Of a DNA stretch of 64,000 bases, positions 1-64,000 are shown piece after piece. Location of the stretch: positions 1 to 64,000 of IMG/VR virus record IMGVR_UViG_3300042987_001940; one strand, given 5' to 3'. The first letter of the stretch is position 1; each line of letters starts with the position of its first letter. Below the pieces are notes generated by a model. That model was not told the DNA's origin. It saw only the letters and a list, made by a program, of their open reading frames with translations, and searched no databases. Position numbers and translations under genes: made by a program. Origin of the DNA: a virus.

Positions 1-196
1 AAATAGAAGCCATTTCCATAGGACTCCAGTGCTTGTTCTTCAACAAATATCTAATTAATTTTTCATTTGTTTCTGTGTTATTCTGATTACTGGGATTTGA
101 TACTCTTGCACAAAATGCAATGATATCTTGTAAACTTTTACCATCACAACGACAACCTTCGGGCTGCTGACTGTAACTAATCAATTCAACCTTCAT
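1..196 (-). CDS. thyX: Flavin-dependent thymidylate synthase ThyX (N-terminal part, cut by window edge)
   Basis: Only the first 65 codons are inside the window. The visible part reads like the ThyX N-terminus: VELISYS near the start, CARVSNP around residue 33, and KHWSPMEMA where family members have the HxSxxEH/F-type substrate region. ThyX makes dTMP from dUMP using FAD and methylenetetrahydrofolate, so it would feed phage DNA synthesis together with the dCMP deaminase and dNMP kinase elsewhere in the window. The ATG overlaps the stop of the preceding gene by one base (TAATG), indicating the same operon. The catalytic RHR motif lies beyond the edge and cannot be checked. Confidence 0.9.
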   Translation of the reverse strand, partial: MKVELISYSQQPEGCRCDGKSLQDIIAFCARVSNPSNQNNTETNEKLIRYLLKNKHWSPMEMASI

Positions 197-693
197 TATA
201 GAATTCCTTCTTCAGTTTGGTCTGGTGATACAGGTTCAGCTTCAGATTTACGATACTTGTATTCTGACTTGGGATAATATGGGAATGTTACTCTTGTGTG
301 ACTTTCTTTATTCGTATAATATAATTTATACTGGTCATCTTTTGTTCCAGCCCATTCCCAAAATATAATACCATCAACATCATATGCTTCACCAGCATCA
401 TTTTTAAAAACATTACTGCATCTTAAATTTTGCCACATATCATTTCCAACATTCATCCACTCACCATCTCCGCCTGTCAATGGTGCTATGGGTTGAAATT
501 TAGCCAATTTCTCAAACAAATCTATTGCATAATGTGCAGATGAACCTGAATGTCCTTCGCCATAAAAAGTATTTAACAATTTTATGACATGACGACAAAT
601 CATTTCTTGCATATTATCTTTAAAGTTATTATTTCCATCTGTCCAACCAGCAGCGTGAAATTCTTTCCATGCATGTGCTTCATAATTATTCAT
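196..693 (-). CDS. Conserved phage hypothetical protein
   Basis: This is a soluble protein of about 165 residues that resembles a family common in T4-like and other tailed phages, usually without an assigned function. It starts MNNYEAHAWKEFHAAGW, has a GHSGSSAHYAI stretch and a C-terminal half rich in aromatic residues. The ATG at 693 is preferred because the open frame upstream begins with TTG, and AAAAAGG lies a few bases before the ATG. It sits between primase and thyX in one operon. No catalytic motif was recognised. Confidence 0.75.
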   Translation of the reverse strand: MNNYEAHAWKEFHAAGWTDGNNNFKDNMQEMICRHVIKLLNTFYGEGHSGSSAHYAIDLFEKLAKFQPIAPLTGGDGEWMNVGNDMWQNLRCSNVFKNDAGEAYDVDGIIFWEWAGTKDDQYKLYYTNKESHTRVTFPYYPKSEYKYRKSEAEPVSPDQTEEGIL

Positions 694-695
694 GA

Positions 696-1727
696 TTATA
701 CCTTTTTCCAAAATGTGAATTTAGTCAATGCATTCAATCCACTAAATGTGTTTTCTTCAATTATTTTCTCAATTTCTTTTACTGTCATACCGTTCTGAAC
801 CATTTCATTGATATCTTTATATGGAATATCATCTGGCCAAATAACAACATTGTTTTCATGTTTGATAGCTTTCTTCATCAATCCAACAATTTCTTTATTT
901 CTTTTTTCATTGTCATAGATTAATATTTTATTTTCAGCATAAATTGCTTTTGCAGTTCCTTCAAGATTTGAATCACTTGATGCAATACAATTACTCAGGA
1001 ACATACTATCGATTGGACCTTCAACGATTTTTACGGGGAGTTTTGTGTTGACTGTGTTCATGCCAAAAATCAATTTCTTTTCACTTTCTTTCATGCGAAC
1101 AGTTATATATTTCAATTTAAAATCACTTGTTTCTAATGCTCTACCAGACATAGCAATCAATTCATCATTTTCATCATAAAAAGGAATAACCAAACGAGCA
1201 TCGTTCAATAATTCTTTACCATGATTGGGAATCAGAGTATCAATGAATGTCTTGTATTTATTGACGAACAGTAGATTTTTATACTGTTCTTTGGGTATTT
1301 TTCTGTTTTCAAGATAATTTAAACAGAAATGTCCACTTGGCAGTTTGTCACACCATTCTGCATGTTCAAAGATTTTTTGTTTTTGAAGTTTTCCGAATTT
1401 TGGTGACGGGATATCAAAAGTGGGTGCTTTAAAATTGGACACACCGGATTCACCCGCTTTGTATCGTTCAAGGATGTATTCTTTATGTAATGATGCATCA
1501 ATGTGTTTGATAAGGTTACCAGCATTTGTTCCCATTCCACAATTATGGCAAGTATAAAATAAACCACCTTTTTTACAGAAAACATATCCTCTTGCCTTCG
1601 TGAGTTTCTTTTTAGAATCTCCACAAAAAGGACAGGAGAAATTGAAAAGGTAATTATTCTTCTGTTTAAAGTTTCTTAAACGGGAAGAAATAAGACGGAC
1701 GTATTTGATATCGATATGAAGTGACAT
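696..1727 (-). CDS. 61: DNA primase, T4 gp61 type
   Basis: This is a DnaG-type primase of about 343 residues that would act with the gp41 helicase encoded at 21204-22607. The N-terminal zinc-binding module shows CPFCGDS and CHNCG separated by a TKARGY segment, as in T4-like primases. A TOPRIM-like core follows, with KIVEGPIDSMF as the acidic Glu motif and ILIYDNEKRN resembling the DxD region. The start at 1727 (MSLHIDIKYVR) matches what I remember of related primase N-termini; the upstream extension uses GTG. The start codon lies only seven bases after a TATAAT box and has no Shine-Dalgarno, so a leaderless transcript is possible. Confidence 0.92.
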   Translation of the reverse strand: MSLHIDIKYVRLISSRLRNFKQKNNYLFNFSCPFCGDSKKKLTKARGYVFCKKGGLFYTCHNCGMGTNAGNLIKHIDASLHKEYILERYKAGESGVSNFKAPTFDIPSPKFGKLQKQKIFEHAEWCDKLPSGHFCLNYLENRKIPKEQYKNLLFVNKYKTFIDTLIPNHGKELLNDARLVIPFYDENDELIAMSGRALETSDFKLKYITVRMKESEKKLIFGMNTVNTKLPVKIVEGPIDSMFLSNCIASSDSNLEGTAKAIYAENKILIYDNEKRNKEIVGLMKKAIKHENNVVIWPDDIPYKDINEMVQNGMTVKEIEKIIEENTFSGLNALTKFTFWKKV

Positions 1728-1733
1728 ATAAAC

Positions 1734-1762
1734 ATTATACACCACTTCATATTCTTAATCAA
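1734..1762 (-). promoter_or_regulatory. Sigma70-like promoter before primase
   Basis: On the minus strand the site reads TTGATT, a 17-base spacer, then a perfect TATAAT. The expected transcription start falls at or next to the primase ATG. It would let the primase/thyX segment be expressed early even though it lies downstream of the late lysis genes. Confidence 0.6.
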
Positions 1763-2055
1763 CCTTCTCCGAGCATCTTTACTAATAGACCCCAATGACC
1801 AATTGCCCATGATATAGCAGCAACAGCACCCGTTAAAACCCAAAACCATTTATCTTTTATTTTTTCTAATTCGGTAATCTTTTCAGTTAAAACATCATGT
1901 GCTTGTTCGGCTGATTTTGCCATGTTTTCCAATTGCGTTTTTAATTCATCTTTCGATGCACAAACATGGTCTTTTAAATCATCAAGTTTTTCATTGAGAT
2001 TTTCAACTTTGGTTTCTACAACACCCATTCTTTCTGATAAGTTCTTATTAGTCAT
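1759..2055 (-). CDS. Coiled-coil protein with C-terminal membrane segment, holin-like candidate
   Basis: A 98-residue protein. Residues about 5-65 form a predicted coiled coil (heptad-like VVETKVENLNEKLDDL). A single hydrophobic segment follows (FWVLTGAVAAISWAIGHWG, about 72-92). This layout resembles XhlA-type and other lysis-associated membrane proteins. It closes a lysis cassette that includes the endolysin and spanins, which supports a lysis role, but I cannot show that it is the holin. Its ATG overlaps the stop of the upstream small gene. Confidence 0.6.
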   Translation of the reverse strand: MTNKNLSERMGVVETKVENLNEKLDDLKDHVCASKDELKTQLENMAKSAEQAHDVLTEKITELEKIKDKWFWVLTGAVAAISWAIGHWGLLVKMLGEG

Positions 2056-2228
2056 TATTTTTTCTTTTCAGGAACTTTTGTGCCTTCAAGTTTTTCATGA
2101 ACTTTCATTACTTTGCATGTTTCTTTTTTGGTTTTTTCATCTTTTACACAAACTTTTTTTGTCTCAGCTTGGACACTAAAAGATGTTGCAAGAAAAGCAA
2201 ACAAAACAGCAGTTAGAATCTTTTTCAT
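2055..2228 (-). CDS. Small secreted protein with signal peptide
   Basis: A 57-residue ORF. It begins MKKILTAVLFAFLATSF and has a typical Sec signal ending at SVQA, with predicted cleavage before ETKK. The mature part is about 35 residues, very lysine-rich, with two cysteines (VCVK and ETCK) that could form a disulfide in the periplasm. It overlaps the next gene (TAATG) and follows directly on the 164-residue membrane protein. Function is unknown; its position suggests a role at the envelope during lysis or superinfection exclusion. Confidence 0.6.
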   Translation of the reverse strand: MKKILTAVLFAFLATSFSVQAETKKVCVKDEKTKKETCKVMKVHEKLEGTKVPEKKK

Positions 2229-2720
2229 TTAAATCTCCGGTTGAGGTGGTTGAACAGGCATTGGTTTACCTGTTGATGATGTTAGAATTTGTGGTGTAAA
2301 ACTTGCAACAGGTGTTGATGTTGAAAGTGACACTATTGGTGCTGCTGTCCAACTGCTTGATGGACCCGATGTTTGTGGTGTTACTGGTGCTGGTGATACA
2401 GGTGTTGGACGATTTGCTGCTTGTAATGCTATCTTTTGTGCTTCTTTATCATTACCCGCTAACATAATACCCGACAATGTTCCCGTTAAAAATGTTGCGA
2501 TAGGAACAATCAATTCAAAGAATTTCTGGTCAATTGGTGAAATAGCATTAAGTGGTTGTGTTACGAAAATTAAAGAATATAATACGACGAATACAATACC
2601 AGTTAATGTTAGAGATAGACATATACCAATAAAAAATCTCAACCTTGCCATCAGTTGGTCATCGGTATAGATATATCCTTGTTCTTTTTCTTCTTGTTTG
2701 GCAAAATTAAGTATGCTCAT
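2229..2720 (-). CDS. Two-pass membrane protein with Pro/Ser/Thr-rich tail
   Basis: About 163 residues. Two hydrophobic segments are visible (FFIGICLSLTLTGIVFVVLY, then LIVPIATFLTGTLSGIMLAG), followed by a tail of about 60 residues rich in Pro, Ser and Thr. The start at 2720 (MSILNFAK) is chosen because upstream codons lead only to TTG, and a GGAG lies about 15 bases away. The ATG overlaps the stop of the previous gene as ATGA. With two membrane helices next to the endolysin it is another holin candidate; proteins with this layout recur in marine T4-like phages. Confidence 0.65.
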   Translation of the reverse strand: MSILNFAKQEEKEQGYIYTDDQLMARLRFFIGICLSLTLTGIVFVVLYSLIFVTQPLNAISPIDQKFFELIVPIATFLTGTLSGIMLAGNDKEAQKIALQAANRPTPVSPAPVTPQTSGPSSSWTAAPIVSLSTSTPVASFTPQILTSSTGKPMPVQPPQPEI

Positions 2721-2986
2721 TTGCAATTCACTCCTGTTGGTGGAATTCCTTTTGTTATATTATTATTTTCAGGTGGTGGTGGACCTTGTCTTGGGTCACG
2801 TTGTCCTTTGAAAATCTGTTCAGGACATGTTCTTGTCACATCACAATATGGAAGTTGACACATTTGTTTATTCCAATTTTCCGGGTCTTGACATGGATAA
2901 CGGAATCTGTCTCCGCTGCATGTTGCCAGTCCCACGGGTATAAGCAATAGTATAAAAAGACCTTTTGCTAATTTATGGTCAGTCAT
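2717..2986 (-). CDS. Small cysteine-rich lipoprotein-like protein
   Basis: An 89-residue protein with a hydrophobic N-terminus (LFILLLIPVGLATC) ending in a plausible lipobox Cys. The mature part holds further cysteines in RYPCQDP, MCQLPYC and RTCP contexts, plus a proline cluster (GPPPPEN). It begins immediately after the endolysin stop. I expect export and membrane anchoring. Similar short secreted proteins accompany lysis genes in related phages, but no function is known to me. Confidence 0.6.
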   Translation of the reverse strand: MTDHKLAKGLFILLLIPVGLATCSGDRFRYPCQDPENWNKQMCQLPYCDVTRTCPEQIFKGQRDPRQGPPPPENNNITKGIPPTGVNCK

Positions 2987-3607
2987 TTAAGCACCTAATA
3001 TATGAAGCGCATGTTCATAATGTTTTTTACGGTCCTCAATACCCAATGTGCCACCATTGATAACTTTTGTCATACCAACGATATCATCATTGTCTGCGTA
3101 TTTGTTTAGATTATTTGTTTCCCAAAACCAACATGCTGATTGTGCAGCACCCTCAAATGTCTGTAGATATTCGGACGCTTCTTCGACAGATATATTCAAT
3201 GAACCTGCAAAGAAAGAATAGTTTGTTCGACCAGTTAATTGAATCAAACCACGTCCACAAAATCTGTAACCGTCACCTGATGCTTCATCACCATTACCCA
3301 TACGATTGGCATATGCGCGATTTGCGATTGCTTCTTGTTTATTAGGGCGTGATGCATAATCTCTTGCTACATCAGGTGGAAAATATTTTGGCCAGATTCT
3401 TGTTAGTGTTTCTGCTTTATAATTGAGATTTTCTTTGAGAAACAAAAATCCACCAGATTCATGAGCGCATTGTGCTATAAAACCAGCAATTCGTTTTGCT
3501 GTATTAATTTCATAATCAGGTAATAATATTGAAAGAGCGTGATGCCAATTTTCAACATATGGATTTTTAGGTAGAAGCAGTTTTAATTGTTGTAAAGTCA
3601 ATTCCAT
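2987..3607 (-). CDS. Endolysin, glycoside hydrolase family 19 (chitinase-like)
   Basis: A 206-residue enzyme expected to cut peptidoglycan glycan strands during lysis. The GH19 signature is clear: CAHESGGF (residues 47-54) carries the catalytic Glu50, followed by KEN with Glu59 as the second acid. GRGLIQLTGRTNY matches the conserved substrate-cleft loop, and TKVINGG matches the C-terminal motif. No signal peptide or cell-wall-binding domain is visible, so export would need a holin. The neighbouring membrane proteins and spanins support this. Confidence 0.93.
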   Translation of the reverse strand: MELTLQQLKLLLPKNPYVENWHHALSILLPDYEINTAKRIAGFIAQCAHESGGFLFLKENLNYKAETLTRIWPKYFPPDVARDYASRPNKQEAIANRAYANRMGNGDEASGDGYRFCGRGLIQLTGRTNYSFFAGSLNISVEEASEYLQTFEGAAQSACWFWETNNLNKYADNDDIVGMTKVINGGTLGIEDRKKHYEHALHILGA

Positions 3608-3618
3608 GTTATTATCCT

Positions 3619-3825
3619 TTAAGCTAGAGCAGATGCTAGATTGATTGCATTGACGATAATATCACGATACATAATGTTTTCTTCTAATTGTGCAGTTTCA
3701 CTTTGTATTGCCTGCATCAAACCAATATTTGCAACAAGTTCTTTGTATTCATCATTTGATATATTACCAGCTTGTAAATCTGCTTGAAGTTGTTGTGCTT
3801 GAAGTGCTAATTGTTCTATAGTCAT
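3619..3825 (-). CDS. Small hypothetical protein in lysis cassette
   Basis: A 68-residue protein, mostly helical and rich in Gln, Ala and Leu (TIEQLALQAQQLQADL), with a mildly hydrophobic C-terminus. Its ATG overlaps the stop of the upstream lipoprotein gene as ATGA. No known family recognised. Confidence 0.55.
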   Translation of the reverse strand: MTIEQLALQAQQLQADLQAGNISNDEYKELVANIGLMQAIQSETAQLEENIMYRDIIVNAINLASALA

Positions 3826-4244
3826 GGACGTGGTCTCTTTCCTATTGCTTTTTGAATCATTTCAGATGATTCTTCGATTGATGTTAGTTTCAATTCACAA
3901 TATGTTTTGCTCACATTACCTTCTGCTTGATATCTCTTATGCAATTCTTCAGCCATCGTATATAGTTGTGAAACAGGTTTTAATGTCTGGTCATTTTTAG
4001 GAAGATATTGACTGAAATTTTTTAGTTCACTGACTGAATAAAAAATAGATTCTGAATTATTTTTCATTACACTTTTATCGGTGCAATCTTTTTTTGATAA
4101 CTGTGCTGTTGTTCTTATTTTATTGACAATACCATATTCATTATTATCATATGGTGCAATCATGAATCTATCAATAAATGGTTGAATAACTGAACAACCA
4201 GAAATGCTTATTAATGCAAATGCTGTGATTATAAATTTAAGCAT
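3822..4244 (-). CDS. Predicted lipoprotein
   Basis: About 140 residues. The N-terminus MLKFIITAFALISISGC is a clear lipoprotein signal with a lipobox (SISGC). The remainder is a soluble domain with one further Cys pair. The ATG at 4244 is chosen over the upstream GTG because it sits at the usual short overlap with the preceding stop. It lies among lysis genes and may be an outer-membrane-associated factor or an exclusion protein; function unknown. Confidence 0.65.
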   Translation of the reverse strand: MLKFIITAFALISISGCSVIQPFIDRFMIAPYDNNEYGIVNKIRTTAQLSKKDCTDKSVMKNNSESIFYSVSELKNFSQYLPKNDQTLKPVSQLYTMAEELHKRYQAEGNVSKTYCELKLTSIEESSEMIQKAIGKRPRP

Positions 4245-4497
4245 ATAAATCAATTCCACTATGTAAAGGGTCTATATTTTTTGTTTTACAGTGAGATTTC
4301 CAATCATCATAATGTTTTTGTTTTATTTGTTTTAGATGATTATCATATCTATCTATCAATTCATATCCCTTTTGTGTATTCGCATGTCCACCACGCTTCA
4401 CATGATTTTGAATTGATTTTTCTGTTTTATGTAATTTATTTAAATGATATTCAAAAGAATCTCTTTCTTCAAGAATAAAAATACCGAATGATTTCAT
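4237..4497 (-). CDS. Small hypothetical protein
   Basis: An 86-residue, charged, His/Lys-rich protein (HVKRGGHANTQKGYELI) with no membrane segment and no recognised family. It overlaps Rz by ATGA at its start and the lipoprotein gene at its end, so it is translated as part of the lysis operon. Confidence 0.55.
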   Translation of the reverse strand: MKSFGIFILEERDSFEYHLNKLHKTEKSIQNHVKRGGHANTQKGYELIDRYDNHLKQIKQKHYDDWKSHCKTKNIDPLHSGIDLYA

Positions 4498-5084
4498 TTT
4501 ACACTCTCATAAATTTTCTTTTGTTCTTTATACCATTCTTGCCAACCAGTTAATTGCTCTTTTACTTTGTAGTAGGTTGAGTAGTTGTCAACGACTGTTC
4601 CGATGAGTTCACTGGCTTTAACATTGGAGGTTCCTTCAATAGCGGTTCCGGAACTTGGGGCCAAGACATTTTGACTGGCACTGTTGTGGAGCACGATTGC
4701 AGCATTAGACAAAGTGCAAAGATTATCATACTTTGTAACAATTTTTTCAACGATTTGAACATTGCCTTCCTTTACTCTATCAATATATTTTATCTTTTCA
4801 ACATACTTAGTTTGAATGACTGTATTTACTTTCTCAGATTTTTCTTCGGCTTCTTTTACTTTTTGTTTATATTCTTCGACTTTATCACGCCACTGTTTTT
4901 CAACAAAATAACCACCTTCAAAATATAAACCTGCTGCTAATAATACCATTGCAACAAATTTAGCTAAATCCGAATAGGGTCTAACAAGAAAATATGCACC
5001 AACATAAAGAAGAATTGAGAATATTACAATACCATGAATTACTTTTTGTAATAACTCTGAAGGAATAAAACTCAGTATCCACAT
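4494..5084 (-). CDS. Rz: Inner-membrane spanin (Rz-like)
   Basis: A 196-residue protein. It has N-terminal hydrophobic segments (ILLYVGAYFLV and FVAMVLLAAGLYF), then a long charged coiled coil (DKVEEYKQKVKEAEEKSEKV) projecting into the periplasm, as in i-spanins. The decisive evidence is the lipoprotein gene nested inside it in another frame (4562-4762), the arrangement typical of Rz/Rz1 pairs. Spanins fuse inner and outer membranes at the last step of lysis in Gram-negative hosts. Some Rz proteins have one helix; the two segments here are slightly unusual. Confidence 0.75.
   Translation of the reverse strand: MWILSFIPSELLQKVIHGIVIFSILLYVGAYFLVRPYSDLAKFVAMVLLAAGLYFEGGYFVEKQWRDKVEEYKQKVKEAEEKSEKVNTVIQTKYVEKIKYIDRVKEGNVQIVEKIVTKYDNLCTLSNAAIVLHNSASQNVLAPSSGTAIEGTSNVKASELIGTVVDNYSTYYKVKEQLTGWQEWYKEQKKIYESVK
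4562..4762 (-). CDS. Rz1: Outer-membrane spanin lipoprotein (Rz1-like), nested within Rz
   Basis: A 66-residue ORF entirely inside Rz in an alternative frame. It has an Rz1-type layout: a lipoprotein signal ending LMLQSC, then a short proline-rich mature chain (SWPQVPEPLLKEPP). The start is supported by a strong Shine-Dalgarno, AAGGAAGG two bases before the ATG. The protein would be lipidated, sorted to the outer membrane and pair with Rz. Confidence 0.8.
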   Translation of the reverse strand: MFKSLKKLLQSMIIFALCLMLQSCSTTVPVKMSWPQVPEPLLKEPPMLKPVNSSEQSLTTTQPTTK

Positions 5085-5251
5085 TAATTAGGTGCCTTTC
5101 TGCGAATAAATCCCATAAAAGGTGTTAGCTTTTTCTTTTTATTAATACCAGGTTCACCTTGTTTACCTACACCAATTCCAGCAATATTACCTTGTCCTGC
5201 GTTGTTTGCTGGAACTACTGCAATACCATCTTCTTTTAGCTTTTGCTTCAT
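5084..5251 (-). CDS. Small Gly/Lys-rich hypothetical protein
   Basis: A 55-residue ORF coupled on both sides: its ATG overlaps the preceding stop (ATGA) and its stop overlaps the Rz start (TAATG). Composition is Gly, Asn and Ala rich in the middle (NNAGQGNIAGIGVGKQG) with a basic C-terminus. The precise coupling argues that it is translated. No family recognised. Confidence 0.55.
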   Translation of the reverse strand: MKQKLKEDGIAVVPANNAGQGNIAGIGVGKQGEPGINKKKKLTPFMGFIRRKAPN

Positions 5252-5643
5252 TTTATTTCCCTGAGTATATTTGCTATTTTCATGTCAACAGGAATGTCTG
5301 ACGATATTATGTCATTTCCTTTAATACCTCGGATTCTTTCCGGCATAATGTTTAAAAATATCATATACGTTTTTAATACTGAATAATCTTCATTCGACAT
5401 TCTAAAAAATAACAATCTTGAAACTGCTTCTGGTCCAAACACATTATATAAAACCATAAGATGATTTAAAACCAATCTCTCTTTAGTTTCACCATATTTA
5501 CGATATCTACGAAATAATCTTTTTATATAATTAAATCGCTTCATATCTTCAATAAATTCGCTCATGATACAATTTGGCTTTTCATATGCTTTTGTTGCAT
5601 ATAACAAGAAATTTTCATTATTCAAATCATCAAATGGATTCAT
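5248..5643 (-). CDS. Conserved phage hypothetical protein
   Basis: A 131-residue helical protein resembling a family I recall as widespread in T4-like and other large phages. Characteristic pieces are KPNCIMSEF, DMKRFNYIKRLFRRY and ERLVLNHLMVLYNVFG. No catalytic motif or membrane segment is visible. It follows a small virion protein gene and a stem-loop, and precedes the lysis genes. It may be virion- or morphogenesis-associated; function unknown. Confidence 0.75.
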   Translation of the reverse strand: MNPFDDLNNENFLLYATKAYEKPNCIMSEFIEDMKRFNYIKRLFRRYRKYGETKERLVLNHLMVLYNVFGPEAVSRLLFFRMSNEDYSVLKTYMIFLNIMPERIRGIKGNDIISSDIPVDMKIANILREIK

Positions 5644-5664
5644 TTATTCAATCAAATCATAATA

Positions 5665-5694
5665 ATTCATAGGATGCCGAAACACCCTATGAAT
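5665..5694 (-). other. Intercistronic stem-loop with UUCG tetraloop
   Basis: A 9-bp stem (ATTCATAGG/CCTATGAAT) extends through wobble pairs to a UUCG loop when read on the minus strand. No U-run follows on that strand, so it looks like an mRNA-stabilising or processing hairpin rather than an intrinsic terminator. UUCG hairpins between genes are known from T4 transcripts. Confidence 0.6.
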
Positions 5695-5705
5695 ATTTTT
5701 CAAAA

Positions 5706-6065
5706 TTAATTTGCAGTATCTTGATAGATTACGTCATCGTTCGCTGAAGCAGAACCGTCACCTGTCATTGAACCCATAGCAACAAGAACTTCAGTTTGAA
5801 CACGACCAGCACGACCACCTGTGCCACCAGTTCTGATTACCCAACCCGCATGTGCAGGACGACTTGCTACGCTACTTGCAGCGGTGTTTGCCATTTCATT
5901 TGTATCAACACCAAATACACCAACGTTTGCACCTGTAATAAATGCGCTTGTTGTTGTATTACCATACAAAAGATTTGAATTAGCTTGTGTATTTGTAAGA
6001 TTTACCAAAGATGGTGCGAATTTTGGCACACTTGTGTTAGCGTCAGTATTTGACCATAGAGACAT
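5706..6065 (-). CDS. Small virion-type structural protein
   Basis: A 119-residue protein, Ala/Thr/Asn/Gly rich and almost free of large charged stretches. It begins MSLWSNTDANTSVPKFAP and contains GWVIRTGGTGGRAGRVQTEVLVAMGSM. Proteins of this type recur in marine myoviruses, where I recall them as structural. A late-promoter-like CATAAATA lies about 30 bases upstream and a good Shine-Dalgarno (TAGGAG) precedes the ATG, consistent with high late expression. The exact virion location is unknown. Confidence 0.65.
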   Translation of the reverse strand: MSLWSNTDANTSVPKFAPSLVNLTNTQANSNLLYGNTTTSAFITGANVGVFGVDTNEMANTAASSVASRPAHAGWVIRTGGTGGRAGRVQTEVLVAMGSMTGDGSASANDDVIYQDTAN

Positions 6066-6093
6066 TGTGTTTCTCCTAATTATTGTTATTGAT

Positions 6094-6101
6094 TATTTAT
6101 G
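6094..6101 (-). promoter_or_regulatory. Candidate late promoter (CATAAATA)
   Basis: One mismatch to the T4 late consensus TATAAATA, placed about 30 bases upstream of the start codon at 6065. Confidence 0.5.
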
Positions 6102-6104
6102 TTA

Positions 6105-7607
6105 TCAGTTATTCTCTGTTTTTACATAAGTTTGTGTAATAACAGGGTCAGCTATAAACTTTTCTTTACCTTTTTTAGCAGCTTTTTTAACTATATCTGC
6201 TTTTTTTGAAACAGCTTCAGTTTTCATTTGATTTCTAATCGCAGTTTTAGCCAAATGTTTTGCAACAGACATACCAGCAGGTCTTTTACCAACAGTTACG
6301 CCAAGATTACTTTTTGGAGGGTCAGGTGTAAATGGTGGTGTTGGATTTGCTGGCATTTTTGGTTGCACAGGTTTTGATGCTTTGATTAATTTCATTGTAT
6401 CAAGTTTACGCATAAGAATACCACGTGCAATCGATGCTGTTTTTGATTCCTGCATGTTTTTATTATGATAATTCTTTAAACGATTCATCATATCTTTTCC
6501 ATGCTTCTTCTCAACTTCTGAATAAGCCTTTTGTTTTGCTTCATCAGAATGTCTTATAGTTTTAGCATGTTTACCATAAGTCTTTGCATATAATGAACGA
6601 ACACTAATGGGAACTTCCATTGGGTTCTCATCAACTTCTTCTTTTACTTGTTCATATCCACGTTTTTCATATTCAGGAACAGCAGTATGAACAACAGATA
6701 ATTCTTTACCAGAAGTTTTGTGTCGAACTGTCACGACTTTTTCGGTTTTTGATGTTGTTTTTGGTAAATCAGATTCAGTAATGTTTTCTTCTTGAATCTT
6801 TTTTGATGCTTTTAAAATACCTAAAACAAGCGGTGCTTTTAACTGTTTATGACGTGGAACTGAAATATGTTCACTTGATTTAGGATGAGTATATACATCA
6901 TGTCCACCGGCAGTTCTTGATAAGTTCCAACCAGTTTTTTTAAGATGATGATGAATATCGCGTGTATTCATATTTGCGCCTGCCATTTCAGTAATTTCAA
7001 CTTCTTCACTAATCGTTTTCCAACCACCACCTTTAGATTTATACCATTTTGCTGCCCATCCATTTGCATAAGCTGATGGATAAACATCAAACTTAGACCT
7101 AGCGAGTGATTTTGCTCTTGCCCAAAGTTTTGGGTTTGTTGGAGCATTTTTTTCATCTAATTGTTCCATACTTTCTCCTAATTTACCTTTTCCATAATTA
7201 GAGACATTTATAGGTTTGCCTTTTCTTTCTGGATTAGGGTCATGTTTTCTTTTTGCTTTAACTGCCGATGCTCTTTCGTCTTTCGTAAGACTTGCTCGTT
7301 TAGCATTTGACATACATTTAGGTTTAGCTTCTCCTGGTTCTCTTGCACAAGGACCAATTGCCTCACCTTTACTATTGATTCTTTTCCAACCACCTTCGGG
7401 ATGATTAGGATTGAACCAATTACGCAAATCTTCTTTTATGTTTTCCTCTTGATGAATATCGTATTTCATTTTACTTTTTGATTTAACATTTTGAGAGAAT
7501 TCGTCCCTAGGTGACACGCCTGGGTTATTCTGAACCATTCGTGGAAGAACAGGTTTGAACCTGCCCTTCTCACGATGTTGTTCCAGAATTTTTCTTATCC
7601 TGCTCAT
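6105..7607 (-). CDS. Modular cargo-type protein with HicA-like domain and protease-type linkers
   Basis: A 500-residue, very basic mosaic of small modules. Residues about 63-137 hold a GGWKRI/GPCARE/PKCMSNAKRASL module. Residues 155-196 hold a NPKLWARAKSLAR...FDVYPSAYANGWAAKWY module. Residues 213-271 resemble a HicA mRNA-interferase domain (LKKTGW, GGHDVY with His236, VPRH). A lysine-rich C-terminus follows. Segments resembling L/I-x-E cleavage motifs separate the modules: MEQLDE (147-152), EEVEITE (201-207) and EENITE (273-278). It overlaps the upstream 664-residue gene by ATGA. I infer a capsid-internal polyprotein processed by gp21; an ordinary structural role is also possible. Confidence 0.7.
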   Translation of the reverse strand: MSRIRKILEQHREKGRFKPVLPRMVQNNPGVSPRDEFSQNVKSKSKMKYDIHQEENIKEDLRNWFNPNHPEGGWKRINSKGEAIGPCAREPGEAKPKCMSNAKRASLTKDERASAVKAKRKHDPNPERKGKPINVSNYGKGKLGESMEQLDEKNAPTNPKLWARAKSLARSKFDVYPSAYANGWAAKWYKSKGGGWKTISEEVEITEMAGANMNTRDIHHHLKKTGWNLSRTAGGHDVYTHPKSSEHISVPRHKQLKAPLVLGILKASKKIQEENITESDLPKTTSKTEKVVTVRHKTSGKELSVVHTAVPEYEKRGYEQVKEEVDENPMEVPISVRSLYAKTYGKHAKTIRHSDEAKQKAYSEVEKKHGKDMMNRLKNYHNKNMQESKTASIARGILMRKLDTMKLIKASKPVQPKMPANPTPPFTPDPPKSNLGVTVGKRPAGMSVAKHLAKTAIRNQMKTEAVSKKADIVKKAAKKGKEKFIADPVITQTYVKTENN

Positions 7608-9598
7608 TTGCTACCTTTAGCAACTTTGGTAGCGGTCGCATACATCACTTCTTTTGCACGTTTGCCATAACGTTCACGGAAACCAGAAAGTTTCTTCTTC
7701 ATGCTTTTAACAACTTCCTCTTTCTTTTTGGTTTCTGCTGATGTTAAATGACGTTCATCAATTTGTTCAACTTCTTCATTTTTCGTTTTTTGTATAGGTG
7801 CCTTAGTGAATACTTTTTCTTCATCTTTCAATTTTTTGTAATGTGCTTGGGCTAATTTTTTAGTTTTTTCATAATTTTCATCATCACCATCAGGTCCGCC
7901 GCGGGCGCCGCCGGAATGATGTAACTGTTTAGCTGCTTCTGGTCCATATTCATCATGAACATGTTTTTCTATGCGATGCACTGTATCGGCAGCAGCGCCG
8001 TGTGGACCACCACCATATTTAGGTTCTTCTGCATCACGGACATAAGAGTGAAATGCATGTCCATGATGTAAATCTTTTAGACTATAATTATACATACTTA
8101 GATGTCTGGGCATAGAATAATCAGTTTCTTTATGATAATTACTTGCACGACGGCCAATGATTCTGCCTTCAAAAATCTGTTCAACTTCTTCTGGTAATTT
8201 TCCTTTTGGACCAGTGATTCTTGAACTAACGTTCTTCATTGCTTTTTGTGTTGATTTGGGGATTTTTCCTGATTTTGTTACTTGTGTTGATAAGTGTTTA
8301 CGCAATCCACCAGAAAGTTTATCATTTCCACGATTACGACTTTTTTCTGTACCAAATGTAGCGGAATTAGCAGCTTTTTCAGCATGTGCAGCAGCTTCAG
8401 GTCCATGATGTTTTAAAATGTGAGCATATAGTTTATCTGCTTTTTTTGTATGTTTTTCTTCATCATCTTCATTACCATAATCACCTGCTTCATAAGCGGC
8501 ATTTGAATGTTGAGCATATGCTTTTATTTTAGTTTGTAATGATACTTCATTTAAAATTTCTTCATCAATCTGTTCAACCTCTTCTTTTATATTATGTTTC
8601 TTTTTCAATTTTTCCATTTCTTTTTCATGATAATCTGCATCATCTGGTCCAGCATATTCGCCTGCAATCACATGATGGTCAGAATGTGATACCATATCAT
8701 CAGCCACTTTATTTCCATAATGTTTGCGAACATGATTTTCAATTGCGGTAGCTGCGTGATGATTTAAATTTGGATTAGCACCACCATGACCATAACCTTG
8801 GTCTGCCATATATGAATGCTCTGCATGAGAATTCCATAAATGTGAAAGTGACATTTTATCCATTTTACCTTCAAGAATCTGTTCAACTTCTTCATTCTTG
8901 ACAGCTTGAACTGCTGGTTTTGCAACTTCTGCTTTTTTACCTTTGCCTTCTGATTTTTCTTGTGCATCTTTTACTTCGGCAGTATATTCGTCATTTGTTG
9001 GTTCTTCAACAACAAGCATTTCTGAAACAAAATCAAGACCTCTTTGGTCCAAATTTTGCATCATTTCAGTGAACGATTCTTTATACAATTTGGTATTGAA
9101 ACGACGTTTGAAAGTTCCTTTTGGACGTCCACGACCGCGTTTTACTGGTTCTGCTGGTTTTTCATCAGCATCGTCTTTTCCTTCTGGGTCCTCATAATCT
9201 GCACCATAAGATTTACCTTTAACAGTGCGTTTTGGCAAATCTGCTAGTTTGACTTCATCAAGATTTTCAACTTCTTCACCCTGTAATCCCGCGAGTTTCT
9301 TTTCTACAGCATGTTTTCCTGCTGTGCGTTTTGCTAGAGTTTTTTTATCACCTCTAATCATTGCTATTTGACCAGCTTCCATATTCTTAGCTTGATAATT
9401 TTTTAATGTATTACTACTCAATTCATTAATTTGTTCAGCTTCTTCTTTTTTCATAGAACGAAGTTTTTTGAAATCTGCACCGGTCAATTTACCTTTTGGT
9501 TCTGCAACATCAATTTTGTGTTGCATACCTTTTAGTTCTTCGCTCATAATTTTAGCTACTGCATCTGCTACACTTTTTGTTTTTTTATCTGAAAACAT
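7604..9598 (-). CDS. Polyprotein-like protein with six EExEQIxE linkers and His-rich repeats
   Basis: 664 residues. Six near-identical linkers occur at residues 52-59, 108-115, 236-243, 339-346, 470-477 and 608-615 (core EEVEQI[L/D/F]E, with variants EEAEQINE and EEVENLDE). Between them are unrelated modules: a SSNTLKNYQAKN helical module, an AT-hook-like KRGRGRPKG at 153-161, and three mutually similar His-rich modules (about 250-337, 354-415, 507-594) sharing A-x-HS-x2-A and HxxA patterns. The linkers fit the L/I-x-E specificity of T4-type prohead protease. It has no membrane segment. Role inferred: capsid-packaged, DNA-associated cargo cleaved during head maturation. Confidence 0.7.
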   Translation of the reverse strand: MFSDKKTKSVADAVAKIMSEELKGMQHKIDVAEPKGKLTGADFKKLRSMKKEEAEQINELSSNTLKNYQAKNMEAGQIAMIRGDKKTLAKRTAGKHAVEKKLAGLQGEEVENLDEVKLADLPKRTVKGKSYGADYEDPEGKDDADEKPAEPVKRGRGRPKGTFKRRFNTKLYKESFTEMMQNLDQRGLDFVSEMLVVEEPTNDEYTAEVKDAQEKSEGKGKKAEVAKPAVQAVKNEEVEQILEGKMDKMSLSHLWNSHAEHSYMADQGYGHGGANPNLNHHAATAIENHVRKHYGNKVADDMVSHSDHHVIAGEYAGPDDADYHEKEMEKLKKKHNIKEEVEQIDEEILNEVSLQTKIKAYAQHSNAAYEAGDYGNEDDEEKHTKKADKLYAHILKHHGPEAAAHAEKAANSATFGTEKSRNRGNDKLSGGLRKHLSTQVTKSGKIPKSTQKAMKNVSSRITGPKGKLPEEVEQIFEGRIIGRRASNYHKETDYSMPRHLSMYNYSLKDLHHGHAFHSYVRDAEEPKYGGGPHGAAADTVHRIEKHVHDEYGPEAAKQLHHSGGARGGPDGDDENYEKTKKLAQAHYKKLKDEEKVFTKAPIQKTKNEEVEQIDERHLTSAETKKKEEVVKSMKKKLSGFRERYGKRAKEVMYATATKVAKGSK

Positions 9599-9623
9599 AG
9601 TTTTTTTCCTTTATTAATAAAAG

Positions 9624-10934
9624 TTATCTTGTTATTTCTTCCCAATCCATTGATGCATAAATGTCTGAACCGTTTAAGGTAGCAGAGGCACATAATGTTA
9701 GTTCATATGGAGTGTTGGTAAAACTGTTTCTTTCTAATTGAAATTTGAATAATGCTTCTTTAAGAATATCAACTGGCGTCGCACTAACTGTTGCACCAGT
9801 AAAACCTGATGCTAATATTCGTCCGCCAGTGACTGAACCACCATCAATTTTATATTCAACAGCAGAGTTAGTGCCAGCATCTGTCCAAGTCCCACCTCCA
9901 GAAGTGTTAGCACTTGACCTTACTTGCCAATTATAAACTGAGTTATTTGTAATACCTAAAATTGATAGTGCAGTAAGAATTACGATTGCTTCTAAACGAT
10001 TTGATTTTAATCTCAATGAAATAACTGGATAATATGTTCCAGACGTTGGTAAATTAACAGGGGACCCAATTGTTGTCTGAATAGCTTGCTGAGTACCATA
10101 TAGTTCATAACCACCCTCAGAAATGACTGTTGAACATATTTGTTTTAATGTTGAATTGCTTGTTGTAATTCCTGTATTCTTTATTTCATATCTTAATGGC
10201 AAAGAAGCCGTTGTCATGTAAGGAGCTATATTTTTATTATCGTTGTGGAATATGTGTGCAGGTATCATTTTACCATCAATTACAAAACCACAACGAACAT
10301 CACCAACACCCAACCATTCAACATCCGTCCAAAAAATATTTGATTTACTCACATCAATACCGGAAGCGTGTTCTGTGCCACCACTTTGTGTTGAGTAACC
10401 TGTTCCATCAAATTTATCTACATTCCAATCCGTTTGTGCAGTTCTTGTTTCGGTAATTGTTCCGGATGTGTTACTTCTCAATACAAAATAATTTGTTGTG
10501 CCATCATTTTCAAAAAAAATGCCATTATCACGACCAAAATAACCTACTCTTTGACGAACATTTTGTTTAGGTTGATTCATAACAAAGGTGCTCATTATCA
10601 ACAATGATTTACCTGGTTGATAAGACATAACTTTTGTCGTTTCTCGGGCAACTTCAGCATTTGCGGTTGTACCAACAGTCATCTCAATTAAACTTTGGTT
10701 TTCAACAAAAGTATATGAACTATTTCCTGCTGTATTTGATGTTGCCCATAACCCATTATCAGAAAAACGATGTGTGCTTTCAAACAAAGTAAAAGGATTT
10801 ACAATACGCAAACGACCAAACGCATCTGTCATAGTACCAGATGGTGTAAGACGGTCAGAAAACATATTCACTTCATACCGAGTAAATACTTGTCCTGAAT
10901 CTATCTTTTTTAAGTCAGTTCTAAATTGTGCCAC
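9624..10934 (-). CDS. Virion structural protein
   Basis: A 436-residue protein of a type recurrent in marine T4-like phages. Recognisable pieces are SGTMTDAFGRLRIVNPFTLFES, YQPGKSLL and RQRVGYFGRDNGIFFE, plus GGYELYGTQQ. It is beta-rich by composition. The start is GTG at 10934, directly after the preceding stop; the next ATG is 23 codons in, after residues that look conserved, so GTG is preferred. It lies between two modular cargo-type genes. I expect a surface or fibre-associated structural protein; the exact role is unknown. Confidence 0.75.
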   Translation of the reverse strand: MAQFRTDLKKIDSGQVFTRYEVNMFSDRLTPSGTMTDAFGRLRIVNPFTLFESTHRFSDNGLWATSNTAGNSSYTFVENQSLIEMTVGTTANAEVARETTKVMSYQPGKSLLIMSTFVMNQPKQNVRQRVGYFGRDNGIFFENDGTTNYFVLRSNTSGTITETRTAQTDWNVDKFDGTGYSTQSGGTEHASGIDVSKSNIFWTDVEWLGVGDVRCGFVIDGKMIPAHIFHNDNKNIAPYMTTASLPLRYEIKNTGITTSNSTLKQICSTVISEGGYELYGTQQAIQTTIGSPVNLPTSGTYYPVISLRLKSNRLEAIVILTALSILGITNNSVYNWQVRSSANTSGGGTWTDAGTNSAVEYKIDGGSVTGGRILASGFTGATVSATPVDILKEALFKFQLERNSFTNTPYELTLCASATLNGSDIYASMDWEEITR

Positions 10935-11966
10935 TTAGCAATTCCATTTTCTCAATGATTTGTTAATACGGCTATTTGGGTCATTTGCAGTCTTTGCAGA
11001 AGTCAATCTACGCTTCATGCCAGACATCCTAGCGCAAAATGACTTACGGCGTTTTGCAGCCTTAGAACCTTTTTTCAATTTAGAAGGTTTTGTTGTAACT
11101 GCCATTGATAGTTTTGAACCAGGATGTTCACGACGATAAGATTCAATACCTTTGCGATTCAAACCACCTTCTGGATTTTTACCTTCTGAGCGTTGCCATG
11201 CAGCACTTTCTTTTATTTCACCACTTGGAGTTTCATGTGAGCCAACTTTGACTTTTTTATATACTTTTTTGCCTGTATTTGGACTGATATAGTAATCACC
11301 GTTTTTGTCGGTACCAATACTTTTTACTTTGTATTTCGATGCACTAGAACCTTCTGCTATATGGTCAACATCTTCTCTTAGTTTCCCGTTATTATATGTT
11401 GCAACAGTTCTATCCGAATCATACCAATCACTAACTGTATGTTGGCCAGTTTTAGGGTCTTTTTCAATATGCTGGACAACACCTTCTCTTTTGCTTATTT
11501 CTTTTGCTTTAGAATGAGCAGCAGCAAGTCCTTTATCGGACGATTCATACATTCTTTCTGATGTTTCTTTTGCTTTTCTTTTTACTGCCATATATGCACG
11601 ACGTTGTGCATCTATATGTTTCTGTCCATCTTTTTTCGATGCTACTTTATATACTTCAGAATATTTTTTAACAGAAAGTTCATCAATCTGTTCTACTTCT
11701 TCTTTTATATGACCATATTTCTTTTTATACCAATCGGGCATACCATGAGTTTTTCTAAAATATAAAACAGTTGATGCATCATTCACTTGGTCCATATATT
11801 TGTTTTCAGCTTTTTCATTGTGTCCACGCATCGCTTTTGCAGCTTCTCCTGCATCTTTCATGACATAACGCAATTCATTATCTGTTTTTTTATGATAATC
11901 GTGACCTTCTAATGCATGTTGTTGTGATGGTCGACCTTCAACAATAAATGATTTGAATGTTTTCAT
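10935..11966 (-). CDS. Capsid-targeted modular protein with T4 internal-protein-like leader
   Basis: 343 residues. The first ten, MKTFKSFIVE, closely match the capsid-targeting leader of T4 internal protein III (M-K-T-aromatic-x-x-F-I-x-E), followed by Gly as expected for gp21 cleavage. A second candidate site (HALEG) is at 17-21. Linkers EEVEQIDE (89-96) and EDVDHIAEG (198-206) divide the chain. The C-terminal module (about 256-343) has AWQRSEGKNPEGGLN, RRKSFCARMSGM and ends LRKWNC, a basic domain I recall from many phage proteins. I infer packaging inside the capsid and processing on maturation. Confidence 0.75.
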   Translation of the reverse strand: MKTFKSFIVEGRPSQQHALEGHDYHKKTDNELRYVMKDAGEAAKAMRGHNEKAENKYMDQVNDASTVLYFRKTHGMPDWYKKKYGHIKEEVEQIDELSVKKYSEVYKVASKKDGQKHIDAQRRAYMAVKRKAKETSERMYESSDKGLAAAHSKAKEISKREGVVQHIEKDPKTGQHTVSDWYDSDRTVATYNNGKLREDVDHIAEGSSASKYKVKSIGTDKNGDYYISPNTGKKVYKKVKVGSHETPSGEIKESAAWQRSEGKNPEGGLNRKGIESYRREHPGSKLSMAVTTKPSKLKKGSKAAKRRKSFCARMSGMKRRLTSAKTANDPNSRINKSLRKWNC

Positions 11967-11971
11967 TTTTA

Positions 11972-14386
11972 TTATCCTACAAACTTTTTAGATTTAAATG
12001 TTTTTAGATTAATGCCTTTTTGCTTCAATGTTTCTTGATTGAAATCGCTCATTGACGAAGCATCTTCTCCACCAGCACCAATTGTTTCAGCAACTTGTGA
12101 TGCTTTACCAAATTTCTTTTTGTCTATTTTTTCACCTGTGTCACGCGCAGGACTTTCTCCAGCACCTGCCATTGAAAGTCCTGGCTCAATGCCTTGGTCT
12201 ATAGACTCAATCACTGTTTTCTGTTTTTCCCTGATTTCTTTGAGCGTGATTTTTTTACTGGTTCTGTTACTGGTAAATTGCTCTCCAATGGCTGAACTGG
12301 CAATTCCGTCGCTTCTGGTATCTGTTGTGTTGGAATTGGTTCTTGAACTTCCTGTTTTACTTCCACTGGTTTTGTTTCCTTGATTACTGGTTGTGTTAGA
12401 AATTCCCATAGCTTCTTGAACATTTTGCTTCTCCTTTATTTTAACAATATAACCTTTTCCACTTGGATGTGGAACAATTGTGCCATTTTTCTGATGCGCT
12501 TCTTTTGCAGCAGATGTTCGAAGATGGAAAATTCTTGGTTTACCACTCATATCTTTAATATAATTTTCATTTTCTTCTTTCATCAGACCTTTACCTAAAG
12601 TAAGAACTGACATTGCATCCACATCAGATAATGAATATGATTCATCAACATCCGATTCTGTATTCTTTAATAATTTTAATGCACTTTTAACTTCTTCGGG
12701 TGTATCACCAGAAATCGTTATTGAAATTTGTTCTGATAAAAATTCTTCAAATTCTTCATTAACTTTTTTGATATCTTTTGGTAACTTACTTTGTTTTTGT
12801 ATAGTTTTCAATTTTTTCTTTTGTTTTGGTGTTAATGGTGTTGATGTATGTGAATAACTTGAACCTTGTGTTGGAACTTTTGGTTGTTGTGGTTTTTCTT
12901 TTGGTATCTCGACAAGTTTATCTTGTATTGCACGATGCGTAACTTGCCCTTTTTGTCCATAACGACCATGACCATAAAATTTGAGACCTTTTTCAGATGC
13001 TTCTTTTGCTGCTTGTGAATCTGGGTGGGGCGTTCTTTCGGCACCACTTCTCTTTACTGGTTCTGTATCTTTTTTCTGTAATTCACCAGCAATCCATTTT
13101 TGTGCTTTTTCATTGTCTGTTGGGTTCGCAACAAAATCTTTGACATGTTTATGTAAATCAAGAAGTTCTTGTTCCTTTGCTGCACGAATTGTAGGATGTG
13201 CAGTCATTGCATCATGTGAATTGTCATATTCATGATAATCGTTGCCGAACATTTTCGCAAATTCAGAACGATTATTTTGTGCGCCTTGCCATTTTTCTTT
13301 CCGAATCTTTTCAGGTATTGTTCTACCACCACGTTTACCACGTGCGATATTTCTTTGCTTTGATACTTCATCGCTTGAATGAACCATTACCATCTTAGAA
13401 CCATAACCAATTTTCTCAAGTTCACTTTTAATTTTTTTTACTTTATCTAAATCTTCACCAGTGCCATTGATAATCAGTCCATTACGACCTTCAATAGCTA
13501 ATCTTTGACGAAGTTCTGTCATATTCTTTGCACGACCACGAATGATATTTCTTTGTTCTTCTTCCTTCTTGGGCATTTTTTTATTCAGATTATGTTTGTC
13601 CATCAGATATTCAAGTGCTTTGTCTGAATTGATTTCAGTCAAGCCATGACCATCCAATGTTTTATTCATGACATAATCTTTGCCTGAACCTGGTCCACCT
13701 GCAAGAAATACTGCTTTGAAGATACCTTGGTCATGAACACCTTCCATCAACATTTCAAATGAATCATTAATATCTTCTGATTCTTTTACTTGCATACCTT
13801 TACGGACATCATGGAATAGTTCTCTTGCATGTTCATCAGAAACGTGTTTTGGAACACCTTTTTTGAATTCTTTATAATTGTTTTCGGATGCATGTTTACG
13901 CATTTTGGATGCTGACATACCTTCTGTTCCTTCGGCATCAGGGTCACGTTCACCTGATGAATGGACTGTTATTTTTTTGAAATTATAATGACCATGTCCA
14001 CTTTTAACACCATTATATTGTTGTAAAAGTTTATGATATTCTTCAGTTCTATCTGAACCACCAACTACATGAAGATGGGTAATACCTTGTTTGTGTAGTC
14101 TTGCAGCATGGTGAAGGATTGTAGGTTCTTCTTTGCTGGCAGTAGTAATATTTGCACCAGGAAAGAATCTTTTAGCGTGTTTCTGCTTTTGTTCTGCTGT
14201 TAGAGGATTTTTCTTTTTATCTTGAGTGTGGGAAACTACGATATGATGGGATGCGTTATGCTCTTTTGCAACATCTTTGACTTTATTGACTAGCTTTTCA
14301 TGACCAGTTGTGGGTGGATTCATTCGTCCAAAAGCTAGGACACCGTGTTTTTCTTCTTTTTCTTGCAAAAAGTCTATAAAATTCAT
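11972..14386 (-). CDS. Nucleotidyltransferase / P-loop kinase fusion with capsid-targeting-type leader
   Basis: 804 residues. The leader MNFIDFLQE is followed by a nucleotidyltransferase domain (about 14-170): GRMNPPTTGH is the (H/T)xGH motif and GMSASKMRKH replaces ISSTxxR. A candidate cleavage site MLMEG (212-216) precedes a kinase-like domain: Walker A GGPGSGKD (230-237), later IINGTGED and RGGRTIPEK. Further boundaries look like FEEFLSE (546-552) and NVQEA (655-659). The C-terminus (SMAGAGESPARD) resembles a conserved phage module. The domain order is as in NadR, but the substrate is not evident; NAD metabolism or nucleic-acid end modification are options. A late-type promoter precedes it. 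Confidence 0.75.
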   Translation of the reverse strand: MNFIDFLQEKEEKHGVLAFGRMNPPTTGHEKLVNKVKDVAKEHNASHHIVVSHTQDKKKNPLTAEQKQKHAKRFFPGANITTASKEEPTILHHAARLHKQGITHLHVVGGSDRTEEYHKLLQQYNGVKSGHGHYNFKKITVHSSGERDPDAEGTEGMSASKMRKHASENNYKEFKKGVPKHVSDEHARELFHDVRKGMQVKESEDINDSFEMLMEGVHDQGIFKAVFLAGGPGSGKDYVMNKTLDGHGLTEINSDKALEYLMDKHNLNKKMPKKEEEQRNIIRGRAKNMTELRQRLAIEGRNGLIINGTGEDLDKVKKIKSELEKIGYGSKMVMVHSSDEVSKQRNIARGKRGGRTIPEKIRKEKWQGAQNNRSEFAKMFGNDYHEYDNSHDAMTAHPTIRAAKEQELLDLHKHVKDFVANPTDNEKAQKWIAGELQKKDTEPVKRSGAERTPHPDSQAAKEASEKGLKFYGHGRYGQKGQVTHRAIQDKLVEIPKEKPQQPKVPTQGSSYSHTSTPLTPKQKKKLKTIQKQSKLPKDIKKVNEEFEEFLSEQISITISGDTPEEVKSALKLLKNTESDVDESYSLSDVDAMSVLTLGKGLMKEENENYIKDMSGKPRIFHLRTSAAKEAHQKNGTIVPHPSGKGYIVKIKEKQNVQEAMGISNTTSNQGNKTSGSKTGSSRTNSNTTDTRSDGIASSAIGEQFTSNRTSKKITLKEIREKQKTVIESIDQGIEPGLSMAGAGESPARDTGEKIDKKKFGKASQVAETIGAGGEDASSMSDFNQETLKQKGINLKTFKSKKFVG
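12211..12423 (-). CDS. Nested overlapping ORF, Pro/Glu/Lys-rich, with strong ribosome binding site
   Basis: A 70-residue ORF in another frame inside the 804-residue gene. It begins MFKKLWEFLTQP, continues with a Pro/Glu/Val/Gln-rich stretch, and ends in a basic tail (KKSRSKKSGKNRKQ). The ATG is preceded by AAAGGAG at seven bases, a better signal than most genes here. In the main frame this segment encodes a Ser/Thr/Asn-rich linker, which suggests a region tolerant of double coding. Function unknown. It could still be a fortuitous frame, but the start signal argues for translation. Confidence 0.45.
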   Translation of the reverse strand: MFKKLWEFLTQPVIKETKPVEVKQEVQEPIPTQQIPEATELPVQPLESNLPVTEPVKKSRSKKSGKNRKQ

Positions 14387-14415
14387 CTTTTTCCGCCTCT
14401 ATAGCAGTTAATGAT

Positions 14416-14423
14416 GTATTTAG
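14416..14423 (-). promoter_or_regulatory. Candidate late promoter (CTAAATAC)
   Basis: A TAAATA-core site 30 bases upstream of the nucleotidyltransferase-kinase gene, in the short gap after the methyltransferase stop. It matches the other late-type sites in the window. Confidence 0.4.
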
Positions 14424-14436
14424 TATTTTTTATTCT

Positions 14437-15051
14437 TTATTCAGCTACTATAAAAGCATTTCCATGAGGATGATTTGTTGTCCAGTTTTCTTTTAGATGT
14501 CCAAATTGATAGTCGAAATATTTGATTTTAAAACCAGCTTGAACAATTGTAGTTAACCACCATTCTTCTGGTTCTCTTATGATATGTGTTACATCCATTT
14601 CATATTCACGAATTCTATATCTTGTTCCATCACCCAAAGGAACTGCTATGAAAATATTTTTACAACGCCTTCTAAATGAAGATAGAGTATCAGCTATATT
14701 TTCTTTTGGTATATGTTCTAAAACATCTTTTGCTATAATCAAATCCCATCCACCTTTTATATCTTCTGGTGTATTAATTACCGAAAGATAACCTTGGACT
14801 TTGGGATGACAATTATTGACAGCATATTCGGAAATGTCAACGCCATGTGCTTCTTTACCTAAAAGTCGCATAGCATAAACCATGAATCCTTTAGCGCATC
14901 CATAATCCAAAACAGTATCAAATTTTATATTATTAATAATAGATGATGCTTCACGAATCGTTCTTTCAGGCATCCAACGATAATTTTCATATGCGCTGAC
15001 ACGATTTCTTACACCATCTTCAAAATATTTTTCATCAAATATATTATTCAT
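14437..15051 (-). CDS. Class I SAM-dependent methyltransferase
   Basis: 204 residues with a Rossmann methyltransferase core. Motif I is VLDYGCAKG (about 50-58), GVDIS is the acidic loop, and DLIIAKDVLEHI is the motif IV region. It is the last gene of a sugar/methyltransferase island and overlaps the radical SAM gene by TAATG. The substrate cannot be deduced; small-molecule or glycan methylation is typical for this type and context. Confidence 0.85.
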   Translation of the reverse strand: MNNIFDEKYFEDGVRNRVSAYENYRWMPERTIREASSIINNIKFDTVLDYGCAKGFMVYAMRLLGKEAHGVDISEYAVNNCHPKVQGYLSVINTPEDIKGGWDLIIAKDVLEHIPKENIADTLSSFRRRCKNIFIAVPLGDGTRYRIREYEMDVTHIIREPEEWWLTTIVQAGFKIKYFDYQFGHLKENWTTNHPHGNAFIVAE

Positions 15052-16118
15052 TATGCAAACTCATTGTGTTTTGTTTCAGTTAAAACATCATCAATTAATT
15101 CATTTTGATATGCATATTTACAAAAACTACAATCATGTGTTCTGCGTGTTACATTAGGACCACCAACTTGCGAATTATAGAAATCTAATATTCCATCAAT
15201 ATCACACAATTTAAATTGGTCATTTACATGATAATTATTTTCTGGTGCTAATTCTGCTGAAGGACAAACATACACGTTACCGTCTGTAAACACGCAAGGT
15301 TTTACCATGTGCATATAACAATTTGTATTACGACGAACGCCTTTGAAATTAAAATCTGACAAAAAAGCATATTTTAATGGACCATTTTCCGATTCATGTT
15401 TTGCAATTAATCTTTTAATACTCTCAATGTCTTGCTGAACTATCTTTGTATCTTTAATTGCATTGAATGCTATACGGCAAGGTATTTTCTTTTCTTCTAC
15501 CCACGAAAGCATTTTAAGAAAATTTTCTTCTTTGTATTCATTTGATGCTAATTTTTTAGCTTTTGGGTCATTCCATTTACCAGTAATATTTGGATTTGTT
15601 GAAGTTTCTGTTGCACCATCCCAAACATATGCTGCTGAAATTTCAATATCTAATCCATCAAACACATCAAGATGATATTCATATGGTTTCTTTTCGTCCC
15701 AAGAATACATACCAAGACGAACCCATGATATCATATGCCAATTTTTAACTTTTCTGAGTTTTGAACCGTTAGTGCAGATACCTATTTTAAAACCTTTGTT
15801 ATGAGCATATTCAATTACTTCATCAAGTTTTGGATGGAGCGTTGGTTCACCACCACCAGTAAACTCCATACCTTTTACACCCAATTCAGCAAATGAATCT
15901 ATGGCTTTTTTCATCTGTTCGACAGTCAACATTTCTTTCATGCTACGATTAGCAAAGCAGCAAAATGAACATGTGAGATTACATGGATTACATGGTGACA
16001 TATGAAACATAACAGGTTTAGGTCTGCCACCATCTTGAATTATTTTTAATCTGTCAAGATGTTTTAATAATTTGACATGATTGCTTGTGTAACTTCTTCC
16101 TTGAACTTTTTCTTCCAT
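15051..16118 (-). CDS. Radical SAM protein with C-terminal SPASM-like cysteines
   Basis: 355 residues. The radical SAM cluster motif is C46-NLT-C50-SF-C53, followed by GMEFTGGGEPTLHP, the SAM-binding GGE segment. A Cys-rich C-terminus (CYMH, PCVF, VCPSAELA, CDIDG, HDCSFCKYA) suggests one or two extra Fe-S clusters, as in SPASM/twitch proteins. Such enzymes modify peptides, sugars or other metabolites. It is translationally coupled to a glycosyltransferase-like gene and a methyltransferase, so glycan modification is a reasonable guess, not shown. Confidence 0.85.
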   Translation of the reverse strand: MEEKVQGRSYTSNHVKLLKHLDRLKIIQDGGRPKPVMFHMSPCNPCNLTCSFCCFANRSMKEMLTVEQMKKAIDSFAELGVKGMEFTGGGEPTLHPKLDEVIEYAHNKGFKIGICTNGSKLRKVKNWHMISWVRLGMYSWDEKKPYEYHLDVFDGLDIEISAAYVWDGATETSTNPNITGKWNDPKAKKLASNEYKEENFLKMLSWVEEKKIPCRIAFNAIKDTKIVQQDIESIKRLIAKHESENGPLKYAFLSDFNFKGVRRNTNCYMHMVKPCVFTDGNVYVCPSAELAPENNYHVNDQFKLCDIDGILDFYNSQVGGPNVTRRTHDCSFCKYAYQNELIDDVLTETKHNEFA

Positions 16119-16849
16119 TATATACCCCTAAATGTCAATTCATATTCTGTTTGATTTTGATTGTATGGTCCAACATCTTCATTATAATATTCTTTCATGA
16201 ATTTTGGATATACATCATTTAATATATGATACATTTCTTCAAATGCATCACTCTTATCATAATAGCTTGGTTTTCCTGGATGATACATTGAAACTTCATG
16301 TATCACTCCACACTTCTCTTTTGTGATTGCTGACAAAATTAAGTCGAATCCCCATCCACTCTTTACATCATGCATTTTAAAAAATTCTAAAATTATAGGC
16401 ATTAATGATGAATGTATAAATTGACCCATACCTTCATTAAAATTTGTTACTGCATATTTTAATTCTGGTTTTTGATGAAGTATTCTATGTGTCGATTCTG
16501 AACCAGAAATTGTTGATAGTTGAAACAGTTTTAAATTCTTTTCTGTCGCAATTTCTAATGCTCTATTTACGCTTTGTATATCTGTGACCAAATCGTCATC
16601 CCAAAACCCAATATATGCATACTTAGTATAATCAATTAGTTCCAAAAAACATTTAACAAGATTCCATTTATATCCAGATTTTTCTATAATATAATCATAT
16701 GTGTTTGAATCTGGAACATAATCATTATATCGACACAAAATGGTTTCATAATTTCGACCATCTTTTTTCATTCTCCAGTGATTATCTTTATCATATGCAT
16801 CATGATAATTTAAAGGAATTCCAACAGGACAAAAAATTACATTACTCAT
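16118..16849 (-). CDS. Glycosyltransferase-like protein (GT-A, DUF707-like)
   Basis: About 243 residues. FWDDDL (around residue 90) is a DxD-type metal/nucleotide-sugar motif. GWGFDLI downstream resembles the GWGxD motif of DUF707-type putative glycosyltransferases. The ATG at 16849 overlaps the previous stop as ATGA; the longer frame begins with TTG. It is coupled to a methyltransferase and a radical SAM gene. Predicted cytoplasmic; acceptor unknown. Confidence 0.7.
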   Translation of the reverse strand: MSNVIFCPVGIPLNYHDAYDKDNHWRMKKDGRNYETILCRYNDYVPDSNTYDYIIEKSGYKWNLVKCFLELIDYTKYAYIGFWDDDLVTDIQSVNRALEIATEKNLKLFQLSTISGSESTHRILHQKPELKYAVTNFNEGMGQFIHSSLMPIILEFFKMHDVKSGWGFDLILSAITKEKCGVIHEVSMYHPGKPSYYDKSDAFEEMYHILNDVYPKFMKEYYNEDVGPYNQNQTEYELTFRGI

Positions 16850-17487
16850 TTTATTATATACCAAGCATTATTTTCTAAAGGTATGACTTCATTTATTCTT
16901 TTACCGAGAAAATTTCTCAGAGCAATATTTACATCTTTTAATGTAAAGTCATGTCCTGCAAATATACCACCATCTTTTATTAATGGAAAATAATTTTGAA
17001 AGTCTCTGAAAGCGCCATCATAACTATGGTCACCATCAATAAAAATAAAATCTAAAGTTTTTTCTGGATTTTTTTTAGAAAAATCTACACTTGATTCATA
17101 AACAAATTCAACCCTCTCATTAAATTTTTTTAATCTGTTGAATGCATGTTCTCTCATGGCATTTTGTTTAACATCATTCATAATAACACCAGTCCAATCA
17201 GTGTATGTAGGATAATTATCAACACAATATAATTTCGTTAAGTTTTTTATTTCACTTAATAAATACTCACTTGTAACACCCAAACAAACGCCTATCTCAC
17301 AACCAATAATATTTGTCGAAAAATGTTTTTTTAAAACATTGACTAAACCTTTTCCTGAAATATATTCACCCTGTGACAGTTGATAATCAATCCACTCATT
17401 ACCATTCATATTATTTTTTACCTCTACATCATTATATTGTTGTGATGTAAAGGTTTCTTGTTCTGTATTAATAATAATTTTATCCAT
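16846..17487 (-). CDS. Class I SAM-dependent methyltransferase (Methyltransf_24-like)
   Basis: About 213 residues. CEIGVCLGVTS is motif I, LYCVDNY follows, and DFIFIDGDHSYDGAFRDF is the IDGDHSY signature of this subgroup, often linked to cell-surface sugars. GGIFAGHDF completes the core. The ATG at 17487 has AGAGGAA just upstream and overlaps the end of the glycosyltransferase gene; the longer frame starts with TTG. Part of the same late island. Confidence 0.85.
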   Translation of the reverse strand: MDKIIINTEQETFTSQQYNDVEVKNNMNGNEWIDYQLSQGEYISGKGLVNVLKKHFSTNIIGCEIGVCLGVTSEYLLSEIKNLTKLYCVDNYPTYTDWTGVIMNDVKQNAMREHAFNRLKKFNERVEFVYESSVDFSKKNPEKTLDFIFIDGDHSYDGAFRDFQNYFPLIKDGGIFAGHDFTLKDVNIALRNFLGKRINEVIPLENNAWYIIK

Positions 17488-18331
17488 ATTTCCTCTCAAT
17501 TATTTCTTTCCATTCTGTTATTCTATCATATTGGTGGACAATTGCAAATGGTTTTTCAGTAGAAGTGCAGACAGTATCATTTATCATAACTGGACAATTT
17601 TCAACTAATTTATGTTTTACTGTATTTCTAACCTGAGGTCCTGTTGTTCCTAACTGCGCTGCATAACCACTCTCCGACATAGCAAAATTAGTAATATCTT
17701 TATATGGTTTCATATTCAAAAGAATATTCAATGCTGCTTGGTCAGGTCCACCACCACCTTCGATATAATGATTTGTTCCCTGACATAGCATATAGATGTT
17801 CAAAAAGAAATCAATCATTGTATCAAATTTACCAGAAATTGTTCCTGCGTTATAAATTAAATTGTTTTTATTGTGTTCATATAATACTGTTCCATATGCT
17901 TTTTGAAGATTATTTTTACCCCATTCTTCATTTTCATATGTAATAGATTCACAACCGACGTTGATTTGTTTATTACCAATATTATTTTCAAGCCAGTCAA
18001 TTGGATTACTTTGGAACACAACATCTTTAACATCTGTTGTAACGATATATCGATATTCACCTTTAAGCTGTCGTAGAAAATACCATAGATGAAAAAATCT
18101 CTCAACGACGATTGAGAAATTTTCTTTATATTCAAATCTTTTTAGATTTTCGTTTTTGTTAAATGTGAGAACAGAATAGTCTCTTTTGACCAATTCTTCA
18201 ACGGTGTCAAAAGAAACATTATAACACATCATCGCTTTGGTACCTTGGAAACCGGAACGGTCAAGCGAATTTACCCAAGGTTTTATTTTATCAAAATCAT
18301 ATCCTGTAATGCAACCAATCACTATATCCAT
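17480..18331 (-). CDS. Glycosyltransferase-like protein
   Basis: 283 residues. The chain has a GT-A appearance: N-terminal IVIGCITGYDFDKIKPWVNSL, TTDVKDVVFQ as a DxD-type metal site near residue 92, and GGGGPDQAALN in the region where family members contact the acceptor. It is the first gene of the island, 18 bases after a small cargo-type gene, with a TAAATA site nearby. Donor and acceptor are unknown. Confidence 0.7.
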   Translation of the reverse strand: MDIVIGCITGYDFDKIKPWVNSLDRSGFQGTKAMMCYNVSFDTVEELVKRDYSVLTFNKNENLKRFEYKENFSIVVERFFHLWYFLRQLKGEYRYIVTTDVKDVVFQSNPIDWLENNIGNKQINVGCESITYENEEWGKNNLQKAYGTVLYEHNKNNLIYNAGTISGKFDTMIDFFLNIYMLCQGTNHYIEGGGGPDQAALNILLNMKPYKDITNFAMSESGYAAQLGTTGPQVRNTVKHKLVENCPVMINDTVCTSTEKPFAIVHQYDRITEWKEIIERKYG

Positions 18332-18349
18332 AACAACTCCACAAAAAAA

Positions 18350-18357
18350 TTATTTAG
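18350..18357 (-). promoter_or_regulatory. Candidate late promoter (CTAAATAA)
   Basis: A TAAATA-core site overlapping the stop of the 61-residue gene, about 20 bases before the glycosyltransferase start at 18331. Spacing is shorter than at the other sites. Confidence 0.35.
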
Positions 18358-18535
18358 TATGTTCTTTAAACGACTTTATCTTTCTTACTTTTTGACCTGG
18401 TGTATCTCTGGTATATGAATGAACCAATTCATCTGAAGCATCATTACCTGCACCTGATGGTGGAAGAATATCGGGATGAGGAACTTTTTTTTCTTCACTT
18501 ATATTTTTTATAATATGTTCTTTTAATTTTAACAT
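18350..18535 (-). CDS. Small hypothetical protein with leader-like N-terminus
   Basis: 61 residues: MLKLKEHIIKNISE, then a Pro/Gly-rich and charged stretch ending KIKSFKEHTK. The N-terminus loosely resembles the capsid leader with an I-S-E site. It directly follows the HAD phosphatase gene and is probably in the same late operon. No known family. Confidence 0.5.
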   Translation of the reverse strand: MLKLKEHIIKNISEEKKVPHPDILPPSGAGNDASDELVHSYTRDTPGQKVRKIKSFKEHTK

Positions 18536-18536
18536 T

Positions 18537-19187
18537 TTATGCTTTCGTAGTCGTTACTGTTACTTTACCTGTTTTTTCATCATGATGGACGTGATGTGCA
18601 TGAAACTCCACGTTTGGATGTTTTTCTTTTAACTTTTTGAAATGTTCAAGATTTGCATGTGAATCGTCATACAGATGGACTTTTGTGTATCCATGTTTAC
18701 GAATTAATCCATCAATAACTTTATGCTTTGCTTTTGCAGGTGTTTCTTCTCCAGTTTCTCCTGCACGACGAAAATGTATTTTATTGATATCAATTCCATG
18801 TCCACGCATCGCTTTTGTGAAATTCTTTTTGCTATCCATATTAGAACGTGCTGTCAAAATTTCAACGTTCTTATTATTGTGATGAATAGCTTTCATCTTG
18901 CGAACCATTTTGTGTATTGGTTGTGCAGATTTTTTAAATACTTTTGTTGACCTGAAATCACTAAAATCGTATTTGTGACCAGCAGGTAATTTGTGCGTAT
19001 TATATTCGCGGTTTGTCAATGATTGCACTCTTTTACCAGACTTATTGACAACGTGAATTTTTGCTTCATTCTTCTTTTTGTAATGAAATAGAGTATCGTC
19101 CATATCGAAGGCATGGAGCGTTTTAGACTTTGGGTCTTTACGGTCCATATCTTCGATAAGAAAATCTAAAACATTTACTTTTTCCAT
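18537..19187 (-). CDS. HAD-superfamily phosphatase with capsid-leader-like N-terminus
   Basis: 216 residues. HAD motif I is FDMDDTLF (about 27-34), motif II is ILTARS (about 109-114), and motif III/IV is LYDDSHANL (about 172-180). This resembles nucleic-acid 3'-phosphatase or nucleotidase members. The N-terminus MEKVNVLDFLIED carries F-L-I-E like the proposed capsid leaders. The start overlaps the ligase-like second ORF by 13 bases. With a ligase-like protein upstream and a kinase in the same region, an end-healing role is possible; a general phosphatase is the alternative. Confidence 0.75.
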   Translation of the reverse strand: MEKVNVLDFLIEDMDRKDPKSKTLHAFDMDDTLFHYKKKNEAKIHVVNKSGKRVQSLTNREYNTHKLPAGHKYDFSDFRSTKVFKKSAQPIHKMVRKMKAIHHNNKNVEILTARSNMDSKKNFTKAMRGHGIDINKIHFRRAGETGEETPAKAKHKVIDGLIRKHGYTKVHLYDDSHANLEHFKKLKEKHPNVEFHAHHVHHDEKTGKVTVTTTKA

Positions 19188-19924
19188 GCTTTTACTTTCA
19201 GAAGATTAGCACGTGCAAATTCTTTACGATTTACAAGTTTAGTTGGTTTATCTTCATGACTTACGACAAAACCTTCGGGCTTTGATTTTGTATCATCAAT
19301 ATGGTGTTCATAACCACCTTCATGATGTTCAAGATGTTTTACAAGTGTATCTTTTGCTTGCTGAAGATGATGATGCATTGTTAGTAAATGGTCGTAATGT
19401 TCTTTATGTTTCTCAATATGATTGACATGTTCTTCTGATTCAGCTTCTTTTGCTTTTTTACCTTTTTCTGATTTTGCTTTATCAATCAATTTACCATATT
19501 TTTCTTTAACGTGTTTTTTTAGACCTTCAGATGTTGGTGCTTCACCTGTTCTGACAGTATGATTGATATATGTCGTTAGATGTCCACCATCACCTTGATG
19601 TTTTGCTGTAGCAGCATACATCTTATGCCCATATGTATCATGGATATGTTTTGCTGCTGCCATATGTTTTTGAAAATCTTGCTGTGCATGATGTGAATAA
19701 TCTACTTTGCTTGTATCATGTTCAGCAGAATGATGATAAACATCTGGATGCTCTTTGAATGCAGTAGCATGGTCTGTATGTGGTGATGCTTTCATTGTTG
19801 ATAAATCGTCACCATGATATTGTTGATGAACGACAACACCAACTTTTGATTTCTTTATTTTATCTGCTTGTTTGCCATGAGCAGTATAAGTGATTGTATT
19901 TGGAGTGAAAGATACTTTACTCAT
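19175..19924 (-). CDS. C-terminal half of split ligase/nucleotidyltransferase-like protein
   Basis: 249 residues. It begins MSKVSFTPNTITYTAHG, which continues the fold of the upstream 146-residue ORF. I recall homologues where both parts are one polypeptide (possibly the family labelled DUF6267). A His-rich, charged middle is followed by PEGFVV (216-221) and KLVNRKEFARAN (229-240), which resemble motifs IV and V of covalent nucleotidyltransferases. The ATG overlaps the upstream stop in ATGAGTAA, so termination-reinitiation is likely. Either a genuine gene fission or a one-base frameshift. Confidence 0.65.
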   Translation of the reverse strand: MSKVSFTPNTITYTAHGKQADKIKKSKVGVVVHQQYHGDDLSTMKASPHTDHATAFKEHPDVYHHSAEHDTSKVDYSHHAQQDFQKHMAAAKHIHDTYGHKMYAATAKHQGDGGHLTTYINHTVRTGEAPTSEGLKKHVKEKYGKLIDKAKSEKGKKAKEAESEEHVNHIEKHKEHYDHLLTMHHHLQQAKDTLVKHLEHHEGGYEHHIDDTKSKPEGFVVSHEDKPTKLVNRKEFARANLLKVKAWKK

Positions 19925-20357
19925 GTTTTAAATCCTCGTGGGTATACATCATATCTCCCTGATATACACCTTTCTTTGGTGTAACTTTAGGAAAATGTTT
20001 AAGCGCAGCTTTTAGTTTATGTGCTAGTCCCGGAGAATGACCATGATTAGCGTCAATATCTTTATCTGAATAATTTATCTTGGGATTCTTGTTGAAAGCA
20101 GATTTTGATGCGACAAAAAATTTACCAGTTTTTGGATGATGACCAAATACTACAGAAGGTGAACCATCATATTTCATCGTTAGATTACTGTTTTTCTTTT
20201 TTTCAACCATGTGCTGATGTGTTTTCATCAATGCACCATAAGCATGTTCAAATCCCTTATGACCATCAATTAAAGGATGGTCCTCAGCATGTGTGATATG
20301 CTTGAGTTTACCATCATCTTCTTCTGATTCTATTAGAAATGTTTTAAAGTTTATCAT
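19917..20357 (-). CDS. N-terminal half of split ligase/nucleotidyltransferase-like protein
   Basis: 146 residues. The leader MINFKTFLIE followed by Ser resembles the T4 internal-protein capsid-targeting sequence. TMKYDGSPSVVF (60-71) looks like ligase motif I (KxDG, candidate nucleophile Lys62), and GVYQGDMMY (130-138) looks like motif III. The ORF stops just after this point and the following ORF supplies the rest. I infer a nucleic-acid ligase-like or nucleotidyltransferase enzyme, possibly packaged in the head. No structure comparison was possible. Confidence 0.65.
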   Translation of the reverse strand: MINFKTFLIESEEDDGKLKHITHAEDHPLIDGHKGFEHAYGALMKTHQHMVEKKKNSNLTMKYDGSPSVVFGHHPKTGKFFVASKSAFNKNPKINYSDKDIDANHGHSPGLAHKLKAALKHFPKVTPKKGVYQGDMMYTHEDLKHE

Positions 20358-20384
20358 AGTTTTTTTCTTTTTTAAAGTTCATTT

Positions 20385-21167
20385 TTATATTTCTTTTGCT
20401 TTTCCGCCAATAACTTTTCTAGGCAGTATTAGTATTCTAGCTCCGCTATATGTTTTTCCATCCACTTGATAATTTCTACCCGCTGTATATCTAGCAGCAA
20501 TTATTGCAGTATAATCTCTTTCCATAAATTCCGAAACATCTGGATTGTAACTAGCATGTGTAGTAAAATCCAGAATATGTTTATTTCCGTTTTTTGTGAG
20601 TTTAGCATCACCTTGTCCTATAACATGTATATTATCAATGTTATATTGAGATGTTCCAAATTCCGGACCATAAATAGCCTTACCAATAAGTTTTTTATCT
20701 TTTATGATTCTATAAAATCTTTCTTTCTTTTCAACAATAATTTTTTGTATTTTTGAAATTGCTCTAAGAAACTCTATTACAGTTTTATCTTTTGATATTG
20801 AACCTGGTTTTCTTCCATCCGCTTTGTCTGTTATACCACTATACTGTTGAAAAGCACCAGCATCTTTTCCCATCTTATGTGAAATAAAACATACATCTAC
20901 AAATTTTTTTAACTTGCCATCATAAGTTACTAATGCAATATCTGCTTTTGGAGTACCTTCAACTTTGTTTGCACCATAAATTTCTTTGAATGTGTGTTTT
21001 CCTGTCACTATGGTTATAGGTGAACCAATCTTAGAAATGTATCCATTTATCTGCTGAAGAACAGCCAATTCACCGCGTTCTGTTGGAGTTGGTAAATTTA
21101 ACACATATGAATTATCTAAACTTTTAAATTTATAAAGAAGACCATGCACTTTGGCTGAACCTGCCAT
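20385..21167 (-). CDS. Phage hypothetical protein, possible nuclease-like fold
   Basis: 260 residues. GTPKADIALVTYDGKL followed by VDVCFISHKMG and FQQYSG has the spacing of a PD-(D/E)xK-type core (Asp, then a strand ending in Lys). It resembles proteins I recall near helicase or structural genes of marine phages. I do not see enough to assert nuclease activity. A TATAAATA site and AGGAG precede the ATG, so expression should be late, unlike its gp41 neighbour. Confidence 0.55.
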   Translation of the reverse strand: MAGSAKVHGLLYKFKSLDNSYVLNLPTPTERGELAVLQQINGYISKIGSPITIVTGKHTFKEIYGANKVEGTPKADIALVTYDGKLKKFVDVCFISHKMGKDAGAFQQYSGITDKADGRKPGSISKDKTVIEFLRAISKIQKIIVEKKERFYRIIKDKKLIGKAIYGPEFGTSQYNIDNIHVIGQGDAKLTKNGNKHILDFTTHASYNPDVSEFMERDYTAIIAARYTAGRNYQVDGKTYSGARILILPRKVIGGKAKEI

Positions 21168-21189
21168 TTAAATACTCCTGTTTTTAGAG

Positions 21190-21197
21190 TATTTATA
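21190..21197 (-). promoter_or_regulatory. Late promoter, exact TATAAATA
   Basis: A perfect match to the T4 late consensus, 22 bases upstream of the 260-residue gene. It marks the switch from the replication operon to the late cargo region. Confidence 0.65.
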
Positions 21198-21203
21198 ATA
21201 ATA

Positions 21204-22607
21204 TTATACCTTTATTTTGTCAAATTTATTACCAATATCACGCCTCTCCCTCATTCCAAATGTGTTAATAGGCTTATCCTCATCTTGTCCAGAATCTATA
21301 ATGTCTTTCTGTGCTGATTGTTCAACATCATACAGTCTCATCTTGGCTTTGTCAATACCCAAAACGAATCTTTTATAGTGATTTGGGTCAGAATACCGAT
21401 TTTTCAACTGTTTTACAAGAATCTGATTTAGACCTTCTAACTGTTCATTTGTTACCAGAGCAAACATGAAGTCTGCTGTCGCTGGCAAACCAAACGATTC
21501 ACTGGTATCTTCCAAACCGGGGTCACTGTTAGTAAAACCTGTCCTGTTCGTCTGTGTCGCAGTCACGATTGGCAAACAGAATTCAACAGCAAGACCACGA
21601 AGTTCTTCAGCAATAGATTTAATATACATGTAACTATTGACATTTGCACCTGGTTTTAATCTAGCCGAACAACAAATATTCAGATAATCAACAAAAATGA
21701 TATCTGGTCGAAATGTCTTTTTTAATGCAAGGTCATTTAACAAAGCACGAAAATGCAATGTTGAAGCAGATGCCGTTGGATATTCTTTGATAATCAGTTT
21801 ACCTTGTGTCTTATTTCGCAATGATGAAAACTTTCTCAAATAATCATCTTTTGAAAGTGTATGAAGTTCATTGATATTCATGTTCAAAAGATTTGCATCA
21901 ATACGCTCGGCAATCTTTTCTTCTGCCATTTCCATGGTAATATAAAGAACATTCAAACCCTGCGATAAACAACCAGCAGCAACATGACACATGAACAAAG
22001 ATTTACCAACACCAGTGCCAGCCAATGCAACATTCAACGTCTTGATTGGCAAACCGCCTTTAGTAATCTTGTTGAAAATGTCCAGGTCAAATTTGATGCG
22101 AGATTCTACACGATGATATGCTTCATATCGATTTTCAGTATCGTTCATATAATCATGACCGACATTATTATCAAATGATACCCCAAGCGCATCACTCAAT
22201 AATTTAGGTATTTCACCTTTGGTCTTTGATTTACTCTGACCCTCAAGAATTGTTACTGATTCTGTTATGGCATTAAACAACGCCTTATCTTGACAGAATT
22301 TTTCAGTCTGGTCAATTAACCACGGTGTTTCAACAGGTTCATTCTTTTCAGTTTCAATATCATTCAGAATTTCAACAACATCTTTTACTACTTCTTCATT
22401 TAGATTTCTTTTTTCCGTGATATTGATAGTAAGTGCTTCGTGTGTCGGAAGATTTTTATATTCATCAATGAAACCGAAGATTTCTTTGAAAAGTGTCTTT
22501 TCGGAGTTGGTAGAAAAATAATCCGGTTTGATGAACGGAAGAACTTTTCGTGTATATTCGTCATTATGAATCAAGTTCCTCAGGATTATATTCTCTAGTC
22601 GCTTCAT
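21204..22607 (-). CDS. 41: Replicative DNA helicase, T4 gp41 (DnaB family)
   Basis: 467 residues (T4 gp41 is 475). The RecA-like helicase core has Walker A GTGVGKS (about 196-202), an ITMEMAEEKIAERI segment, and DIIFVDYLNIC as Walker B. The N-terminus ENIILRNLIHNDEYTRKVLPFIKPDYF matches the T4 type, so the 44-base overlap with the upstream small gene appears real. It unwinds DNA 5'-3' at the fork and works with the gp61 primase. Confidence 0.95.
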   Translation of the reverse strand: MKRLENIILRNLIHNDEYTRKVLPFIKPDYFSTNSEKTLFKEIFGFIDEYKNLPTHEALTINITEKRNLNEEVVKDVVEILNDIETEKNEPVETPWLIDQTEKFCQDKALFNAITESVTILEGQSKSKTKGEIPKLLSDALGVSFDNNVGHDYMNDTENRYEAYHRVESRIKFDLDIFNKITKGGLPIKTLNVALAGTGVGKSLFMCHVAAGCLSQGLNVLYITMEMAEEKIAERIDANLLNMNINELHTLSKDDYLRKFSSLRNKTQGKLIIKEYPTASASTLHFRALLNDLALKKTFRPDIIFVDYLNICCSARLKPGANVNSYMYIKSIAEELRGLAVEFCLPIVTATQTNRTGFTNSDPGLEDTSESFGLPATADFMFALVTNEQLEGLNQILVKQLKNRYSDPNHYKRFVLGIDKAKMRLYDVEQSAQKDIIDSGQDEDKPINTFGMRERRDIGNKFDKIKV

Positions 22608-22887
22608 ATTGTTGTTTCTCCATCAAGATTTTTGAAAGTATGTCACCCATTATTTTACTAAATTCCTCGTCTTTTGACAAGTCATCTATGTCATGTTTGC
22701 CGGGACTGACAATGTTATATGCAAATTGTAACTTTGCTATGCCGTTGTCCTCTACCACTCGCGCACCATAATAGTGATAGAGGACATCCACATAATTATC
22801 TAAAAGTAAATGTATTCCCGTAAATTTACCATCATCAGAATCAACGAAACGGAAATGTTTACCTTCGATATAATCTTCAGGATTCAT
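22564..22887 (-). CDS. Conserved phage hypothetical between uvsX and gp41
   Basis: About 107 residues: MNPEDYIEGKHFRFVDSDD, GIHLLLDNYVDVLYHYYGARV, then AKLQFAYNI and an acidic helical end. The start at 22887 gives an 11-base overlap with uvsX; the longer frame would extend deep into uvsX. Its position between recombinase and helicase suggests a replication-related role. I recall similar small proteins there in marine T4-like phages, with no assigned function. Confidence 0.75.
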   Translation of the reverse strand: MNPEDYIEGKHFRFVDSDDGKFTGIHLLLDNYVDVLYHYYGARVVEDNGIAKLQFAYNIVSPGKHDIDDLSKDEEFSKIMGDILSKILMEKQQYEATREYNPEELDS

Positions 22888-23935
22888 CGGCTTCTTCTTC
22901 CAAAACTGGAGTTTTTTCCATAATGTTTCCATATGCAATTCCATATTTACTTTCAATATAGGTTTTAAATTCTGAATCATTTAGAATAGGATTCCAAAAT
23001 TGAGCATTCATCGTTTCTGCCAATCTCATATTCTTACCAAATTCTCCAGTCTTACGGTCAACAGTTGCATACCAACCATTCTTTGGCTTAGATACGAAAT
23101 TGCCTTCAAGAGCAACATCCATCAATCCAGAATACTTTTCAATACCACCTTCAAATGTCACAGAAATCGGTATCTTTGATTTTTCACGAACATAACGTGA
23201 CTTCTCAACATTGATGATGAAGTTATAACCAGTGATTTCTGTTCCATCTTTTTCTTGTTGACGACCAATGATAAAAATGTTGTCAGAAGAATAGTAAGAA
23301 CCAGTGCCACCACCGACGATATCTTTTGGAAACAGACCAATTTCTTTGTAAGTGTGATTAACAACAATCAAAGGAATATCTTTCATCGTCAAATGTGGGG
23401 TTACCATACGGAACAATGACTTTAATTGTTTTGCACGTGACATATCTGCAACAGATTTTTGGTCAAGCGCATCTTCAACTTCTTTCTTTGATGCCAGATT
23501 ACCAATCGAATCAAGAATAATAATCAATTTATCACCACGCTGAATATCATTTAATTGTTTCATGATATCAAACTTTAATTGTTCTACATCAGTAATTGGT
23601 GTGTGTAAAACACGCTCTTTATCAATTTCAAGTGTCTCAAAATATTTGATAGGAGTTCCAAATTCTGAATCATAGAACAATAGAATAGCATCTTTATATT
23701 TGTCCATATAAGATTTTGCAAGAATCAAACTGAACAAAGTTTTAAAGTGCTTTGATGGACCTGCAAACATTGTAAGTCCAGGAATAAAACCGCCATCAAG
23801 TTTTGCTGATAGTGCCACGTTCAACATAGGAACAGAAGTTGGAATAACATCTTTTTCAGTGAAGAAAACTGATTTTTCCAATATTGCTGTATCTTTAATA
23901 GTGCTGTTCTTTTTCAATTTTTCAAGTAATGACAT
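22877..23935 (-). CDS. uvsX: UvsX recombinase (RecA-like)
   Basis: 352 residues. Walker A is FAGPSKHFKT, the distinctive UvsX variant GPSKxxKx rather than GxxxxGKT. LIIILDSIGNL is Walker B, and GTGSYYSSDNIFIIGRQ matches the DNA-binding loop region. It forms filaments on single-stranded DNA for recombination-dependent replication, loaded by UvsY (46181-46615). Encoded directly after DNA polymerase. Confidence 0.95.
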   Translation of the reverse strand: MSLLEKLKKNSTIKDTAILEKSVFFTEKDVIPTSVPMLNVALSAKLDGGFIPGLTMFAGPSKHFKTLFSLILAKSYMDKYKDAILLFYDSEFGTPIKYFETLEIDKERVLHTPITDVEQLKFDIMKQLNDIQRGDKLIIILDSIGNLASKKEVEDALDQKSVADMSRAKQLKSLFRMVTPHLTMKDIPLIVVNHTYKEIGLFPKDIVGGGTGSYYSSDNIFIIGRQQEKDGTEITGYNFIINVEKSRYVREKSKIPISVTFEGGIEKYSGLMDVALEGNFVSKPKNGWYATVDRKTGEFGKNMRLAETMNAQFWNPILNDSEFKTYIESKYGIAYGNIMEKTPVLEEEADES

Positions 23936-23946
23936 ATATTCTCCAA

Positions 23947-26487
23947 TTATCCAAAAAAACTATCTAATGTGCTTTTCTTTTCTGTTGACCAACCGATACT
24001 ATCAAGAATGATACGAATCGGGTCCAAAAATGCTTTCTCAAACTGTGTTTCATAATCTATATAATCTTGAAGTCCAAATTCTTTAGGCAATCTATTAGGA
24101 TACGATATAACAGTATCCATAAAAGGATTTGGCTTTTTCAAATAAGTAAACTTCAACTTTTCACCCTCTTGAATCATGGGATATTTCTTTTCCAATTTCA
24201 ATTTCTTGAGATTGTGATTATACAGAATTGCACCCTTGACATGAATGGGTGTGCCTTTTTTATACAGTGTTGATGAATCAGAATATTCAGCAAGACCATT
24301 TACACCACGCGGAAATGAGATTTCTTCTGCTGGCAATTTGAAGAACTGTTCTTTAAAGTCATTGATAAATTTTTGAACTTCATCTTCATTACCACGCAAA
24401 ATTAATTCAATAGACTGTTTCATTTTCTCACGAATTGCCGCAGGTGTTGAAGATTTTACCATTTCAAGACCCATAACTTTCATCTTTGGCGTCTTATATT
24501 GAACACCCTCATTGTTATAGACATTCATGATATATCTTTTCTTTGCAGTCCAGATGCCCTTATCAGCAAGGCTTTCACGCTTCATTTGCATTTTCTGTGC
24601 ATAGGCATTGACATATGCAGCAAGTTTCTGATAACTTTCATCAATAAATGGTTGTATTTTCTGTTCACACACGCGGTCCATGAAGGCAATGACATGTTCA
24701 GTGCCTGTCTTTTCCGAATACACTTTATTAACAAGGTCACCAAGACGCAAATAAATCGAATCTGTATCCGATGCAATAACATAATCTTTTCCATTTGTTT
24801 TCAAAATATGATTCATATATTGATTTATATGATTTTCAATCCAACGAATGGAAAGTTTACCAGAAAGAGTTACAGCAAGTGCAATTCTTAAATCATAAAA
24901 TCTGAAATATTTAGAACCTAATGCACCATATGCTGAATTCAACGACACTTTCTTTGCTAGTTGTAGATTATTATACCGAGAAATTTTCTTTTCAAGGTCA
25001 TACTTTAATTGCTTATCTGTTTCAACTTCATATTTCTTTTTCGCATCAATCATCATTTTCTTGAATTTACTTCTATCTTCATACATTTCTTCCAACATCT
25101 TGGGAAGAAAACCCTGAATGTCTGTGCGAAAAAATTCACCATTCGGAGTTATCGTAAATCTCTTATCAAGTTTAGACAAATCAATTTTCTGCTCAAGTAA
25201 CTTTTCAATCGTCACATTCTGATTTAAAATTTCACGCATTTCATCTGTATAATCTTTTGGGTCAACAAGTGTTTCAGGACTTAGATTATACTGCATCATC
25301 AAATGTGGATACATGCTATTCAAGTCAAAACTGGCTACGAATGCTTGAATACCCAATTGAGGTTCTTTGACATATGCACCTTCAAAAGCACCATCTTTGA
25401 ATTTCATTTCTTTTGGTGGAACTATTATTTTTCTTTCCAAAAGATAATTATAGATTAGAGCATCCCACATTCTCGTTTGAGTAAACACATCACCGAAATT
25501 ACATTTAGTATCATAGGCAAGTGTCAAACACAAATCAAAAAGTTTAAGTTTATCTTCTAACTTTAAAATTAGTTCAACGTCTTTGATATTATAATCAATA
25601 AATTTTTGAAAATCTAATTTATACAATTCATGAAGATTTTCATATTCATCATATGATAACTTACCCTCACCCAATTCAACTTGTGCAATATTATCAAGAC
25701 GATAACTTTCTTGTGATTTACCCGAAGGAGCAAACCACTTATATGCTTCAAGATAATCTAGTGTTGTTATACCCAAAAAATCATAAACTATCAATTCTTT
25801 CATCATGACATTAGTTTTACGATTACCAATATAATTCCATGGTGAAAGTTTTTTAACTTCGCTTTCACCAAGAATTCTAGTAAATCTATTGACGATATAT
25901 GGAATATCAAAAAACTTGACGTTCCAACCAGAAACTATATCAGGATGGTCATCACTCCAATCTTCAAGAAATCTTTTACATAAAGTATATTCGTCACGAC
26001 ATTTGATATATGTTACATCTTCACGATGATTATTGTAATCACCGCAAGCATATACAATAGTATTTTGACCAAGTCTTTTTATACCGATTGCCGTGATTGG
26101 TTCTGATGCAATATATGGGTCAGGAAAACCATTTTCAGAACCAACCTCAATATCAATAATAGCAATTGAAATTTCATCAATTGCCCAATCAATCATACCT
26201 TTGAAATGGTCAGCAATAAAAGAGTATTCAAACTTTTCATTACCGTAAATCTTGAAGTTTTCAACGTCACTGTATTTTTTAAGAAAGTCACGACCTTCAC
26301 GAATATCACCCATTTCAATAGGTTCAAGATTTTCACCAAACAATGATTTATATTCCGATTTCTTTTTTGACGGAACAAACATTGTTGGTGAATAATCAAT
26401 TTTATTCTTTACACGTTGACGATTATTTACACCTCGATAAAGAATTTTATTACCAAAGCAAACGACATTGGTATAATAACGCGACAT
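23947..26487 (-). CDS. 43: DNA polymerase, T4 gp43 (family B)
   Basis: 846 residues (T4: 898), uninterrupted. Exonuclease motif ExoI is IDIEVG (Asp112, Glu114). Polymerase motif A is SFDLNSMYP (Asp388), motif B KKVSLNSAYGALG (about 512-524), and motif C SDTDSIY (Asp574, Asp576). Both proofreading and polymerase sites are intact. It overlaps the stop of a 73-residue gene. In T4 this gene's translation is self-repressed; no operator hairpin was evaluated here. Confidence 0.97.
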   Translation of the reverse strand: MSRYYTNVVCFGNKILYRGVNNRQRVKNKIDYSPTMFVPSKKKSEYKSLFGENLEPIEMGDIREGRDFLKKYSDVENFKIYGNEKFEYSFIADHFKGMIDWAIDEISIAIIDIEVGSENGFPDPYIASEPITAIGIKRLGQNTIVYACGDYNNHREDVTYIKCRDEYTLCKRFLEDWSDDHPDIVSGWNVKFFDIPYIVNRFTRILGESEVKKLSPWNYIGNRKTNVMMKELIVYDFLGITTLDYLEAYKWFAPSGKSQESYRLDNIAQVELGEGKLSYDEYENLHELYKLDFQKFIDYNIKDVELILKLEDKLKLFDLCLTLAYDTKCNFGDVFTQTRMWDALIYNYLLERKIIVPPKEMKFKDGAFEGAYVKEPQLGIQAFVASFDLNSMYPHLMMQYNLSPETLVDPKDYTDEMREILNQNVTIEKLLEQKIDLSKLDKRFTITPNGEFFRTDIQGFLPKMLEEMYEDRSKFKKMMIDAKKKYEVETDKQLKYDLEKKISRYNNLQLAKKVSLNSAYGALGSKYFRFYDLRIALAVTLSGKLSIRWIENHINQYMNHILKTNGKDYVIASDTDSIYLRLGDLVNKVYSEKTGTEHVIAFMDRVCEQKIQPFIDESYQKLAAYVNAYAQKMQMKRESLADKGIWTAKKRYIMNVYNNEGVQYKTPKMKVMGLEMVKSSTPAAIREKMKQSIELILRGNEDEVQKFINDFKEQFFKLPAEEISFPRGVNGLAEYSDSSTLYKKGTPIHVKGAILYNHNLKKLKLEKKYPMIQEGEKLKFTYLKKPNPFMDTVISYPNRLPKEFGLQDYIDYETQFEKAFLDPIRIILDSIGWSTEKKSTLDSFFG

Positions 26488-26708
26488 TATACATTCACTT
26501 CAGTTTCGGGTGCAAGAACTTCTAGTGTTAGCCAGCGTTTAGGGAACAACATTTCTCGACCTCGGAATTCATTCATATCCAAAGTCGGGTCAGGAACAAG
26601 CCCAATAAGTTCTATCATATCATCATGCCTAAGTTCCATATCATACTTCTCAGCCTTAGGAAGTTTGTTTTCGATAGCGATTTTTTTAGCAAGTTCAGTA
26701 ATGTTCAT
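26487..26708 (-). CDS. Small hypothetical protein upstream of DNA polymerase
   Basis: 73 residues, acidic: MNITELAKKIAIENKLPKAEKY, then ELRHDDMIELIGLVPDPTLDMNEF. The stop overlaps the polymerase start. A sigma70-like promoter lies 28 bases upstream, so this is the first cistron of the polymerase operon. No family recognised. Confidence 0.65.
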   Translation of the reverse strand: MNITELAKKIAIENKLPKAEKYDMELRHDDMIELIGLVPDPTLDMNEFRGREMLFPKRWLTLEVLAPETEVNV

Positions 26709-26735
26709 TTGTTTCCTTTTTGAGTTTAAAAATAT

Positions 26736-26764
26736 ATTATAACAGAAAAATCAACCAATTTCAA
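26736..26764 (-). promoter_or_regulatory. Sigma70-like promoter of the DNA polymerase operon
   Basis: TTGAAA, 17-base spacer, TATAAT on the minus strand. Five of six and six of six consensus bases. The -35 lies within the end of the upstream nucleotidyltransferase gene. Confidence 0.7.
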
Positions 26765-27227
26765 TAGCAACAGCATTCTTTTCCAATTCTGATTGGTAAG
26801 TTCTCTTACGCAATTCGGTAGAACTGAAGCGGTGCTTACGCGAGTTATAAAAAATCTTTATACCGCGTTCTTCACATATTGTTTTACCTGTAAAATCTTT
26901 ATCACGATATTCTTCACCGATAATTCTAATAGTAATTGGAAGAAACATTAACAAATCTTCCAAATCTTTTTCGGTATTATATACAATAATTTCATCGACA
27001 AATTTTACTGCCTCAAGCTGAACATGTCTTTCAACAATTGATTGAACGGGTCTATTCTTCGTTTTAGGTCTATCAATTGTCGGGTCGCTTTGAAGTGCAA
27101 CAATAAGATAATCACAAATAGATTTTGCTTCAGCTAACATAAGAATATGTCCTGCATGAAGTAAATCAAATGTTGAACATGTAAATCCAATTGGCTTTCC
27201 AACCATTTCATCAGGTAATACTAGCAT
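26751..27227 (-). CDS. Cytidylyltransferase-like nucleotidyltransferase
   Basis: 158 residues of the TagD/RfaE-C type. FTCSTFDLLHAGHILML holds the HxGH motif, and RFSSTELRKR is the ISSTxxR counterpart. Family members activate glycerol phosphate, ADP-heptose precursors or similar compounds with CTP or ATP. It sits in the replication region between polymerase and dCMP deaminase genes. The substrate here is unknown; nucleotide-sugar synthesis for DNA or envelope glycosylation is one possibility. Confidence 0.85.
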   Translation of the reverse strand: MLVLPDEMVGKPIGFTCSTFDLLHAGHILMLAEAKSICDYLIVALQSDPTIDRPKTKNRPVQSIVERHVQLEAVKFVDEIIVYNTEKDLEDLLMFLPITIRIIGEEYRDKDFTGKTICEERGIKIFYNSRKHRFSSTELRKRTYQSELEKNAVAIEIG

Positions 27228-27403
27228 TATCTATCCTTCTCTTTTGTTAAATTATGAATAAAAACAGAGCCATCTTTTTCGGTAAATTCTAAAAGGTCAC
27301 CTGTATACCAGCAAACTTCCTTCAATAAATCTTCTGGTAAACCTATGACAGCATCACCATTTTCAAGTATTTCCAAAACTTCTGATGTATATACTTTTTT
27401 CAT
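27227..27403 (-). CDS. Small AbrB/MazE-like DNA-binding protein candidate
   Basis: A 58-residue ORF: MKKVYTSEVLEILENGDAVI, LPEDLLKEVCWYTGDLLEF, then FIHNL. The pattern (beta strand, LPxxLL, W-x-x-GD-LxF) resembles SpoVT/AbrB swapped-hairpin proteins such as antitoxins and transition regulators. It overlaps the next gene by one base (TAATG) and the dCMP deaminase stop by ATGA. No toxin partner is visible beside it. Confidence 0.55.
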   Translation of the reverse strand: MKKVYTSEVLEILENGDAVIGLPEDLLKEVCWYTGDLLEFTEKDGSVFIHNLTKEKDR

Positions 27404-27837
27404 AATAAAATTAACTTTACGTTAGATTCATTAAACAACTTAGTTGAAAGAGCAAAACTTTCTGCCCAACGAGGATTATGATTTTCTGGTGCAACGACAG
27501 TTTTGATTCCACTCTGAATTACAATGGAAGCACAACGACTACATGGCATAAATGGATATGTATAAAGTGTTGTGTTTGTCAAATCTTGTCTAGCAAAAAC
27601 AATCGCATTGATTTCACCATGAACAATCATTTCATATTTTATATCACGATTAAATAATCTATCATCAGTATCTTCAACGCCAATAGAAAACCCATTATAG
27701 CCAGTGCTAATAATTCTGCGTTTTTCATCAACAATAACTGCACCGACTTTTGTGCTAGGGTCTTTACTCCATTCAGAAATATGTTTTGCTAAATCAACAA
27801 ATCTTGAATGCCATTTATTCTGCTGCATCTGAGTCAT
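27400..27837 (-). CDS. cd: Deoxycytidylate (dCMP) deaminase
   Basis: About 145 residues from the preferred ATG at 27837 (MTQMQQNKWHSRFVDLA). The zinc site shows HGEINAI (His ligand and catalytic Glu) and PCSRCA (two Cys ligands). It converts dCMP to dUMP and so supplies substrate for the ThyX at the window's left end. A longer start at 27879 would overlap the upstream small gene by 65 bases and is less likely. Confidence 0.93.
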   Translation of the reverse strand: MTQMQQNKWHSRFVDLAKHISEWSKDPSTKVGAVIVDEKRRIISTGYNGFSIGVEDTDDRLFNRDIKYEMIVHGEINAIVFARQDLTNTTLYTYPFMPCSRCASIVIQSGIKTVVAPENHNPRWAESFALSTKLFNESNVKLILL

Positions 27838-27991
27838 TATTTTTCGCTTGTTTATCACGTGGTGCTGGACGTGCTGCAATTAATTGTGCTTCAATCATAA
27901 TATTCTTATAGAATGTTCGTTCTTCACCTTCTAGATTAGTCAACATTCTTTTCACACTTTGTTTCAATCTAAAACTCTTGTCTCTTTTCAT
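27815..27991 (-). CDS. Small basic hypothetical protein
   Basis: A 58-residue ORF with the sequence type MKRDKSFRLKQSVKRMLTN, EERTFYKNIMIEAQ, and a mixed charged tail. A GGAG five bases before the ATG supports translation. It is the first gene after the Hsp20 terminator and overlaps the deaminase start. Function unknown. Confidence 0.55.
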   Translation of the reverse strand: MKRDKSFRLKQSVKRMLTNLEGEERTFYKNIMIEAQLIAARPAPRDKQAKNNDSDAAE

Positions 27992-28010
27992 AATAACTCC
28001 ATAATTTGCT

Positions 28011-28037
28011 AAAAAAGGAAGGGCATTGCGCCCTTCC
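28011..28037 (-). terminator. Rho-independent terminator after hsp20
   Basis: On the minus strand an 8-bp G+C-rich stem (GGAAGGGC/GCCCTTCC) with a 5-base loop is followed by TTTTTT. It lies ten bases after the Hsp20 stop. Confidence 0.9.
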
Positions 28038-28046
28038 TAAAAAGTA

Positions 28047-28538
28047 TTAGGCTACTTTTTTGGTTTCATTGAGAAGTTGTGTTTCTGATTTAGGCAATGT
28101 CAATTCAGAACCAATCTCAATCTTACGAGGTTTTTTATGTTCTGGAATAACATTTTCCAAACCGATTTTCAAAATACCATCTTTAAATTCTGCTCCACGA
28201 ACTTCAACAGTTTCAGCGATGTGAAGTGTTTTAGTAAAAGAACGGGTACCAATACCTTTGTGTAGATATGTACCAACTTCCTTTTCTTTCTTCTCACCCT
28301 GAATAATCAATTCACCATCTTCAACAGTGATTTGAATTTCATCTTTTGAAAATCCAGCAATAGCCATCTCAACAACATAGAGATTATCTGCTAGTTTAAG
28401 AATGTTATGTGGAGGAAAATTAGATATGGTTTTTGATGCATCCATTTCAAGTAGGCGTTCGACATCTTGAAAAAAACGGTCAAAACCTAGTGTTGAATGG
28501 GTAAGTGGTGCAAATGAAATACGACCTATCTGTGTCAT
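28047..28538 (-). CDS. hsp20: Small heat-shock protein, Hsp20 family
   Basis: 163 residues with an alpha-crystallin domain: LADNLYVVEMAIAGFSKDEIQI, then GELIIQGEKKEKE, RSFTKTLHIAETVEV, and FKDGILKIGLEN. This ATP-independent chaperone probably protects phage or host proteins from aggregation; related genes occur in cyanophages and other marine T4-like phages. It has AGGAG upstream, a hairpin before it and a strong terminator after it, so it is likely expressed strongly and separately. Confidence 0.95.
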   Translation of the reverse strand: MTQIGRISFAPLTHSTLGFDRFFQDVERLLEMDASKTISNFPPHNILKLADNLYVVEMAIAGFSKDEIQITVEDGELIIQGEKKEKEVGTYLHKGIGTRSFTKTLHIAETVEVRGAEFKDGILKIGLENVIPEHKKPRKIEIGSELTLPKSETQLLNETKKVA

Positions 28539-28570
28539 ATAGTTCTCCTATTAAGCGAGTTTATAAAATT

Positions 28571-28589
28571 GTGACCCCGAAGGCATCAC
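28571..28589 (-). other. Intercistronic C(UUCG)G hairpin upstream of hsp20
   Basis: Minus-strand GTGATGCC-UUCG-GGGTCAC folds into a stem with one bulged G and a very stable C(UUCG)G loop. It lies between a 59-residue gene and hsp20 and is followed by AATTTTAT. It could be a weak terminator or an mRNA-end stabiliser. Confidence 0.6.
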
Positions 28590-28593
28590 ATTC

Positions 28594-28773
28594 CTATTTA
28601 GCAAGGATTTCAAATGAGTCCTTGTTAACCAGAAATTCTCTATGAGGCATACCTTCACGATATACTTTTATGAAGGTAGTTTCCCCATTCACAACCGTTT
28701 CATTTATATTTTTAGTATAAACAACTTCGTTTGTGTATCTATTTTTCAGCTTTTTTACTTTCAAATTTTTCAT
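28594..28773 (-). CDS. Small hypothetical protein between regA and hsp20
   Basis: A 59-residue ORF starting MKNLKVKKLKNRYTNEVVYT, then GETTFIKVYREGMPHREFLVN. Beta-rich and basic. It fills the gap exactly between RegA and the hairpin upstream of hsp20. I recall similar short proteins near regA and hsp20 in marine T4-like phages; no function known. Confidence 0.55.
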   Translation of the reverse strand: MKNLKVKKLKNRYTNEVVYTKNINETVVNGETTFIKVYREGMPHREFLVNKDSFEILAK

Positions 28774-28787
28774 AATATATTTGATGC

Positions 28788-29189
28788 TTACCTGTTAATT
28801 TTTTTACCGATATTATACTTTGCAACCAAATCCCAATCATCCTTTTCTTTAAATGAAATGATTTTAATTTGATGAAGTGGTGCAATGTTATCTTTCATTA
28901 TAGCAGGATTTAAGACAGTAATCAAGCCCCATTCAGATAATAATTTGGCAATTGCATTCCTACGCTGAATATCATTATCGGAAATGTTTGAGGGTTTGCC
29001 ATCCAGTGCAAATAATTCTTTAAAATGCACAAGATAATAATGCCCTTGTTTATGTAAAATGTGACAAGATTGATAAAGAATCTTGTCTTTACGTGATGAA
29101 ACTCCGATGCGTGTAAGCGTTTCTCTAACTTTTAAAAAATCATCCTGCTCGTTTAATTTTATTTCAATAAATTTAGTCAAGTCTACCAT
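28788..29189 (-). CDS. regA: RegA translational repressor
   Basis: 133 residues (T4 RegA: 122). Recognisable elements are FIEIKLNEQDDFLKVRETLTRIG, ILYQSCHILHKQGHYYLVHFKELFALDG, and QRRNAIAKLLSEWGL. RegA binds early mRNAs near their start codons and represses their translation. The order gp45-gp44-gp62-regA is as in T4. It overlaps gp62 by 17 bases. Confidence 0.95.
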   Translation of the reverse strand: MVDLTKFIEIKLNEQDDFLKVRETLTRIGVSSRKDKILYQSCHILHKQGHYYLVHFKELFALDGKPSNISDNDIQRRNAIAKLLSEWGLITVLNPAIMKDNIAPLHQIKIISFKEKDDWDLVAKYNIGKKINR

Positions 29190-29580
29190 TTTTTGGTCCT
29201 TTCAATCCACCGATATCGGTTTGTTCTTTTAATTGTTGGATTTGGTCTTTGCTCAGTAATCGGTAAACTTCTTCAGCTTTTGAGTTGGAATAGCCATAGA
29301 CCTTTTTAATACATTCCAAATCTTCACTTTTTTCAGCTTTTACCCACTTTGCAAAAGGTCTTTTCTTAGACCGTATAGTATTTATTAAAAAATCAAATTG
29401 TAACTTTTTATCAAGATGATGCCTGATATTCATTTCATTAGCAAAATATACACAATCTTGCTGGTAAGAAAGACTACGATTTGTTATAAACGGCAGATAT
29501 TCTTTCTCTGTCTGTTCATCAACAATAATATTCTTTTTACCCTGAAGAATCTCGTTTACATAATCAAATGGATTGCTCAT
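29173..29580 (-). CDS. 62: Clamp-loader small subunit, T4 gp62
   Basis: 135 residues, shorter than T4 gp62 (187). MSNPFDYVNEILQGKKNII, YLPFITNRSLSYQQDCVYFANEMN and FLINTIRSKKRPFAKW match this family. It assembles with gp44 to load the gp45 clamp. The ATG overlaps the stop of a small membrane-protein gene that separates it from gp44. Confidence 0.93.
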   Translation of the reverse strand: MSNPFDYVNEILQGKKNIIVDEQTEKEYLPFITNRSLSYQQDCVYFANEMNIRHHLDKKLQFDFLINTIRSKKRPFAKWVKAEKSEDLECIKKVYGYSNSKAEEVYRLLSKDQIQQLKEQTDIGGLKGPKNGRLD

Positions 29581-29840
29581 AATAATCTAATCAATGCTAT
29601 CAAATCAATACTACTCAGGAGAATGTAGTTAGCCATGAGACCAAAAGAACGCCTACTATATGCAGCACAGCCAAACAAGATACACCCGCTAATCCATAAA
29701 GGATATAATAATAGTAAGGGCGGTTGTGGCACAGTGAATGCCATAATAAGACTACACGATATACTAAGTAACCAAGCGATAAACTCACCAATGAAACGTA
29801 TGCGATTAGTTCTATAGTCATCGACTATCCATTCAATCAT
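29577..29840 (-). CDS. Small membrane protein inserted between gp44 and gp62
   Basis: 87 residues: MIEWIVDDYRTNRIRFIGEF, then three hydrophobic segments, the first two around WLLSISCSLIMAFTV and LLYPLWISGCILFGC. It is coupled by ATGA overlaps to gp44 upstream and gp62 downstream, which identifies the correct frame; an overlapping hydrophobic ORF in another frame lacks such coupling. I recall similar proteins in marine T4-like phages. It may tether replication to the membrane, but this is speculative. Confidence 0.7.
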   Translation of the reverse strand: MIEWIVDDYRTNRIRFIGEFIAWLLSISCSLIMAFTVPQPPLLLLYPLWISGCILFGCAAYSRRSFGLMANYILLSSIDLIALIRLL

Positions 29841-30766
29841 TTAAATTCCAAATTTACCATCAATTCTGTCAGACAAGCAACAATATTAATTTCAGCATCA
29901 GCAACAAAAGCAGCTTTATACTGATAATCGGCAAGAATAATTACTGCTTGAGGGACGCTTTGCGGTACCAAAATATCATACAGACTATCATATAATTTTC
30001 TGAAAATAGTCTGCGAATCAATTTGATTACTTGCAACCCACTTCCTGATGTTTTTGAAATCTTTTTCTTTGAGAAATTTTGTAACATCAGAAAGAGAAAC
30101 ATCAGTAACTTGGGCAAGAACACCAATATCAATTTTACCGAATTGAGAGAATCGTTGTAGTTCATTAATCGTTCTACGAAAATCAGGAAAATGTTTCTTG
30201 ACGATTTCTGCAACTACTTTTTGTTCATATTCAATCTTTTCTGTTTGAAGAATACCAATGATTCTCTTGAAGAACGATGCTGCCATTTCTTCTTTTTCTT
30301 CATTCTTCAAAGTAAAATCAATTACAGCACACCGAGAATGAAGCGCGTCCATAATCTTTGCTTTGAAATTACAAGTAAAAATAAATGAACAATTCGTTTC
30401 AAATTCTTCAATCGCATTTCGCAGAATTGCTTGTGCGTTTGGTGTCAGATAATCAGCTTCATCAAGAATGATTACTTTACGACCACCAGAAAAAGACATT
30501 GATGATGCATAGGACTTGATTTTAGTCCGAATCGTATCGACACCATTCTCATCAGAACCGTTGAGAACCATATAATCACAACCAATCTCTTTGCAAAGTG
30601 CTTTTGCTACTGTCGTTTTACCAACACCAGCAGAACCACTAAGCAAAAGATTGGGGATATGATTTTGATTGACATATTCTTGAAAAGGTGTTTTAAGCCT
30701 TTCAGGAAGAATACAATCAGCTACCTTTTGTGGCCGATACTTCTCTACCCACAATAAATGTTCCAT
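29837..30766 (-). CDS. 44: Clamp-loader ATPase subunit, T4 gp44
   Basis: 309 residues (T4: 319). AAA+ features: Walker A LSGSAGVGKTT (about 42-52), Walker B VIILDEADYL (about 98-107), sensor FIFTCNF and the SRC arginine-finger motif (HSRCAVIDF). WVEKYRPQKVADCI is the usual N-terminal box. It uses ATP to open and load the gp45 sliding clamp together with gp62. Confidence 0.96.
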   Translation of the reverse strand: MEHLLWVEKYRPQKVADCILPERLKTPFQEYVNQNHIPNLLLSGSAGVGKTTVAKALCKEIGCDYMVLNGSDENGVDTIRTKIKSYASSMSFSGGRKVIILDEADYLTPNAQAILRNAIEEFETNCSFIFTCNFKAKIMDALHSRCAVIDFTLKNEEKEEMAASFFKRIIGILQTEKIEYEQKVVAEIVKKHFPDFRRTINELQRFSQFGKIDIGVLAQVTDVSLSDVTKFLKEKDFKNIRKWVASNQIDSQTIFRKLYDSLYDILVPQSVPQAVIILADYQYKAAFVADAEINIVACLTELMVNLEFK

Positions 30767-30795
30767 TCACAAACTCCATAATAAAAAGAAAATAA

Positions 30796-31476
30796 TTACT
30801 TGCTAACGTTCGAACCAGTTTCAGTGCTAATCCAATACTGAAGATTGATTGTCTTATGTTTGAAGTAAGCAATTCCTTTTGAAGAAATTTTTACATCATA
30901 AGAACCATTAAGCATCTTTGTAATATTTTCTGTCTTGAACAAAATACGATACTTCATACCTGTTCCATTACAAACTTGAAGTGATTCAGTGCTTGCGGAA
31001 TCGTTTGTAACATCCAATGTTACAATATTCACTGTGTCACCATCAGATTCAATAGCGATATCTGGTGAACCAAGAACAGAAGCGAAACGAAGAATCCATT
31101 CAAAATCTTCTGATGTCAATTCAAAAGAAATTTCTGGGTCAGGCATCGTAATTGGTTTTTCAGGTGGTGTTACAATCATGTTTGATGCACAATAGCGATA
31201 CTTCATTTTACTACGACCATTGTTACCAACGATTGTCATTTGAGTTTCACCAAATTCAAACGATGGGTCATCTTTGTGCAATGAAAGAATAGAAAGAAAA
31301 TTATTCAAATCATATACACCAAACTCAGCAGGAATTTCTTCATTCAAATCAACTTCTGCAAGAATGTTTCTCTGCGAAGAAACAGTCCTGAGTTTCTTAC
31401 CTTTTTTGAAAAGAATTCCTTGATTGATTGCACCAAAGTTTTTTAGAATCGAAAGTGTTTCACTAGAAAGTTTCAT
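30796..31476 (-). CDS. 45: Sliding clamp, T4 gp45
   Basis: 226 residues (T4: 228). MKLSSETLSILKNFGAINQGILFKKG and LNNFLSILSLHKDDPSFEF are typical of the T4 PCNA-like clamp. It tethers DNA polymerase and, in T4, also activates late transcription with gp55, which is encoded here. It has its own sigma70-like promoter and GAGG ribosome site. Confidence 0.95.
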   Translation of the reverse strand: MKLSSETLSILKNFGAINQGILFKKGKKLRTVSSQRNILAEVDLNEEIPAEFGVYDLNNFLSILSLHKDDPSFEFGETQMTIVGNNGRSKMKYRYCASNMIVTPPEKPITMPDPEISFELTSEDFEWILRFASVLGSPDIAIESDGDTVNIVTLDVTNDSASTESLQVCNGTGMKYRILFKTENITKMLNGSYDVKISSKGIAYFKHKTINLQYWISTETGSNVSK

Positions 31477-31501
31477 AAATTACCTCACAAATAATAATAT
31501 A

Positions 31502-31530
31502 ATTATACACTACTTTTGAATCTGTTGCAA
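31502..31530 (-). promoter_or_regulatory. Sigma70-like promoter of the clamp gene
   Basis: Minus strand TTGCAA, 17-base spacer, TATAAT, ending 26 bases before the gp45 ATG. The -35 overlaps the end of the dNMP kinase gene. Confidence 0.65.
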
Positions 31531-32121
31531 TACTTCTTCTACTTTATTACTCAAATCTTGAAGGCTACCGTTATTATCAATTTCATAATCAAAATTACAA
31601 CCTACCCAATCCCATTCTGATTGATGTATATTCCAAAATGACATGGTCGTTTTTCTCAAACGAAAATCGGTAATGGTTTTCAACATTTCATACCATTCAG
31701 GTTCAGGACCACGTTTAACGCGAATAATAATACCGTTATTTTGTTGAATGTATTTAATTTCGTTTTGAAATCTTACATCAGTAACAACAACATTCTTACC
31801 ATTTGCGCGATTCAATAAAGAAATAACCCAAATATCTTTATCAAACACATCACGACCAGCTTCTGTTCCCATTAATTGTAAAGCCATTCTAGGCGAAAAT
31901 TCTTTTTGAAATTTCTCAGTCCAAAAAGAATCTACTTGTTCACGCCATTTTCTGGAAACTTCTGTATCACCTTCAAGTAATTCTCTGGGCCATCCAAAGA
32001 TAATTGATACTGCATCTTTTAAGGGCTTGGCAAAAGAATCTTTGTTGAATCCTTTTTGTTCAAGGATATCACCAACAGTTCCTTTGCCGGAGCCGATAAA
32101 ACCAACGAGACCAATAATCAT
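31510..32121 (-). CDS. 1: Deoxynucleoside monophosphate kinase, T4 gp1 family
   Basis: 203 residues. The P-loop is GFIGSGKGT (about 7-15), followed by FAKPLKDAVSIIFGWPRELLEGD and VVTDVRFQNEI, characteristic of T4 gp1. The T4 enzyme phosphorylates dTMP, dGMP and 5-hydroxymethyl-dCMP, so its presence fits a phage that may use a modified base. It overlaps the upstream glycosyltransferase by ATGA. Confidence 0.92.
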   Translation of the reverse strand: MIIGLVGFIGSGKGTVGDILEQKGFNKDSFAKPLKDAVSIIFGWPRELLEGDTEVSRKWREQVDSFWTEKFQKEFSPRMALQLMGTEAGRDVFDKDIWVISLLNRANGKNVVVTDVRFQNEIKYIQQNNGIIIRVKRGPEPEWYEMLKTITDFRLRKTTMSFWNIHQSEWDWVGCNFDYEIDNNGSLQDLSNKVEEVLQQIQK

Positions 32122-32933
32122 AGCTTACCTGTATAGTTTGCAACTGCTGGCATATTACCAGTAAATGCATATGTTCCGATATGTTGTGTTTTCATCCATG
32201 GACACAAAAAGATTTTTCCACCAATCTTGCGCCACATCTGACAGAACATATAATCTTCAGACAAATAACGTTCTGAACCACCACCAGTCATTGAATCTTT
32301 GGTATCAATAACAGTATCAAAATATGCATGAATATAACGTGACCCATCAAAATGCTGTTGCCCAACATGGTCAGGTTTATATTTGATATTTGGATATGAT
32401 TCTGCCATCTTTTCAAATACATGTCGTTTAATCAACATATATCCCGTACCAATTTCCATAACTTCAAGAGGTTCGGTAACTTGAAATGATTGTGTTCCCT
32501 TTACGATATTGAAAACATATTCACCAACCAATGTTTCCAATTCTTTTGGTTCAAGTTTGGGATGACTTCTCGCTGCCATCGCAACATTATTCCAATTAAT
32601 AGATTTTTTTGGATAAGGTCCACCGATAACATCTTTATCCAAGGCAAGTAATGCAACAACATCTTGTGGATTATAATGAATATCAGAATCAATAAAAAGT
32701 AAGTGTGTGTAATCTGTGCGTAGGAACTCGTCAACAAGATAATTTCTTGCGCGAGTAATTAAAGATTCATTGAAAAGAAATGAGAACTTGGTATCAACAC
32801 CATATTTGCTCATTGTTCCCTGAAGGTCAAGACATGATTTTACATAAAGACCATGGGCCATTCCACCATACATGGGTGTAGCAACGAAAACTTTATTCTT
32901 TCTCAATTCTTCAACTTTGACTTGTATTTCCAT
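32118..32933 (-). CDS. GT-A type glycosyltransferase
   Basis: 271 residues. VFVATPMYGGMAHGLYVKS starts the nucleotide-sugar-binding fold. HLLFIDSDIHYNP contains the DxD metal motif, and ERYLSEDYMFCQMWRKIGG the ED-type catalytic region. It is coupled to dNMP kinase and lies in the replication half of the genome, not in the envelope island. That location makes a DNA-glycosylation role plausible; an envelope acceptor is the alternative. Confidence 0.8.
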   Translation of the reverse strand: MEIQVKVEELRKNKVFVATPMYGGMAHGLYVKSCLDLQGTMSKYGVDTKFSFLFNESLITRARNYLVDEFLRTDYTHLLFIDSDIHYNPQDVVALLALDKDVIGGPYPKKSINWNNVAMAARSHPKLEPKELETLVGEYVFNIVKGTQSFQVTEPLEVMEIGTGYMLIKRHVFEKMAESYPNIKYKPDHVGQQHFDGSRYIHAYFDTVIDTKDSMTGGGSERYLSEDYMFCQMWRKIGGKIFLCPWMKTQHIGTYAFTGNMPAVANYTGKL

Positions 32934-32949
32934 AATATTTCCATTCTAT

Positions 32950-32987
32950 AAAAAAAGAGGAGTGATACTATTATATATCACTCCTCT
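32950..32987 (-). terminator. Rho-independent terminator after HTH gene
   Basis: A 12-bp stem (AGAGGAGTGATA/TATCACTCCTCT) with an 8-base loop, followed by TTTTTT on the minus strand. It isolates the HTH gene's transcript from the glycosyltransferase-kinase operon. Confidence 0.88.
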
Positions 32988-33007
32988 ATGCGTTTACCTA
33001 ATGAATA

Positions 33008-33283
33008 TTAGGCAAAAGCGCGAACACCCTGCTCACGGAGAGCAGCGATACCAGCAGCAATAACTTGCTTGGTAGGAGTGCCCAAACGATAAAATGTAAT
33101 TTTACGACCATCGGTAAGAGTCTTACGATTGGTATAAATTGCATGACCTTCATCACGTAGTTCATTAACACGGGCGGTAACATTGCTGATTCCCCAACGT
33201 GCGCGAGCCTGTGCTACGGTAAAGGTATTGTATTTGCCATCTTTGCTAAGAAAATTTAACATCTTTTGTTTAGCTGACTTCAT
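33008..33283 (-). CDS. Helix-turn-helix DNA-binding protein
   Basis: 91 residues. KMLNFLSKDGKYNTFTVAQARARWGISNVTARVNELRDEGHAI is a winged-helix-like HTH followed by a wing (TLTDGRKITFYRL). It has its own consensus-type promoter, an AT-rich leader with a short inverted repeat (about 33306-33334) and its own terminator. It is therefore a monocistronic, probably early regulator, possibly autoregulated through the leader repeat. Confidence 0.8.
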   Translation of the reverse strand: MKSAKQKMLNFLSKDGKYNTFTVAQARARWGISNVTARVNELRDEGHAIYTNRKTLTDGRKITFYRLGTPTKQVIAAGIAALREQGVRAFA

Positions 33284-33354
33284 TATATAAAAACTCCATA
33301 AATTTGAATCACTCTTATTTCAGAGAGGTGATTCTTCTCTCAGACACACATACC

Positions 33355-33383
33355 ATTATGACTTATTATGATATGCATGTCAA
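33355..33383 (-). promoter_or_regulatory. Strong sigma70-like promoter of the HTH gene
   Basis: Minus strand TTGACA, 17-base spacer, CATAAT. A perfect -35 and a 5/6 -10, about 70 bases before the ATG. The leader contains GAATCACCTCTC and its partial inverted repeat. Confidence 0.75.
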
Positions 33384-33405
33384 TACTTTTATTGGTAAAT
33401 GTGCA

Positions 33406-34593
33406 TTAAAAAGGCACTTCATTAGAAACATTACTCATATTTGAATCAGTAGCGGTAGTCACTGTATTTAAATCTGAGTCCATTTTAGTTTTAACATCAA
33501 TCTTGGTATACAAATCAAGAAACGACATTTTGGTATCAGCATCAAACCGATTCAAACATAGACCAATCGCTTTCATTCTATTATTAAAAATACCATGCGT
33601 TTCGACAATATGAACAAGACGGCGAGTAGAAATCAATTCATCGCATCCACCATCTGCAAACGTTTTACGAATAGCATCTGCCCAATTGACAAGATTTTCT
33701 GCAAATTCATCATCAGAACGACCAACAGATTCCAATTCTTTCTTGATGATTTTCTTTTCAACGGTATTAGACGGCCAATCTTGTTCATATGTATTCCGAA
33801 AACGTTCAAGGAACGCTTCATTCAAAACGTTGGTAAACATATAACGACCATCTTCACTACCTTTACCTTTAGTATTAGCAGTAGCGAAGATTGTAAAACC
33901 TTCAGCGGGAACAACCAATTCAGCTTTTTTCTTCAGCATGAACGGTTTACCTTCAAGGACACGTTGGAGACATGAAAGATTTTGTGCACCATAATCGATT
34001 TCGTCAATACACAAAACAGCACCCTGACGAGCAGCAATAGTAACAGGACCATCACGCCATTCCATATTACCATCAATTAGAACGTAATTACCAAGCAAAT
34101 CAGATTCATCAGTTTCGGGTGTCATTGAAATACAGACAAACTTGCGCTTTGCTTTTGCACAAGCCTGTTCAATTGACATCGTTTTACCATTACCAGAATG
34201 ACCCGTAATAAAAGTCGGAAAGAACCGATTTGATTTGATGATTGACAGAATATCATCAAAATTACCAAAAGGCACATAATTCTTATATGTTTTAGGAACA
34301 AGGTCTGCATCTTCCAAATCGGTCGATACATTTTTGATTTTTTTGTCTGTCAATTTTTTATTCTCAATAGGAATAACCTGTGCTTCCATGTTGATTGTTT
34401 CAGCGGATTTATTTGACGGCACCCAATAAATTCCATGTGATACGCGATTCGTTGGGTCATTTGTGAACCATGGCGCACAAGAAATGCCGACCTTTTTACA
34501 AATTTCATTAATTTCTTGTTTTGTAACGGTAGACTTACCAATTGATTCAAGATGTTTGAAAAAATCAGCACGTTTTTCAGAACGACTACTCAT
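33406..34593 (-). CDS. cobS: CobS-like AAA+ ATPase (MoxR type)
   Basis: 395 residues. Walker A is TGHSGNGKT, Walker B VLCIDEIDYG, followed by FTIFATANTKGKG and RFRNTYEQDWPS. Cyanophages carry a similar gene, traditionally called cobS after the cobaltochelatase subunit. Here it is paired with a VWA-domain protein (34670-37063), the classic MoxR/VWA partner architecture for chaperone or metal-insertion machines. The true substrate in phages is unknown. Own perfect sigma70 promoter. Confidence 0.88.
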   Translation of the reverse strand: MSSRSEKRADFFKHLESIGKSTVTKQEINEICKKVGISCAPWFTNDPTNRVSHGIYWVPSNKSAETINMEAQVIPIENKKLTDKKIKNVSTDLEDADLVPKTYKNYVPFGNFDDILSIIKSNRFFPTFITGHSGNGKTMSIEQACAKAKRKFVCISMTPETDESDLLGNYVLIDGNMEWRDGPVTIAARQGAVLCIDEIDYGAQNLSCLQRVLEGKPFMLKKKAELVVPAEGFTIFATANTKGKGSEDGRYMFTNVLNEAFLERFRNTYEQDWPSNTVEKKIIKKELESVGRSDDEFAENLVNWADAIRKTFADGGCDELISTRRLVHIVETHGIFNNRMKAIGLCLNRFDADTKMSFLDLYTKIDVKTKMDSDLNTVTTATDSNMSNVSNEVPF

Positions 34594-34626
34594 AATATAA
34601 AAACTCCTTATTCACAATATAATAAT

Positions 34627-34655
34627 ATTATACTACCAAATACACCAAATGTCAA
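34627..34655 (-). promoter_or_regulatory. Perfect-consensus sigma70 promoter before cobS-like gene
   Basis: Minus strand TTGACA, exactly 17 bases, TATAAT. Twelve of twelve consensus positions. The -10 ends about 33 bases upstream of the ATG. Confidence 0.85.
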
Positions 34656-34669
34656 GCGATAAAAACCCT

Positions 34670-37063
34670 TTATGCAGCAATACCTTGGATAAACTTGTTG
34701 ACGAGAACACGATTTACTTGGCGTTTTTTATTAAATTTGATGAACGCTTTGATGATTGTTTTCTGTGATGCTGTTTCAGCAATTTCCAATTCTTCATCAT
34801 CAATAATAATGTCATTCGACAACATATAGAAATCATCATAGCCGACGATATTCGATTGCAAATATTTTTCTGACCGAAGTTCTTTTATTTTGTCTTTAAT
34901 AGCATCATAATCGACAGAATTACCATTTTTATCCAGATAACGTCTAAACAGACTATTTTTTATAGCATATGAACGATTTTCAAGAATAAAGAAACCAAAA
35001 ATTTTAGATTTAGTTTCATGTCTGAAATAGCGCAAAGCAGCAGTCAACAATGATGGATTATTGTTTGTTTTTTCTGACCTCAAAAGATATTGGAATTTAC
35101 TCTTTTTATTAGTAATAATTACATTATCTTTGATTTCATTAAAATATGTTTGTGAATTATGATAACGTCCATCATAATAGTTTGGATTTGCATCAGCATC
35201 ACCATCATGCACAATAATCAAACTGGTAAAATCCAAATTATTTACTTTTTTAAATTGTTTCATAACTTCAGTCATTGCAAAAATACCTTGAATCAATGGG
35301 GTATTAGTCAATTCTTCACTATTAGGTTTTTCTAATTGATTAACACCATAGCTATTTCTATCAAAAGATTGTTTCAACAAAATCATATTACGAACACTTT
35401 TGGTAAATTCAGAGTTTGTCATTTCGTTGTTCAAATATTCACGCAATTGAACAGTTTTTAATGCCAATTCATCTGCATTTGTAGTGAAACAACTGCAATT
35501 AGGACGGGATGTTTTTGCTGCTAACGGATTATTAACAATATTTCTATCCAAAGAATATACTTTTACCGAATCACCAAAAGCATACACACGGAAAGGAATA
35601 TTTACTTTACGACAAAACATCGCAAGAACAAGAATCTGTTCAATTGAGCCGTCCATTTTATCACTCATTGAACCAGAATAATCCAGAAGCAATATTAGAC
35701 CATGTTTTTTACCTTTAGGAACAGTCATGATTTTCCGAAAGATATTATCATCAACCTTGTATTGTGCGAGTTTGTTGATGTTCAAATCACCCGTTGTTGA
35801 GATTTTATTTTTAGCATAAGATTTTGCAGCTTTTCGCATTTCAAATTCTTTAGCCAAAAGTGTGATATATTTCTCGTTCTTCAGTTTAAAACTGTTTACC
35901 AATTCAGTGGGATTAACTTTTGGATAATAATATCTTTTAGCTTGAGTATCATAATTTTTAATATCAAAAACTTTATTCCAATGTTCGGTCATCTGTTCTT
36001 GCACACGTTTCCACGGGGTCACAATATCTTCAAGAATAGGTTTTGGAATATTAATATAATGATAATCTTTTGATTTTACATCAAGCAAAAGATTTTCTTT
36101 TTGACGATATGTTTCATCAGTTTGACAATTCGGAACAAATTGGTCACGGTCTGATTCATTAGATTCTTTATCACGATTGATGCTATTCGATTTTTCATCA
36201 TCATGTTCTTTCTTATCATCTGATTTATTATCATTTTCCTTATCATCCGATTTTTCTTCAGATTTGTCGGAATCAGATTCTTTGTCGGATTTACCAGATT
36301 GTGTTTCAGATTCTTCTGATTCATCACCATCATCCGATTTTTCTTGTGACTGTTTTGAAACTTTTTTAGATTTGCCACTTGAATTTTCAGTTTCATCTTC
36401 AATTTCATCAAAATCACATTCATCTGGGTCACCATCACCAGATTCATCATAAGTTTGATTATCCGAAAAAGAAAAATCGTTTTGATGTTCTAATTCATAT
36501 TGTTCATTTTTAGAATACTGAAAAATTCTATCAGTAATATCAACAACGTTTTCCCATGATTCAGCATTTTTAACTTCACTGATAAAATCCAATTCAACAT
36601 CATTGAACGTAATATTTTTGGTATATTGACTTTTTGTAAAAAGATTCAAACGGTCAATAAAAGGAAGATTGTTAATATTGCGACCAGCAACACCGAAAAA
36701 ATCTTCATCAAAGAATTTTTCATATGCTTGTTTAAAACATGACCGAAGTCCAGGATAACGTCGTTGGATTTTCTTTTCAATCCGAGCATCCTCAACAACA
36801 TTTAGAAAATGTTTATATGATTTAGGTTTAGATTTATCAACAACAGCATCATGCCAACCTTGTGGCGGAGTATAAAGTGCATGACCGACTTCATGACCAC
36901 AAAGCAGGTCATAAACAAATCCAGTCATGTTTTGCCAAATGGGCAAATACAAAATACGATTAACTGGGTCAAATTTTGCTGTGCGAAGTTTTTGGTGCTG
37001 AATAATCAGATTTTCAGTAGCCATCAGCTTGGCTAGTTGCGATTTGGATTCAACGGTAAACAT
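34670..37063 (-). CDS. Large VWA-domain protein with HExxH site (CobT-like partner)
   Basis: 797 residues. The N-terminal zincin-like HEVGH is at 57-61, with VVEDARIE (about 89-96) as a likely third metal ligand. A very acidic Ser/Asp/Glu/Lys low-complexity region spans about 205-315. The C-terminal von Willebrand A domain has LLLDYSGSMS as a MIDAS motif. This is the layout of CobT-like partners of MoxR/CobS ATPases, here with an added peptidase-like site. It directly precedes the ATPase gene in transcription order, but each has its own perfect promoter. Probably a chaperone or modifying complex; substrate unknown. Confidence 0.85.
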   Translation of the reverse strand: MFTVESKSQLAKLMATENLIIQHQKLRTAKFDPVNRILYLPIWQNMTGFVYDLLCGHEVGHALYTPPQGWHDAVVDKSKPKSYKHFLNVVEDARIEKKIQRRYPGLRSCFKQAYEKFFDEDFFGVAGRNINNLPFIDRLNLFTKSQYTKNITFNDVELDFISEVKNAESWENVVDITDRIFQYSKNEQYELEHQNDFSFSDNQTYDESGDGDPDECDFDEIEDETENSSGKSKKVSKQSQEKSDDGDESEESETQSGKSDKESDSDKSEEKSDDKENDNKSDDKKEHDDEKSNSINRDKESNESDRDQFVPNCQTDETYRQKENLLLDVKSKDYHYINIPKPILEDIVTPWKRVQEQMTEHWNKVFDIKNYDTQAKRYYYPKVNPTELVNSFKLKNEKYITLLAKEFEMRKAAKSYAKNKISTTGDLNINKLAQYKVDDNIFRKIMTVPKGKKHGLILLLDYSGSMSDKMDGSIEQILVLAMFCRKVNIPFRVYAFGDSVKVYSLDRNIVNNPLAAKTSRPNCSCFTTNADELALKTVQLREYLNNEMTNSEFTKSVRNMILLKQSFDRNSYGVNQLEKPNSEELTNTPLIQGIFAMTEVMKQFKKVNNLDFTSLIIVHDGDADANPNYYDGRYHNSQTYFNEIKDNVIITNKKSKFQYLLRSEKTNNNPSLLTAALRYFRHETKSKIFGFFILENRSYAIKNSLFRRYLDKNGNSVDYDAIKDKIKELRSEKYLQSNIVGYDDFYMLSNDIIIDDEELEIAETASQKTIIKAFIKFNKKRQVNRVLVNKFIQGIAA

Positions 37064-37091
37064 AATATAGATTATCTATGAAAGAAACTAT

Positions 37092-37120
37092 ATTATAGCA
37101 AACCGTTGAATAAATGTCAA
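37092..37120 (-). promoter_or_regulatory. Perfect-consensus sigma70 promoter before the VWA gene
   Basis: Minus strand TTGACA, exactly 17 bases, TATAAT, 29 bases before the start codon. It shares the block CTTGACATTT with the cobS-like promoter, including bases flanking the -35. Confidence 0.85.
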
Positions 37121-37124
37121 GCGT

Positions 37125-38063
37125 CTATAAGTTGTTGATTTTATTAAAATATTCTATTGTTTTAAATAGACCTTCGTTTAATCCAATTTTTGGATTCCAG
37201 TTTAAAATTTTATTGGCTTTTTCTATATTAGGTTTTCGTTGTTGTGGGTCATCTTTAGGTAATTCTTTTTGTTGTATTTGACTTTTGGAATTAGTCATTT
37301 TGATGATTTTTTCAGCTAATTCTAAAATTGTAAATTCTTCTGGATTACCTAAATTAATAGGACCAACATATTGCATATTAGTATTCATAAGAGTTATAAG
37401 TGCTGTAATCATATCATCAACATAACAAAAAGACCTTGTTTGATTACCGTTTCCATATAATGTAATATTTTCATTATTTAATGCTTGTATAATAAAATTA
37501 CTAATAACGCGACCATCATTTTTTGACATCTTTGGACCGTATGTATTAAAAATCCTCGCTATTCTTATATCAACTTTGTGCATACGATTATAATCCATAA
37601 ATAATGTTTCGGCAGCACGTTTTCCCTCATCATAACAACTACGAATTCCTATAGGGTTAACATTACCCCAATATTCTTCTGATTGAGGATGTTCTATAGG
37701 ATTGCCATAAATTTCTGAAGTGCTTGTTTGTAAAATTTTTGCTTTTGTGCGTTTAGCGAGTCCTAATAAATTATATGCACCTAAAATACTAGTTTTCATA
37801 GTTTGAATTGGATCCAACTGATAGTGGATTGGACTTGCGGGACATGCCAAATTATAAATTTCATCAACTTCGACATATAAAGGAAAACAAATGTCATGTC
37901 TCATAATTTCAAAATTTTTATAATTTAACAAATGACTTATATTTGTCCTTGAACCTGTAAAATAATTGTCCACACATAAAATATGATGTCCTTCTGTTAA
38001 TAAACGTTCACACAAATGGCTGCCTAAAAATCCCGAACCACCAGTTACTAATATTTTTTTCAT
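37125..38063 (-). CDS. UDP-glucuronate decarboxylase (UDP-xylose synthase), SDR family
   Basis: 312 residues. The NAD-binding [10 protein letters not shown] is at the N-terminus. [26 protein letters not shown], and [17 protein letters not shown] (with the YxxxK pair) are hallmark stretches of UXS enzymes. It converts UDP-glucuronate to UDP-xylose, a pentose donor and precursor of UDP-arabinose. It follows two glycosyltransferase genes, one of the TET-associated type, so it probably supplies their donor sugar. Confidence 0.92.
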
Positions 38064-38084
38064 AATAAAATATTCCTCTATAAA

Positions 38085-38969
38085 TTAAATAGTATTTTTA
38101 AAATTTGTTATTAATTTCATTCCATAATTATTAATAATATTTTTAGGTTTTATAAAATCATCTTTATATTTTAATTTATTTTTTTTAAACGGACGATAAT
38201 CAACATAATGATGAACTCTATTGTATTTCCAAACGACTTTAGCGACATCAGGATGATAATCAACTAACATTTGTGATTTTTGTAGTGTTCCTTTAGGGTC
38301 TTTTACATTTCCTTTTTTACCATATAATTCTCCAGTATTTCCACCATCAACTGTCTGTGTCGCGCATTTACCAGCAAGAAACGCATTAAATTGAATTGTG
38401 CAATACCCAGCTTTTAAAACTTGTAAACACAAATCAACATCTTCATTATATTTTAATCTCCAACGATATGGACAATCATTCTGAATTAAAATGGTTGAGT
38501 AAACTTTCGTATTTAAATAATATGGGGGATATTTTGTATTTGGTGCAATAAAAAATCTATAGTTGAATCCAGATACAGGAACATTATCATATCTATCAAC
38601 AAAATCTTCAGCTATTTTAAAAATAATACCAGATTCTACGCGAATTCTAAAATTTTTATTTAACCTATAAAAATCTGAAATGTTGTCATCTATGCACCAA
38701 TGTTTTTTTGCACCTATTGATTTAGAATGGTCCCATGCCCAATTTCTGGCTGGATATGAACCTAAACCCAAATTACTAAAAGGTAATTCTAAAACTGTTG
38801 CATAATTTTCCAAATTAAAAATTTTGACGGCTTTTTTATAATCATCAAACTCTTGTGGTTCTACAACAATATTATGTGGAACTTTCATACGAGTCAACGA
38901 TTTTGAAGTAATCATTGATTCATAACGACCTTTAGAAGGAATATAAATTGGATATATTGGATTTGTCAT
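38085..38969 (-). CDS. TET-associated-type glycosyltransferase (candidate DNA glycosyltransferase)
   Basis: 294 residues. [57 protein letters not shown] and [15 protein letters not shown] are the recurring stretches of the TET/JBP-associated glycosyltransferase family as I remember it. Members are thought to glycosylate oxidised or hydroxymethylated bases in phage DNA. It overlaps the GT4 gene upstream and precedes UDP-xylose synthase. No TET dioxygenase or dCMP hydroxymethylase is visible in this window. Confidence 0.78.
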
Positions 38970-40018
38970 AATGCTTTTCTAAAAATTGAATTCATCATAT
39001 TCTTAAAATTTTGTAAGCTATGATTTTCTTGCGTTATTTTAGCGATTTCCATTCTATCATCTAAACTTATAGTATTCATTTCTTTAATTATATCCAATAA
39101 ATTTTCTGATTTTATTCCTTTTTTTATATGCCTAAAATGATTTTCATTTCCTGCTATATATTGACTAGCATGTTTATTCATTGATGATGTAATTAGTAAT
39201 AGAGGTAAACCATAACTTAATGCTTCTAAAGCAGTAATCCCCCAACTTTCAGATGCCCATGTAGAAACAAATACGCCACCTTTGGACATTTCATATAATG
39301 TTTCTTCATGTGATAATCCTCTAAAAGTGTATCTCGGTTCTACCCATTTGTAATTAAAATTAAAATATTCATGTTCTTTATCATTTTTGAGTAAATTTAT
39401 TTTTCCCGTAATTACTGCGGATTTCAAATTAGTATTTTCCAGTTTTCTATGCAACCAAAAAGGGTCTTTACTTCGTATTGTTCTTCCTATAGTTACAGCA
39501 TCATATTCTCTGTTGCCTGTATATACCTGTTCAGTTCCTAAACAACATGATGGATTTACATATCCCATTATATTTTTAATTGGATATCCAAGTATTCTTT
39601 TACTCATATTGTCAAAAAATTCATGCTGAATTTGAGATACGAAATATAAATGTCCACCTCTATCAATAAATGGATTGAATCTTTTCATCATTTCAATATT
39701 TTGGATAGTTCTCTCTAAAGGTTCATGACAAACCCATACAACAGGAACATTATAATCAATCAATCCAGAACTAAAAACTTTTGACGCATCATTAACAAAA
39801 ATAATATCAGGCTGATATTGCCAATATTCAAAATGAAATATGCTTTTACCAATTCTTTTCTTTCTTTGTTCTTTTGTTATTTCTACAGGTAAAACATTTG
39901 GAATATGTTCATAAACAAGTTTTTTAAATCGTTCAATACCCCCAAATATTTGATTACTGATTAATCCATAATTTTGATGGTGTGATAAGAAAGGCATTAT
40001 TATTTTTGGTTCTATCAT
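38966..40018 (-). CDS. GT-B glycosyltransferase, family 4-like
   Basis: 350 residues. The C-terminal ESWGITALEALSYGLPLLLI is the donor-binding ExxxxxxxEAxxxG motif of GT4 enzymes, and GGVFVSTWA precedes it. The N-terminal half has FGGIERFKKLVYEHIPN and PVVWVCHEPL. It overlaps both neighbours by ATGA and is part of the glycosyltransferase/UXS operon. The acceptor could be glucosylated DNA, adding a second sugar, or a host or phage glycan. Confidence 0.8.
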   Translation of the reverse strand: MIEPKIIMPFLSHHQNYGLISNQIFGGIERFKKLVYEHIPNVLPVEITKEQRKKRIGKSIFHFEYWQYQPDIIFVNDASKVFSSGLIDYNVPVVWVCHEPLERTIQNIEMMKRFNPFIDRGGHLYFVSQIQHEFFDNMSKRILGYPIKNIMGYVNPSCCLGTEQVYTGNREYDAVTIGRTIRSKDPFWLHRKLENTNLKSAVITGKINLLKNDKEHEYFNFNYKWVEPRYTFRGLSHEETLYEMSKGGVFVSTWASESWGITALEALSYGLPLLLITSSMNKHASQYIAGNENHFRHIKKGIKSENLLDIIKEMNTISLDDRMEIAKITQENHSLQNFKNMMNSIFRKAL

Positions 40019-40314
40019 TCTTCAATCCAACGCAATAATGAATTAGCTTCGCGGTCTAAAACTGGATACCAAATAGATTTTGTTTTTTCAGATAAATTTT
40101 GTCCAATTAATTTAGCAAATTCATTATAATCACTCTCACTTCTAAAACTCACAAATATTTTTTTAAATGGTGGATTATCTTCCTGAACAAATTCAGGCAT
40201 TGAAATCCAATGATTTTCCCAATCATTATCATCATTAATTAATAAATCACGTTCTTCATCGTTTAAATCCATAAAATCAAAAATCATATTTTTTTCTTTA
40301 TTTTTTTCAGCCAT
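40015..40314 (-). CDS. Small conserved hypothetical protein
   Basis: 99 residues with acidic N-terminal half. DNDWENHWISMPEFVQEDNPPFKKIFVSFRS and FAKLIGQNLSEKTKSIWYP form a compact pattern that I recall from proteins found beside DNA-modification genes in phages and bacteria, though I cannot name the family. Overlaps deformylase and GT4 genes. Confidence 0.65.
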   Translation of the reverse strand: MAEKNKEKNMIFDFMDLNDEERDLLINDDNDWENHWISMPEFVQEDNPPFKKIFVSFRSESDYNEFAKLIGQNLSEKTKSIWYPVLDREANSLLRWIEE

Positions 40315-40900
40315 AAATTGCTCCTAGATTTTTCTTACTATTTCTCGAAACTTTCTTGACTATTTTCTTTTGTTTCTTTCTTGCCATATGGAGTGCTACT
40401 GGTCCTGCATAATCAACAAACTTTTTACCATTCATATGGTCCAATTCGTGCTGATAACATCTTGCAGTAACACCATCAAATCGCATCTGTTTCGTTTCAC
40501 CATTTTCATCTGTAAATTCTGCAACAATCCATTCAGGGCGTTCAATCTTTAAATACAAACCTGGATATGAAAGACAACCTTCTTCTGCTTTGATTTTGTT
40601 ATCAGATGATTCAATAATCTTTGGATTAATACATGCAATCTGAAACTGGTCTGTCCCAATAACAAAAACACGTTCATATACACCACATTGATTTGCTGAA
40701 AGACCAATCCCACCAAATTGTTTCATCGTCATTTTCATTTCACTGACGAGTTTGGTCATCTGTGGATTTGGCAAACGAAGATTATACATTGGAATTTCAG
40801 ATTCCAACATAGGTAATGTTTCATCATACAATGGCAATGGTTTATATTGTTCTTCTGTTTTAATACCCGCTTCTGTATTAATTGTTAAAATTTCACTCAT
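40307..40900 (-). CDS. def: Peptide deformylase
   Basis: 197 residues. All three metal/active-site motifs are present: GIGLSANQ, EGCLSYPG and QHELDHMNG (HExxH variant with catalytic Glu). It removes the N-terminal formyl group from nascent proteins. Phage-encoded deformylases are known from cyanophages and other marine phages as auxiliary genes. It overlaps gp46 by ATGA and ends with a lysine-rich tail. Confidence 0.95.
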   Translation of the reverse strand: MSEILTINTEAGIKTEEQYKPLPLYDETLPMLESEIPMYNLRLPNPQMTKLVSEMKMTMKQFGGIGLSANQCGVYERVFVIGTDQFQIACINPKIIESSDNKIKAEEGCLSYPGLYLKIERPEWIVAEFTDENGETKQMRFDGVTARCYQHELDHMNGKKFVDYAGPVALHMARKKQKKIVKKVSRNSKKNLGAIYG

Positions 40901-42609
40901 TTTACTATCCTTGAAAAGTTTCTAATTTTTTCAAATTTAATTACATTCGCAAATTTATCTTGTAGAATATCACCGCGATGTGATATAACAAACAAATTTA
41001 CACCCTCAAGCAATTGAAGAATCTTCATCAATTCTTCTGTTCCTGTTGCGTCTAATGATGCATCAAATATTTCATCCAATATCAACAAATTTGTATTGGC
41101 AGAATTCTTTAACTTTGCGACTGCTCTCCATGTCAACATCAGAGCCATGTCAATTCTCTGTTTTTCACCTTCAGAAAAATTGTTATAAGAGAATTCATCC
41201 CTGTGTCGTGATTTAATAGACTCTTTAAACGATTCATCTAAGTTTATATTAACAAAGAAATCGAGCGAAGTCAAGTATTTGTTGACAAGTTTATTGATAA
41301 TTGGAAGATACTGTTTGATGATTTTGGTTTTAATGCCAGTATCTTTCAGTAAAGTTGTTGCTACTTCATAATATTGCTTTTCTTCTATCAATTTCTTGGA
41401 TTCATTTTCAAGATTAGTCAAAATCTCTTTCATTTTTACTAATTCTTGTTTATCTTTTTCGGAAGCAATGTTGGTATTTTTTAATTCATCGATTTGCTTT
41501 TTAACTTTGGCAATATATTTTTCATTTTCTGAAATCAATGTTTGATTTGTAGCTAATTCTATCTGTAATTTTTGTATTTCTTTTTGAATTTCAGAAATAT
41601 TATTCAGTTTATTCTGTTCATCTAAAACTTTTTCACCAAGTTCTTTTAATCCTTTTTCACACTCTCCCACCTTTTCTGATAAGGAATGCAATTCTTGTTC
41701 TTTAAACCCCAAGGCAATTTCTTGCTTACAGGTTGGACAATTGTCATTATGTTGAAAAAAACTGATATCTTTTCTATATTTGGATAAGTTGCTTTCAATT
41801 TGCGATTCAAGTTTTGTAATCTTCTTGAGTTTAGACGATATTGCATCCTTATCACTGATGGATTGTAATTTTTCGTTTGTTTTTTCAGTGATGTCGGAAT
41901 TTTTGGCATGTGTTTCTTGTATAAGATTGAGGCTGATTGATATCTCACTATCATACTGTTTTATCCTTTCATCAACATTTTGCTGCTTTTCTTTTATATG
42001 ATTTTCATGAATATCATATTTCTGTTGTGCAAGTTCTATTTCATATTTCTTTGAACTGATAGAATCTTTATTGTTTGAAAGTCTGTCTTTAACAAGATTA
42101 TTCATTACTGAAAATATTTGTATATCCAACAAATCTTCAATAATTGCTCTCCTATCGGCAGCAGATAATTGCATAAAAGGAGTAAATGAAGCAGAACCAA
42201 GAATAACAATCTGTGTGAAAGATTTATAGTTTAGCTTTAGAATGAATCTTTCAAAATAATCTTGATAATCTCTTGATGATGCTTCCTGATTCAATAGTTT
42301 TTTATTACAGTAAATTTCAAACAGATTAGGTTTTATACCACGAACAACCTTATATGATTTACCTTCGCTGTCAAATTCAATTTCAACAAGGCAATCTTTA
42401 TCGTTTATTGAATTCAGTAGATTTGGTTTATTCACATTTCTAAATGCTTTGCCAAATAATCCAAAACATAATGCATCAAGCATCGTGCTTTTACCTGAAC
42501 CATTTTTACCAACAACAAGTGTATTTGCAGCAGAATCTAATTTAATCTCTGTAAATGTATTACCAGTGCTTAATAGATTTTTCCAGCGTATAGTCCTAAA
42601 AACAATCAT
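40897..42609 (-). CDS. 46: Recombination endonuclease subunit, T4 gp46 (Rad50/SbcC-like)
   Basis: 570 residues (T4: 560). Walker A is VGKNGSGKS (33-41). A long coiled coil is interrupted by the zinc hook NDNCPTCKQE. The ABC signature is FSEGEKQRIDM and Walker B LLILDEIFD. With gp47 it resects DNA ends for recombination-dependent replication and helps degrade host DNA. Overlaps gp47. Confidence 0.96.
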   Translation of the reverse strand: MIVFRTIRWKNLLSTGNTFTEIKLDSAANTLVVGKNGSGKSTMLDALCFGLFGKAFRNVNKPNLLNSINDKDCLVEIEFDSEGKSYKVVRGIKPNLFEIYCNKKLLNQEASSRDYQDYFERFILKLNYKSFTQIVILGSASFTPFMQLSAADRRAIIEDLLDIQIFSVMNNLVKDRLSNNKDSISSKKYEIELAQQKYDIHENHIKEKQQNVDERIKQYDSEISISLNLIQETHAKNSDITEKTNEKLQSISDKDAISSKLKKITKLESQIESNLSKYRKDISFFQHNDNCPTCKQEIALGFKEQELHSLSEKVGECEKGLKELGEKVLDEQNKLNNISEIQKEIQKLQIELATNQTLISENEKYIAKVKKQIDELKNTNIASEKDKQELVKMKEILTNLENESKKLIEEKQYYEVATTLLKDTGIKTKIIKQYLPIINKLVNKYLTSLDFFVNINLDESFKESIKSRHRDEFSYNNFSEGEKQRIDMALMLTWRAVAKLKNSANTNLLILDEIFDASLDATGTEELMKILQLLEGVNLFVISHRGDILQDKFANVIKFEKIRNFSRIVK

Positions 42610-43682
42610 TCAACTCTTTCCATATTTGACGCTTCAACATATAGTTCGCGCATTAATGATTTTAATTTTTCACCATTTACATCTAGGGGAAGATTATCGA
42701 TATAGTTTGAAAGAACAGTTATAGTATCTTCAGCCTGATTTACCATATCATCATCAATATCAACATTAATATCAGAATAATCTTCAACAATAGAGATATC
42801 TGTTACACCGGCTTTATATAAATTATCCAGCATGTTATCAAACAAATAGGGATTTTGTTTTGATACTACAATAACTTTCAAATAAGTATCTTTGAATTGC
42901 CCATAATTAAACTTTTTCCAATATTCAAAATCTGTTTTTCCATCATCATAAAACAGTTTATGAAACATTCTATATGGATTTTCTATGAATTCTAATTCTC
43001 TTGTTGCAGTATCAAAGATATGAAATCCGCGAGGGTCATTATAATCAGCCCATGTCATTTCATTGGGTGTTCCAACATAATGAATATTATCATTCGTTGA
43101 TTTATGATGAAAATGACCTGACAGAACTACATCATATCTTTTTAGAATATTTTTACTCATACCACCGACACAAATATTTCCACGGTCCATTTCAAATCCA
43201 TCAAGTTCAAAATGACCAAAACAAATCTGTGCAGGTGAACTATATTGATTTATAGAAGCAAGAATTGATTCTTCGTTTTCAGAACAAATCCAAGGAATAA
43301 TATCAATAGGAACATCATCAAATTCTAAAGTGCCAAATGAATTATGAATGATAATGTTCTTATAATCCTGCAACAATAAACTGGTTGAATTTACTTTCAA
43401 CGTATTCTTAAAAGCAATATCATGATTGCCTAATAGCGTATGGAATTTAATATTGTTATCGCGCAACTTATCAAAAAAATATTCACGGCACAAATAAAGT
43501 GACTGGAAATTTATGAATTTTCTGCGGTCAAACAAATCTCCCAATTGAAAAACAGTATCAATATTGTTTTCCAATATATACGGAAAAAATACGTTCGTGT
43601 AAAATTTGGAACAATACTGGTGAAATTCAAGAGAATCACCACGCATTCCAAAGTGCGTGTCGCCTAATATACAAATTTTCAT
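42606..43682 (-). CDS. 47: Recombination nuclease subunit, T4 gp47 (Mre11/SbcD-like)
   Basis: 358 residues (T4: 339). Metallophosphoesterase motifs appear in order: GDTHFG (7-12), QLGDLFDRR, LLGNHD, CFGHFE and SGHFHHKS. Works as the nuclease partner of gp46. It has its own near-perfect promoter, so the 47-46-def operon can be expressed independently of gp55. Confidence 0.96.
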   Translation of the reverse strand: MKICILGDTHFGMRGDSLEFHQYCSKFYTNVFFPYILENNIDTVFQLGDLFDRRKFINFQSLYLCREYFFDKLRDNNIKFHTLLGNHDIAFKNTLKVNSTSLLLQDYKNIIIHNSFGTLEFDDVPIDIIPWICSENEESILASINQYSSPAQICFGHFELDGFEMDRGNICVGGMSKNILKRYDVVLSGHFHHKSTNDNIHYVGTPNEMTWADYNDPRGFHIFDTATRELEFIENPYRMFHKLFYDDGKTDFEYWKKFNYGQFKDTYLKVIVVSKQNPYLFDNMLDNLYKAGVTDISIVEDYSDINVDIDDDMVNQAEDTITVLSNYIDNLPLDVNGEKLKSLMRELYVEASNMERVE

Positions 43683-43688
43683 TAGATA

Positions 43689-43717
43689 ATTATATACTAC
43701 AAAATAAAGGGTGTCAA
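43689..43717 (-). promoter_or_regulatory. Perfect-consensus sigma70 promoter before gp47
   Basis: Minus strand TTGACA, 17-base spacer, TATAAT; the -10 ends seven bases before the ATG, so the transcript would start at or very near the start codon. Confidence 0.8.
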
Positions 43718-43721
43718 CAAG

Positions 43722-44252
43722 TTATTCGATAAACTTGTCTAAGTTTTTTGATTTTTTCTTTTTCTCTTTTTTACTGTTTTCAAAATTCTGGATAAATTCC
43801 GATATGTTGTCATACAATTCAAATTGACGAACATTACCGTTTTCATCAACAAACATCTCAAATTCATCCAATAAACCAATTTGCTCGGTTGCTTTATATT
43901 TTACATATAACTGTTTTTTCTCACGGGTAATTCTTCTCAAAAATGCATAGTAGATTATTTGTGTGAAATATGCAAATGGATTTTTTGACTTTTTAGGGTC
44001 AAAATTTCGAAAATACATTAAACAGTTTTCTATTCCATCTGATATCATCTCATCACGAAATGAATATGACACGAAATTTGGTTTTCTTGATAAATGGTCA
44101 GCTATTTTCAGAAAACATTCGCCGATATAATTCGGTATCTTTGGTTCAGGAAGATTTTCTTTTTCTGCTTTTTTGCATTCTTTCTTATACTGAATTAATG
44201 CTTTTAGAAAATCCTCGTTGTTTACATAGTGCTTCTCTTTTTTTTCACTCAT
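43722..44252 (-). CDS. 55: Late-transcription sigma factor, T4 gp55
   Basis: About 176 residues from ATG 44252 (MSEKKEKHYVNNEDFLKAL), which aligns with the T4 gp55 start MSETKPKYNYVNNKE. A GGAG lies upstream at good spacing; the two earlier ATGs give a longer frame. RDEMISDGIENCLMYFRNFDPKKSKNPFAYFTQI is the sigma region-2-like core. It directs RNA polymerase to the TATAAATA-type late promoters seen across this window. Confidence 0.93.
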   Translation of the reverse strand: MSEKKEKHYVNNEDFLKALIQYKKECKKAEKENLPEPKIPNYIGECFLKIADHLSRKPNFVSYSFRDEMISDGIENCLMYFRNFDPKKSKNPFAYFTQIIYYAFLRRITREKKQLYVKYKATEQIGLLDEFEMFVDENGNVRQFELYDNISEFIQNFENSKKEKKKKSKNLDKFIE

Positions 44253-44268
44253 TTTCCGTTTCTCCATC

Positions 44269-44296
44269 ATTATTTTCTTTACAAACCACTTGACAA
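44269..44296 (-). promoter_or_regulatory. Possible promoter before gp55
   Basis: Minus strand TTGTCA, 16-base spacer, AATAAT, 17 bases before the preferred start. Both boxes have one mismatch; moderate support. Confidence 0.45.
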
Positions 44297-44339
44297 CTGC
44301 TACAATGACTGTGTCCAGAATGAAGATTACAATACTATT

Positions 44340-44729
44340 CTAATGAATTGTATTAACTTTCTTATCAACAATTTCTGGTTCTGTTTCATAATCATCATCT
44401 TCTTCTATTTCTTCAAACTGACTTAGAATATCTGGTTGATTGAGTAATGTTTCTTTTGCTTGTTCCAATAGTTTATGATAATAAGTAATCAAATCATCTT
44501 TAGGTTCAGCAATAGTCAATATATTTTTAGCTTCAATAAGGGCAACATTTTCTTTTAATAATTCAACAGGCAACCAAGGAAGAATCATCATAATACTTCC
44601 TGAAGGTGTTCTTTTGAAAATGATATGCATAGGATTGTTCAATAATACATTTTTACCTTTTTTATCAAGTGTATATTCAGCAATGATATCTTCACCGCTG
44701 TTTAACCGAACAATTTTTATATCATTCAT
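44340..44729 (-). CDS. Small conserved hypothetical between uvsW and gp55
   Basis: About 129 residues from the ATG at 44729 (MNDIKIVRLNSGEDIIAEYT). The first 60 residues look like a small beta-barrel (Sm-like strand pattern: IKIVRLNSGEDIIAEY, VLLNNPMHIIF, IMMILPWLP); the tail is acidic. Genes of this type occupy the same place in cyanophage-like genomes. The chosen start overlaps uvsW by 8 bases; a start at 44777 is possible but overlaps by 56. Confidence 0.7.
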   Translation of the reverse strand: MNDIKIVRLNSGEDIIAEYTLDKKGKNVLLNNPMHIIFKRTPSGSIMMILPWLPVELLKENVALIEAKNILTIAEPKDDLITYYHKLLEQAKETLLNQPDILSQFEEIEEDDDYETEPEIVDKKVNTIH

Positions 44730-46188
44730 CTTTAAGGTCGATGTTATAGAACTTGTAGTTGAATTTTTCTCCATCATAAATTTTTACTCTTTCAATAAAA
44801 TGATTTAATGTAAAATTGACATGTTTACCTGTTCTGAAATCATCTGCTATATCAAATAATGTAGCATCTGATTTGGTTTCGCTCAATCGCAATCCACGAC
44901 CAATTGATTGTAAATTTCTAACTTTGGATTTTGATGGCGATGCAAAAATTACATTATGTAGATTTCTAATATTAATTCCTGTTGAGAAAGTTCCATAACT
45001 GGCAACAATGACGGCATTTGATTCTTTTTCTGTAATTTCACGAACAGATTCACGAAATTCAGCATCAGTTCCACCATGCACGAAAAAAACTTTTCTATTA
45101 ACAGCTTTTTCTTTTATGAATGAATATAAATCTTTTCCGTGTTTTTCCACTAATTGAAAAAGAACCAATGTATTACCTTCTAATGATAACGTAAGATTTC
45201 TCACAAATATGTTTCTTGCCCTGTTACTAACTATGTATTCTTTTTCTAAATCATATGTCCATTTTCTGGATAACTTGCAAACTTCTTCGGGATATTTTAA
45301 TATCAAACATTTGATTTTCAAGTCTGCTAACTGTTTTTTGTCCATCAATTCTTTTGTTGTTGTTGCTTTATATTCTGGACCAAATAAACCTTCGAGGACT
45401 AGCTTATGTGTTAAAGTTCCATCAAGTGTTCCTGTTGTGCCAATACGATAAGATGCATTCGTGCAACCTGATAATATTGTTGTTAATGATTTTGCTTTGA
45501 ATTGATGTGCTTCATCACCCATAACAAAATCAAATTGTTCAAAATAACTATTTGGATTCTTATAAATTGATTGCCATGTTGTGATAGTCAAAAGATTATT
45601 AGTATGTTTTTCTTTTCCTGAATACTGCCGATGGCAATACTTGTCCGAATCATAACCATAAGATTTGAAATCAGTGAACATTTGCTCAACAAGAGAAGTT
45701 GTTGGAACAATCAAAAGACCTCTTTTGAAATCTAAACTTTGTAAATATCTCAGTATAAGATATATGATTAATGATTTACCCGATGCTGTCGGCGATAGAA
45801 TAAGAATTCTTTTATCACGAATAGCACGAACAAAAGAATTTATTTGGTAATCACGAGGTTCAAATGGCAAACTAAGAGTAGAAATGAAATCTTTTGCTTC
45901 TATTACCGAGAAATTTCGTGTAGAATTGATTGCTGGTGATACAATAATAGTATAGTTTCTATCGATACAGAATTTTTGAATATGAGGTAATAATCCGTGA
46001 TATATGGTATTATTTTTTAAATTGAGTAATCGAATTTTGCCATCCCATAATCTATTTTTATAGGCTGGCATGAATCTATAACCGGGGACAAAAAAAGTGA
46101 AAAAATCTGATAACTCGCGGGCTATCGATTCTTCACATTCAATTGAAATAAATGCTTCGTTTTTTTTATGTAGAACTAAATCAGGCAC
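44722..46188 (-). CDS. uvsW: UvsW helicase (SF2 RNA-DNA/branch-migration helicase)
   Basis: 488 residues with a GTG start. Walker A is SPTASGKS, motif II GDEAHQF, motif III GTTGTLDG, motif V VIVASYGTFSTGIN, and motif VI QSIGRGLRLSETK. The N-terminal cap (CEESIARELSDFFTFFVPGYRFMP) aligns with T4 UvsW. In T4 it unwinds R-loops and recombination intermediates, switching replication to the recombination-dependent mode. Confidence 0.95.
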   Translation of the reverse strand: MPDLVLHKKNEAFISIECEESIARELSDFFTFFVPGYRFMPAYKNRLWDGKIRLLNLKNNTIYHGLLPHIQKFCIDRNYTIIVSPAINSTRNFSVIEAKDFISTLSLPFEPRDYQINSFVRAIRDKRILILSPTASGKSLIIYLILRYLQSLDFKRGLLIVPTTSLVEQMFTDFKSYGYDSDKYCHRQYSGKEKHTNNLLTITTWQSIYKNPNSYFEQFDFVMGDEAHQFKAKSLTTILSGCTNASYRIGTTGTLDGTLTHKLVLEGLFGPEYKATTTKELMDKKQLADLKIKCLILKYPEEVCKLSRKWTYDLEKEYIVSNRARNIFVRNLTLSLEGNTLVLFQLVEKHGKDLYSFIKEKAVNRKVFFVHGGTDAEFRESVREITEKESNAVIVASYGTFSTGINIRNLHNVIFASPSKSKVRNLQSIGRGLRLSETKSDATLFDIADDFRTGKHVNFTLNHFIERVKIYDGEKFNYKFYNIDLKDE

Positions 46189-46615
46189 CCTGTATAAACC
46201 TTTCCCATGCTATAAAGTCTCTCAACTGAAAAGTTCTGGAATTTAGTTCTTTGAGAATTGAAGTGCAAACATCAACAATTTCATCATGCATTATTTTTCT
46301 TGCCAATAATTTGTTTAAATCTTCATCACTTTCAATATACGAATTAACTTCCGATTTTAAAACATAAGGAAATGGTTCCCATCCTCTTTGTTTTAGAGTT
46401 GTCTCATCCAATTTTCCAGTATAATATTCCCATTTAACTCTGCGTAATTGATTATACTTGAACTCAGCTTCTTTAGAAAACAGTCTATGTTTTGATAGAA
46501 TGTTTAAATATTTACTGTGCAGTTTTGGTATATCAATTAATGCATTGCCAGGTTCAGTTCTATCAATTACCGAATCTTTATTCCACATTTCTAATAGTTC
46601 ATCTAAAACTAACAT
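46181..46615 (-). CDS. uvsY: UvsY recombination mediator
   Basis: About 144 residues from ATG 46615 (MLVLDELLEMWNKDSVIDRT), chosen because GGAG lies six bases upstream; an in-frame ATG four codons earlier has none. LHSKYLNILSKHRLFSKEAEFKYNQLRRVKWEYYTGKLD matches T4-like UvsY. It loads UvsX on single-stranded DNA. Confidence 0.92.
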   Translation of the reverse strand: MLVLDELLEMWNKDSVIDRTEPGNALIDIPKLHSKYLNILSKHRLFSKEAEFKYNQLRRVKWEYYTGKLDETTLKQRGWEPFPYVLKSEVNSYIESDEDLNKLLARKIMHDEIVDVCTSILKELNSRTFQLRDFIAWERFIQGA

Positions 46616-46635
46616 ATTAATCTCCATAATATATT

Positions 46636-46664
46636 ATTATATCACAAAAAAAACATCAAAACAA
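46636..46664 (-). promoter_or_regulatory. Possible sigma70-like promoter before uvsY
   Basis: Minus strand TTGTTT, 17-base spacer, perfect TATAAT. The -35 is weak and overlaps the end of the gp3 gene. Confidence 0.45.
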
Positions 46665-47195
46665 CTTTTCTACATCGAAATAAGAATATCTAAAAGAAGC
46701 ATCGGCGGTTATAATATTTTCGGGGCTATCAGAAGAATTCATTATAAAAGAAGAAATACTTGTGGGAAACATATCATAAAATTTAAATTTATAATATGGT
46801 TTATTTGATGATGATAATAGTAATAAAGAGCCATCAGTATATTGAGGTCCCATTGATGATAAAGCACCCGTGAATTTTGTTAATTTTGACAAATCACGAT
46901 ATTCTTGAAAATTTTCTGGGAATGTCATTGCGCGAATCCAATCGTGAATTTCTAACCAAGCAGTCAATTCTTCATCTACCATAAATGTTACGTTTAGTAA
47001 ATCATAAATCGCTTTTTCACCTGGAACATATCTATCAACAAATGGTGTTGTTTGTTGTATTTCTACTTTAGATACACCAGGAACATTTACCGATTGACAA
47101 AAATATTGCATATTCGGACATCTGGCAAATGTCAACACATACTTATTAACTTGTAATAGATTTGGATTTGAAGGATTTCTTGAGATAGCTGTCAT
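46656..47195 (-). CDS. 3: Tail completion protein, gp3-like (tail-tube superfamily)
   Basis: 179 residues. CPNMQYFCQSVNVPGVSKVEIQQTTPFVDRYVPGEKAIYDLLNVTFMVDEELTAWLEIHDW has the tube-fold pattern. Proteins of this type sit between gp23 and uvsY in cyanophage-like T4 relatives, where they are annotated gp3. It would cap the head-proximal end of the tail tube. Preceded by an exact TATAAATA. Confidence 0.8.
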   Translation of the reverse strand: MTAISRNPSNPNLLQVNKYVLTFARCPNMQYFCQSVNVPGVSKVEIQQTTPFVDRYVPGEKAIYDLLNVTFMVDEELTAWLEIHDWIRAMTFPENFQEYRDLSKLTKFTGALSSMGPQYTDGSLLLLSSSNKPYYKFKFYDMFPTSISSFIMNSSDSPENIITADASFRYSYFDVEKLF

Positions 47196-47221
47196 AGATT
47201 TACAATCTGTTGTTTATCTAC

Positions 47222-47229
47222 TATTTATA
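47222..47229 (-). promoter_or_regulatory. Late promoter, exact TATAAATA, before gp3
   Basis: Perfect T4 late consensus, 27 bases before the gp3 ATG and immediately downstream of the gp23 terminator. Confidence 0.75.
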
Positions 47230-47233
47230 AGCA

Positions 47234-47262
47234 TAAAAAAAGGGGAGTATTTCTACTCCCCT
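47234..47262 (-). terminator. Rho-independent terminator after gp23
   Basis: Minus strand stem AGGGGAGTA/TACTCCCCT with GAAA loop, followed by seven T residues. It matches the expectation that major capsid mRNA is separately terminated. Confidence 0.92.
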
Positions 47263-47293
47263 TTCTAAGACCACTCTTGATGGTGGTTTTATA

Positions 47294-48616
47294 TTACATA
47301 ATATTCGCAATTTTGAATGCGCGATAGTAGTAATTGCTCAATACGTTCAATGCACCAAGACCTGCTGTGGTACCTTGAGCGAATGGATTTGCAACTAGAC
47401 CGTAACGAGTCTTGAAGCCAATCTTTGGTTGGAAGTTGGTTGTATCAACTGCACGAACCATTTGTAGAGGAACGTATGGGCAGTAGAAAAGACCTGCGTC
47501 ATAAGCGTTTGTTCCTTTGTAACCAACAACTGCAAATTCTTGCGATGCATTTGTGGTTGAAAATGGGTCGATATAAACTTTGATACGACCGAACATGGTA
47601 CCAGCAAAAGTGTTACCAGTATCGTCAACGGTTAGGTTAACTTGGTCTTTCAATGCTGAATTATAGTCAAGCAATCCAGCCATTGCAAATGCAGAAGCAA
47701 CATCGCTTGAGCAAATTACAATGTTACCTTTACCACGACGAGTGGTTTTTGCAATTGCATTAGCTTCACGTTCTAGTTGGAATGCAAGACCTTTGATTTT
47801 CTCAACCATCCAACGACCGTTTGAATCGGTATCCAAGTCAAACTTACCAGCAGTTGTTGTACCAGTTTGGCAACCAGTTACTGCGGTACCGTAAATTGTG
47901 CGAACAACTTCACGGTTAATTTCAGAAAGAATTTCTGCTGAAAGAATGTTTGCCAATTCGGTTTCTGCGTCAAGACCATGAACTGCTTTCAAGTCTTGTG
48001 CAAGTTCGATTGAGTATTCAGCTTTCAATGCACGTGTACCAGCAGTTACAGTAACTTTCTCAATGCTGAATGCCATTTCGTTGAAAGTCAAGTTTTCTGC
48101 TGTTGCAGTTGTCATTGCTGTGCAAGCTGCTGCGTTAGCAACGAAAGTGTTAGCTGCGGCAGAACCAACAGTCAATGCTTGTTGTGCACCAGCAATACCA
48201 CCAAAGCCAGTATTAACTTCGTTGTAGAATGTTTCTGCTGCGCCAGCAGTTACGTTTGCTGTGCCATAGGTTGAACGCATTGCAAAAATCAAACCGGTAG
48301 GACCAGTCATTGGCTGAACGCCGCAGATGTCATAAGCGATAAGATTTGGCAATGAACGACGAACCAAGCTGATTAGAATTGGGTCAAAACCAGCAACTGG
48401 ACCGCCTGCTGCTGCACCACCACCAAAACCACCTGTGCCGGCAGCGTTTGCTGGAGTAGCTTCTTGCAACATCTGACCTGATTTAATCATTTCAGCAGCT
48501 TGGTTTTCCAATACAACTGCTGTAACTGCTTTACGATATGGGTCAGAAATTTTTGGGAGTTCTGGATGGTCTAGAACTGATTCCCATTTTTTTTGTAGTG
48601 ATTCGGACAAATACAT
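47294..48616 (-). CDS. 23: Major capsid protein, T4 gp23
   Basis: 440 residues (T4 gp23: 521; cyanophage forms are shorter). DPILISLVRRSLPNLIAYDICGVQPMTGPTGLIFAMRS is the strongly conserved capsid signature. The N-terminal propeptide ends at a gp21-type site L50-Q-E52 before Ala53. GNIVICSSDVASAFAMAG and VDPFSTTNASQEFAVVGYKG-like stretches follow. It is assembled on gp22 scaffold and cleaved on maturation. Strong ribosome site TAGGAG. Confidence 0.97.
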   Translation of the reverse strand: MYLSESLQKKWESVLDHPELPKISDPYRKAVTAVVLENQAAEMIKSGQMLQEATPANAAGTGGFGGGAAAGGPVAGFDPILISLVRRSLPNLIAYDICGVQPMTGPTGLIFAMRSTYGTANVTAGAAETFYNEVNTGFGGIAGAQQALTVGSAAANTFVANAAACTAMTTATAENLTFNEMAFSIEKVTVTAGTRALKAEYSIELAQDLKAVHGLDAETELANILSAEILSEINREVVRTIYGTAVTGCQTGTTTAGKFDLDTDSNGRWMVEKIKGLAFQLEREANAIAKTTRRGKGNIVICSSDVASAFAMAGLLDYNSALKDQVNLTVDDTGNTFAGTMFGRIKVYIDPFSTTNASQEFAVVGYKGTNAYDAGLFYCPYVPLQMVRAVDTTNFQPKIGFKTRYGLVANPFAQGTTAGLGALNVLSNYYYRAFKIANIM

Positions 48617-48636
48617 GTTTATTTTCTCCTAAATTA

Positions 48637-49725
48637 TTATTTTACTGTTGTTCTTGTTATTGCTTTTGAAACAGCGGCAACGAAAGCGTCGGTTGCAACT
48701 ACTTTCTCGTCGGTTTCAATTTCCTCATGAAGTTGTTGTTCATCAGCTTTTTTAACACCTGATGGGAAATAGTTTTCACGGATAGTTTCAAGTTTTGTTC
48801 TGTATTCGTCCTCTGTGGAGAATTCAACACTTTCTGCAAGTGATTTGATTTTTTCAACTTGAGTATCGGTTAAACCATCGCAAACTTCATAAGTAATTTC
48901 TGTTTTGACTGATTCAATTAGTTGTTTTCTAATTTCGATACCACGTTCAATTTCTTCATTCAACTTGGTTTCTAGTTCTTCAACTTGACCAGCCAATTCG
49001 TCAACCAAATCAACTTTATCTTCTGGAACATCGATATAATGTTCAACAAATAAGTCACGTAATCCACCAATAAATTCTTCGGTCAATTCTGAGCGTAGTG
49101 ATGATTCGATTGCAATTTGATTTTCTTCCATCCATTGTTCAACAACGTAGTTAAGATAATCGTCAACTTTTTCAGTTAAATCTGCTTGAATTGCACCAAC
49201 AGCTTCTTCTAACATTTCAGCATATTTGGCATCAATTTCTTCTTCGATTTGTTGAACACGGTCTGTAACACGTGCTTCAAAAATTGTTGCTGCTTTGGAT
49301 TTGAAATCTTCAGAAATTGTTGAATCATCTGAGAACAATGCATCAACATCTTCTTTCATTTTCTTTTTCCATGCTTCAACAATATTTTCTTGTTCTTCTG
49401 AAACTTCTTCTTCTGCAATTACTTCATCATCAATTTCTTCTTCTTCTGATACTTTTTTCAAAGTATCTTGTTTATCAGGTGAAGCATTTGATGGTTTGGT
49501 TGTTGGTGCAGTAGCACTTTTAGCTGCTTTTGCTGCATCCATCTTATAATGATTGTAGATATCATCAATCGATGTTGCAACTTTATTTGAACCTACATCT
49601 TGTTTTGGACCACCCAAATCTACTGAAGTAGAATCTTCGGGTTTTTGCATGGGCATAGCAGGAGCAGCTTTCTTGCTTTGAGAAAGAATATCTGCCGCAG
49701 CTTCCATAAGTTTATTTGTTGCCAT
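48637..49725 (-). CDS. 22: Prohead scaffold protein, T4 gp22
   Basis: 362 residues (T4: 269), very acidic and helical, with coiled-coil segments (LAGQVEELETKLNEEIERGIEI). The central part (ATIFEARVTDRVQQIEEEIDAKYAEMLEEAV) resembles gp22 of cyanophages. It has L/I-x-E sites such as NIVE before Ala, expected because gp21 degrades the core. Located between protease and capsid genes as in T4. Confidence 0.92.
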   Translation of the reverse strand: MATNKLMEAAADILSQSKKAAPAMPMQKPEDSTSVDLGGPKQDVGSNKVATSIDDIYNHYKMDAAKAAKSATAPTTKPSNASPDKQDTLKKVSEEEEIDDEVIAEEEVSEEQENIVEAWKKKMKEDVDALFSDDSTISEDFKSKAATIFEARVTDRVQQIEEEIDAKYAEMLEEAVGAIQADLTEKVDDYLNYVVEQWMEENQIAIESSLRSELTEEFIGGLRDLFVEHYIDVPEDKVDLVDELAGQVEELETKLNEEIERGIEIRKQLIESVKTEITYEVCDGLTDTQVEKIKSLAESVEFSTEDEYRTKLETIRENYFPSGVKKADEQQLHEEIETDEKVVATDAFVAAVSKAITRTTVK

Positions 49726-49747
49726 TAGATTTCTCCTTATGATTTCT

Positions 49748-49755
49748 TATTTATA
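49748..49755 (-). promoter_or_regulatory. Late promoter, exact TATAAATA, before gp22
   Basis: Perfect T4 late consensus between the gp21 stop and gp22, 23 bases before the start codon. It can drive gp22-gp23. Confidence 0.75.
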
Positions 49756-49759
49756 AATT

Positions 49760-50410
49760 TCAAAGTTTTCGTAAATAGTTTTCAAAGAGTTTTAATGCTG
49801 TTTGTTCGATTTGTGATTTAGGCGCACTCTTAATAATTCTTTTATAATTATCAAAATCTTCTTCGACAAATTTACCATCAATCATCATCCACTCTTTGTT
49901 TTCCATTATTCCGTTTACAAATGCGCCTGGTGCAGACGGGTCAGCAACAACATCAGCGGCAGTTGCAAGTCTTAGGTCATCTTGTACCAAATTATATCCT
50001 TCTTTGGTCATAGAAACAGAACCTAATGCTCTTGATGAAACACCCAAATTAACACCGCCATCAAGTAAATTTTTAACAATATTACCGTTTGGAGTATCAA
50101 GAATCAGTGCTTTACCTGTAAAAGTATTGTCATTTTCTTTGAGAGAAACAATTCTAATACATGCGCGGTCCAAATTAATACTAGGTGTGTCTGGATGACC
50201 CAATTCACCTAAAGCACGATTTGTTTCAATCAATTCTTTTGTATACCGAGTGACTTCATTACGCAAAGTATCCATACGATACATGCGATTATTCTTGTTT
50301 ACTCTATCTCCAACAAGAAAAGTTCCTTCAATATACATGTGTTTTTTACCGTTTTCTGTCGCTTCGGTAATATGTTTTACTGATTCAATATGTTCTCGTA
50401 TTAATTTCAT
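49760..50410 (-). CDS. 21: Prohead protease, T4 gp21
   Basis: 216 residues (T4: 212). The His-Ser protease fold is marked by LGELGHPDTP (catalytic His) and VNLGVSSRALGS (catalytic Ser). The N-terminus contains HITE before Ala, an L/I-x-E site consistent with self-cleavage. It cuts capsid and core proteins after Glu during head maturation, so its specificity is central to interpreting the EEVEQIxE linkers in 6105-14386. Confidence 0.95.
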   Translation of the reverse strand: MKLIREHIESVKHITEATENGKKHMYIEGTFLVGDRVNKNNRMYRMDTLRNEVTRYTKELIETNRALGELGHPDTPSINLDRACIRIVSLKENDNTFTGKALILDTPNGNIVKNLLDGGVNLGVSSRALGSVSMTKEGYNLVQDDLRLATAADVVADPSAPGAFVNGIMENKEWMMIDGKFVEEDFDNYKRIIKSAPKSQIEQTALKLFENYLRKL

Positions 50411-50414
50411 GGAA

Positions 50415-50762
50415 TTATCCTATAAGAGCAGTTGCATAGTTACAATCTTTTGTTACTTCCATGACCAAAGAACCACCTGTATTGATTGTTACGACAATAC
50501 TTTGAGTATTATTATTTGCAAAACTAAATCCAAAATCATCACAACGCAATTCACCAGCATTGTGAAGCGTAATGATTGGAACTGAATTTCTTGTAATAGT
50601 AATATTACCGTTTGTTGACCAATTTAATTTTCTGATATTGGCATAATTAACGGTTTCATTAGCATTAGCTGAAAGATTAGCCAAGAAAATCGTTGTTGTT
50701 CCAGGATTAACGATATTAATAATCGAAGGTGTTCTAACTGAGTTTATAATTTCGAATGACAT
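50415..50762 (-). CDS. Small hypothetical in prohead gene cluster
   Basis: 115 residues, Asn/Thr/Ile-rich, almost all beta by composition: MSFEIINSVRTPSIINIVNP, NVRKLNWSTNG-like motif (NIRKLNWSTNGNITITRNS), then VVVTINTGGSLVMEVT-like end. It sits between core and protease genes. Similar short proteins appear in marine T4-like phages and may decorate the virion. Function unknown. Confidence 0.65.
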   Translation of the reverse strand: MSFEIINSVRTPSIINIVNPGTTTIFLANLSANANETVNYANIRKLNWSTNGNITITRNSVPIITLHNAGELRCDDFGFSFANNNTQSIVVTINTGGSLVMEVTKDCNYATALIG

Positions 50763-50763
50763 T

Positions 50764-51198
50764 TTATCTTATTCCCATTGATTGACGCCTACGCATTGAC
50801 ATGGTTCTTCTCATCAATGAACGGCGAAGTTTACCTTTTCTAGTTGTTCTCCAAGAACGTTTGAGCAATCTTGCTTTATGCAATCTATCAACTGCTGATA
50901 TTCGTCTTATCGAAGAACCTTGTATTCTATATCCTTTTATATTACTTCTTTTTCTGTTTCTTTGAATAACAATTTGACCCTTAGCATTTCTTCTAATTCT
51001 TCTTCTAATTCTTGTGATTCTTCCCATCTTCACTATATTTGGATTTCGTTTAACTGCTTCGTCCAAATTATATGTCATGTCAACAATATCTTTTTTTAAT
51101 TCAATCAACTTCTCAACAATTTTAAGTTCCAACTTTTCAAATAATTTTTGCTTTGCTTCATCAAGTTTATTTTCTGTTATTAATTTTAAAAAGTTCAT
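50764..51198 (-). CDS. Prohead core-like basic protein (gp68-like position)
   Basis: 144 residues. The N-terminus MNFLKLITENKLDEAKQKLFEK resembles prohead core proteins and contains a possible gp21 site (LITE). The C-terminal 90 residues are extremely basic, with runs such as ITRIRRRIRR and MRRTMSMRRRQSM, suited to binding DNA in the head. Position between gp67 and gp21 matches T4 gene 68. Homology to gp68 is inferred from place and composition. Confidence 0.65.
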   Translation of the reverse strand: MNFLKLITENKLDEAKQKLFEKLELKIVEKLIELKKDIVDMTYNLDEAVKRNPNIVKMGRITRIRRRIRRNAKGQIVIQRNRKRSNIKGYRIQGSSIRRISAVDRLHKARLLKRSWRTTRKGKLRRSLMRRTMSMRRRQSMGIR

Positions 51199-51836
51199 TT
51201 GACATGTTTAAAAGCAAAATCGGCAGCTTTCATTAAATGTTGTGGAGATTTGTGCACCATATCTGAAAATTTCTTTTTATTTTCATCATTCAGTGCTTTG
51301 TGAACTTGAGTAATAGCCGAAGCCGTAAAATGGTCAACTTTTCTCGTTTCTCCTGATGCAAATTTAACTCTTTGTGCTGACTTGTTATCGACAATTTTAT
51401 GTAATTGGTCCATCACAGATTCTTCAATCGGCTCAATTTCTTCTGCTTGTATAACACCCGCTGAACCTTTTAAACCATAAGGAACAGAAAAATGTTTATC
51501 TAATTGTTTATTGTAATATAAAGCAACTCTCATCTCATTTGGATAAAGTCTAATTGCTGTTCTTTTCAACAATAAAACATAAGGCGGGTCAGGTTCAGCA
51601 TTAGCCAAAACTTCAGTGATAGGATAACTTTGATTGAAATTTGACATATTAGGAGAAGTAGCCGTTGTTGCCATAGTATTTGCTACATTAGCATTAATAG
51701 ATGGCTTTTCACCAACTTTAAATCTATGGGCTCTAGCTTTTCTTCCCGATGGTTCAATTTTAAAATCAGATGTTGTTATATCAACAACTTTTTCTTCTAA
51801 TTTATTTGAATTTTTAAATTCTTTTAATAGTTTCAT
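51195..51836 (-). CDS. Prohead-region hypothetical protein
   Basis: 213 residues. Two parts: an N-terminal segment (DFKIEPSGRKARAHRFKVGEKP, then AEPDPPYVLLLKRTAIRLYPNEMRVALYYN) and a C-terminal helical part (KFASGETRKVDHFTASAITQVHKAL, HLMKAADFAFKHVK). The first resembles conserved proteins in the gp20-gp21 interval of marine phages. Likely a minor head or core protein. Overlaps both neighbours. Confidence 0.65.
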   Translation of the reverse strand: MKLLKEFKNSNKLEEKVVDITTSDFKIEPSGRKARAHRFKVGEKPSINANVANTMATTATSPNMSNFNQSYPITEVLANAEPDPPYVLLLKRTAIRLYPNEMRVALYYNKQLDKHFSVPYGLKGSAGVIQAEEIEPIEESVMDQLHKIVDNKSAQRVKFASGETRKVDHFTASAITQVHKALNDENKKKFSDMVHKSPQHLMKAADFAFKHVK

Positions 51837-52039
51837 TATTGTTCTGTATCTGATTCCGTTTCAACTTCGTTAGTATTTTCCAATTCTTGTTCATTATGAT
51901 TGAACATTGTTTTTGCTAATTCTTCTTTCTGTGCATCTAATGCTTCAAATGCTTTTGCAGAAAGAATATCATTTATATTTTCTTTAGCATCGTTTGCATT
52001 TCCTGCTGCAACATTATTTAAAAATTGACCAATATCCAT
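51836..52039 (-). CDS. 67: Prohead core protein, gp67-like
   Basis: 67 residues, with a helical N-terminus and an acidic C-terminal tail (NTNEVETESDTEQ), as in T4 gp67 (Pip). AKENINDILSAKAFEALDAQKEELAKTMFN corresponds to the conserved core helix. Location directly after portal gp20 is as in T4. It would form part of the degradable prohead core. Confidence 0.75.
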   Translation of the reverse strand: MDIGQFLNNVAAGNANDAKENINDILSAKAFEALDAQKEELAKTMFNHNEQELENTNEVETESDTEQ

Positions 52040-52050
52040 ATTATCTCCAA

Positions 52051-53718
52051 TTATTTTCTATTTAGTCTGTTAGAGTAGTTAATTACTTGTGCATCTAACT
52101 GTGGCGTTTTTGTTTCTTGTGAATCACTATCATCTTGAGTATTATCTTCTGGTGGATATTGTTGTTGCATTTGTTGATTTTCTTGTTGCTGTTGAAGCAT
52201 CATTTGAGTTGGTCCACCAATACCTTGTTTTTCTTCTTCTTCGTTTTCTTTTTGCATCTGTTCTATTTCTTCTGTTGAGAATCTTAGAACATTTCTTTTA
52301 ACCCAATTTGCAGAATAGAATCTTCCAATATATGGGTCAACTACATTTAGTGTTGAGATTCTTTCGCGTAATAATTCAGTATCTCTTAATTCTGTAAAGT
52401 GATTATCACGAATATAATCATAGTAAATACTTTCTTTAAATTCATCCCATTCTTCTGAGGTGCAAATACCTTTCAATACGAGTTGTATTCGTAATGCATT
52501 GTCGAAAATTTGTGAGAATTTATTACGCAATCTCATAATGAATTTGGTAAATTTAACTTCATCACGGGTAACTTCGGCAGTTCTACCAACACCAATCATA
52601 CCACCTTGTTGTTGTTCCAAACGTGAAATTGGAACGTTCAATGAATTTAAAAGTTTTTGACGGAAATATTTGACATCTTCCATTTCACCAAGATTTTGAC
52701 CTGCGGGTAAAGTAGTAATTTCAGTTCCTTTACCACCTTCACGACGAGGCAACCAAAAATCCTCAAGCATTGACATATGTTTACGGTCATCGCGTAATTC
52801 ACCAGTATTTGCATCATAAACCATTTTATTTTTATACTTAATCATGATATCACGCAAGTATTGTTCAGCTTTACCTTTTGGTAAATTACCTACGTCAATA
52901 TAAAATATACGACGTTCTGGTGCGCGTGATAAACGGTAAATAACAACAGCATCTTCAATCATACGAAGTTGATTGAGTGGCTTAATTGCTTTATGAAGAT
53001 ATGAAATTACAAAAGTGTTTTTAGCGTCCATCAATCCTGAATTGACATTGATGATGGATTCTGGTGCAATTCTTAAACCAGCATTGATATTACTGGTATA
53101 TGTTTGTGTTGGTTGACCCTTATCATTGTAAACATAGTATTCTGCCATCGATTCAATAATATTAGCGCCAGTTTTAGGGTCGCGCATTTTCTTTATTTCA
53201 CGAACTTTACGAATCTTTCTTGGGTCAATAAAACGAAGTTCTTGAATTCCTAATTTTGGATTTGATTCATCAACAAGAACATGATAATAAATTCGTCCAT
53301 CAATATACCAACGTTTGAAAAGGTCATCTGCCAAATTACTGAAATTCAGCATTTTTAGAATGTTTTCAAATTCTTCTAATATTTTCTTTTTAATTGATTC
53401 TGGTTGTTTTAGTTTGTCAAGAACTAGATTTACTGTTCGACCAGTATCATCGTGAGAAATAGCTTCATTAACGATATCATCAATAGCCATTTCCAATTCT
53501 GGGTGATTAGCCATTTCACGATATCGTGTAATGAGTTCTATTTCATTTCTAACTGCACCTTCAAGGTCAACATATGTTCCATAATACGCATTTTGAGTAA
53601 TGGTAACAGCACCATCATCAATCGTGCTTGTTGGAGGAACAAAAGACCTTTGGTCAGGGTTTTGAACCTGAGTTACGTCTGGTTTTCCGAGCGTGAAGCC
53701 GAAAAGTTTAATTGCCAT
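52051..53718 (-). CDS. 20: Portal vertex protein, T4 gp20
   Basis: 555 residues (T4: 524). FINVNSGLMDAKNTFVISYLHKAIKPLNQLRMIEDAVVIYR-type stretch, RAPERRIFYIDVGNLPKGKAEQYLRD and NVPISRLEQQQGG are classic portal signatures. It forms the dodecameric DNA gateway at the capsid vertex. The C-terminus is Gln-rich (about 500-530). A UUCG terminator separates it from the tail tube gene. Confidence 0.97.
   Translation of the reverse strand: MAIKLFGFTLGKPDVTQVQNPDQRSFVPPTSTIDDGAVTITQNAYYGTYVDLEGAVRNEIELITRYREMANHPELEMAIDDIVNEAISHDDTGRTVNLVLDKLKQPESIKKKILEEFENILKMLNFSNLADDLFKRWYIDGRIYYHVLVDESNPKLGIQELRFIDPRKIRKVREIKKMRDPKTGANIIESMAEYYVYNDKGQPTQTYTSNINAGLRIAPESIINVNSGLMDAKNTFVISYLHKAIKPLNQLRMIEDAVVIYRLSRAPERRIFYIDVGNLPKGKAEQYLRDIMIKYKNKMVYDANTGELRDDRKHMSMLEDFWLPRREGGKGTEITTLPAGQNLGEMEDVKYFRQKLLNSLNVPISRLEQQQGGMIGVGRTAEVTRDEVKFTKFIMRLRNKFSQIFDNALRIQLVLKGICTSEEWDEFKESIYYDYIRDNHFTELRDTELLRERISTLNVVDPYIGRFYSANWVKRNVLRFSTEEIEQMQKENEEEEKQGIGGPTQMMLQQQQENQQMQQQYPPEDNTQDDSDSQETKTPQLDAQVINYSNRLNRK
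52058..52065 (-). promoter_or_regulatory. Candidate late promoter (CTAAATAG) before gp67
   Basis: TAAATA-core site inside the last codons of gp20, about 19 bases upstream of the gp67 ATG. It shares the longer block ACTAAATAG with sites before gp13 and gp18. Confidence 0.4.
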
Positions 53719-53734
53719 TAATAAATCATCCTAT

Positions 53735-53768
53735 AAAAAATTTTGAAAGAGGACCGAAGTCCCCTTTC
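53735..53768 (-). terminator. Rho-independent terminator with UUCG loop after gp19
   Basis: Minus strand 10-bp stem GAAAGGGGAC/GTCCTCTTTC closed by a C(UUCG)G tetraloop, then AAAATTTTTT. It starts right after the gp19 stop. Confidence 0.9.
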
Positions 53769-54314
53769 TTAGACCACACCATCTGCTACCGATTCCCACC
53801 ATTGGTAAGATAGGCTAACAGAAAATTCTTCAATTGTATCATTTGAACCCCAATCAACATCAATTGGAGTAATGTCTGTTGGGAATAAACCAACAAATTT
53901 ATATTTTTTCAAAGTGTTACCATTTTTACCAAATTGAGTAACATCACCGTCAACTGTGTAACCCAAAGGTGCTAATGCTGCTGGATTACGAACATTAAGA
54001 TTATGACTATTGATACCGTTCATCCAACGCTCAAAAGCATTGCGGATAACGAAATCTTCATCGTTGATTATTGTTACTGTCCAATCGGCAAAAGTTCTAT
54101 TGCCAACAAACTTTAGTTCACGACCAAAATACTGCACAGGAACTACTCCAAGAGTAGAACCTGGCAATTGTGCTGTCTTACACATGAATGTAAATTTAGT
54201 TTGAGCATTTCCTGGTGCTGAGAACGCAGGGAAAGGCAGAGAAACTTCAAATAAATTGGGACGTGCACCGTCTCCAGTTAATTGACTTCTAAACTCGTTT
54301 ACTGAAAATGCCAT
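53769..54314 (-). CDS. 19: Tail tube protein, T4 gp19
   Basis: 181 residues (T4: 163). FTFMCKTAQLPGSTLGVVPVQYFGRELKFVGNRTFADWTVTIIND and FERWMNGINSHN are typical of T4-like tube monomers. It stacks as hexamers inside the sheath. A terminator follows, consistent with high abundance. Confidence 0.96.
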   Translation of the reverse strand: MAFSVNEFRSQLTGDGARPNLFEVSLPFPAFSAPGNAQTKFTFMCKTAQLPGSTLGVVPVQYFGRELKFVGNRTFADWTVTIINDEDFVIRNAFERWMNGINSHNLNVRNPAALAPLGYTVDGDVTQFGKNGNTLKKYKFVGLFPTDITPIDVDWGSNDTIEEFSVSLSYQWWESVADGVV

Positions 54315-54335
54315 TGAATATTCTCCTGTTTTCTC

Positions 54336-54343
54336 TATTTATT
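54336..54343 (-). promoter_or_regulatory. Candidate late promoter (AATAAATA) before gp19
   Basis: One mismatch to TATAAATA, overlapping the gp18 stop and 22 bases upstream of gp19. Confidence 0.45.
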
Positions 54344-56024
54344 AAAATTTCCCAACAACTTCATCGAAACTTACACCTGTGCGAACTGCAACGAAGTTAA
54401 GTTGGATAAAGTTAATTGAACGAGCAGGTTTAATGTAAATATCGCCAACAAATTCATTGCGGTCAATTACTTCACCAGTATTGTTTGTCTCATCACAAAC
54501 AACACGATAATCAGTAATTCCACGACGACCTTGAACATCGCGCAAGAATGGTTCAACTAATGATACAAACTGCGCTCTTGTAAATTGGTCATTGAATTCA
54601 AACAATGAGTAACGTGCAGCACGTGCAATTGCTTTTTCAAGAACAATAAACAAACGACGAACATTGATACGGTCAAATGCACTAGGTTTAGATTGCATTG
54701 TTTTATCACCGAACAATATAGTTCCTTCGCCTGGGAAAGCAACAACAGGATTAATACCTTTTACATACAAATCATCACGATTTGTTTTTGTTGGATTATA
54801 TGCCAATTTAATTACATTTTTGATAATACCGCGATTTAATCCACCTGGTGAATACCATGGGTCACGTTCCAAATCTGTTCTTGCACATAGACCTGCTATA
54901 TCACCATTTAGTGGAACCCAACGATAAACATCGTTATATTTGTCATATTGATATTTCCAATTACTATCCAATACTGCGTATGATGAACTTGTTAGTGTAT
55001 CACGATATGCTCTTGTATCGGTAACTTCTGAGCCACCATTATCAACAACGTCAGCTTTTTCTGGAGATAAGAACACAACGCAATCTTTACGTGTTTCACA
55101 CATTGAAATCAAACTATCTGCAACTGTTTGATTTGCTGGTCCAGAAACAACTAATGAAATGTCAACTGATTCTGCGGGGTCAAACGAATCATAAGAAGTT
55201 ACTACGTTTGCTGTGGATACTGTTCCATCTGCACCAGCACTTAAAGATACAGTAACATTTGCAGTCAATAGCTTAAATGTATTTGCTGTAGCTGCTGAAC
55301 CCCATGCGATATTTCCTGAAACTGTTTCCGGATGTGACATCCAATTTATGTATTTTGATTTAGATGCAATAACGTTTTTGTAATAATTACTGTTTCCAGA
55401 ATCATCTTTTGCATCAGATGCTTTTGAAACAAACCCAAATTTTTCAAGGACAGTATTTCTGGTACCAGTAAATAAACCATCTTCATCAATAACAACGATG
55501 TGAATTTCATCATTTGCACCACCTTTATTTGATACATAGGTTGATGTTCCTGGTGCTGAAGTGAAAGATGTTGAAAAAGACCAATTACCGTAAGTATTTG
55601 CATCTGCTACTGAAACTTTTAATGAGTTACCAATAGCACCAGGATAACGAGCAGCAAATGTTCCATATGTATTTGCACCACCACTAAAATTTTCTGCCCA
55701 ATCATTATCATTTTTTATTAAGACATTTGGTGCACCGTTTGCTGTTGCAGTAAAAGTTGAAGCTATATTAACTGAACGAACTACTTTAAGATTATTTGTA
55801 TATGATAGGAAGTTTGCTGCTGAAAACCAATATTCATAATTTGTTGAATCTGGTTTTCCAAACGTAGAAGCTAACAAAACTTCGTCTGAAATGGTAGTAA
55901 TTTGTTCCGCTGGTCCCCAAACAAATGGACCAGCAAATGCGCCAATAGATGTGGCAACTGAAGGGACTACTGTAGTCAGGTCAATTTCTGATACATTTAC
56001 CCCAGGTGATAACTGAAATGCCAT
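54342..56024 (-). CDS. 18: Tail sheath protein, T4 gp18
   Basis: 560 residues (T4: 659). LSPGVNVSEIDLTTVVPSVATSIGAFAGPFVWGP at the N-terminus and VNPVVAFPGEGTILFGDKT, RRLFIVLEKAIARAARYSLFEFND and VVCDETNNT near the C-terminus are sheath signatures. Shortened central (variable) domain compared with T4. Contractile sheath subunit. Ribosome site AAGGAG. Confidence 0.97.
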   Translation of the reverse strand: MAFQLSPGVNVSEIDLTTVVPSVATSIGAFAGPFVWGPAEQITTISDEVLLASTFGKPDSTNYEYWFSAANFLSYTNNLKVVRSVNIASTFTATANGAPNVLIKNDNDWAENFSGGANTYGTFAARYPGAIGNSLKVSVADANTYGNWSFSTSFTSAPGTSTYVSNKGGANDEIHIVVIDEDGLFTGTRNTVLEKFGFVSKASDAKDDSGNSNYYKNVIASKSKYINWMSHPETVSGNIAWGSAATANTFKLLTANVTVSLSAGADGTVSTANVVTSYDSFDPAESVDISLVVSGPANQTVADSLISMCETRKDCVVFLSPEKADVVDNGGSEVTDTRAYRDTLTSSSYAVLDSNWKYQYDKYNDVYRWVPLNGDIAGLCARTDLERDPWYSPGGLNRGIIKNVIKLAYNPTKTNRDDLYVKGINPVVAFPGEGTILFGDKTMQSKPSAFDRINVRRLFIVLEKAIARAARYSLFEFNDQFTRAQFVSLVEPFLRDVQGRRGITDYRVVCDETNNTGEVIDRNEFVGDIYIKPARSINFIQLNFVAVRTGVSFDEVVGKF

Positions 56025-56065
56025 GGATTTCTCCTTATTATTATAGGATTCATTTGAATTATTAT

Positions 56066-56073
56066 CTATTTAG
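56066..56073 (-). promoter_or_regulatory. Candidate late promoter (CTAAATAG) before gp18
   Basis: TAAATA-core site between gp17 and gp18, 42 bases before the gp18 start; identical to the sites before gp13 and gp67. Confidence 0.5.
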
Positions 56074-56077
56074 TTTT

Positions 56078-57712
56078 TTAGAAAGTTGAAGAATTTGTAT
56101 AGCCACGCTCAGTCCAAATATCATTATTCTGTGAATCAACAGTTACTTCTTCTTTAAGACCATCATCAACAATACCCACGGGCATCAAATTTTCTTCATT
56201 CCATGTTTCTTGCTCTTGCACAAGCAATTTTCGTATGTCCATATTTGTAGAATCACGGAAATATGTCTGTGCTGATAACCACGAAAATAGAACTAACCCC
56301 ATCACTAAATCATCATTATTACCTTCTTCGGCTGCATATGAATCACGAACCCTTGCAAAAGTGTTCATTTCAGCAATAGTATCAAAATCATTAATAATCA
56401 ATTTATCATTTTCAACTAATGTTTTTAAGTTAGCACAACCAATTTTTTTAACTGACTTAGTTGTTCTGACACCAAATTTTGCTGCTTTTTTGAAACCACC
56501 AGAAATTGTTTGCCCTTTGACACGATTCATCTCAATCTTAAATACGTTTTCATACTCCAAATCAAAATGGAGAATATCTACAACTTGTTGACCGACATTA
56601 TTGATTTCGACCAGCGCGAATGCATGATTGTATTTTACGCATATTGAGTAAATAATCGTTGGAAAAATCATCAATGCGACTTTATTGCTGCGATATTTTG
56701 CAACCTGTCGATACGGTAATTGTGTAACATCAATAACATTAACAGTTGAATAATCGTGTCCAACACCCTCTGAACAATCAACAGATGCAACATAACTATG
56801 CCCTTTGATTGGTTCTTCATAGACATCAAAACCTTCAACAGAAGATATTGGATTATGGAATGCTAATGCACGAAGTTTTGCACCCGAGATAAGTGTTGCA
56901 GATGAACCAATAAATTCTGTTTCAAACTCGACACGGAACTGTTCTTCACTTGTGTTACGAATCGTTTCTTCTTTCCATTTCTCATCACGACCAGGAACCA
57001 TTGACCAATGAACTTCAATAGGTACATATGTTGAGCGTTTTTCGATAGCGTCAGTCCACATTTTATAAAACTGATTCAATCCATTTGGTGTTGAAACAAT
57101 GATAACCTTTGATGTTTTACCAGATGATATAACTGGATATGTTGATTGAAAAAAGTCAGCAGCAATATTTTGTGGAACGAATGCAAACTCATCCATAAAT
57201 ATCAGATTATAAGTTCCTCCACGAACACCTGCTGCTGATGTTGAATAAGCAAATACTTTTGAACCATTTTCAAGTTCAATATTACCTTTGTTCCATGTTA
57301 TGATACCTTGTTGCAGCCATAATGGTAAATATTCATATGCTTTTTGAAGTCTGCTCAATATCTCACGTGCAAGTGAACCTTTATTGGCAAGAATGGCTAT
57401 TGAGTATTCTTCAATGAATAATGCACACCATAACATATAGCCAACTGTTGTAGTTGTTTTACCAACTTGGCGTGGCATTTTTGATATACAGAAACGATTT
57501 GCATGGAAATCTTGAACCATTTTTTCTTGAAATGGCCACATATCAAAAGGCACAAGACCCAAGTCAACATTGACAATCTTTACATATGTCTTAATAAAAT
57601 AAACTGGGTCTAAAGAACATTTGATGAATTCTTTGGTCTGTTCTTCGGTAAATGATAACTCAACACCTGCGCGTTTTAACCGCGCATTCCCCATGTAACC
57701 ATCAATTTCCAT
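56078..57712 (-). CDS. 17: Terminase large subunit, T4 gp17
   Basis: 544 residues (T4: 610). Walker A MPRQVGKTTT (79-88), Walker B NLIFMDEFAF with catalytic Glu (Asp174-Glu175), then KVIIVSTPNGLNQFYKMW coupling motif. The nuclease domain begins VASVDCSEGVGHDYSTVNV. Packages and cuts DNA at the portal. No intein or split is seen. It follows a Dps gene instead of following gp16 directly. Confidence 0.97.
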   Translation of the reverse strand: MEIDGYMGNARLKRAGVELSFTEEQTKEFIKCSLDPVYFIKTYVKIVNVDLGLVPFDMWPFQEKMVQDFHANRFCISKMPRQVGKTTTTVGYMLWCALFIEEYSIAILANKGSLAREILSRLQKAYEYLPLWLQQGIITWNKGNIELENGSKVFAYSTSAAGVRGGTYNLIFMDEFAFVPQNIAADFFQSTYPVISSGKTSKVIIVSTPNGLNQFYKMWTDAIEKRSTYVPIEVHWSMVPGRDEKWKEETIRNTSEEQFRVEFETEFIGSSATLISGAKLRALAFHNPISSVEGFDVYEEPIKGHSYVASVDCSEGVGHDYSTVNVIDVTQLPYRQVAKYRSNKVALMIFPTIIYSICVKYNHAFALVEINNVGQQVVDILHFDLEYENVFKIEMNRVKGQTISGGFKKAAKFGVRTTKSVKKIGCANLKTLVENDKLIINDFDTIAEMNTFARVRDSYAAEEGNNDDLVMGLVLFSWLSAQTYFRDSTNMDIRKLLVQEQETWNEENLMPVGIVDDGLKEEVTVDSQNNDIWTERGYTNSSTF

Positions 57713-57714
57713 TA

Positions 57715-58152
57715 TTACTCTTTTATAATACTACGAAGCATCCATGCTTGTTTTTGATGAGCACCTAAAAGGTCTTGAAGAAAATTTGAAACTGCTGGTT
57801 CATCAGCATTTTCAGCAGCAACAATACCAGCACGAAGATGAATAATAAATGTATCATTATCTTGTTTTAAATTTCTCATCATTGTCAATGCATTTGGAAC
57901 ATTCAATTCTTCTTGAACGTCTGAAAGTTCTGAAAATCTTGTAAATGAACCCGGTGCATATGAATCTAACATTCTAATATGTTCAGCGATTAAATCTGTT
58001 TGTGCCCATACAGCACTATAAAATGTATTTAAAAAATCATGAAATTGTGGAAAATTAGAACCCTCAATGTTCCAATGATAATTGTGTGATTTCAAATATA
58101 GACCAAAATTTGTTGCTAAAATAACTTTCATCTGTTGAATTAATGTTTCCAT
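57715..58152 (-). CDS. dps: Dps-like ferritin-fold protein between the terminase subunits
   Basis: 145 residues. The Dps ferroxidase signature is complete and correctly spaced: His26 (YHWN), His38 (QFHDF), Asp53 and Glu57 (TDLIAEHI), giving spacings 12, 15 and 4 as in E. coli Dps. It lacks the Lys-rich DNA-binding tail of E. coli Dps. Family members form 12-mers that oxidise and store iron and protect DNA from peroxide. It abuts gp16 and gp17 within two bases, so it is co-expressed with terminase. Confidence 0.93.
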   Translation of the reverse strand: METLIQQMKVILATNFGLYLKSHNYHWNIEGSNFPQFHDFLNTFYSAVWAQTDLIAEHIRMLDSYAPGSFTRFSELSDVQEELNVPNALTMMRNLKQDNDTFIIHLRAGIVAAENADEPAVSNFLQDLLGAHQKQAWMLRSIIKE

Positions 58153-58560
58153 TTATTTACTCTCTCTTATTTGTTTTAACAATTCGGCTGTTGAACCAAT
58201 AAAAACTGCTTTATCTACATTAATATTTTTTGTGGATTCACTTTTTGGTTCAAGACTTTTTTTCGTTTTTTGCAATTCAAGCAAATCTTTATTCATGTCT
58301 GAAACAGTTTTTAAAAAATTAGCAGCTACTTCATATGCTCTTGGGTGTTCAGACTCTTTAGCAACTTTTAAAATATCATCAAGTGCAGTATTGCTTTTTT
58401 CAATTATTGCTTTAATATTTGTTCTGGCAAAATTAGTATCATCTTCAATAACACTTGACGACACTTCTATTGGCAAATTTTTTTCATCATCAATAATTTC
58501 TGATTCTGATATAGGTTCAACATCTAATATATCAGATAAATTGTCATTTAATTTACTCAT
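58153..58560 (-). CDS. 16: Terminase small subunit, T4 gp16
   Basis: 135 residues (T4: 164). DDILKVAKESEHPRAYEVAANFLKTVSDMNKDLLELQKTKKSL is the conserved central helical hairpin of gp16. An acidic N-terminus and short C-terminus flank it. It recognises DNA and regulates gp17. The start overlaps gp15 by ATGA. Confidence 0.92.
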   Translation of the reverse strand: MSKLNDNLSDILDVEPISESEIIDDEKNLPIEVSSSVIEDDTNFARTNIKAIIEKSNTALDDILKVAKESEHPRAYEVAANFLKTVSDMNKDLLELQKTKKSLEPKSESTKNINVDKAVFIGSTAELLKQIRESK

Positions 58561-59552
58561 GTTAATGTATTTGGATACTCTGTTATATTTTCTGAAAAAC
58601 CATATTCATCGTCAGGTAATGAATTTGATGGGTCTGGTGTTGTAACAATCGCAACAGATTTTACGGGTGATACATCTAAAGACGTAACTGTATATTTTGA
58701 GTTTGTTGCATCACCTGTAATTATGTCACCTACAGCTAATAATTTGTTCAAATCTTCGGCAATTAAAATACCCAAATTATTATTACTAAAATAATATAAT
58801 GACCCGGTTACATTCCTATCATCAACGCGAATTGTTTCTGATTGAGCAAATGTTCCATTTCCATTTGCATAATCGACAAAAACTTTTTGTAATGTTTTTG
58901 TTTGCGTATCAATATATAAATTTGTATTTGCTTGAGTAATAATATCAGCATCGACAACAGCGGGCCAAATATATCCTTTGACTGTAAAATCTAAATTCCA
59001 AATAATCAGTCGGGTATTCATAAAATCACCCTCATATTCAATCTGACTATTTACTGAATTTAAAATTATGGGTAAATCATATTTTTGGTCCATTGTCGGT
59101 ATAAAATCAACCGTCACATTAAAATCTGGTGTGAAAAATGGTAATATTTGTTCTAAAATTTGTGTGCCATCTTCAGTATTTCTAACATAAATCGAAAGCG
59201 AAAAATCAAAATTATATGGTGTTGGAACGTATTGTTTTTTAAAAGTGTTCGATGAAATCGCAAAATTTTGCATCGTTGATTGCTGTTTTCTGTTTGGGTC
59301 ATATGCCAACGATGTCAATTCAAATGATATTCTGGGAACTGTTGTTGCAACTGATTTAGTTAATGTTGGGTCTGAAGTAATTCTTGTTAACCATTTTTCT
59401 TTTGCACCATATGCCAAAGGAACTTTAAATTTTTCTTTAGCAGTTAATCCATCATTAGTATATCTTACCAAATAGATATCATTAAAAATTGTTCCAAATG
59501 CAACAACAACTTTTCTAATCGTTCTATTATAAAAATGCGTTTTTTTTAACAT
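58557..59552 (-). CDS. 15: Proximal tail sheath stabiliser, T4 gp15
   Basis: 331 residues (T4: 272). HFYNRTIRKVVVAFGTIFNDIYLVRY, VPLAYGAKEKWLTRI and PRISFELTSLAYDPNRKQ are typical of gp15, which forms the hexameric terminator ring connecting tail to neck. The longer C-terminus compared with T4 includes an extra beta-rich segment (GSLYYFSNNNLGILIAEDLNKLL) that resembles a small inserted domain. Confidence 0.95.
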   Translation of the reverse strand: MLKKTHFYNRTIRKVVVAFGTIFNDIYLVRYTNDGLTAKEKFKVPLAYGAKEKWLTRITSDPTLTKSVATTVPRISFELTSLAYDPNRKQQSTMQNFAISSNTFKKQYVPTPYNFDFSLSIYVRNTEDGTQILEQILPFFTPDFNVTVDFIPTMDQKYDLPIILNSVNSQIEYEGDFMNTRLIIWNLDFTVKGYIWPAVVDADIITQANTNLYIDTQTKTLQKVFVDYANGNGTFAQSETIRVDDRNVTGSLYYFSNNNLGILIAEDLNKLLAVGDIITGDATNSKYTVTSLDVSPVKSVAIVTTPDPSNSLPDDEYGFSENITEYPNTLT

Positions 59553-60463
59553 TAAGGTTCACCGAAAGGATTTATTTCTGTAAAGTCTAGTATAGAATTA
59601 GCTTCACTTTGAATTCTTGTATTATCGACAATATCTTCAAATGCATTATTATCATTTGCAGTATCATCTATTCCACCACCATCTACCGAATAAACAGCAT
59701 TACTTGTATTGCCATATATGTTAGTTGCATTTGCAAAAGTTCCTTGCACCGAATAAATTGTAAGATTTTTCGTTGATGGTGTCCAAGAATAAACATAACC
59801 TCGTGCTGATGCATTTGCTAAAGTTAAATCTGCGCTTTGGAATACTATTTCATCATTAGCATAATTGCCTGTTCCAGAATCCATTATTATTTGTGTTCTC
59901 TTGTATTCGTCACGAATTTGGTCATCGATTTCAGAGATACCAGTAGAAATAATTTCTTCCGAAAATACATATTGTTTTAATTTCAAAGCATACACATATA
60001 CATTTGCATCTCTGCCTCGACCTAATGTATAAAACATTGCTTGATTATTTTCATGCTCGACAAATGTTATTTCTAAAAAGTTTTGAATCAGAGGTATATA
60101 AATTAAATCACCCTCACGTGGTCTTAAAAGATTTGAAGCAGATGTTGCATATTTAAATCTACGACGAGATACTAGAAGTGTCATTTCATCACGAATTTCT
60201 AGACCAAATTTAGATACAAAATCTCCCTCACCTTCCATGCCAGTAACATCTTCAAGATACATTTCTATTGGGTATGCTTTTGTATATGTTTTTAGAGTAT
60301 CTTCACCGTATATGTAATCTATTTGGTCACGACTTTCCCTTGGTAAATAAAAAACATCCATGCCGTAAAATTGCATCGCTTCAATAACCAAATCTTCAAC
60401 TAAAAGTTGTTCATTTGTTATTTGATTTGCGGGAAAATTGTTTATGTATAAATTTGTTGGCAT
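59552..60463 (-). CDS. 14: Neck protein, T4 gp14
   Basis: 303 residues (T4: 256). IEAMQFYGMDVFYLPRESRDQIDYIYGEDTLKTYTKAYPIEMYLEDVTGMEGEGDF is strongly conserved in gp14 of T4-like phages. A C-terminal Asn/Ala-rich insertion (about 205-270) is extra. It forms the neck with gp13. Adjacent to gp13 and gp15, as expected. Confidence 0.95.
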   Translation of the reverse strand: MPTNLYINNFPANQITNEQLLVEDLVIEAMQFYGMDVFYLPRESRDQIDYIYGEDTLKTYTKAYPIEMYLEDVTGMEGEGDFVSKFGLEIRDEMTLLVSRRRFKYATSASNLLRPREGDLIYIPLIQNFLEITFVEHENNQAMFYTLGRGRDANVYVYALKLKQYVFSEEIISTGISEIDDQIRDEYKRTQIIMDSGTGNYANDEIVFQSADLTLANASARGYVYSWTPSTKNLTIYSVQGTFANATNIYGNTSNAVYSVDGGGIDDTANDNNAFEDIVDNTRIQSEANSILDFTEINPFGEP

Positions 60464-60467
60464 TTAA

Positions 60468-61424
60468 TCAACCCATGTAAAATTCACCGGGTAAAACGTT
60501 CATACTCTGCATTTCTTCTTCAACTTTTTGTATTTCAGCATCAGCTTCGTCCCAAATCTCTTTACCATTCAATACAACGCCACCGGGCATTTGAATATTA
60601 CCAAACTTTTTAAGATTTTCACCCCATTGTTTTTTAATCTTTGCTGTTGCATATTGTTTCAAAAATCTATCATTCCAAACATCAGAAACGCCAGCTTTTT
60701 GCATAGTAACGTTTGAGACATTTGCCGAAACAGCATTTGAAAAAACTATTTCTGTAGGTGAATTGATGTATCTAACTTGAACATTTTGACCGTCGGATAG
60801 AGTAATAAAATCATTTTCTACTAATTCTTGGTCAAATTTAGTTCCAGTTCCAGTTGCAGTATTTGATGAAGTGTTTGAAGTTATGGTACCAGTTAAATCT
60901 ATAACATCAGGATTTAGTTTACGATAACATTCAACTATAACATAACGATTTGATTCTGGGTCTCTACTCCAATCAATATCAAGAAATAGTTTATTTTGAT
61001 GACGATTAAATCTGAATTGTGGTGTACCTGAAAATAATAAATTTAATGTGCGAATGTGTTGCATCGTGATTTCATAAGAAACATATGAAACTGATGTAAA
61101 GTCATACAAATCATGTAAACGCAACTGATAACGCAAGTCAAACATATTGATTGATGAATTAGAATCGTCAAAAGGTAAAACACCAGTAACAAAAATTACT
61201 GGGTCTGGCACATAAATCCAACGTCTATCAATATCCGCTTGCGTAAATTTATGCTTCATATAGATTTTTTCGCAACCATCAAAATGATAGTCATGAAAAA
61301 ATGCTAAAGCATCGTCAATTCTATCTTCTACTTGGTCATCATCAACGTTGATTTGAACAACTGGATGACCTAAACGACGCAAACAGTAGTCTTTGAATTC
61401 TTTTCTTGTGGTTGGGATAGCCAT
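60468..61424 (-). CDS. 13: Neck protein, T4 gp13
   Basis: 318 residues (T4: 309). KEFKDYCLRRLGHPVVQINVDDDQVEDRIDDALAFFHDYHFDG and GTPQFRFNRHQNKLFLDIDWSRD match gp13 of cyanophage-like relatives. An inserted Thr/Asn-rich beta segment (TITSNTSSNTATGTG) lies around 180-195. The ATG at 61424 follows AGAGG; the frame one codon earlier starts TTG. Preceded by a late-type promoter. Confidence 0.95.
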   Translation of the reverse strand: MAIPTTRKEFKDYCLRRLGHPVVQINVDDDQVEDRIDDALAFFHDYHFDGCEKIYMKHKFTQADIDRRWIYVPDPVIFVTGVLPFDDSNSSINMFDLRYQLRLHDLYDFTSVSYVSYEITMQHIRTLNLLFSGTPQFRFNRHQNKLFLDIDWSRDPESNRYVIVECYRKLNPDVIDLTGTITSNTSSNTATGTGTKFDQELVENDFITLSDGQNVQVRYINSPTEIVFSNAVSANVSNVTMQKAGVSDVWNDRFLKQYATAKIKKQWGENLKKFGNIQMPGGVVLNGKEIWDEADAEIQKVEEEMQSMNVLPGEFYMG

Positions 61425-61453
61425 CAAAACCTCTTGACTTATTAGTAATCTTA

Positions 61454-61461
61454 CTATTTAG
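61454..61461 (-). promoter_or_regulatory. Candidate late promoter (CTAAATAG) before gp13
   Basis: TAAATA-core site in the 49-base gap before the neck-terminase operon, 30 bases upstream of the gp13 start. Confidence 0.55.
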
Positions 61462-61473
61462 TCAAAAGAAAAA

Positions 61474-62331
61474 TCACGATAATCCCATCTCTTTCCGAAT
61501 TTGCGTTGCTGATATACTGTGTATTTCTTCATCAAAAACTTCTTGCTCAATTTTATATCCAACATCACGTCCATAAGTTATATTGACTATGTTAGGAACA
61601 ATTTGAATTTCATATTGTCCTTGATATAATGGGTCCAAATCTTTTCTAATAATGTTTTTTACATGTTCAATTGAAAATGGATTTGATTTATTCCATCCTT
61701 GACAATCACGAATCTGTATCACAACTTGACCTGTTTTAGCAACTGCTCGCTCAAATAATGCACGATGACCTTTATGCCATGGTTGCCATCTACCTAACAT
61801 TTGGACAGTTTCTTTTTGCCAATTAAATATAGGTCGTCTTTTTTCTGCAATGATTCTATCACCAACATATTTTGCCCAAAAATCAGCATTTTTTTCGGTT
61901 ATACGAAAATCATAAACAGTGGGTGGAACAAACATTTTATTAGTATCCTCAAATCGTCCTTCATCAATGGTATCCATCCAAATAGTCCAGTCCGCTTTAA
62001 AATTATTACGCATTTCTCCTAAAGGCGCAACAAAATCACATATTGCATAATCTGCTAGACTTTCTATAGCAAATTTTGCCATTCTTAAACTTTGTCTGAT
62101 TCTTCCCTCTTTACTAAAATCCCAATCATTATATTCTTTACGAATATCATCTGCGTTGAACCATTTAACTTTAGGTTTATATTCTAATGGAAATGATTCT
62201 GATAATGACAGTAACTTATTAGCAGGCATATTTGTGAATGATAGATTATTCTCAATATACTTTTTTAATGCTTGTGCCATGATTGTTTTACCTGAACCAG
62301 GCAAACCCATAATTAAAATTTTTATAGCCAT
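61474..62331 (-). CDS. APS-kinase-like / HxGH nucleotidyltransferase fusion
   Basis: 285 residues, two domains. The N-terminal kinase has P-loop GLPGSGKT (9-16), then NADDIRKEYNDWDFSKEGRIRQSLRMAKFA, which follows the APS-kinase pattern (D-G/D-x-x-R, DFS-x-x-x-R). The C-terminal nucleotidyltransferase has LGRWQPWHKGHRAL (HxGH) and SISATQIRKEM. The arrangement recalls PAPS synthase in miniature, but an NMNAT-like activity is equally possible. A sulfotransferase fragment lies three genes upstream. It is the last gene of the accessory block before gp13. Confidence 0.8.
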   Translation of the reverse strand: MAIKILIMGLPGSGKTIMAQALKKYIENNLSFTNMPANKLLSLSESFPLEYKPKVKWFNADDIRKEYNDWDFSKEGRIRQSLRMAKFAIESLADYAICDFVAPLGEMRNNFKADWTIWMDTIDEGRFEDTNKMFVPPTVYDFRITEKNADFWAKYVGDRIIAEKRRPIFNWQKETVQMLGRWQPWHKGHRALFERAVAKTGQVVIQIRDCQGWNKSNPFSIEHVKNIIRKDLDPLYQGQYEIQIVPNIVNITYGRDVGYKIEQEVFDEEIHSISATQIRKEMGLS

Positions 62332-62332
62332 A

Positions 62333-62941
62333 TTAATTTCCAGTCTGTAAAAATGAAGAATGTCTACCTGGTTTGTGAACAGTAATAAAAATATTTACAG
62401 ATTCAGCAACGTTTGCCAGCGTATTTAAATTTATGTCTAATTGTTTTGGTGCAAGCATACCATCTTCTTGCTGATTTAACCAATAATTTACGATGTTATA
62501 TGAAACATCAGTAACTTCAATATCAATATCATGAACAAGACCAAAAACGCTATCACTTAATTTCTTTTTAATCGATTCGACATTTGTTTTTTGGTCAAAC
62601 ATTTTAAATGTTTTTGGTGTCAAAATTCTTACATGAGTATAATCATCCCAGTATAAATCACAACGATGATGAGGAACATTTATAAACCATGTTGCACCAT
62701 CTTTACTAATACGATACATTTCTTTCATTATATTAGTAAATACTTTTGGATTTTGCCCTAAATGCTCAAGAATATTATCAGCATTTATTTTGTCGAAAAA
62801 ATTATCTGCCCATGGCCATGGTGTCACTTCTAAATCAACAACTTCATCTGGATTACATTTCGATTCAACATCAACATTCCAATGGTCATTTAATTTTTTA
62901 AATCCACAACCAAGATTTAATTTTGTGTGTTCTGGTATCAT
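62333..62941 (-). CDS. Class I SAM-dependent methyltransferase
   Basis: 202 residues. LNLGCGFKKLNDHWNVDVE is motif I and the acidic loop, FDKINADNILEHLG the motif IV-like region, followed by MYRISKDGATWFINVPHH. This resembles type-11 methyltransferases associated with sugars and surface polymers. It is one base from the kinase fusion gene. Substrate unknown. Confidence 0.85.
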   Translation of the reverse strand: MIPEHTKLNLGCGFKKLNDHWNVDVESKCNPDEVVDLEVTPWPWADNFFDKINADNILEHLGQNPKVFTNIMKEMYRISKDGATWFINVPHHRCDLYWDDYTHVRILTPKTFKMFDQKTNVESIKKKLSDSVFGLVHDIDIEVTDVSYNIVNYWLNQQEDGMLAPKQLDINLNTLANVAESVNIFITVHKPGRHSSFLQTGN

Positions 62942-62951
62942 TATATCTCCA

Positions 62952-63686
62952 TCATTTAGGTTTTGCTAAAACGTTATTCCCAATTACTTTAAATTCATAC
63001 TTAGTTAAACTCAAATAATCAGTTATTTCATTTAATATTGATTTTCTATTGTCTGAGTGTTCAATGAATATAAATGGATTATATTTTTGAATTGTTTTTT
63101 GTGCGCCTTTTAAAACATCCATATCCATACCTTCAACATCTATTTTTATAAAATTTAATTTTTCAATATGATATGTTTCAATAAACGTATCAATTTTCAT
63201 TATAGGTATTACTGTTTTTTTATTTGATTTATTAAAAATTTTATCTTCAACCAAACTAAAAATACCAAAATCTTCTGGCTTTTCATAATCAGGTTCGTCA
63301 ATAACGATAAAATCATCTTTATTTCCAATTGCTATGTTATGTGCAAAACAATTATCGAAATTATTTAACATCATATTTGCACATAACATTTGAAAAACTA
63401 TTCGTTGTGGTTCAAAACAATATATTTTGCTTTGCGGTAATATTTTTGTAAGCCATGTTGAATATGTTCCTATATTTGAACCCACATCAAATATTACAGG
63501 ACTTGAAATATTTTGTAAACATGAAACAGTCTCTTGCGCTTCAACTGATGATGCGCTACCATGGTCTAATAGCCATTGACCATGACCAACTTGTTCATGA
63601 TTACAATCAAATCTGTTTACAAGCATCATTCCGTGGTCAGTAGAAACTAAAACATTTCTACGAACACGATTATCTATAAAAAACAT
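62952..63686 (-). CDS. FkbM-family methyltransferase
   Basis: 244 residues. VIFDVGSNIGTYSTWL is motif I; IYCFEPQRIVFQMLCANMMLNN is the typical FEP segment; KLNFIKIDVEGMDMDVLKGAQKTI the FkbM signature (KIDVEGxExxVLxG). Members O-methylate sugars and other small acceptors, often in glycan clusters. It overlaps no neighbour and follows the sulfotransferase fragment directly. Confidence 0.9.
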   Translation of the reverse strand: MFFIDNRVRRNVLVSTDHGMMLVNRFDCNHEQVGHGQWLLDHGSASSVEAQETVSCLQNISSPVIFDVGSNIGTYSTWLTKILPQSKIYCFEPQRIVFQMLCANMMLNNFDNCFAHNIAIGNKDDFIVIDEPDYEKPEDFGIFSLVEDKIFNKSNKKTVIPIMKIDTFIETYHIEKLNFIKIDVEGMDMDVLKGAQKTIQKYNPFIFIEHSDNRKSILNEITDYLSLTKYEFKVIGNNVLAKPK

Positions 63687-64000
63687 TTATATCCAAGCAT
63701 CCCAAAATATTTCACGATTGTATTGTTGATATAAATCTAATCCCAAATATTCAACACAATTTACAGTTGTTTTGTCAAGTTTAGGTTTTATTTTATGTAA
63801 ATTAGGAAGTTTTGATGCTAAATCATTGTAAATTTCTGTTTGCTCAATGTTTTGTAAATCATGCTCAAAAGAAGGTAATTCAAAAAAATCATATATTCGT
63901 TTTAACTGACTTTTTGGACTATTACAAAATCTATTATAGTCAATAAACAACAATCTGTCCAAATATCCCATCGTAACAGCATCACGTGTTCCTGCATGTG
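63687..64000 (-). CDS. Sulfotransferase-like protein, C-terminal part (cut by window edge)
   Basis: The open frame runs through the right window edge, so the N-terminus with the 5'-PSB loop is not visible. The visible 104 codons have DRLLFIDYNRFCNSPKSQLKRIYDFFELP, which matches the 3'-PB/C-terminal region of sulfotransferases (DRLLFVRYEDLC..P...LxxIYxFL). The frame's first ATG (63971) is probably internal. It would transfer sulfate from PAPS to a sugar or other acceptor; the kinase fusion downstream may be related. Confidence 0.7.
   Translation of the reverse strand, partial: HAGTRDAVTMGYLDRLLFIDYNRFCNSPKSQLKRIYDFFELPSFEHDLQNIEQTEIYNDLASKLPNLHKIKPKLDKTTVNCVEYLGLDLYQQYNREIFWDAWI

Follow-up and report, generated by a model that had tools for sequence, protein, structure and literature searches.

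The 64-kb window analyzed here spans positions 1-64,000 of a 133-kb record (IMGVR_UViG_3300042987_001940) from a T4-like aquatic virus. A set of its genes is reasonably well explained as a virion-packaged enzyme cassette in a T4-like phage. The members of this cassette are a split ligase-like protein of family DUF6267, a HAD phosphatase and an 804-aa nucleotidyltransferase-kinase. Packaging of these enzymes in the virion is very likely. They probably enter the host together with the viral DNA and act at the onset of infection, because most of them start with the tag that loads proteins into the T4 head. The original prediction had grouped a kinase, a phosphatase and a ligase-like protein as a possible nucleic-acid end-repair kit. 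All three components were found in the window, but the HAD gene and the 804-aa gene are separated by a sugar-modification block at 14437-18331 (glycosyltransferase, methyltransferase and radical-SAM genes).

Locus and predicted late transcription

The genes that frame the cassette and its predicted promoter are the following.

21190..21197, minus strand: TATAAATA, -10 element of a T4-type late promoter, 30 nt ahead of gene 1 of the operon
20385..21167, minus strand: type II restriction-endonuclease-like protein, 260 aa, gene 1 of the late operon, leaderless here (PADLOC REase_II 1.5e-13; PHROG 13937 3.1e-34)
10935..11966, minus strand: 343-aa protein with a C-terminal DUF6321, a member of the same tag set
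49760..50410, minus strand: gp21-type prohead protease, candidate leader processor (Peptidase_S77 2.5e-34)

The region had been called late, and the exact TATAAATA on the coding strand ahead of the operon backs this description. Late expression of the cassette is thus supported as a prediction from sequence. The exact element is rare here: it occurs at 3 sites in the window (7.9 expected from shuffling), all on the coding strand and before genes, and at 5 sites in the 133-kb record, again all on the coding strand. Among relatives, 87 late-promoter sites lie on the coding strand versus 5 on the opposite one, typically 52-56 nt upstream of DUF6267; in dozens of relatives the promoter directly precedes DUF6267, at a distance of about 53 nt.

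Could these genes be chance neighbors, unrelated auxiliary genes that do not cooperate? HAD presence and position do differ between loci: the gene is near only a minority of DUF6267 loci, and elsewhere it occurs without DUF6267 nearby. The sugar-modification block between HAD and kinase would fit the same explanation. Yet the adjacency is repeated in several arrangements, which include DUF6267-nucleotidyltransferase fusions and uninterrupted DUF6267-HAD-nucleotidyltransferase(-kinase) runs (loci L081, L122-L124, L144 and L158), and mere proximity is accordingly judged improbable.

N-terminal leaders as probable packaging tags

In T4, N-terminal leaders of 10-19 residues carry targeting residues at positions 4 and 7 and processing residues at positions 8 and 10 (PMC9026906). 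Leaders of this virus match the T4 capsid-targeting sequence MKTYQEFIAE. They are listed below, with a slash at the predicted cut.

20328..20357, minus strand: leader MINFKTFLIE/S of the DUF6267 N-half, which has aromatic residues at positions 4 and 7, L at 8 and E at 10, as in T4
19152-19187, minus strand: leader MEKVNVLDFLIE/D of the HAD phosphatase
14360..14386, minus strand: leader MNFIDFLQE/K of the 804-aa protein
12731..12751, minus strand: internal leader-like FEEFLSE/Q in the tail of the 804-aa protein, a possible gp21 processing site
11937-11966, minus strand: leader MKTFKSFIVE/G of the 343-aa protein

The exact T4 spacing is present in two of the four leader-bearing proteins; the leader of the 804-aa protein is one residue shorter and that of HAD two longer. 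The motif was found in 5 of 18 genes between 4.0 and 20.4 kb (shuffle mean 0.11), compared with 2 of 135 elsewhere (shuffle mean 1.08). The leader-like N-termini reported earlier for the 804-aa protein, HAD and the DUF6267 N-half are therefore beyond chance. Conservation in relatives is extensive: the strict pattern occurs in 77 of 79 DUF6267 proteins (1.1 expected from shuffling), a looser one in 70 of 75 nucleotidyltransferases (3.0 expected), and a leader in 6 of 12 HAD proteins (0.1 expected) and 53 of 79 in the wider HAD family. Across about 80 relatives, leaders are borne by unrelated protein families. Leader-bearing relatives include the cultivable phages Melnitz (a Methylophilales phage), DLP_6 (a Stenotrophomonas phage) and C48C1. 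The same pattern is fitted by T4 ipII, ipIII and gp24; it is absent from T4 pseT, rnlA and rnlB (PseT, RnlA, RnlB), from the DUF6267 C-half and from DUF6267 of some cyanophages (Syn1, S-PM2, S-SM1). The match to the T4 tag, the excess over shuffling and the conservation in relatives together support the earlier reading of the leaders as packaging tags. It was unexpected that DUF6267 has a conserved split and that its C-half is untagged. Homologues of gp20, gp21, gp22 and gp23 are encoded by this virus, and its gp23 (MLQE/A) fits the L/I-x-E cleavage rule. Also in line with packaging, HAD genes found apart from DUF6267 adjoin a terminase-like gene in loci L110 and L116.

Proteomic work on cyanophages bears on packaging. 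The cytidylyltransferase T4-GC190 has been detected in purified S-SM1 virions (PMC3037559), and this protein, an orthologue of the nucleotidyltransferase found here, starts with MKKFSAFLNE/A, a textbook leader. A cytidylyltransferase was also detected in S-CREM2 virions (PMC10665884), and NMNAT-like proteins in cyanophage virions (PMC9602691; PMC10665884); the authors warn that proteins of this sort may be contamination in purified virion preparations (PMC10665884, PMC9602691). In S-SM1 the T4-GC190 gene ("cytidyltransferase" or NMNAT-like) adjoins DUF6267 (T4-GC71). Unlike its counterpart here, it encodes a separate protein that lacks a kinase domain. Its leader and its ligase-like partner are not described in the papers cited here.

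Among the closest known systems is that of the gp21-processed T4 proteins IPI-IPIII and Alt. Both have leaders of like length with aromatic residues at positions 4 and 7, I/L at 8 and E at 10, and both combine a gp21 homologue and a late promoter with the use of one tag on unrelated bodies. In contrast to the T4 set, the cargo here consists of nucleotide and nucleic-acid enzymes, and several of the proteins are long and multidomain with further internal leader-like sites. The present case would add an injected set of nucleotide and nucleic-acid enzymes, shared by a large aquatic phage group, to a T4 internal-protein system of Alt plus several small proteins. Leader and late promoter together would serve as a sequence rule for predicting injected proteins of uncultivated phages.

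DUF6267, a split ligase-like protein

The ligase-like protein is encoded by two overlapping reading frames.

19917..20357, minus strand: DUF6267 N-half, 146 aa, with the leader, motif I KYDG (Lys62) and motif III QGD (QGDMM) (PF19782 1.3e-46)
19917..19924, minus strand: stop/start overlap ATGAGTAA that links the halves (from sequence)
19175..19924, minus strand: DUF6267 C-half, 249 aa, with motif IV EGFVV and motif V KLVNR (PF19782 2.1e-48)

Both halves exceed the Pfam cut-off of 27, at 160 bits for the N-half (profile 2-124) and 166 bits for the C-half (profile 132-373), and jointly they form one DUF6267 covering the PF19782 model. The motifs KYDG, QGDMM, EGFVV and KLVNR bear out the label "ligase-like" in the original prediction, but the two ORFs replace the single protein that it assumed. 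The split is retained in L013, L014, L017, L018 and L020, has other junctions in L019 and L044, and in L021 the halves are two genes that flank a further ORF. The dN/dS against split relatives (0.08-0.14 for the N-half, 0.07-0.13 for the C-half) indicates purifying selection on both. An assembly error was rejected as the cause: no fewer than seven further contigs have the split, their junctions differ, L021 has its intervening ORF and the halves are under purifying selection. The same evidence, together with a junction that is a stop/start overlap, makes a programmed frameshift unlikely.

Judged from the predicted structure, DUF6267 probably has a ligase-type fold. Outside its own family its best matches were ligases, as the original prediction anticipated: the top three Foldseek matches in the PDB are DNA ligases (probabilities 0.96, 0.96 and 0.85), and in the comparison with viral proteins the first other family with a clear annotation is an RNA ligase (probability 0.99). 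These ligase-fold matches have modest E-values (0.008-0.017) and a low whole-chain TM score, with a large helical segment inserted between motifs III and IV. In 13 diverse DUF6267 sequences K61, D63, G64, D134, E360, G361 and K372 (A2 numbering) are invariant. The motif order KxDG - QGD - EGhV - KhV[ND]R, on matching strands, is that of ATP-dependent DNA and RNA ligases. DUF6267 differs from these enzymes in its helical insertion, in its two chains here and in its sequence profile: neither the RNA_ligase nor the DNA_ligase profile matched it, and no profile link to T4 Rnl1, Rnl2 or gp30, to Pfam ligases or to PDB chains was found. DUF6267 occurs in 469 phage records, and a literature search on it returned no paper; a ligase-type activity would give the family a first function.

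DUF6267 may alternatively be the DNA ligase said to be missing from T4-like cyanophages, within an intracellular repair cluster and not as virion cargo. Homologues of the gene 30 ligase have not been found in cyanomyoviruses (PMC2984593), 12 of 14 tested DUF6267-bearing records lack a match to an ATP-dependent DNA ligase profile, and T4 has gp30 and no DUF6267. The position beside gp41, uvsX and gp43 and the several leaderless cyanophage proteins also favor this possibility. Such a gene would not be expected to have a T4-type late promoter immediately before it, as dozens of relatives do, or a leader that is near-universal in aquatic relatives; moreover, DLP_6 and G002 each encode DUF6267 plus a DNA ligase. 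The late promoters and these two records weaken a plain gp30 replacement, and an exclusively intracellular role is very unlikely. The family would still be a contender for the ligase that cyanomyoviruses reportedly lack.

The HAD phosphatase and the nucleotidyltransferase-kinase

18537..19187, minus strand: HAD phosphatase, 216 aa (PHROG 415, "polynucleotide kinase", 7.5e-10)
11972..14386, minus strand: 804-aa protein, nucleotidyltransferase plus P-loop kinase plus variable tail
13760..14362, minus strand: HIGH-type nucleotidyltransferase domain, residues 9-209 (GRMNPPTTGH, MSASKMR; PHROG 3041, cytidyltransferase, 5.3e-67)
13067..13741, minus strand: P-loop kinase domain, residues ~216-440 (GGPGSGKD, EINSD; Zeta_toxin 1.2e-14, AAA_33 4.5e-7)

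The HAD phosphatase was correctly recognized at the outset, and RNA-repair-type affinities are suggested by sequence comparison. PHROG 415 was matched by 10 of 10 aligned members (best 2.5e-12), HAD_SAK_1 matched at 0.002 and the catalytic residues are invariant among aligned relatives. Alignment to T4 PseT by HHalign was weak, and a profile search against PDB chains gave no match.

In the 804-aa protein, the P-loop kinase first reported was recovered, but its N-terminal nucleotidyltransferase had been overlooked. The proposed structural match to Pnkp stood in part: the kinase fold resembles bacterial polynucleotide kinases (TMt 0.58-0.65), but adenylate kinases match about equally, and HHalign of the kinase to PseT gave a probability of 80. 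A T4-style Pnkp was not borne out, with kinase and phosphatase on separate chains, HAD only weakly aligned to PseT and no kinase-HAD fusion in any inspected relative. The Asp of the NSD motif, which aligns with the T4 kinase catalytic Asp, is present in the clade of the window and absent from most relatives.

This loss raises the question of whether the proteins are packaged mainly as internal head proteins that fill the core or condense DNA, with enzyme domains partly decayed. The cassette sits among head genes (virion structural protein phrog_1645 at 9624-10934), and the tails are long, basic and variable. Against such decay, diverse sequences share invariant catalytic residues in HAD, the nucleotidyltransferase and DUF6267, and the ligase halves have a dN/dS of about 0.1; a mainly structural role has little probability.

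The main rival is packaged NAD+ synthesis, since the nucleotidyltransferase-kinase resembles NadR (NMN adenylyltransferase plus nicotinamide-riboside kinase). A NadR-like enzyme would restore NAD+ on entry, to counter NAD-depleting defences or feed an NAD-dependent DUF6267, with HAD acting on nucleotides. Foldseek matched the nucleotidyltransferase domain to NadD, NadR and ATP sulfurylase and aligned NadR across both domains (2.7e-6). Phage NadR has been described as the same pairing of a HIGH nucleotidyltransferase and a P-loop kinase (PMC9503650), and the NMNAT-like virion proteins cited above point in the same direction. Matches to TIGR01526 nadR are weak (E 0.001-0.03), however, and score far under the curated cut-off (13.4 bits versus 341). 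The kinase sequence matches Zeta_toxin, AAA_33 and adenylate kinase rather than nicotinamide-riboside kinase, and no NAPRTase/NadV was found in the 133-kb record. The leader, the long tail and the ligase-like and phosphatase gene partners also set the protein apart from NadR, and NAD+ synthesis alone leaves those partners unexplained. As the function of the cassette it is considered rather unlikely.

A proposed role at the onset of infection

In the packaged-cassette explanation favored here, the genes would be transcribed late from the T4-type promoter, and leaders of ~9-12 residues would serve as capsid-targeting sequences by which DUF6267, HAD and the nucleotidyltransferase-kinase dock on the prohead core. 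Once the gp21 protease had cut after L/I-x-E, the enzymes would lie loose in the head and enter the new host with the phage DNA. DUF6267 would be a divergent covalent nucleotidyltransferase of the ligase type, here of two chains obliged to pair. Phosphatase, kinase and ligase would most likely mend or prepare nucleic-acid ends as soon as infection starts.

As the main role of the cassette, end repair has slightly less than an even chance of being correct. The packaging tags, late promoter, ligase-type fold, HAD and kinase fold speak for this part of the original prediction; the proteins are not Pnkp, and DUF6267 lacks a ligase profile match. It is one of two live functions, because these two points are joined by the mostly lost Asp, the patchy HAD and the NadR match. 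More tentative still is a virion-borne kit in which a tagged N-chain of a new ligase family carries its untagged C-chain and, together with the phosphatase and the nucleotidyltransferase-kinase, repairs broken DNA or tRNA before phage gene expression. If so, the leaderless cyanophage DUF6267 would supply the ligase presumed absent from those phages. No tRNA genes were found in the 64-kb window.

The nearest precedent for such repair is the T4 pair of Pnkp (PseT) and RNA ligase 1, which acts on tRNA. There too, one phage encodes a kinase, a HAD phosphatase and a ligase-type protein. In the virus studied here, kinase and phosphatase are unfused, the ligase family is DUF6267 and a nucleotidyltransferase is added; whereas the T4 proteins are leaderless, those described here are tagged and predicted to be late.

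A leader-tagged enzyme cassette

The virus record containing the window is 133,148 bases long and is, judged by its genes, that of a T4-like virus. Homologues of gp20, gp21, gp22 and gp23 are found by Pfam, and the window's gp43-type polymerase, UvsX and gp41-type helicase (assigned by size, order and sequence) stand in the same order as in S-PM2 and Syn1. We read the genes listed below as a late, capsid-tagged enzyme cassette. The tagging principle is already known from T4. Apparently new to the literature are the tagged cargo, a putative, unrecognised ligase family and the conserved split of that family.

Cassette genes in transcription order
20385-21167, minus strand: type II restriction-endonuclease-like protein (REase_II, 1.5e-13)
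19917-20357, minus strand: DUF6267, N-terminal half
19175-19924, minus strand: DUF6267, C-terminal half
18537-19187, minus strand: HAD protein
14437-18331, minus strand: sugar-modification block (glycosyltransferase, methyltransferase and radical-SAM genes)
11972-14386, minus strand: 804-aa nucleotidyltransferase-kinase
10935-11966, minus strand: 343-aa protein

The original prediction had grouped a kinase, a HAD phosphatase and a ligase-like protein here. All three exist; it had overlooked the N-terminal nucleotidyltransferase domain of the 804-aa protein, and its "ligase" is two ORFs. In nearly all loci compared, DUF6267 is either fused to the nucleotidyltransferase or its direct neighbour. 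Of the first 80 DUF6267 loci, about a dozen also have the HAD; among 80 loci retrieved via the HAD, 34 have DUF6267 and the HAD together, in several arrangements. Two HAD contigs without a nearby copy (L110, L116) have DUF6267 elsewhere in their fuller records (G008, G006); a further one (L170) has none elsewhere in its record (G009). The gene content of the sugar-modification block varies among relatives (L016, L018, L021).

Probable capsid-targeting leaders

T4 IPIII enters the head by means of its first ten residues, of which positions 4 and 7 are important for targeting and positions 8 and 10 for processing; gp21 cleaves after L/I-x-E (PMC9026906). The cassette leaders broadly follow these rules (a slash marks the predicted cut): MINFKTFLIE/S on DUF6267, MEKVNVLDFLIE/D on the HAD, MNFIDFLQE/K on the 804-aa protein and MKTFKSFIVE/G on the 343-aa protein. 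The T4 record has the same type of tag on IPII and IPIII (MKTYQEFIAE/A) and gp24 (MAKINELLRE/S), whereas the T4 PseT, RnlA and RnlB sequences inspected carry no leader, unlike the cassette enzymes.

The predicted leader-like N-termini are real and enriched in the cassette region. With a single fixed pattern and expectations from shuffling, leaders occur in 5 of 18 genes at 4.0-20.4 kb (0.11 expected) and 2 of 135 genes elsewhere (1.08 expected). One of the latter, a 144-aa basic protein (50764-51198, minus strand; MNFLKLITE) in the head-gene cluster adjoining gp21, is probably a core protein of the T4 gp67/gp68 kind. In relatives, leaders were found on DUF6267 (77/79), the nucleotidyltransferase (44/75 by a strict pattern, 70/75 by a loose one), the HAD (6/12; 53/79 in a broader set) and neighbouring ORFs (60/652 versus 4.8 expected). 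The same tag is found on unrelated protein families, and in the locus L158 four successive unrelated proteins all start with it.

Packaging of the cassette proteins is well supported. In S-SM1, the nucleotidyltransferase T4-GC190 (MKKFSAFLNE/A) adjoins DUF6267 (T4-GC71) and has been detected in purified virions (PMC3037559). A cytidylyltransferase has been detected in S-CREM2 virions (PMC10665884), and virions of other cyanophages contained NMNAT-like proteins; the authors of these reports considered contamination possible. In S-CRM01, a kinase of the same cluster annotated PKN8 starts MISFDQFLSE/K, and we infer that it is the serine/threonine kinase reported from S-CRM01 virions.

Probable late expression

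Exact copies of the T4 late element TATAAATA number three in the window, fewer than the 7.9 expected, and only five in the record (21190, 47222, 49748, 119357 and 125488), all on the coding strand. In the window, the restriction-like gene, gp22 and the gene that follows gp23 each have a copy about 25-30 nt upstream. Related loci totalling 808 kb contain 87 copies on the coding strand versus 5 on the opposite strand, and dozens of these loci have one copy 52-56 nt upstream of DUF6267. These positions and the strand bias support the predicted late region, although the cassette genes adjoin replication genes. The element could be a clean marker of late promoters in this virus group. In L110 and L116, the HAD has virion genes as its immediate neighbours and lies two genes ahead of an ORF identified by eye as terminase-like. 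In several loci (L079:10679-12349, L094:11260-13029 and others), the cassette is followed by a second nucleotidyltransferase paralogue, which is degenerate (MKNYRQLIKELPSK...GSFNPP) and has a late promoter of its own.

DUF6267 as a probable ligase-type protein

To our knowledge, DUF6267 has no known function, and a literature search found no paper naming the family. K-x-D-G, Q-G-D, E-G-x-V and K-x-V-x-R are among the motifs invariant in 13 diverse members. AlphaFold modelling of the closest relative with an intact DUF6267 (L015; pLDDT 84) puts the invariant motifs on strands, ordered as expected for ligases, and shows a helical insertion separating motif III from motif IV. The top three Foldseek matches in the PDB are archaeal DNA ligases (E 0.008-0.017; prob 0.96, 0.96 and 0.85); the matches below them are weak and mostly unrelated, with Rnl, RNA editing ligase, T4 DNA ligase and a capping enzyme recurring among them. 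Against viral models, DUF6267 and cytidyltransferase-type relatives come first, and the next annotated family is an RNA ligase (E 0.013, prob 0.99). The sequence-profile methods used gave no link to ligase families. The "ligase-like" label holds for motifs and best fold matches, with activity only predicted. A ligase-type fold is quite likely, and overall this reading is fairly supported.

Homologues of the gene 30 ligase were not found in cyanomyoviruses (PMC2984593), and 12 of 14 DUF6267-bearing records tested lack a match to the ATP-dependent DNA-ligase profile; DUF6267 is therefore a candidate for the missing cyanophage ligase. None of the 14 matched the RNA_ligase profile, and the window's record matched neither of the two profiles. 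However, DLP_6 and the record G002 carry both DUF6267 and a DNA ligase, and late promoters favour a virion role in aquatic relatives.

The overlap of the two DUF6267 ORFs, ATGAGTAA, falls between motif III and motif IV. The split recurs with an identical overlap in L013, L014, L017, L018 and L020 and with other junctions in L019 and L044. In view of this recurrence and of the dN/dS of both halves, about 0.06-0.14, the split gene probably yields two polypeptides, both of which are maintained. Only the N-terminal half has a leader (0/9 C-terminal halves in relatives), and the untagged half would need to ride along into the head. In L021, the halves are separated by a 222-aa ORF (L021:537-1202) that itself carries a leader and shows a PD...ExK-like pattern; a homologue follows DUF6267 in L032.

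Possible end repair or NAD+ synthesis

Nucleic-acid end repair is a plausible function of the cassette, and NAD+ synthesis is its main rival. The HAD keeps the superfamily's catalytic residues. All ten members compared match PHROG 415 'polynucleotide kinase', four weakly match a Swiss-army-knife RNA-repair HAD model, and HHalign gives a weak match to T4 PseT. Phage PNK-type and Swiss-army-knife HADs work on RNA ends (PMC7824862). For the predicted nucleotidyltransferase-kinase structure (pLDDT 83), Foldseek matches ATP sulfurylase and NadR across both domains, and further adenylate kinases, a bacterial polynucleotide kinase (TMt 0.58-0.65) and NadD. The kinase of the window and of the closest relatives has an NSD motif, which aligns with NRD of the T4 kinase; this Asp is lost in most relatives. 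These data fit both end repair and NAD+ synthesis and do not decide between them.

Neighbouring genes

An 86-aa ORF (4237-4497, minus strand) has a perfect leader, MKSFGIFILE. A 664-aa protein (7604-9598, minus strand) has four EEVEQIxE repeats at intervals of about 100-140 residues; they resemble the serial gp21 cleavage sites of a polyprotein. A 500-aa protein in the head-gene neighbourhood (6105-7607, minus strand) contains, within its chain, a HicA toxin domain (Pfam, 6.2e-8) that may be injected as a toxin-like domain.
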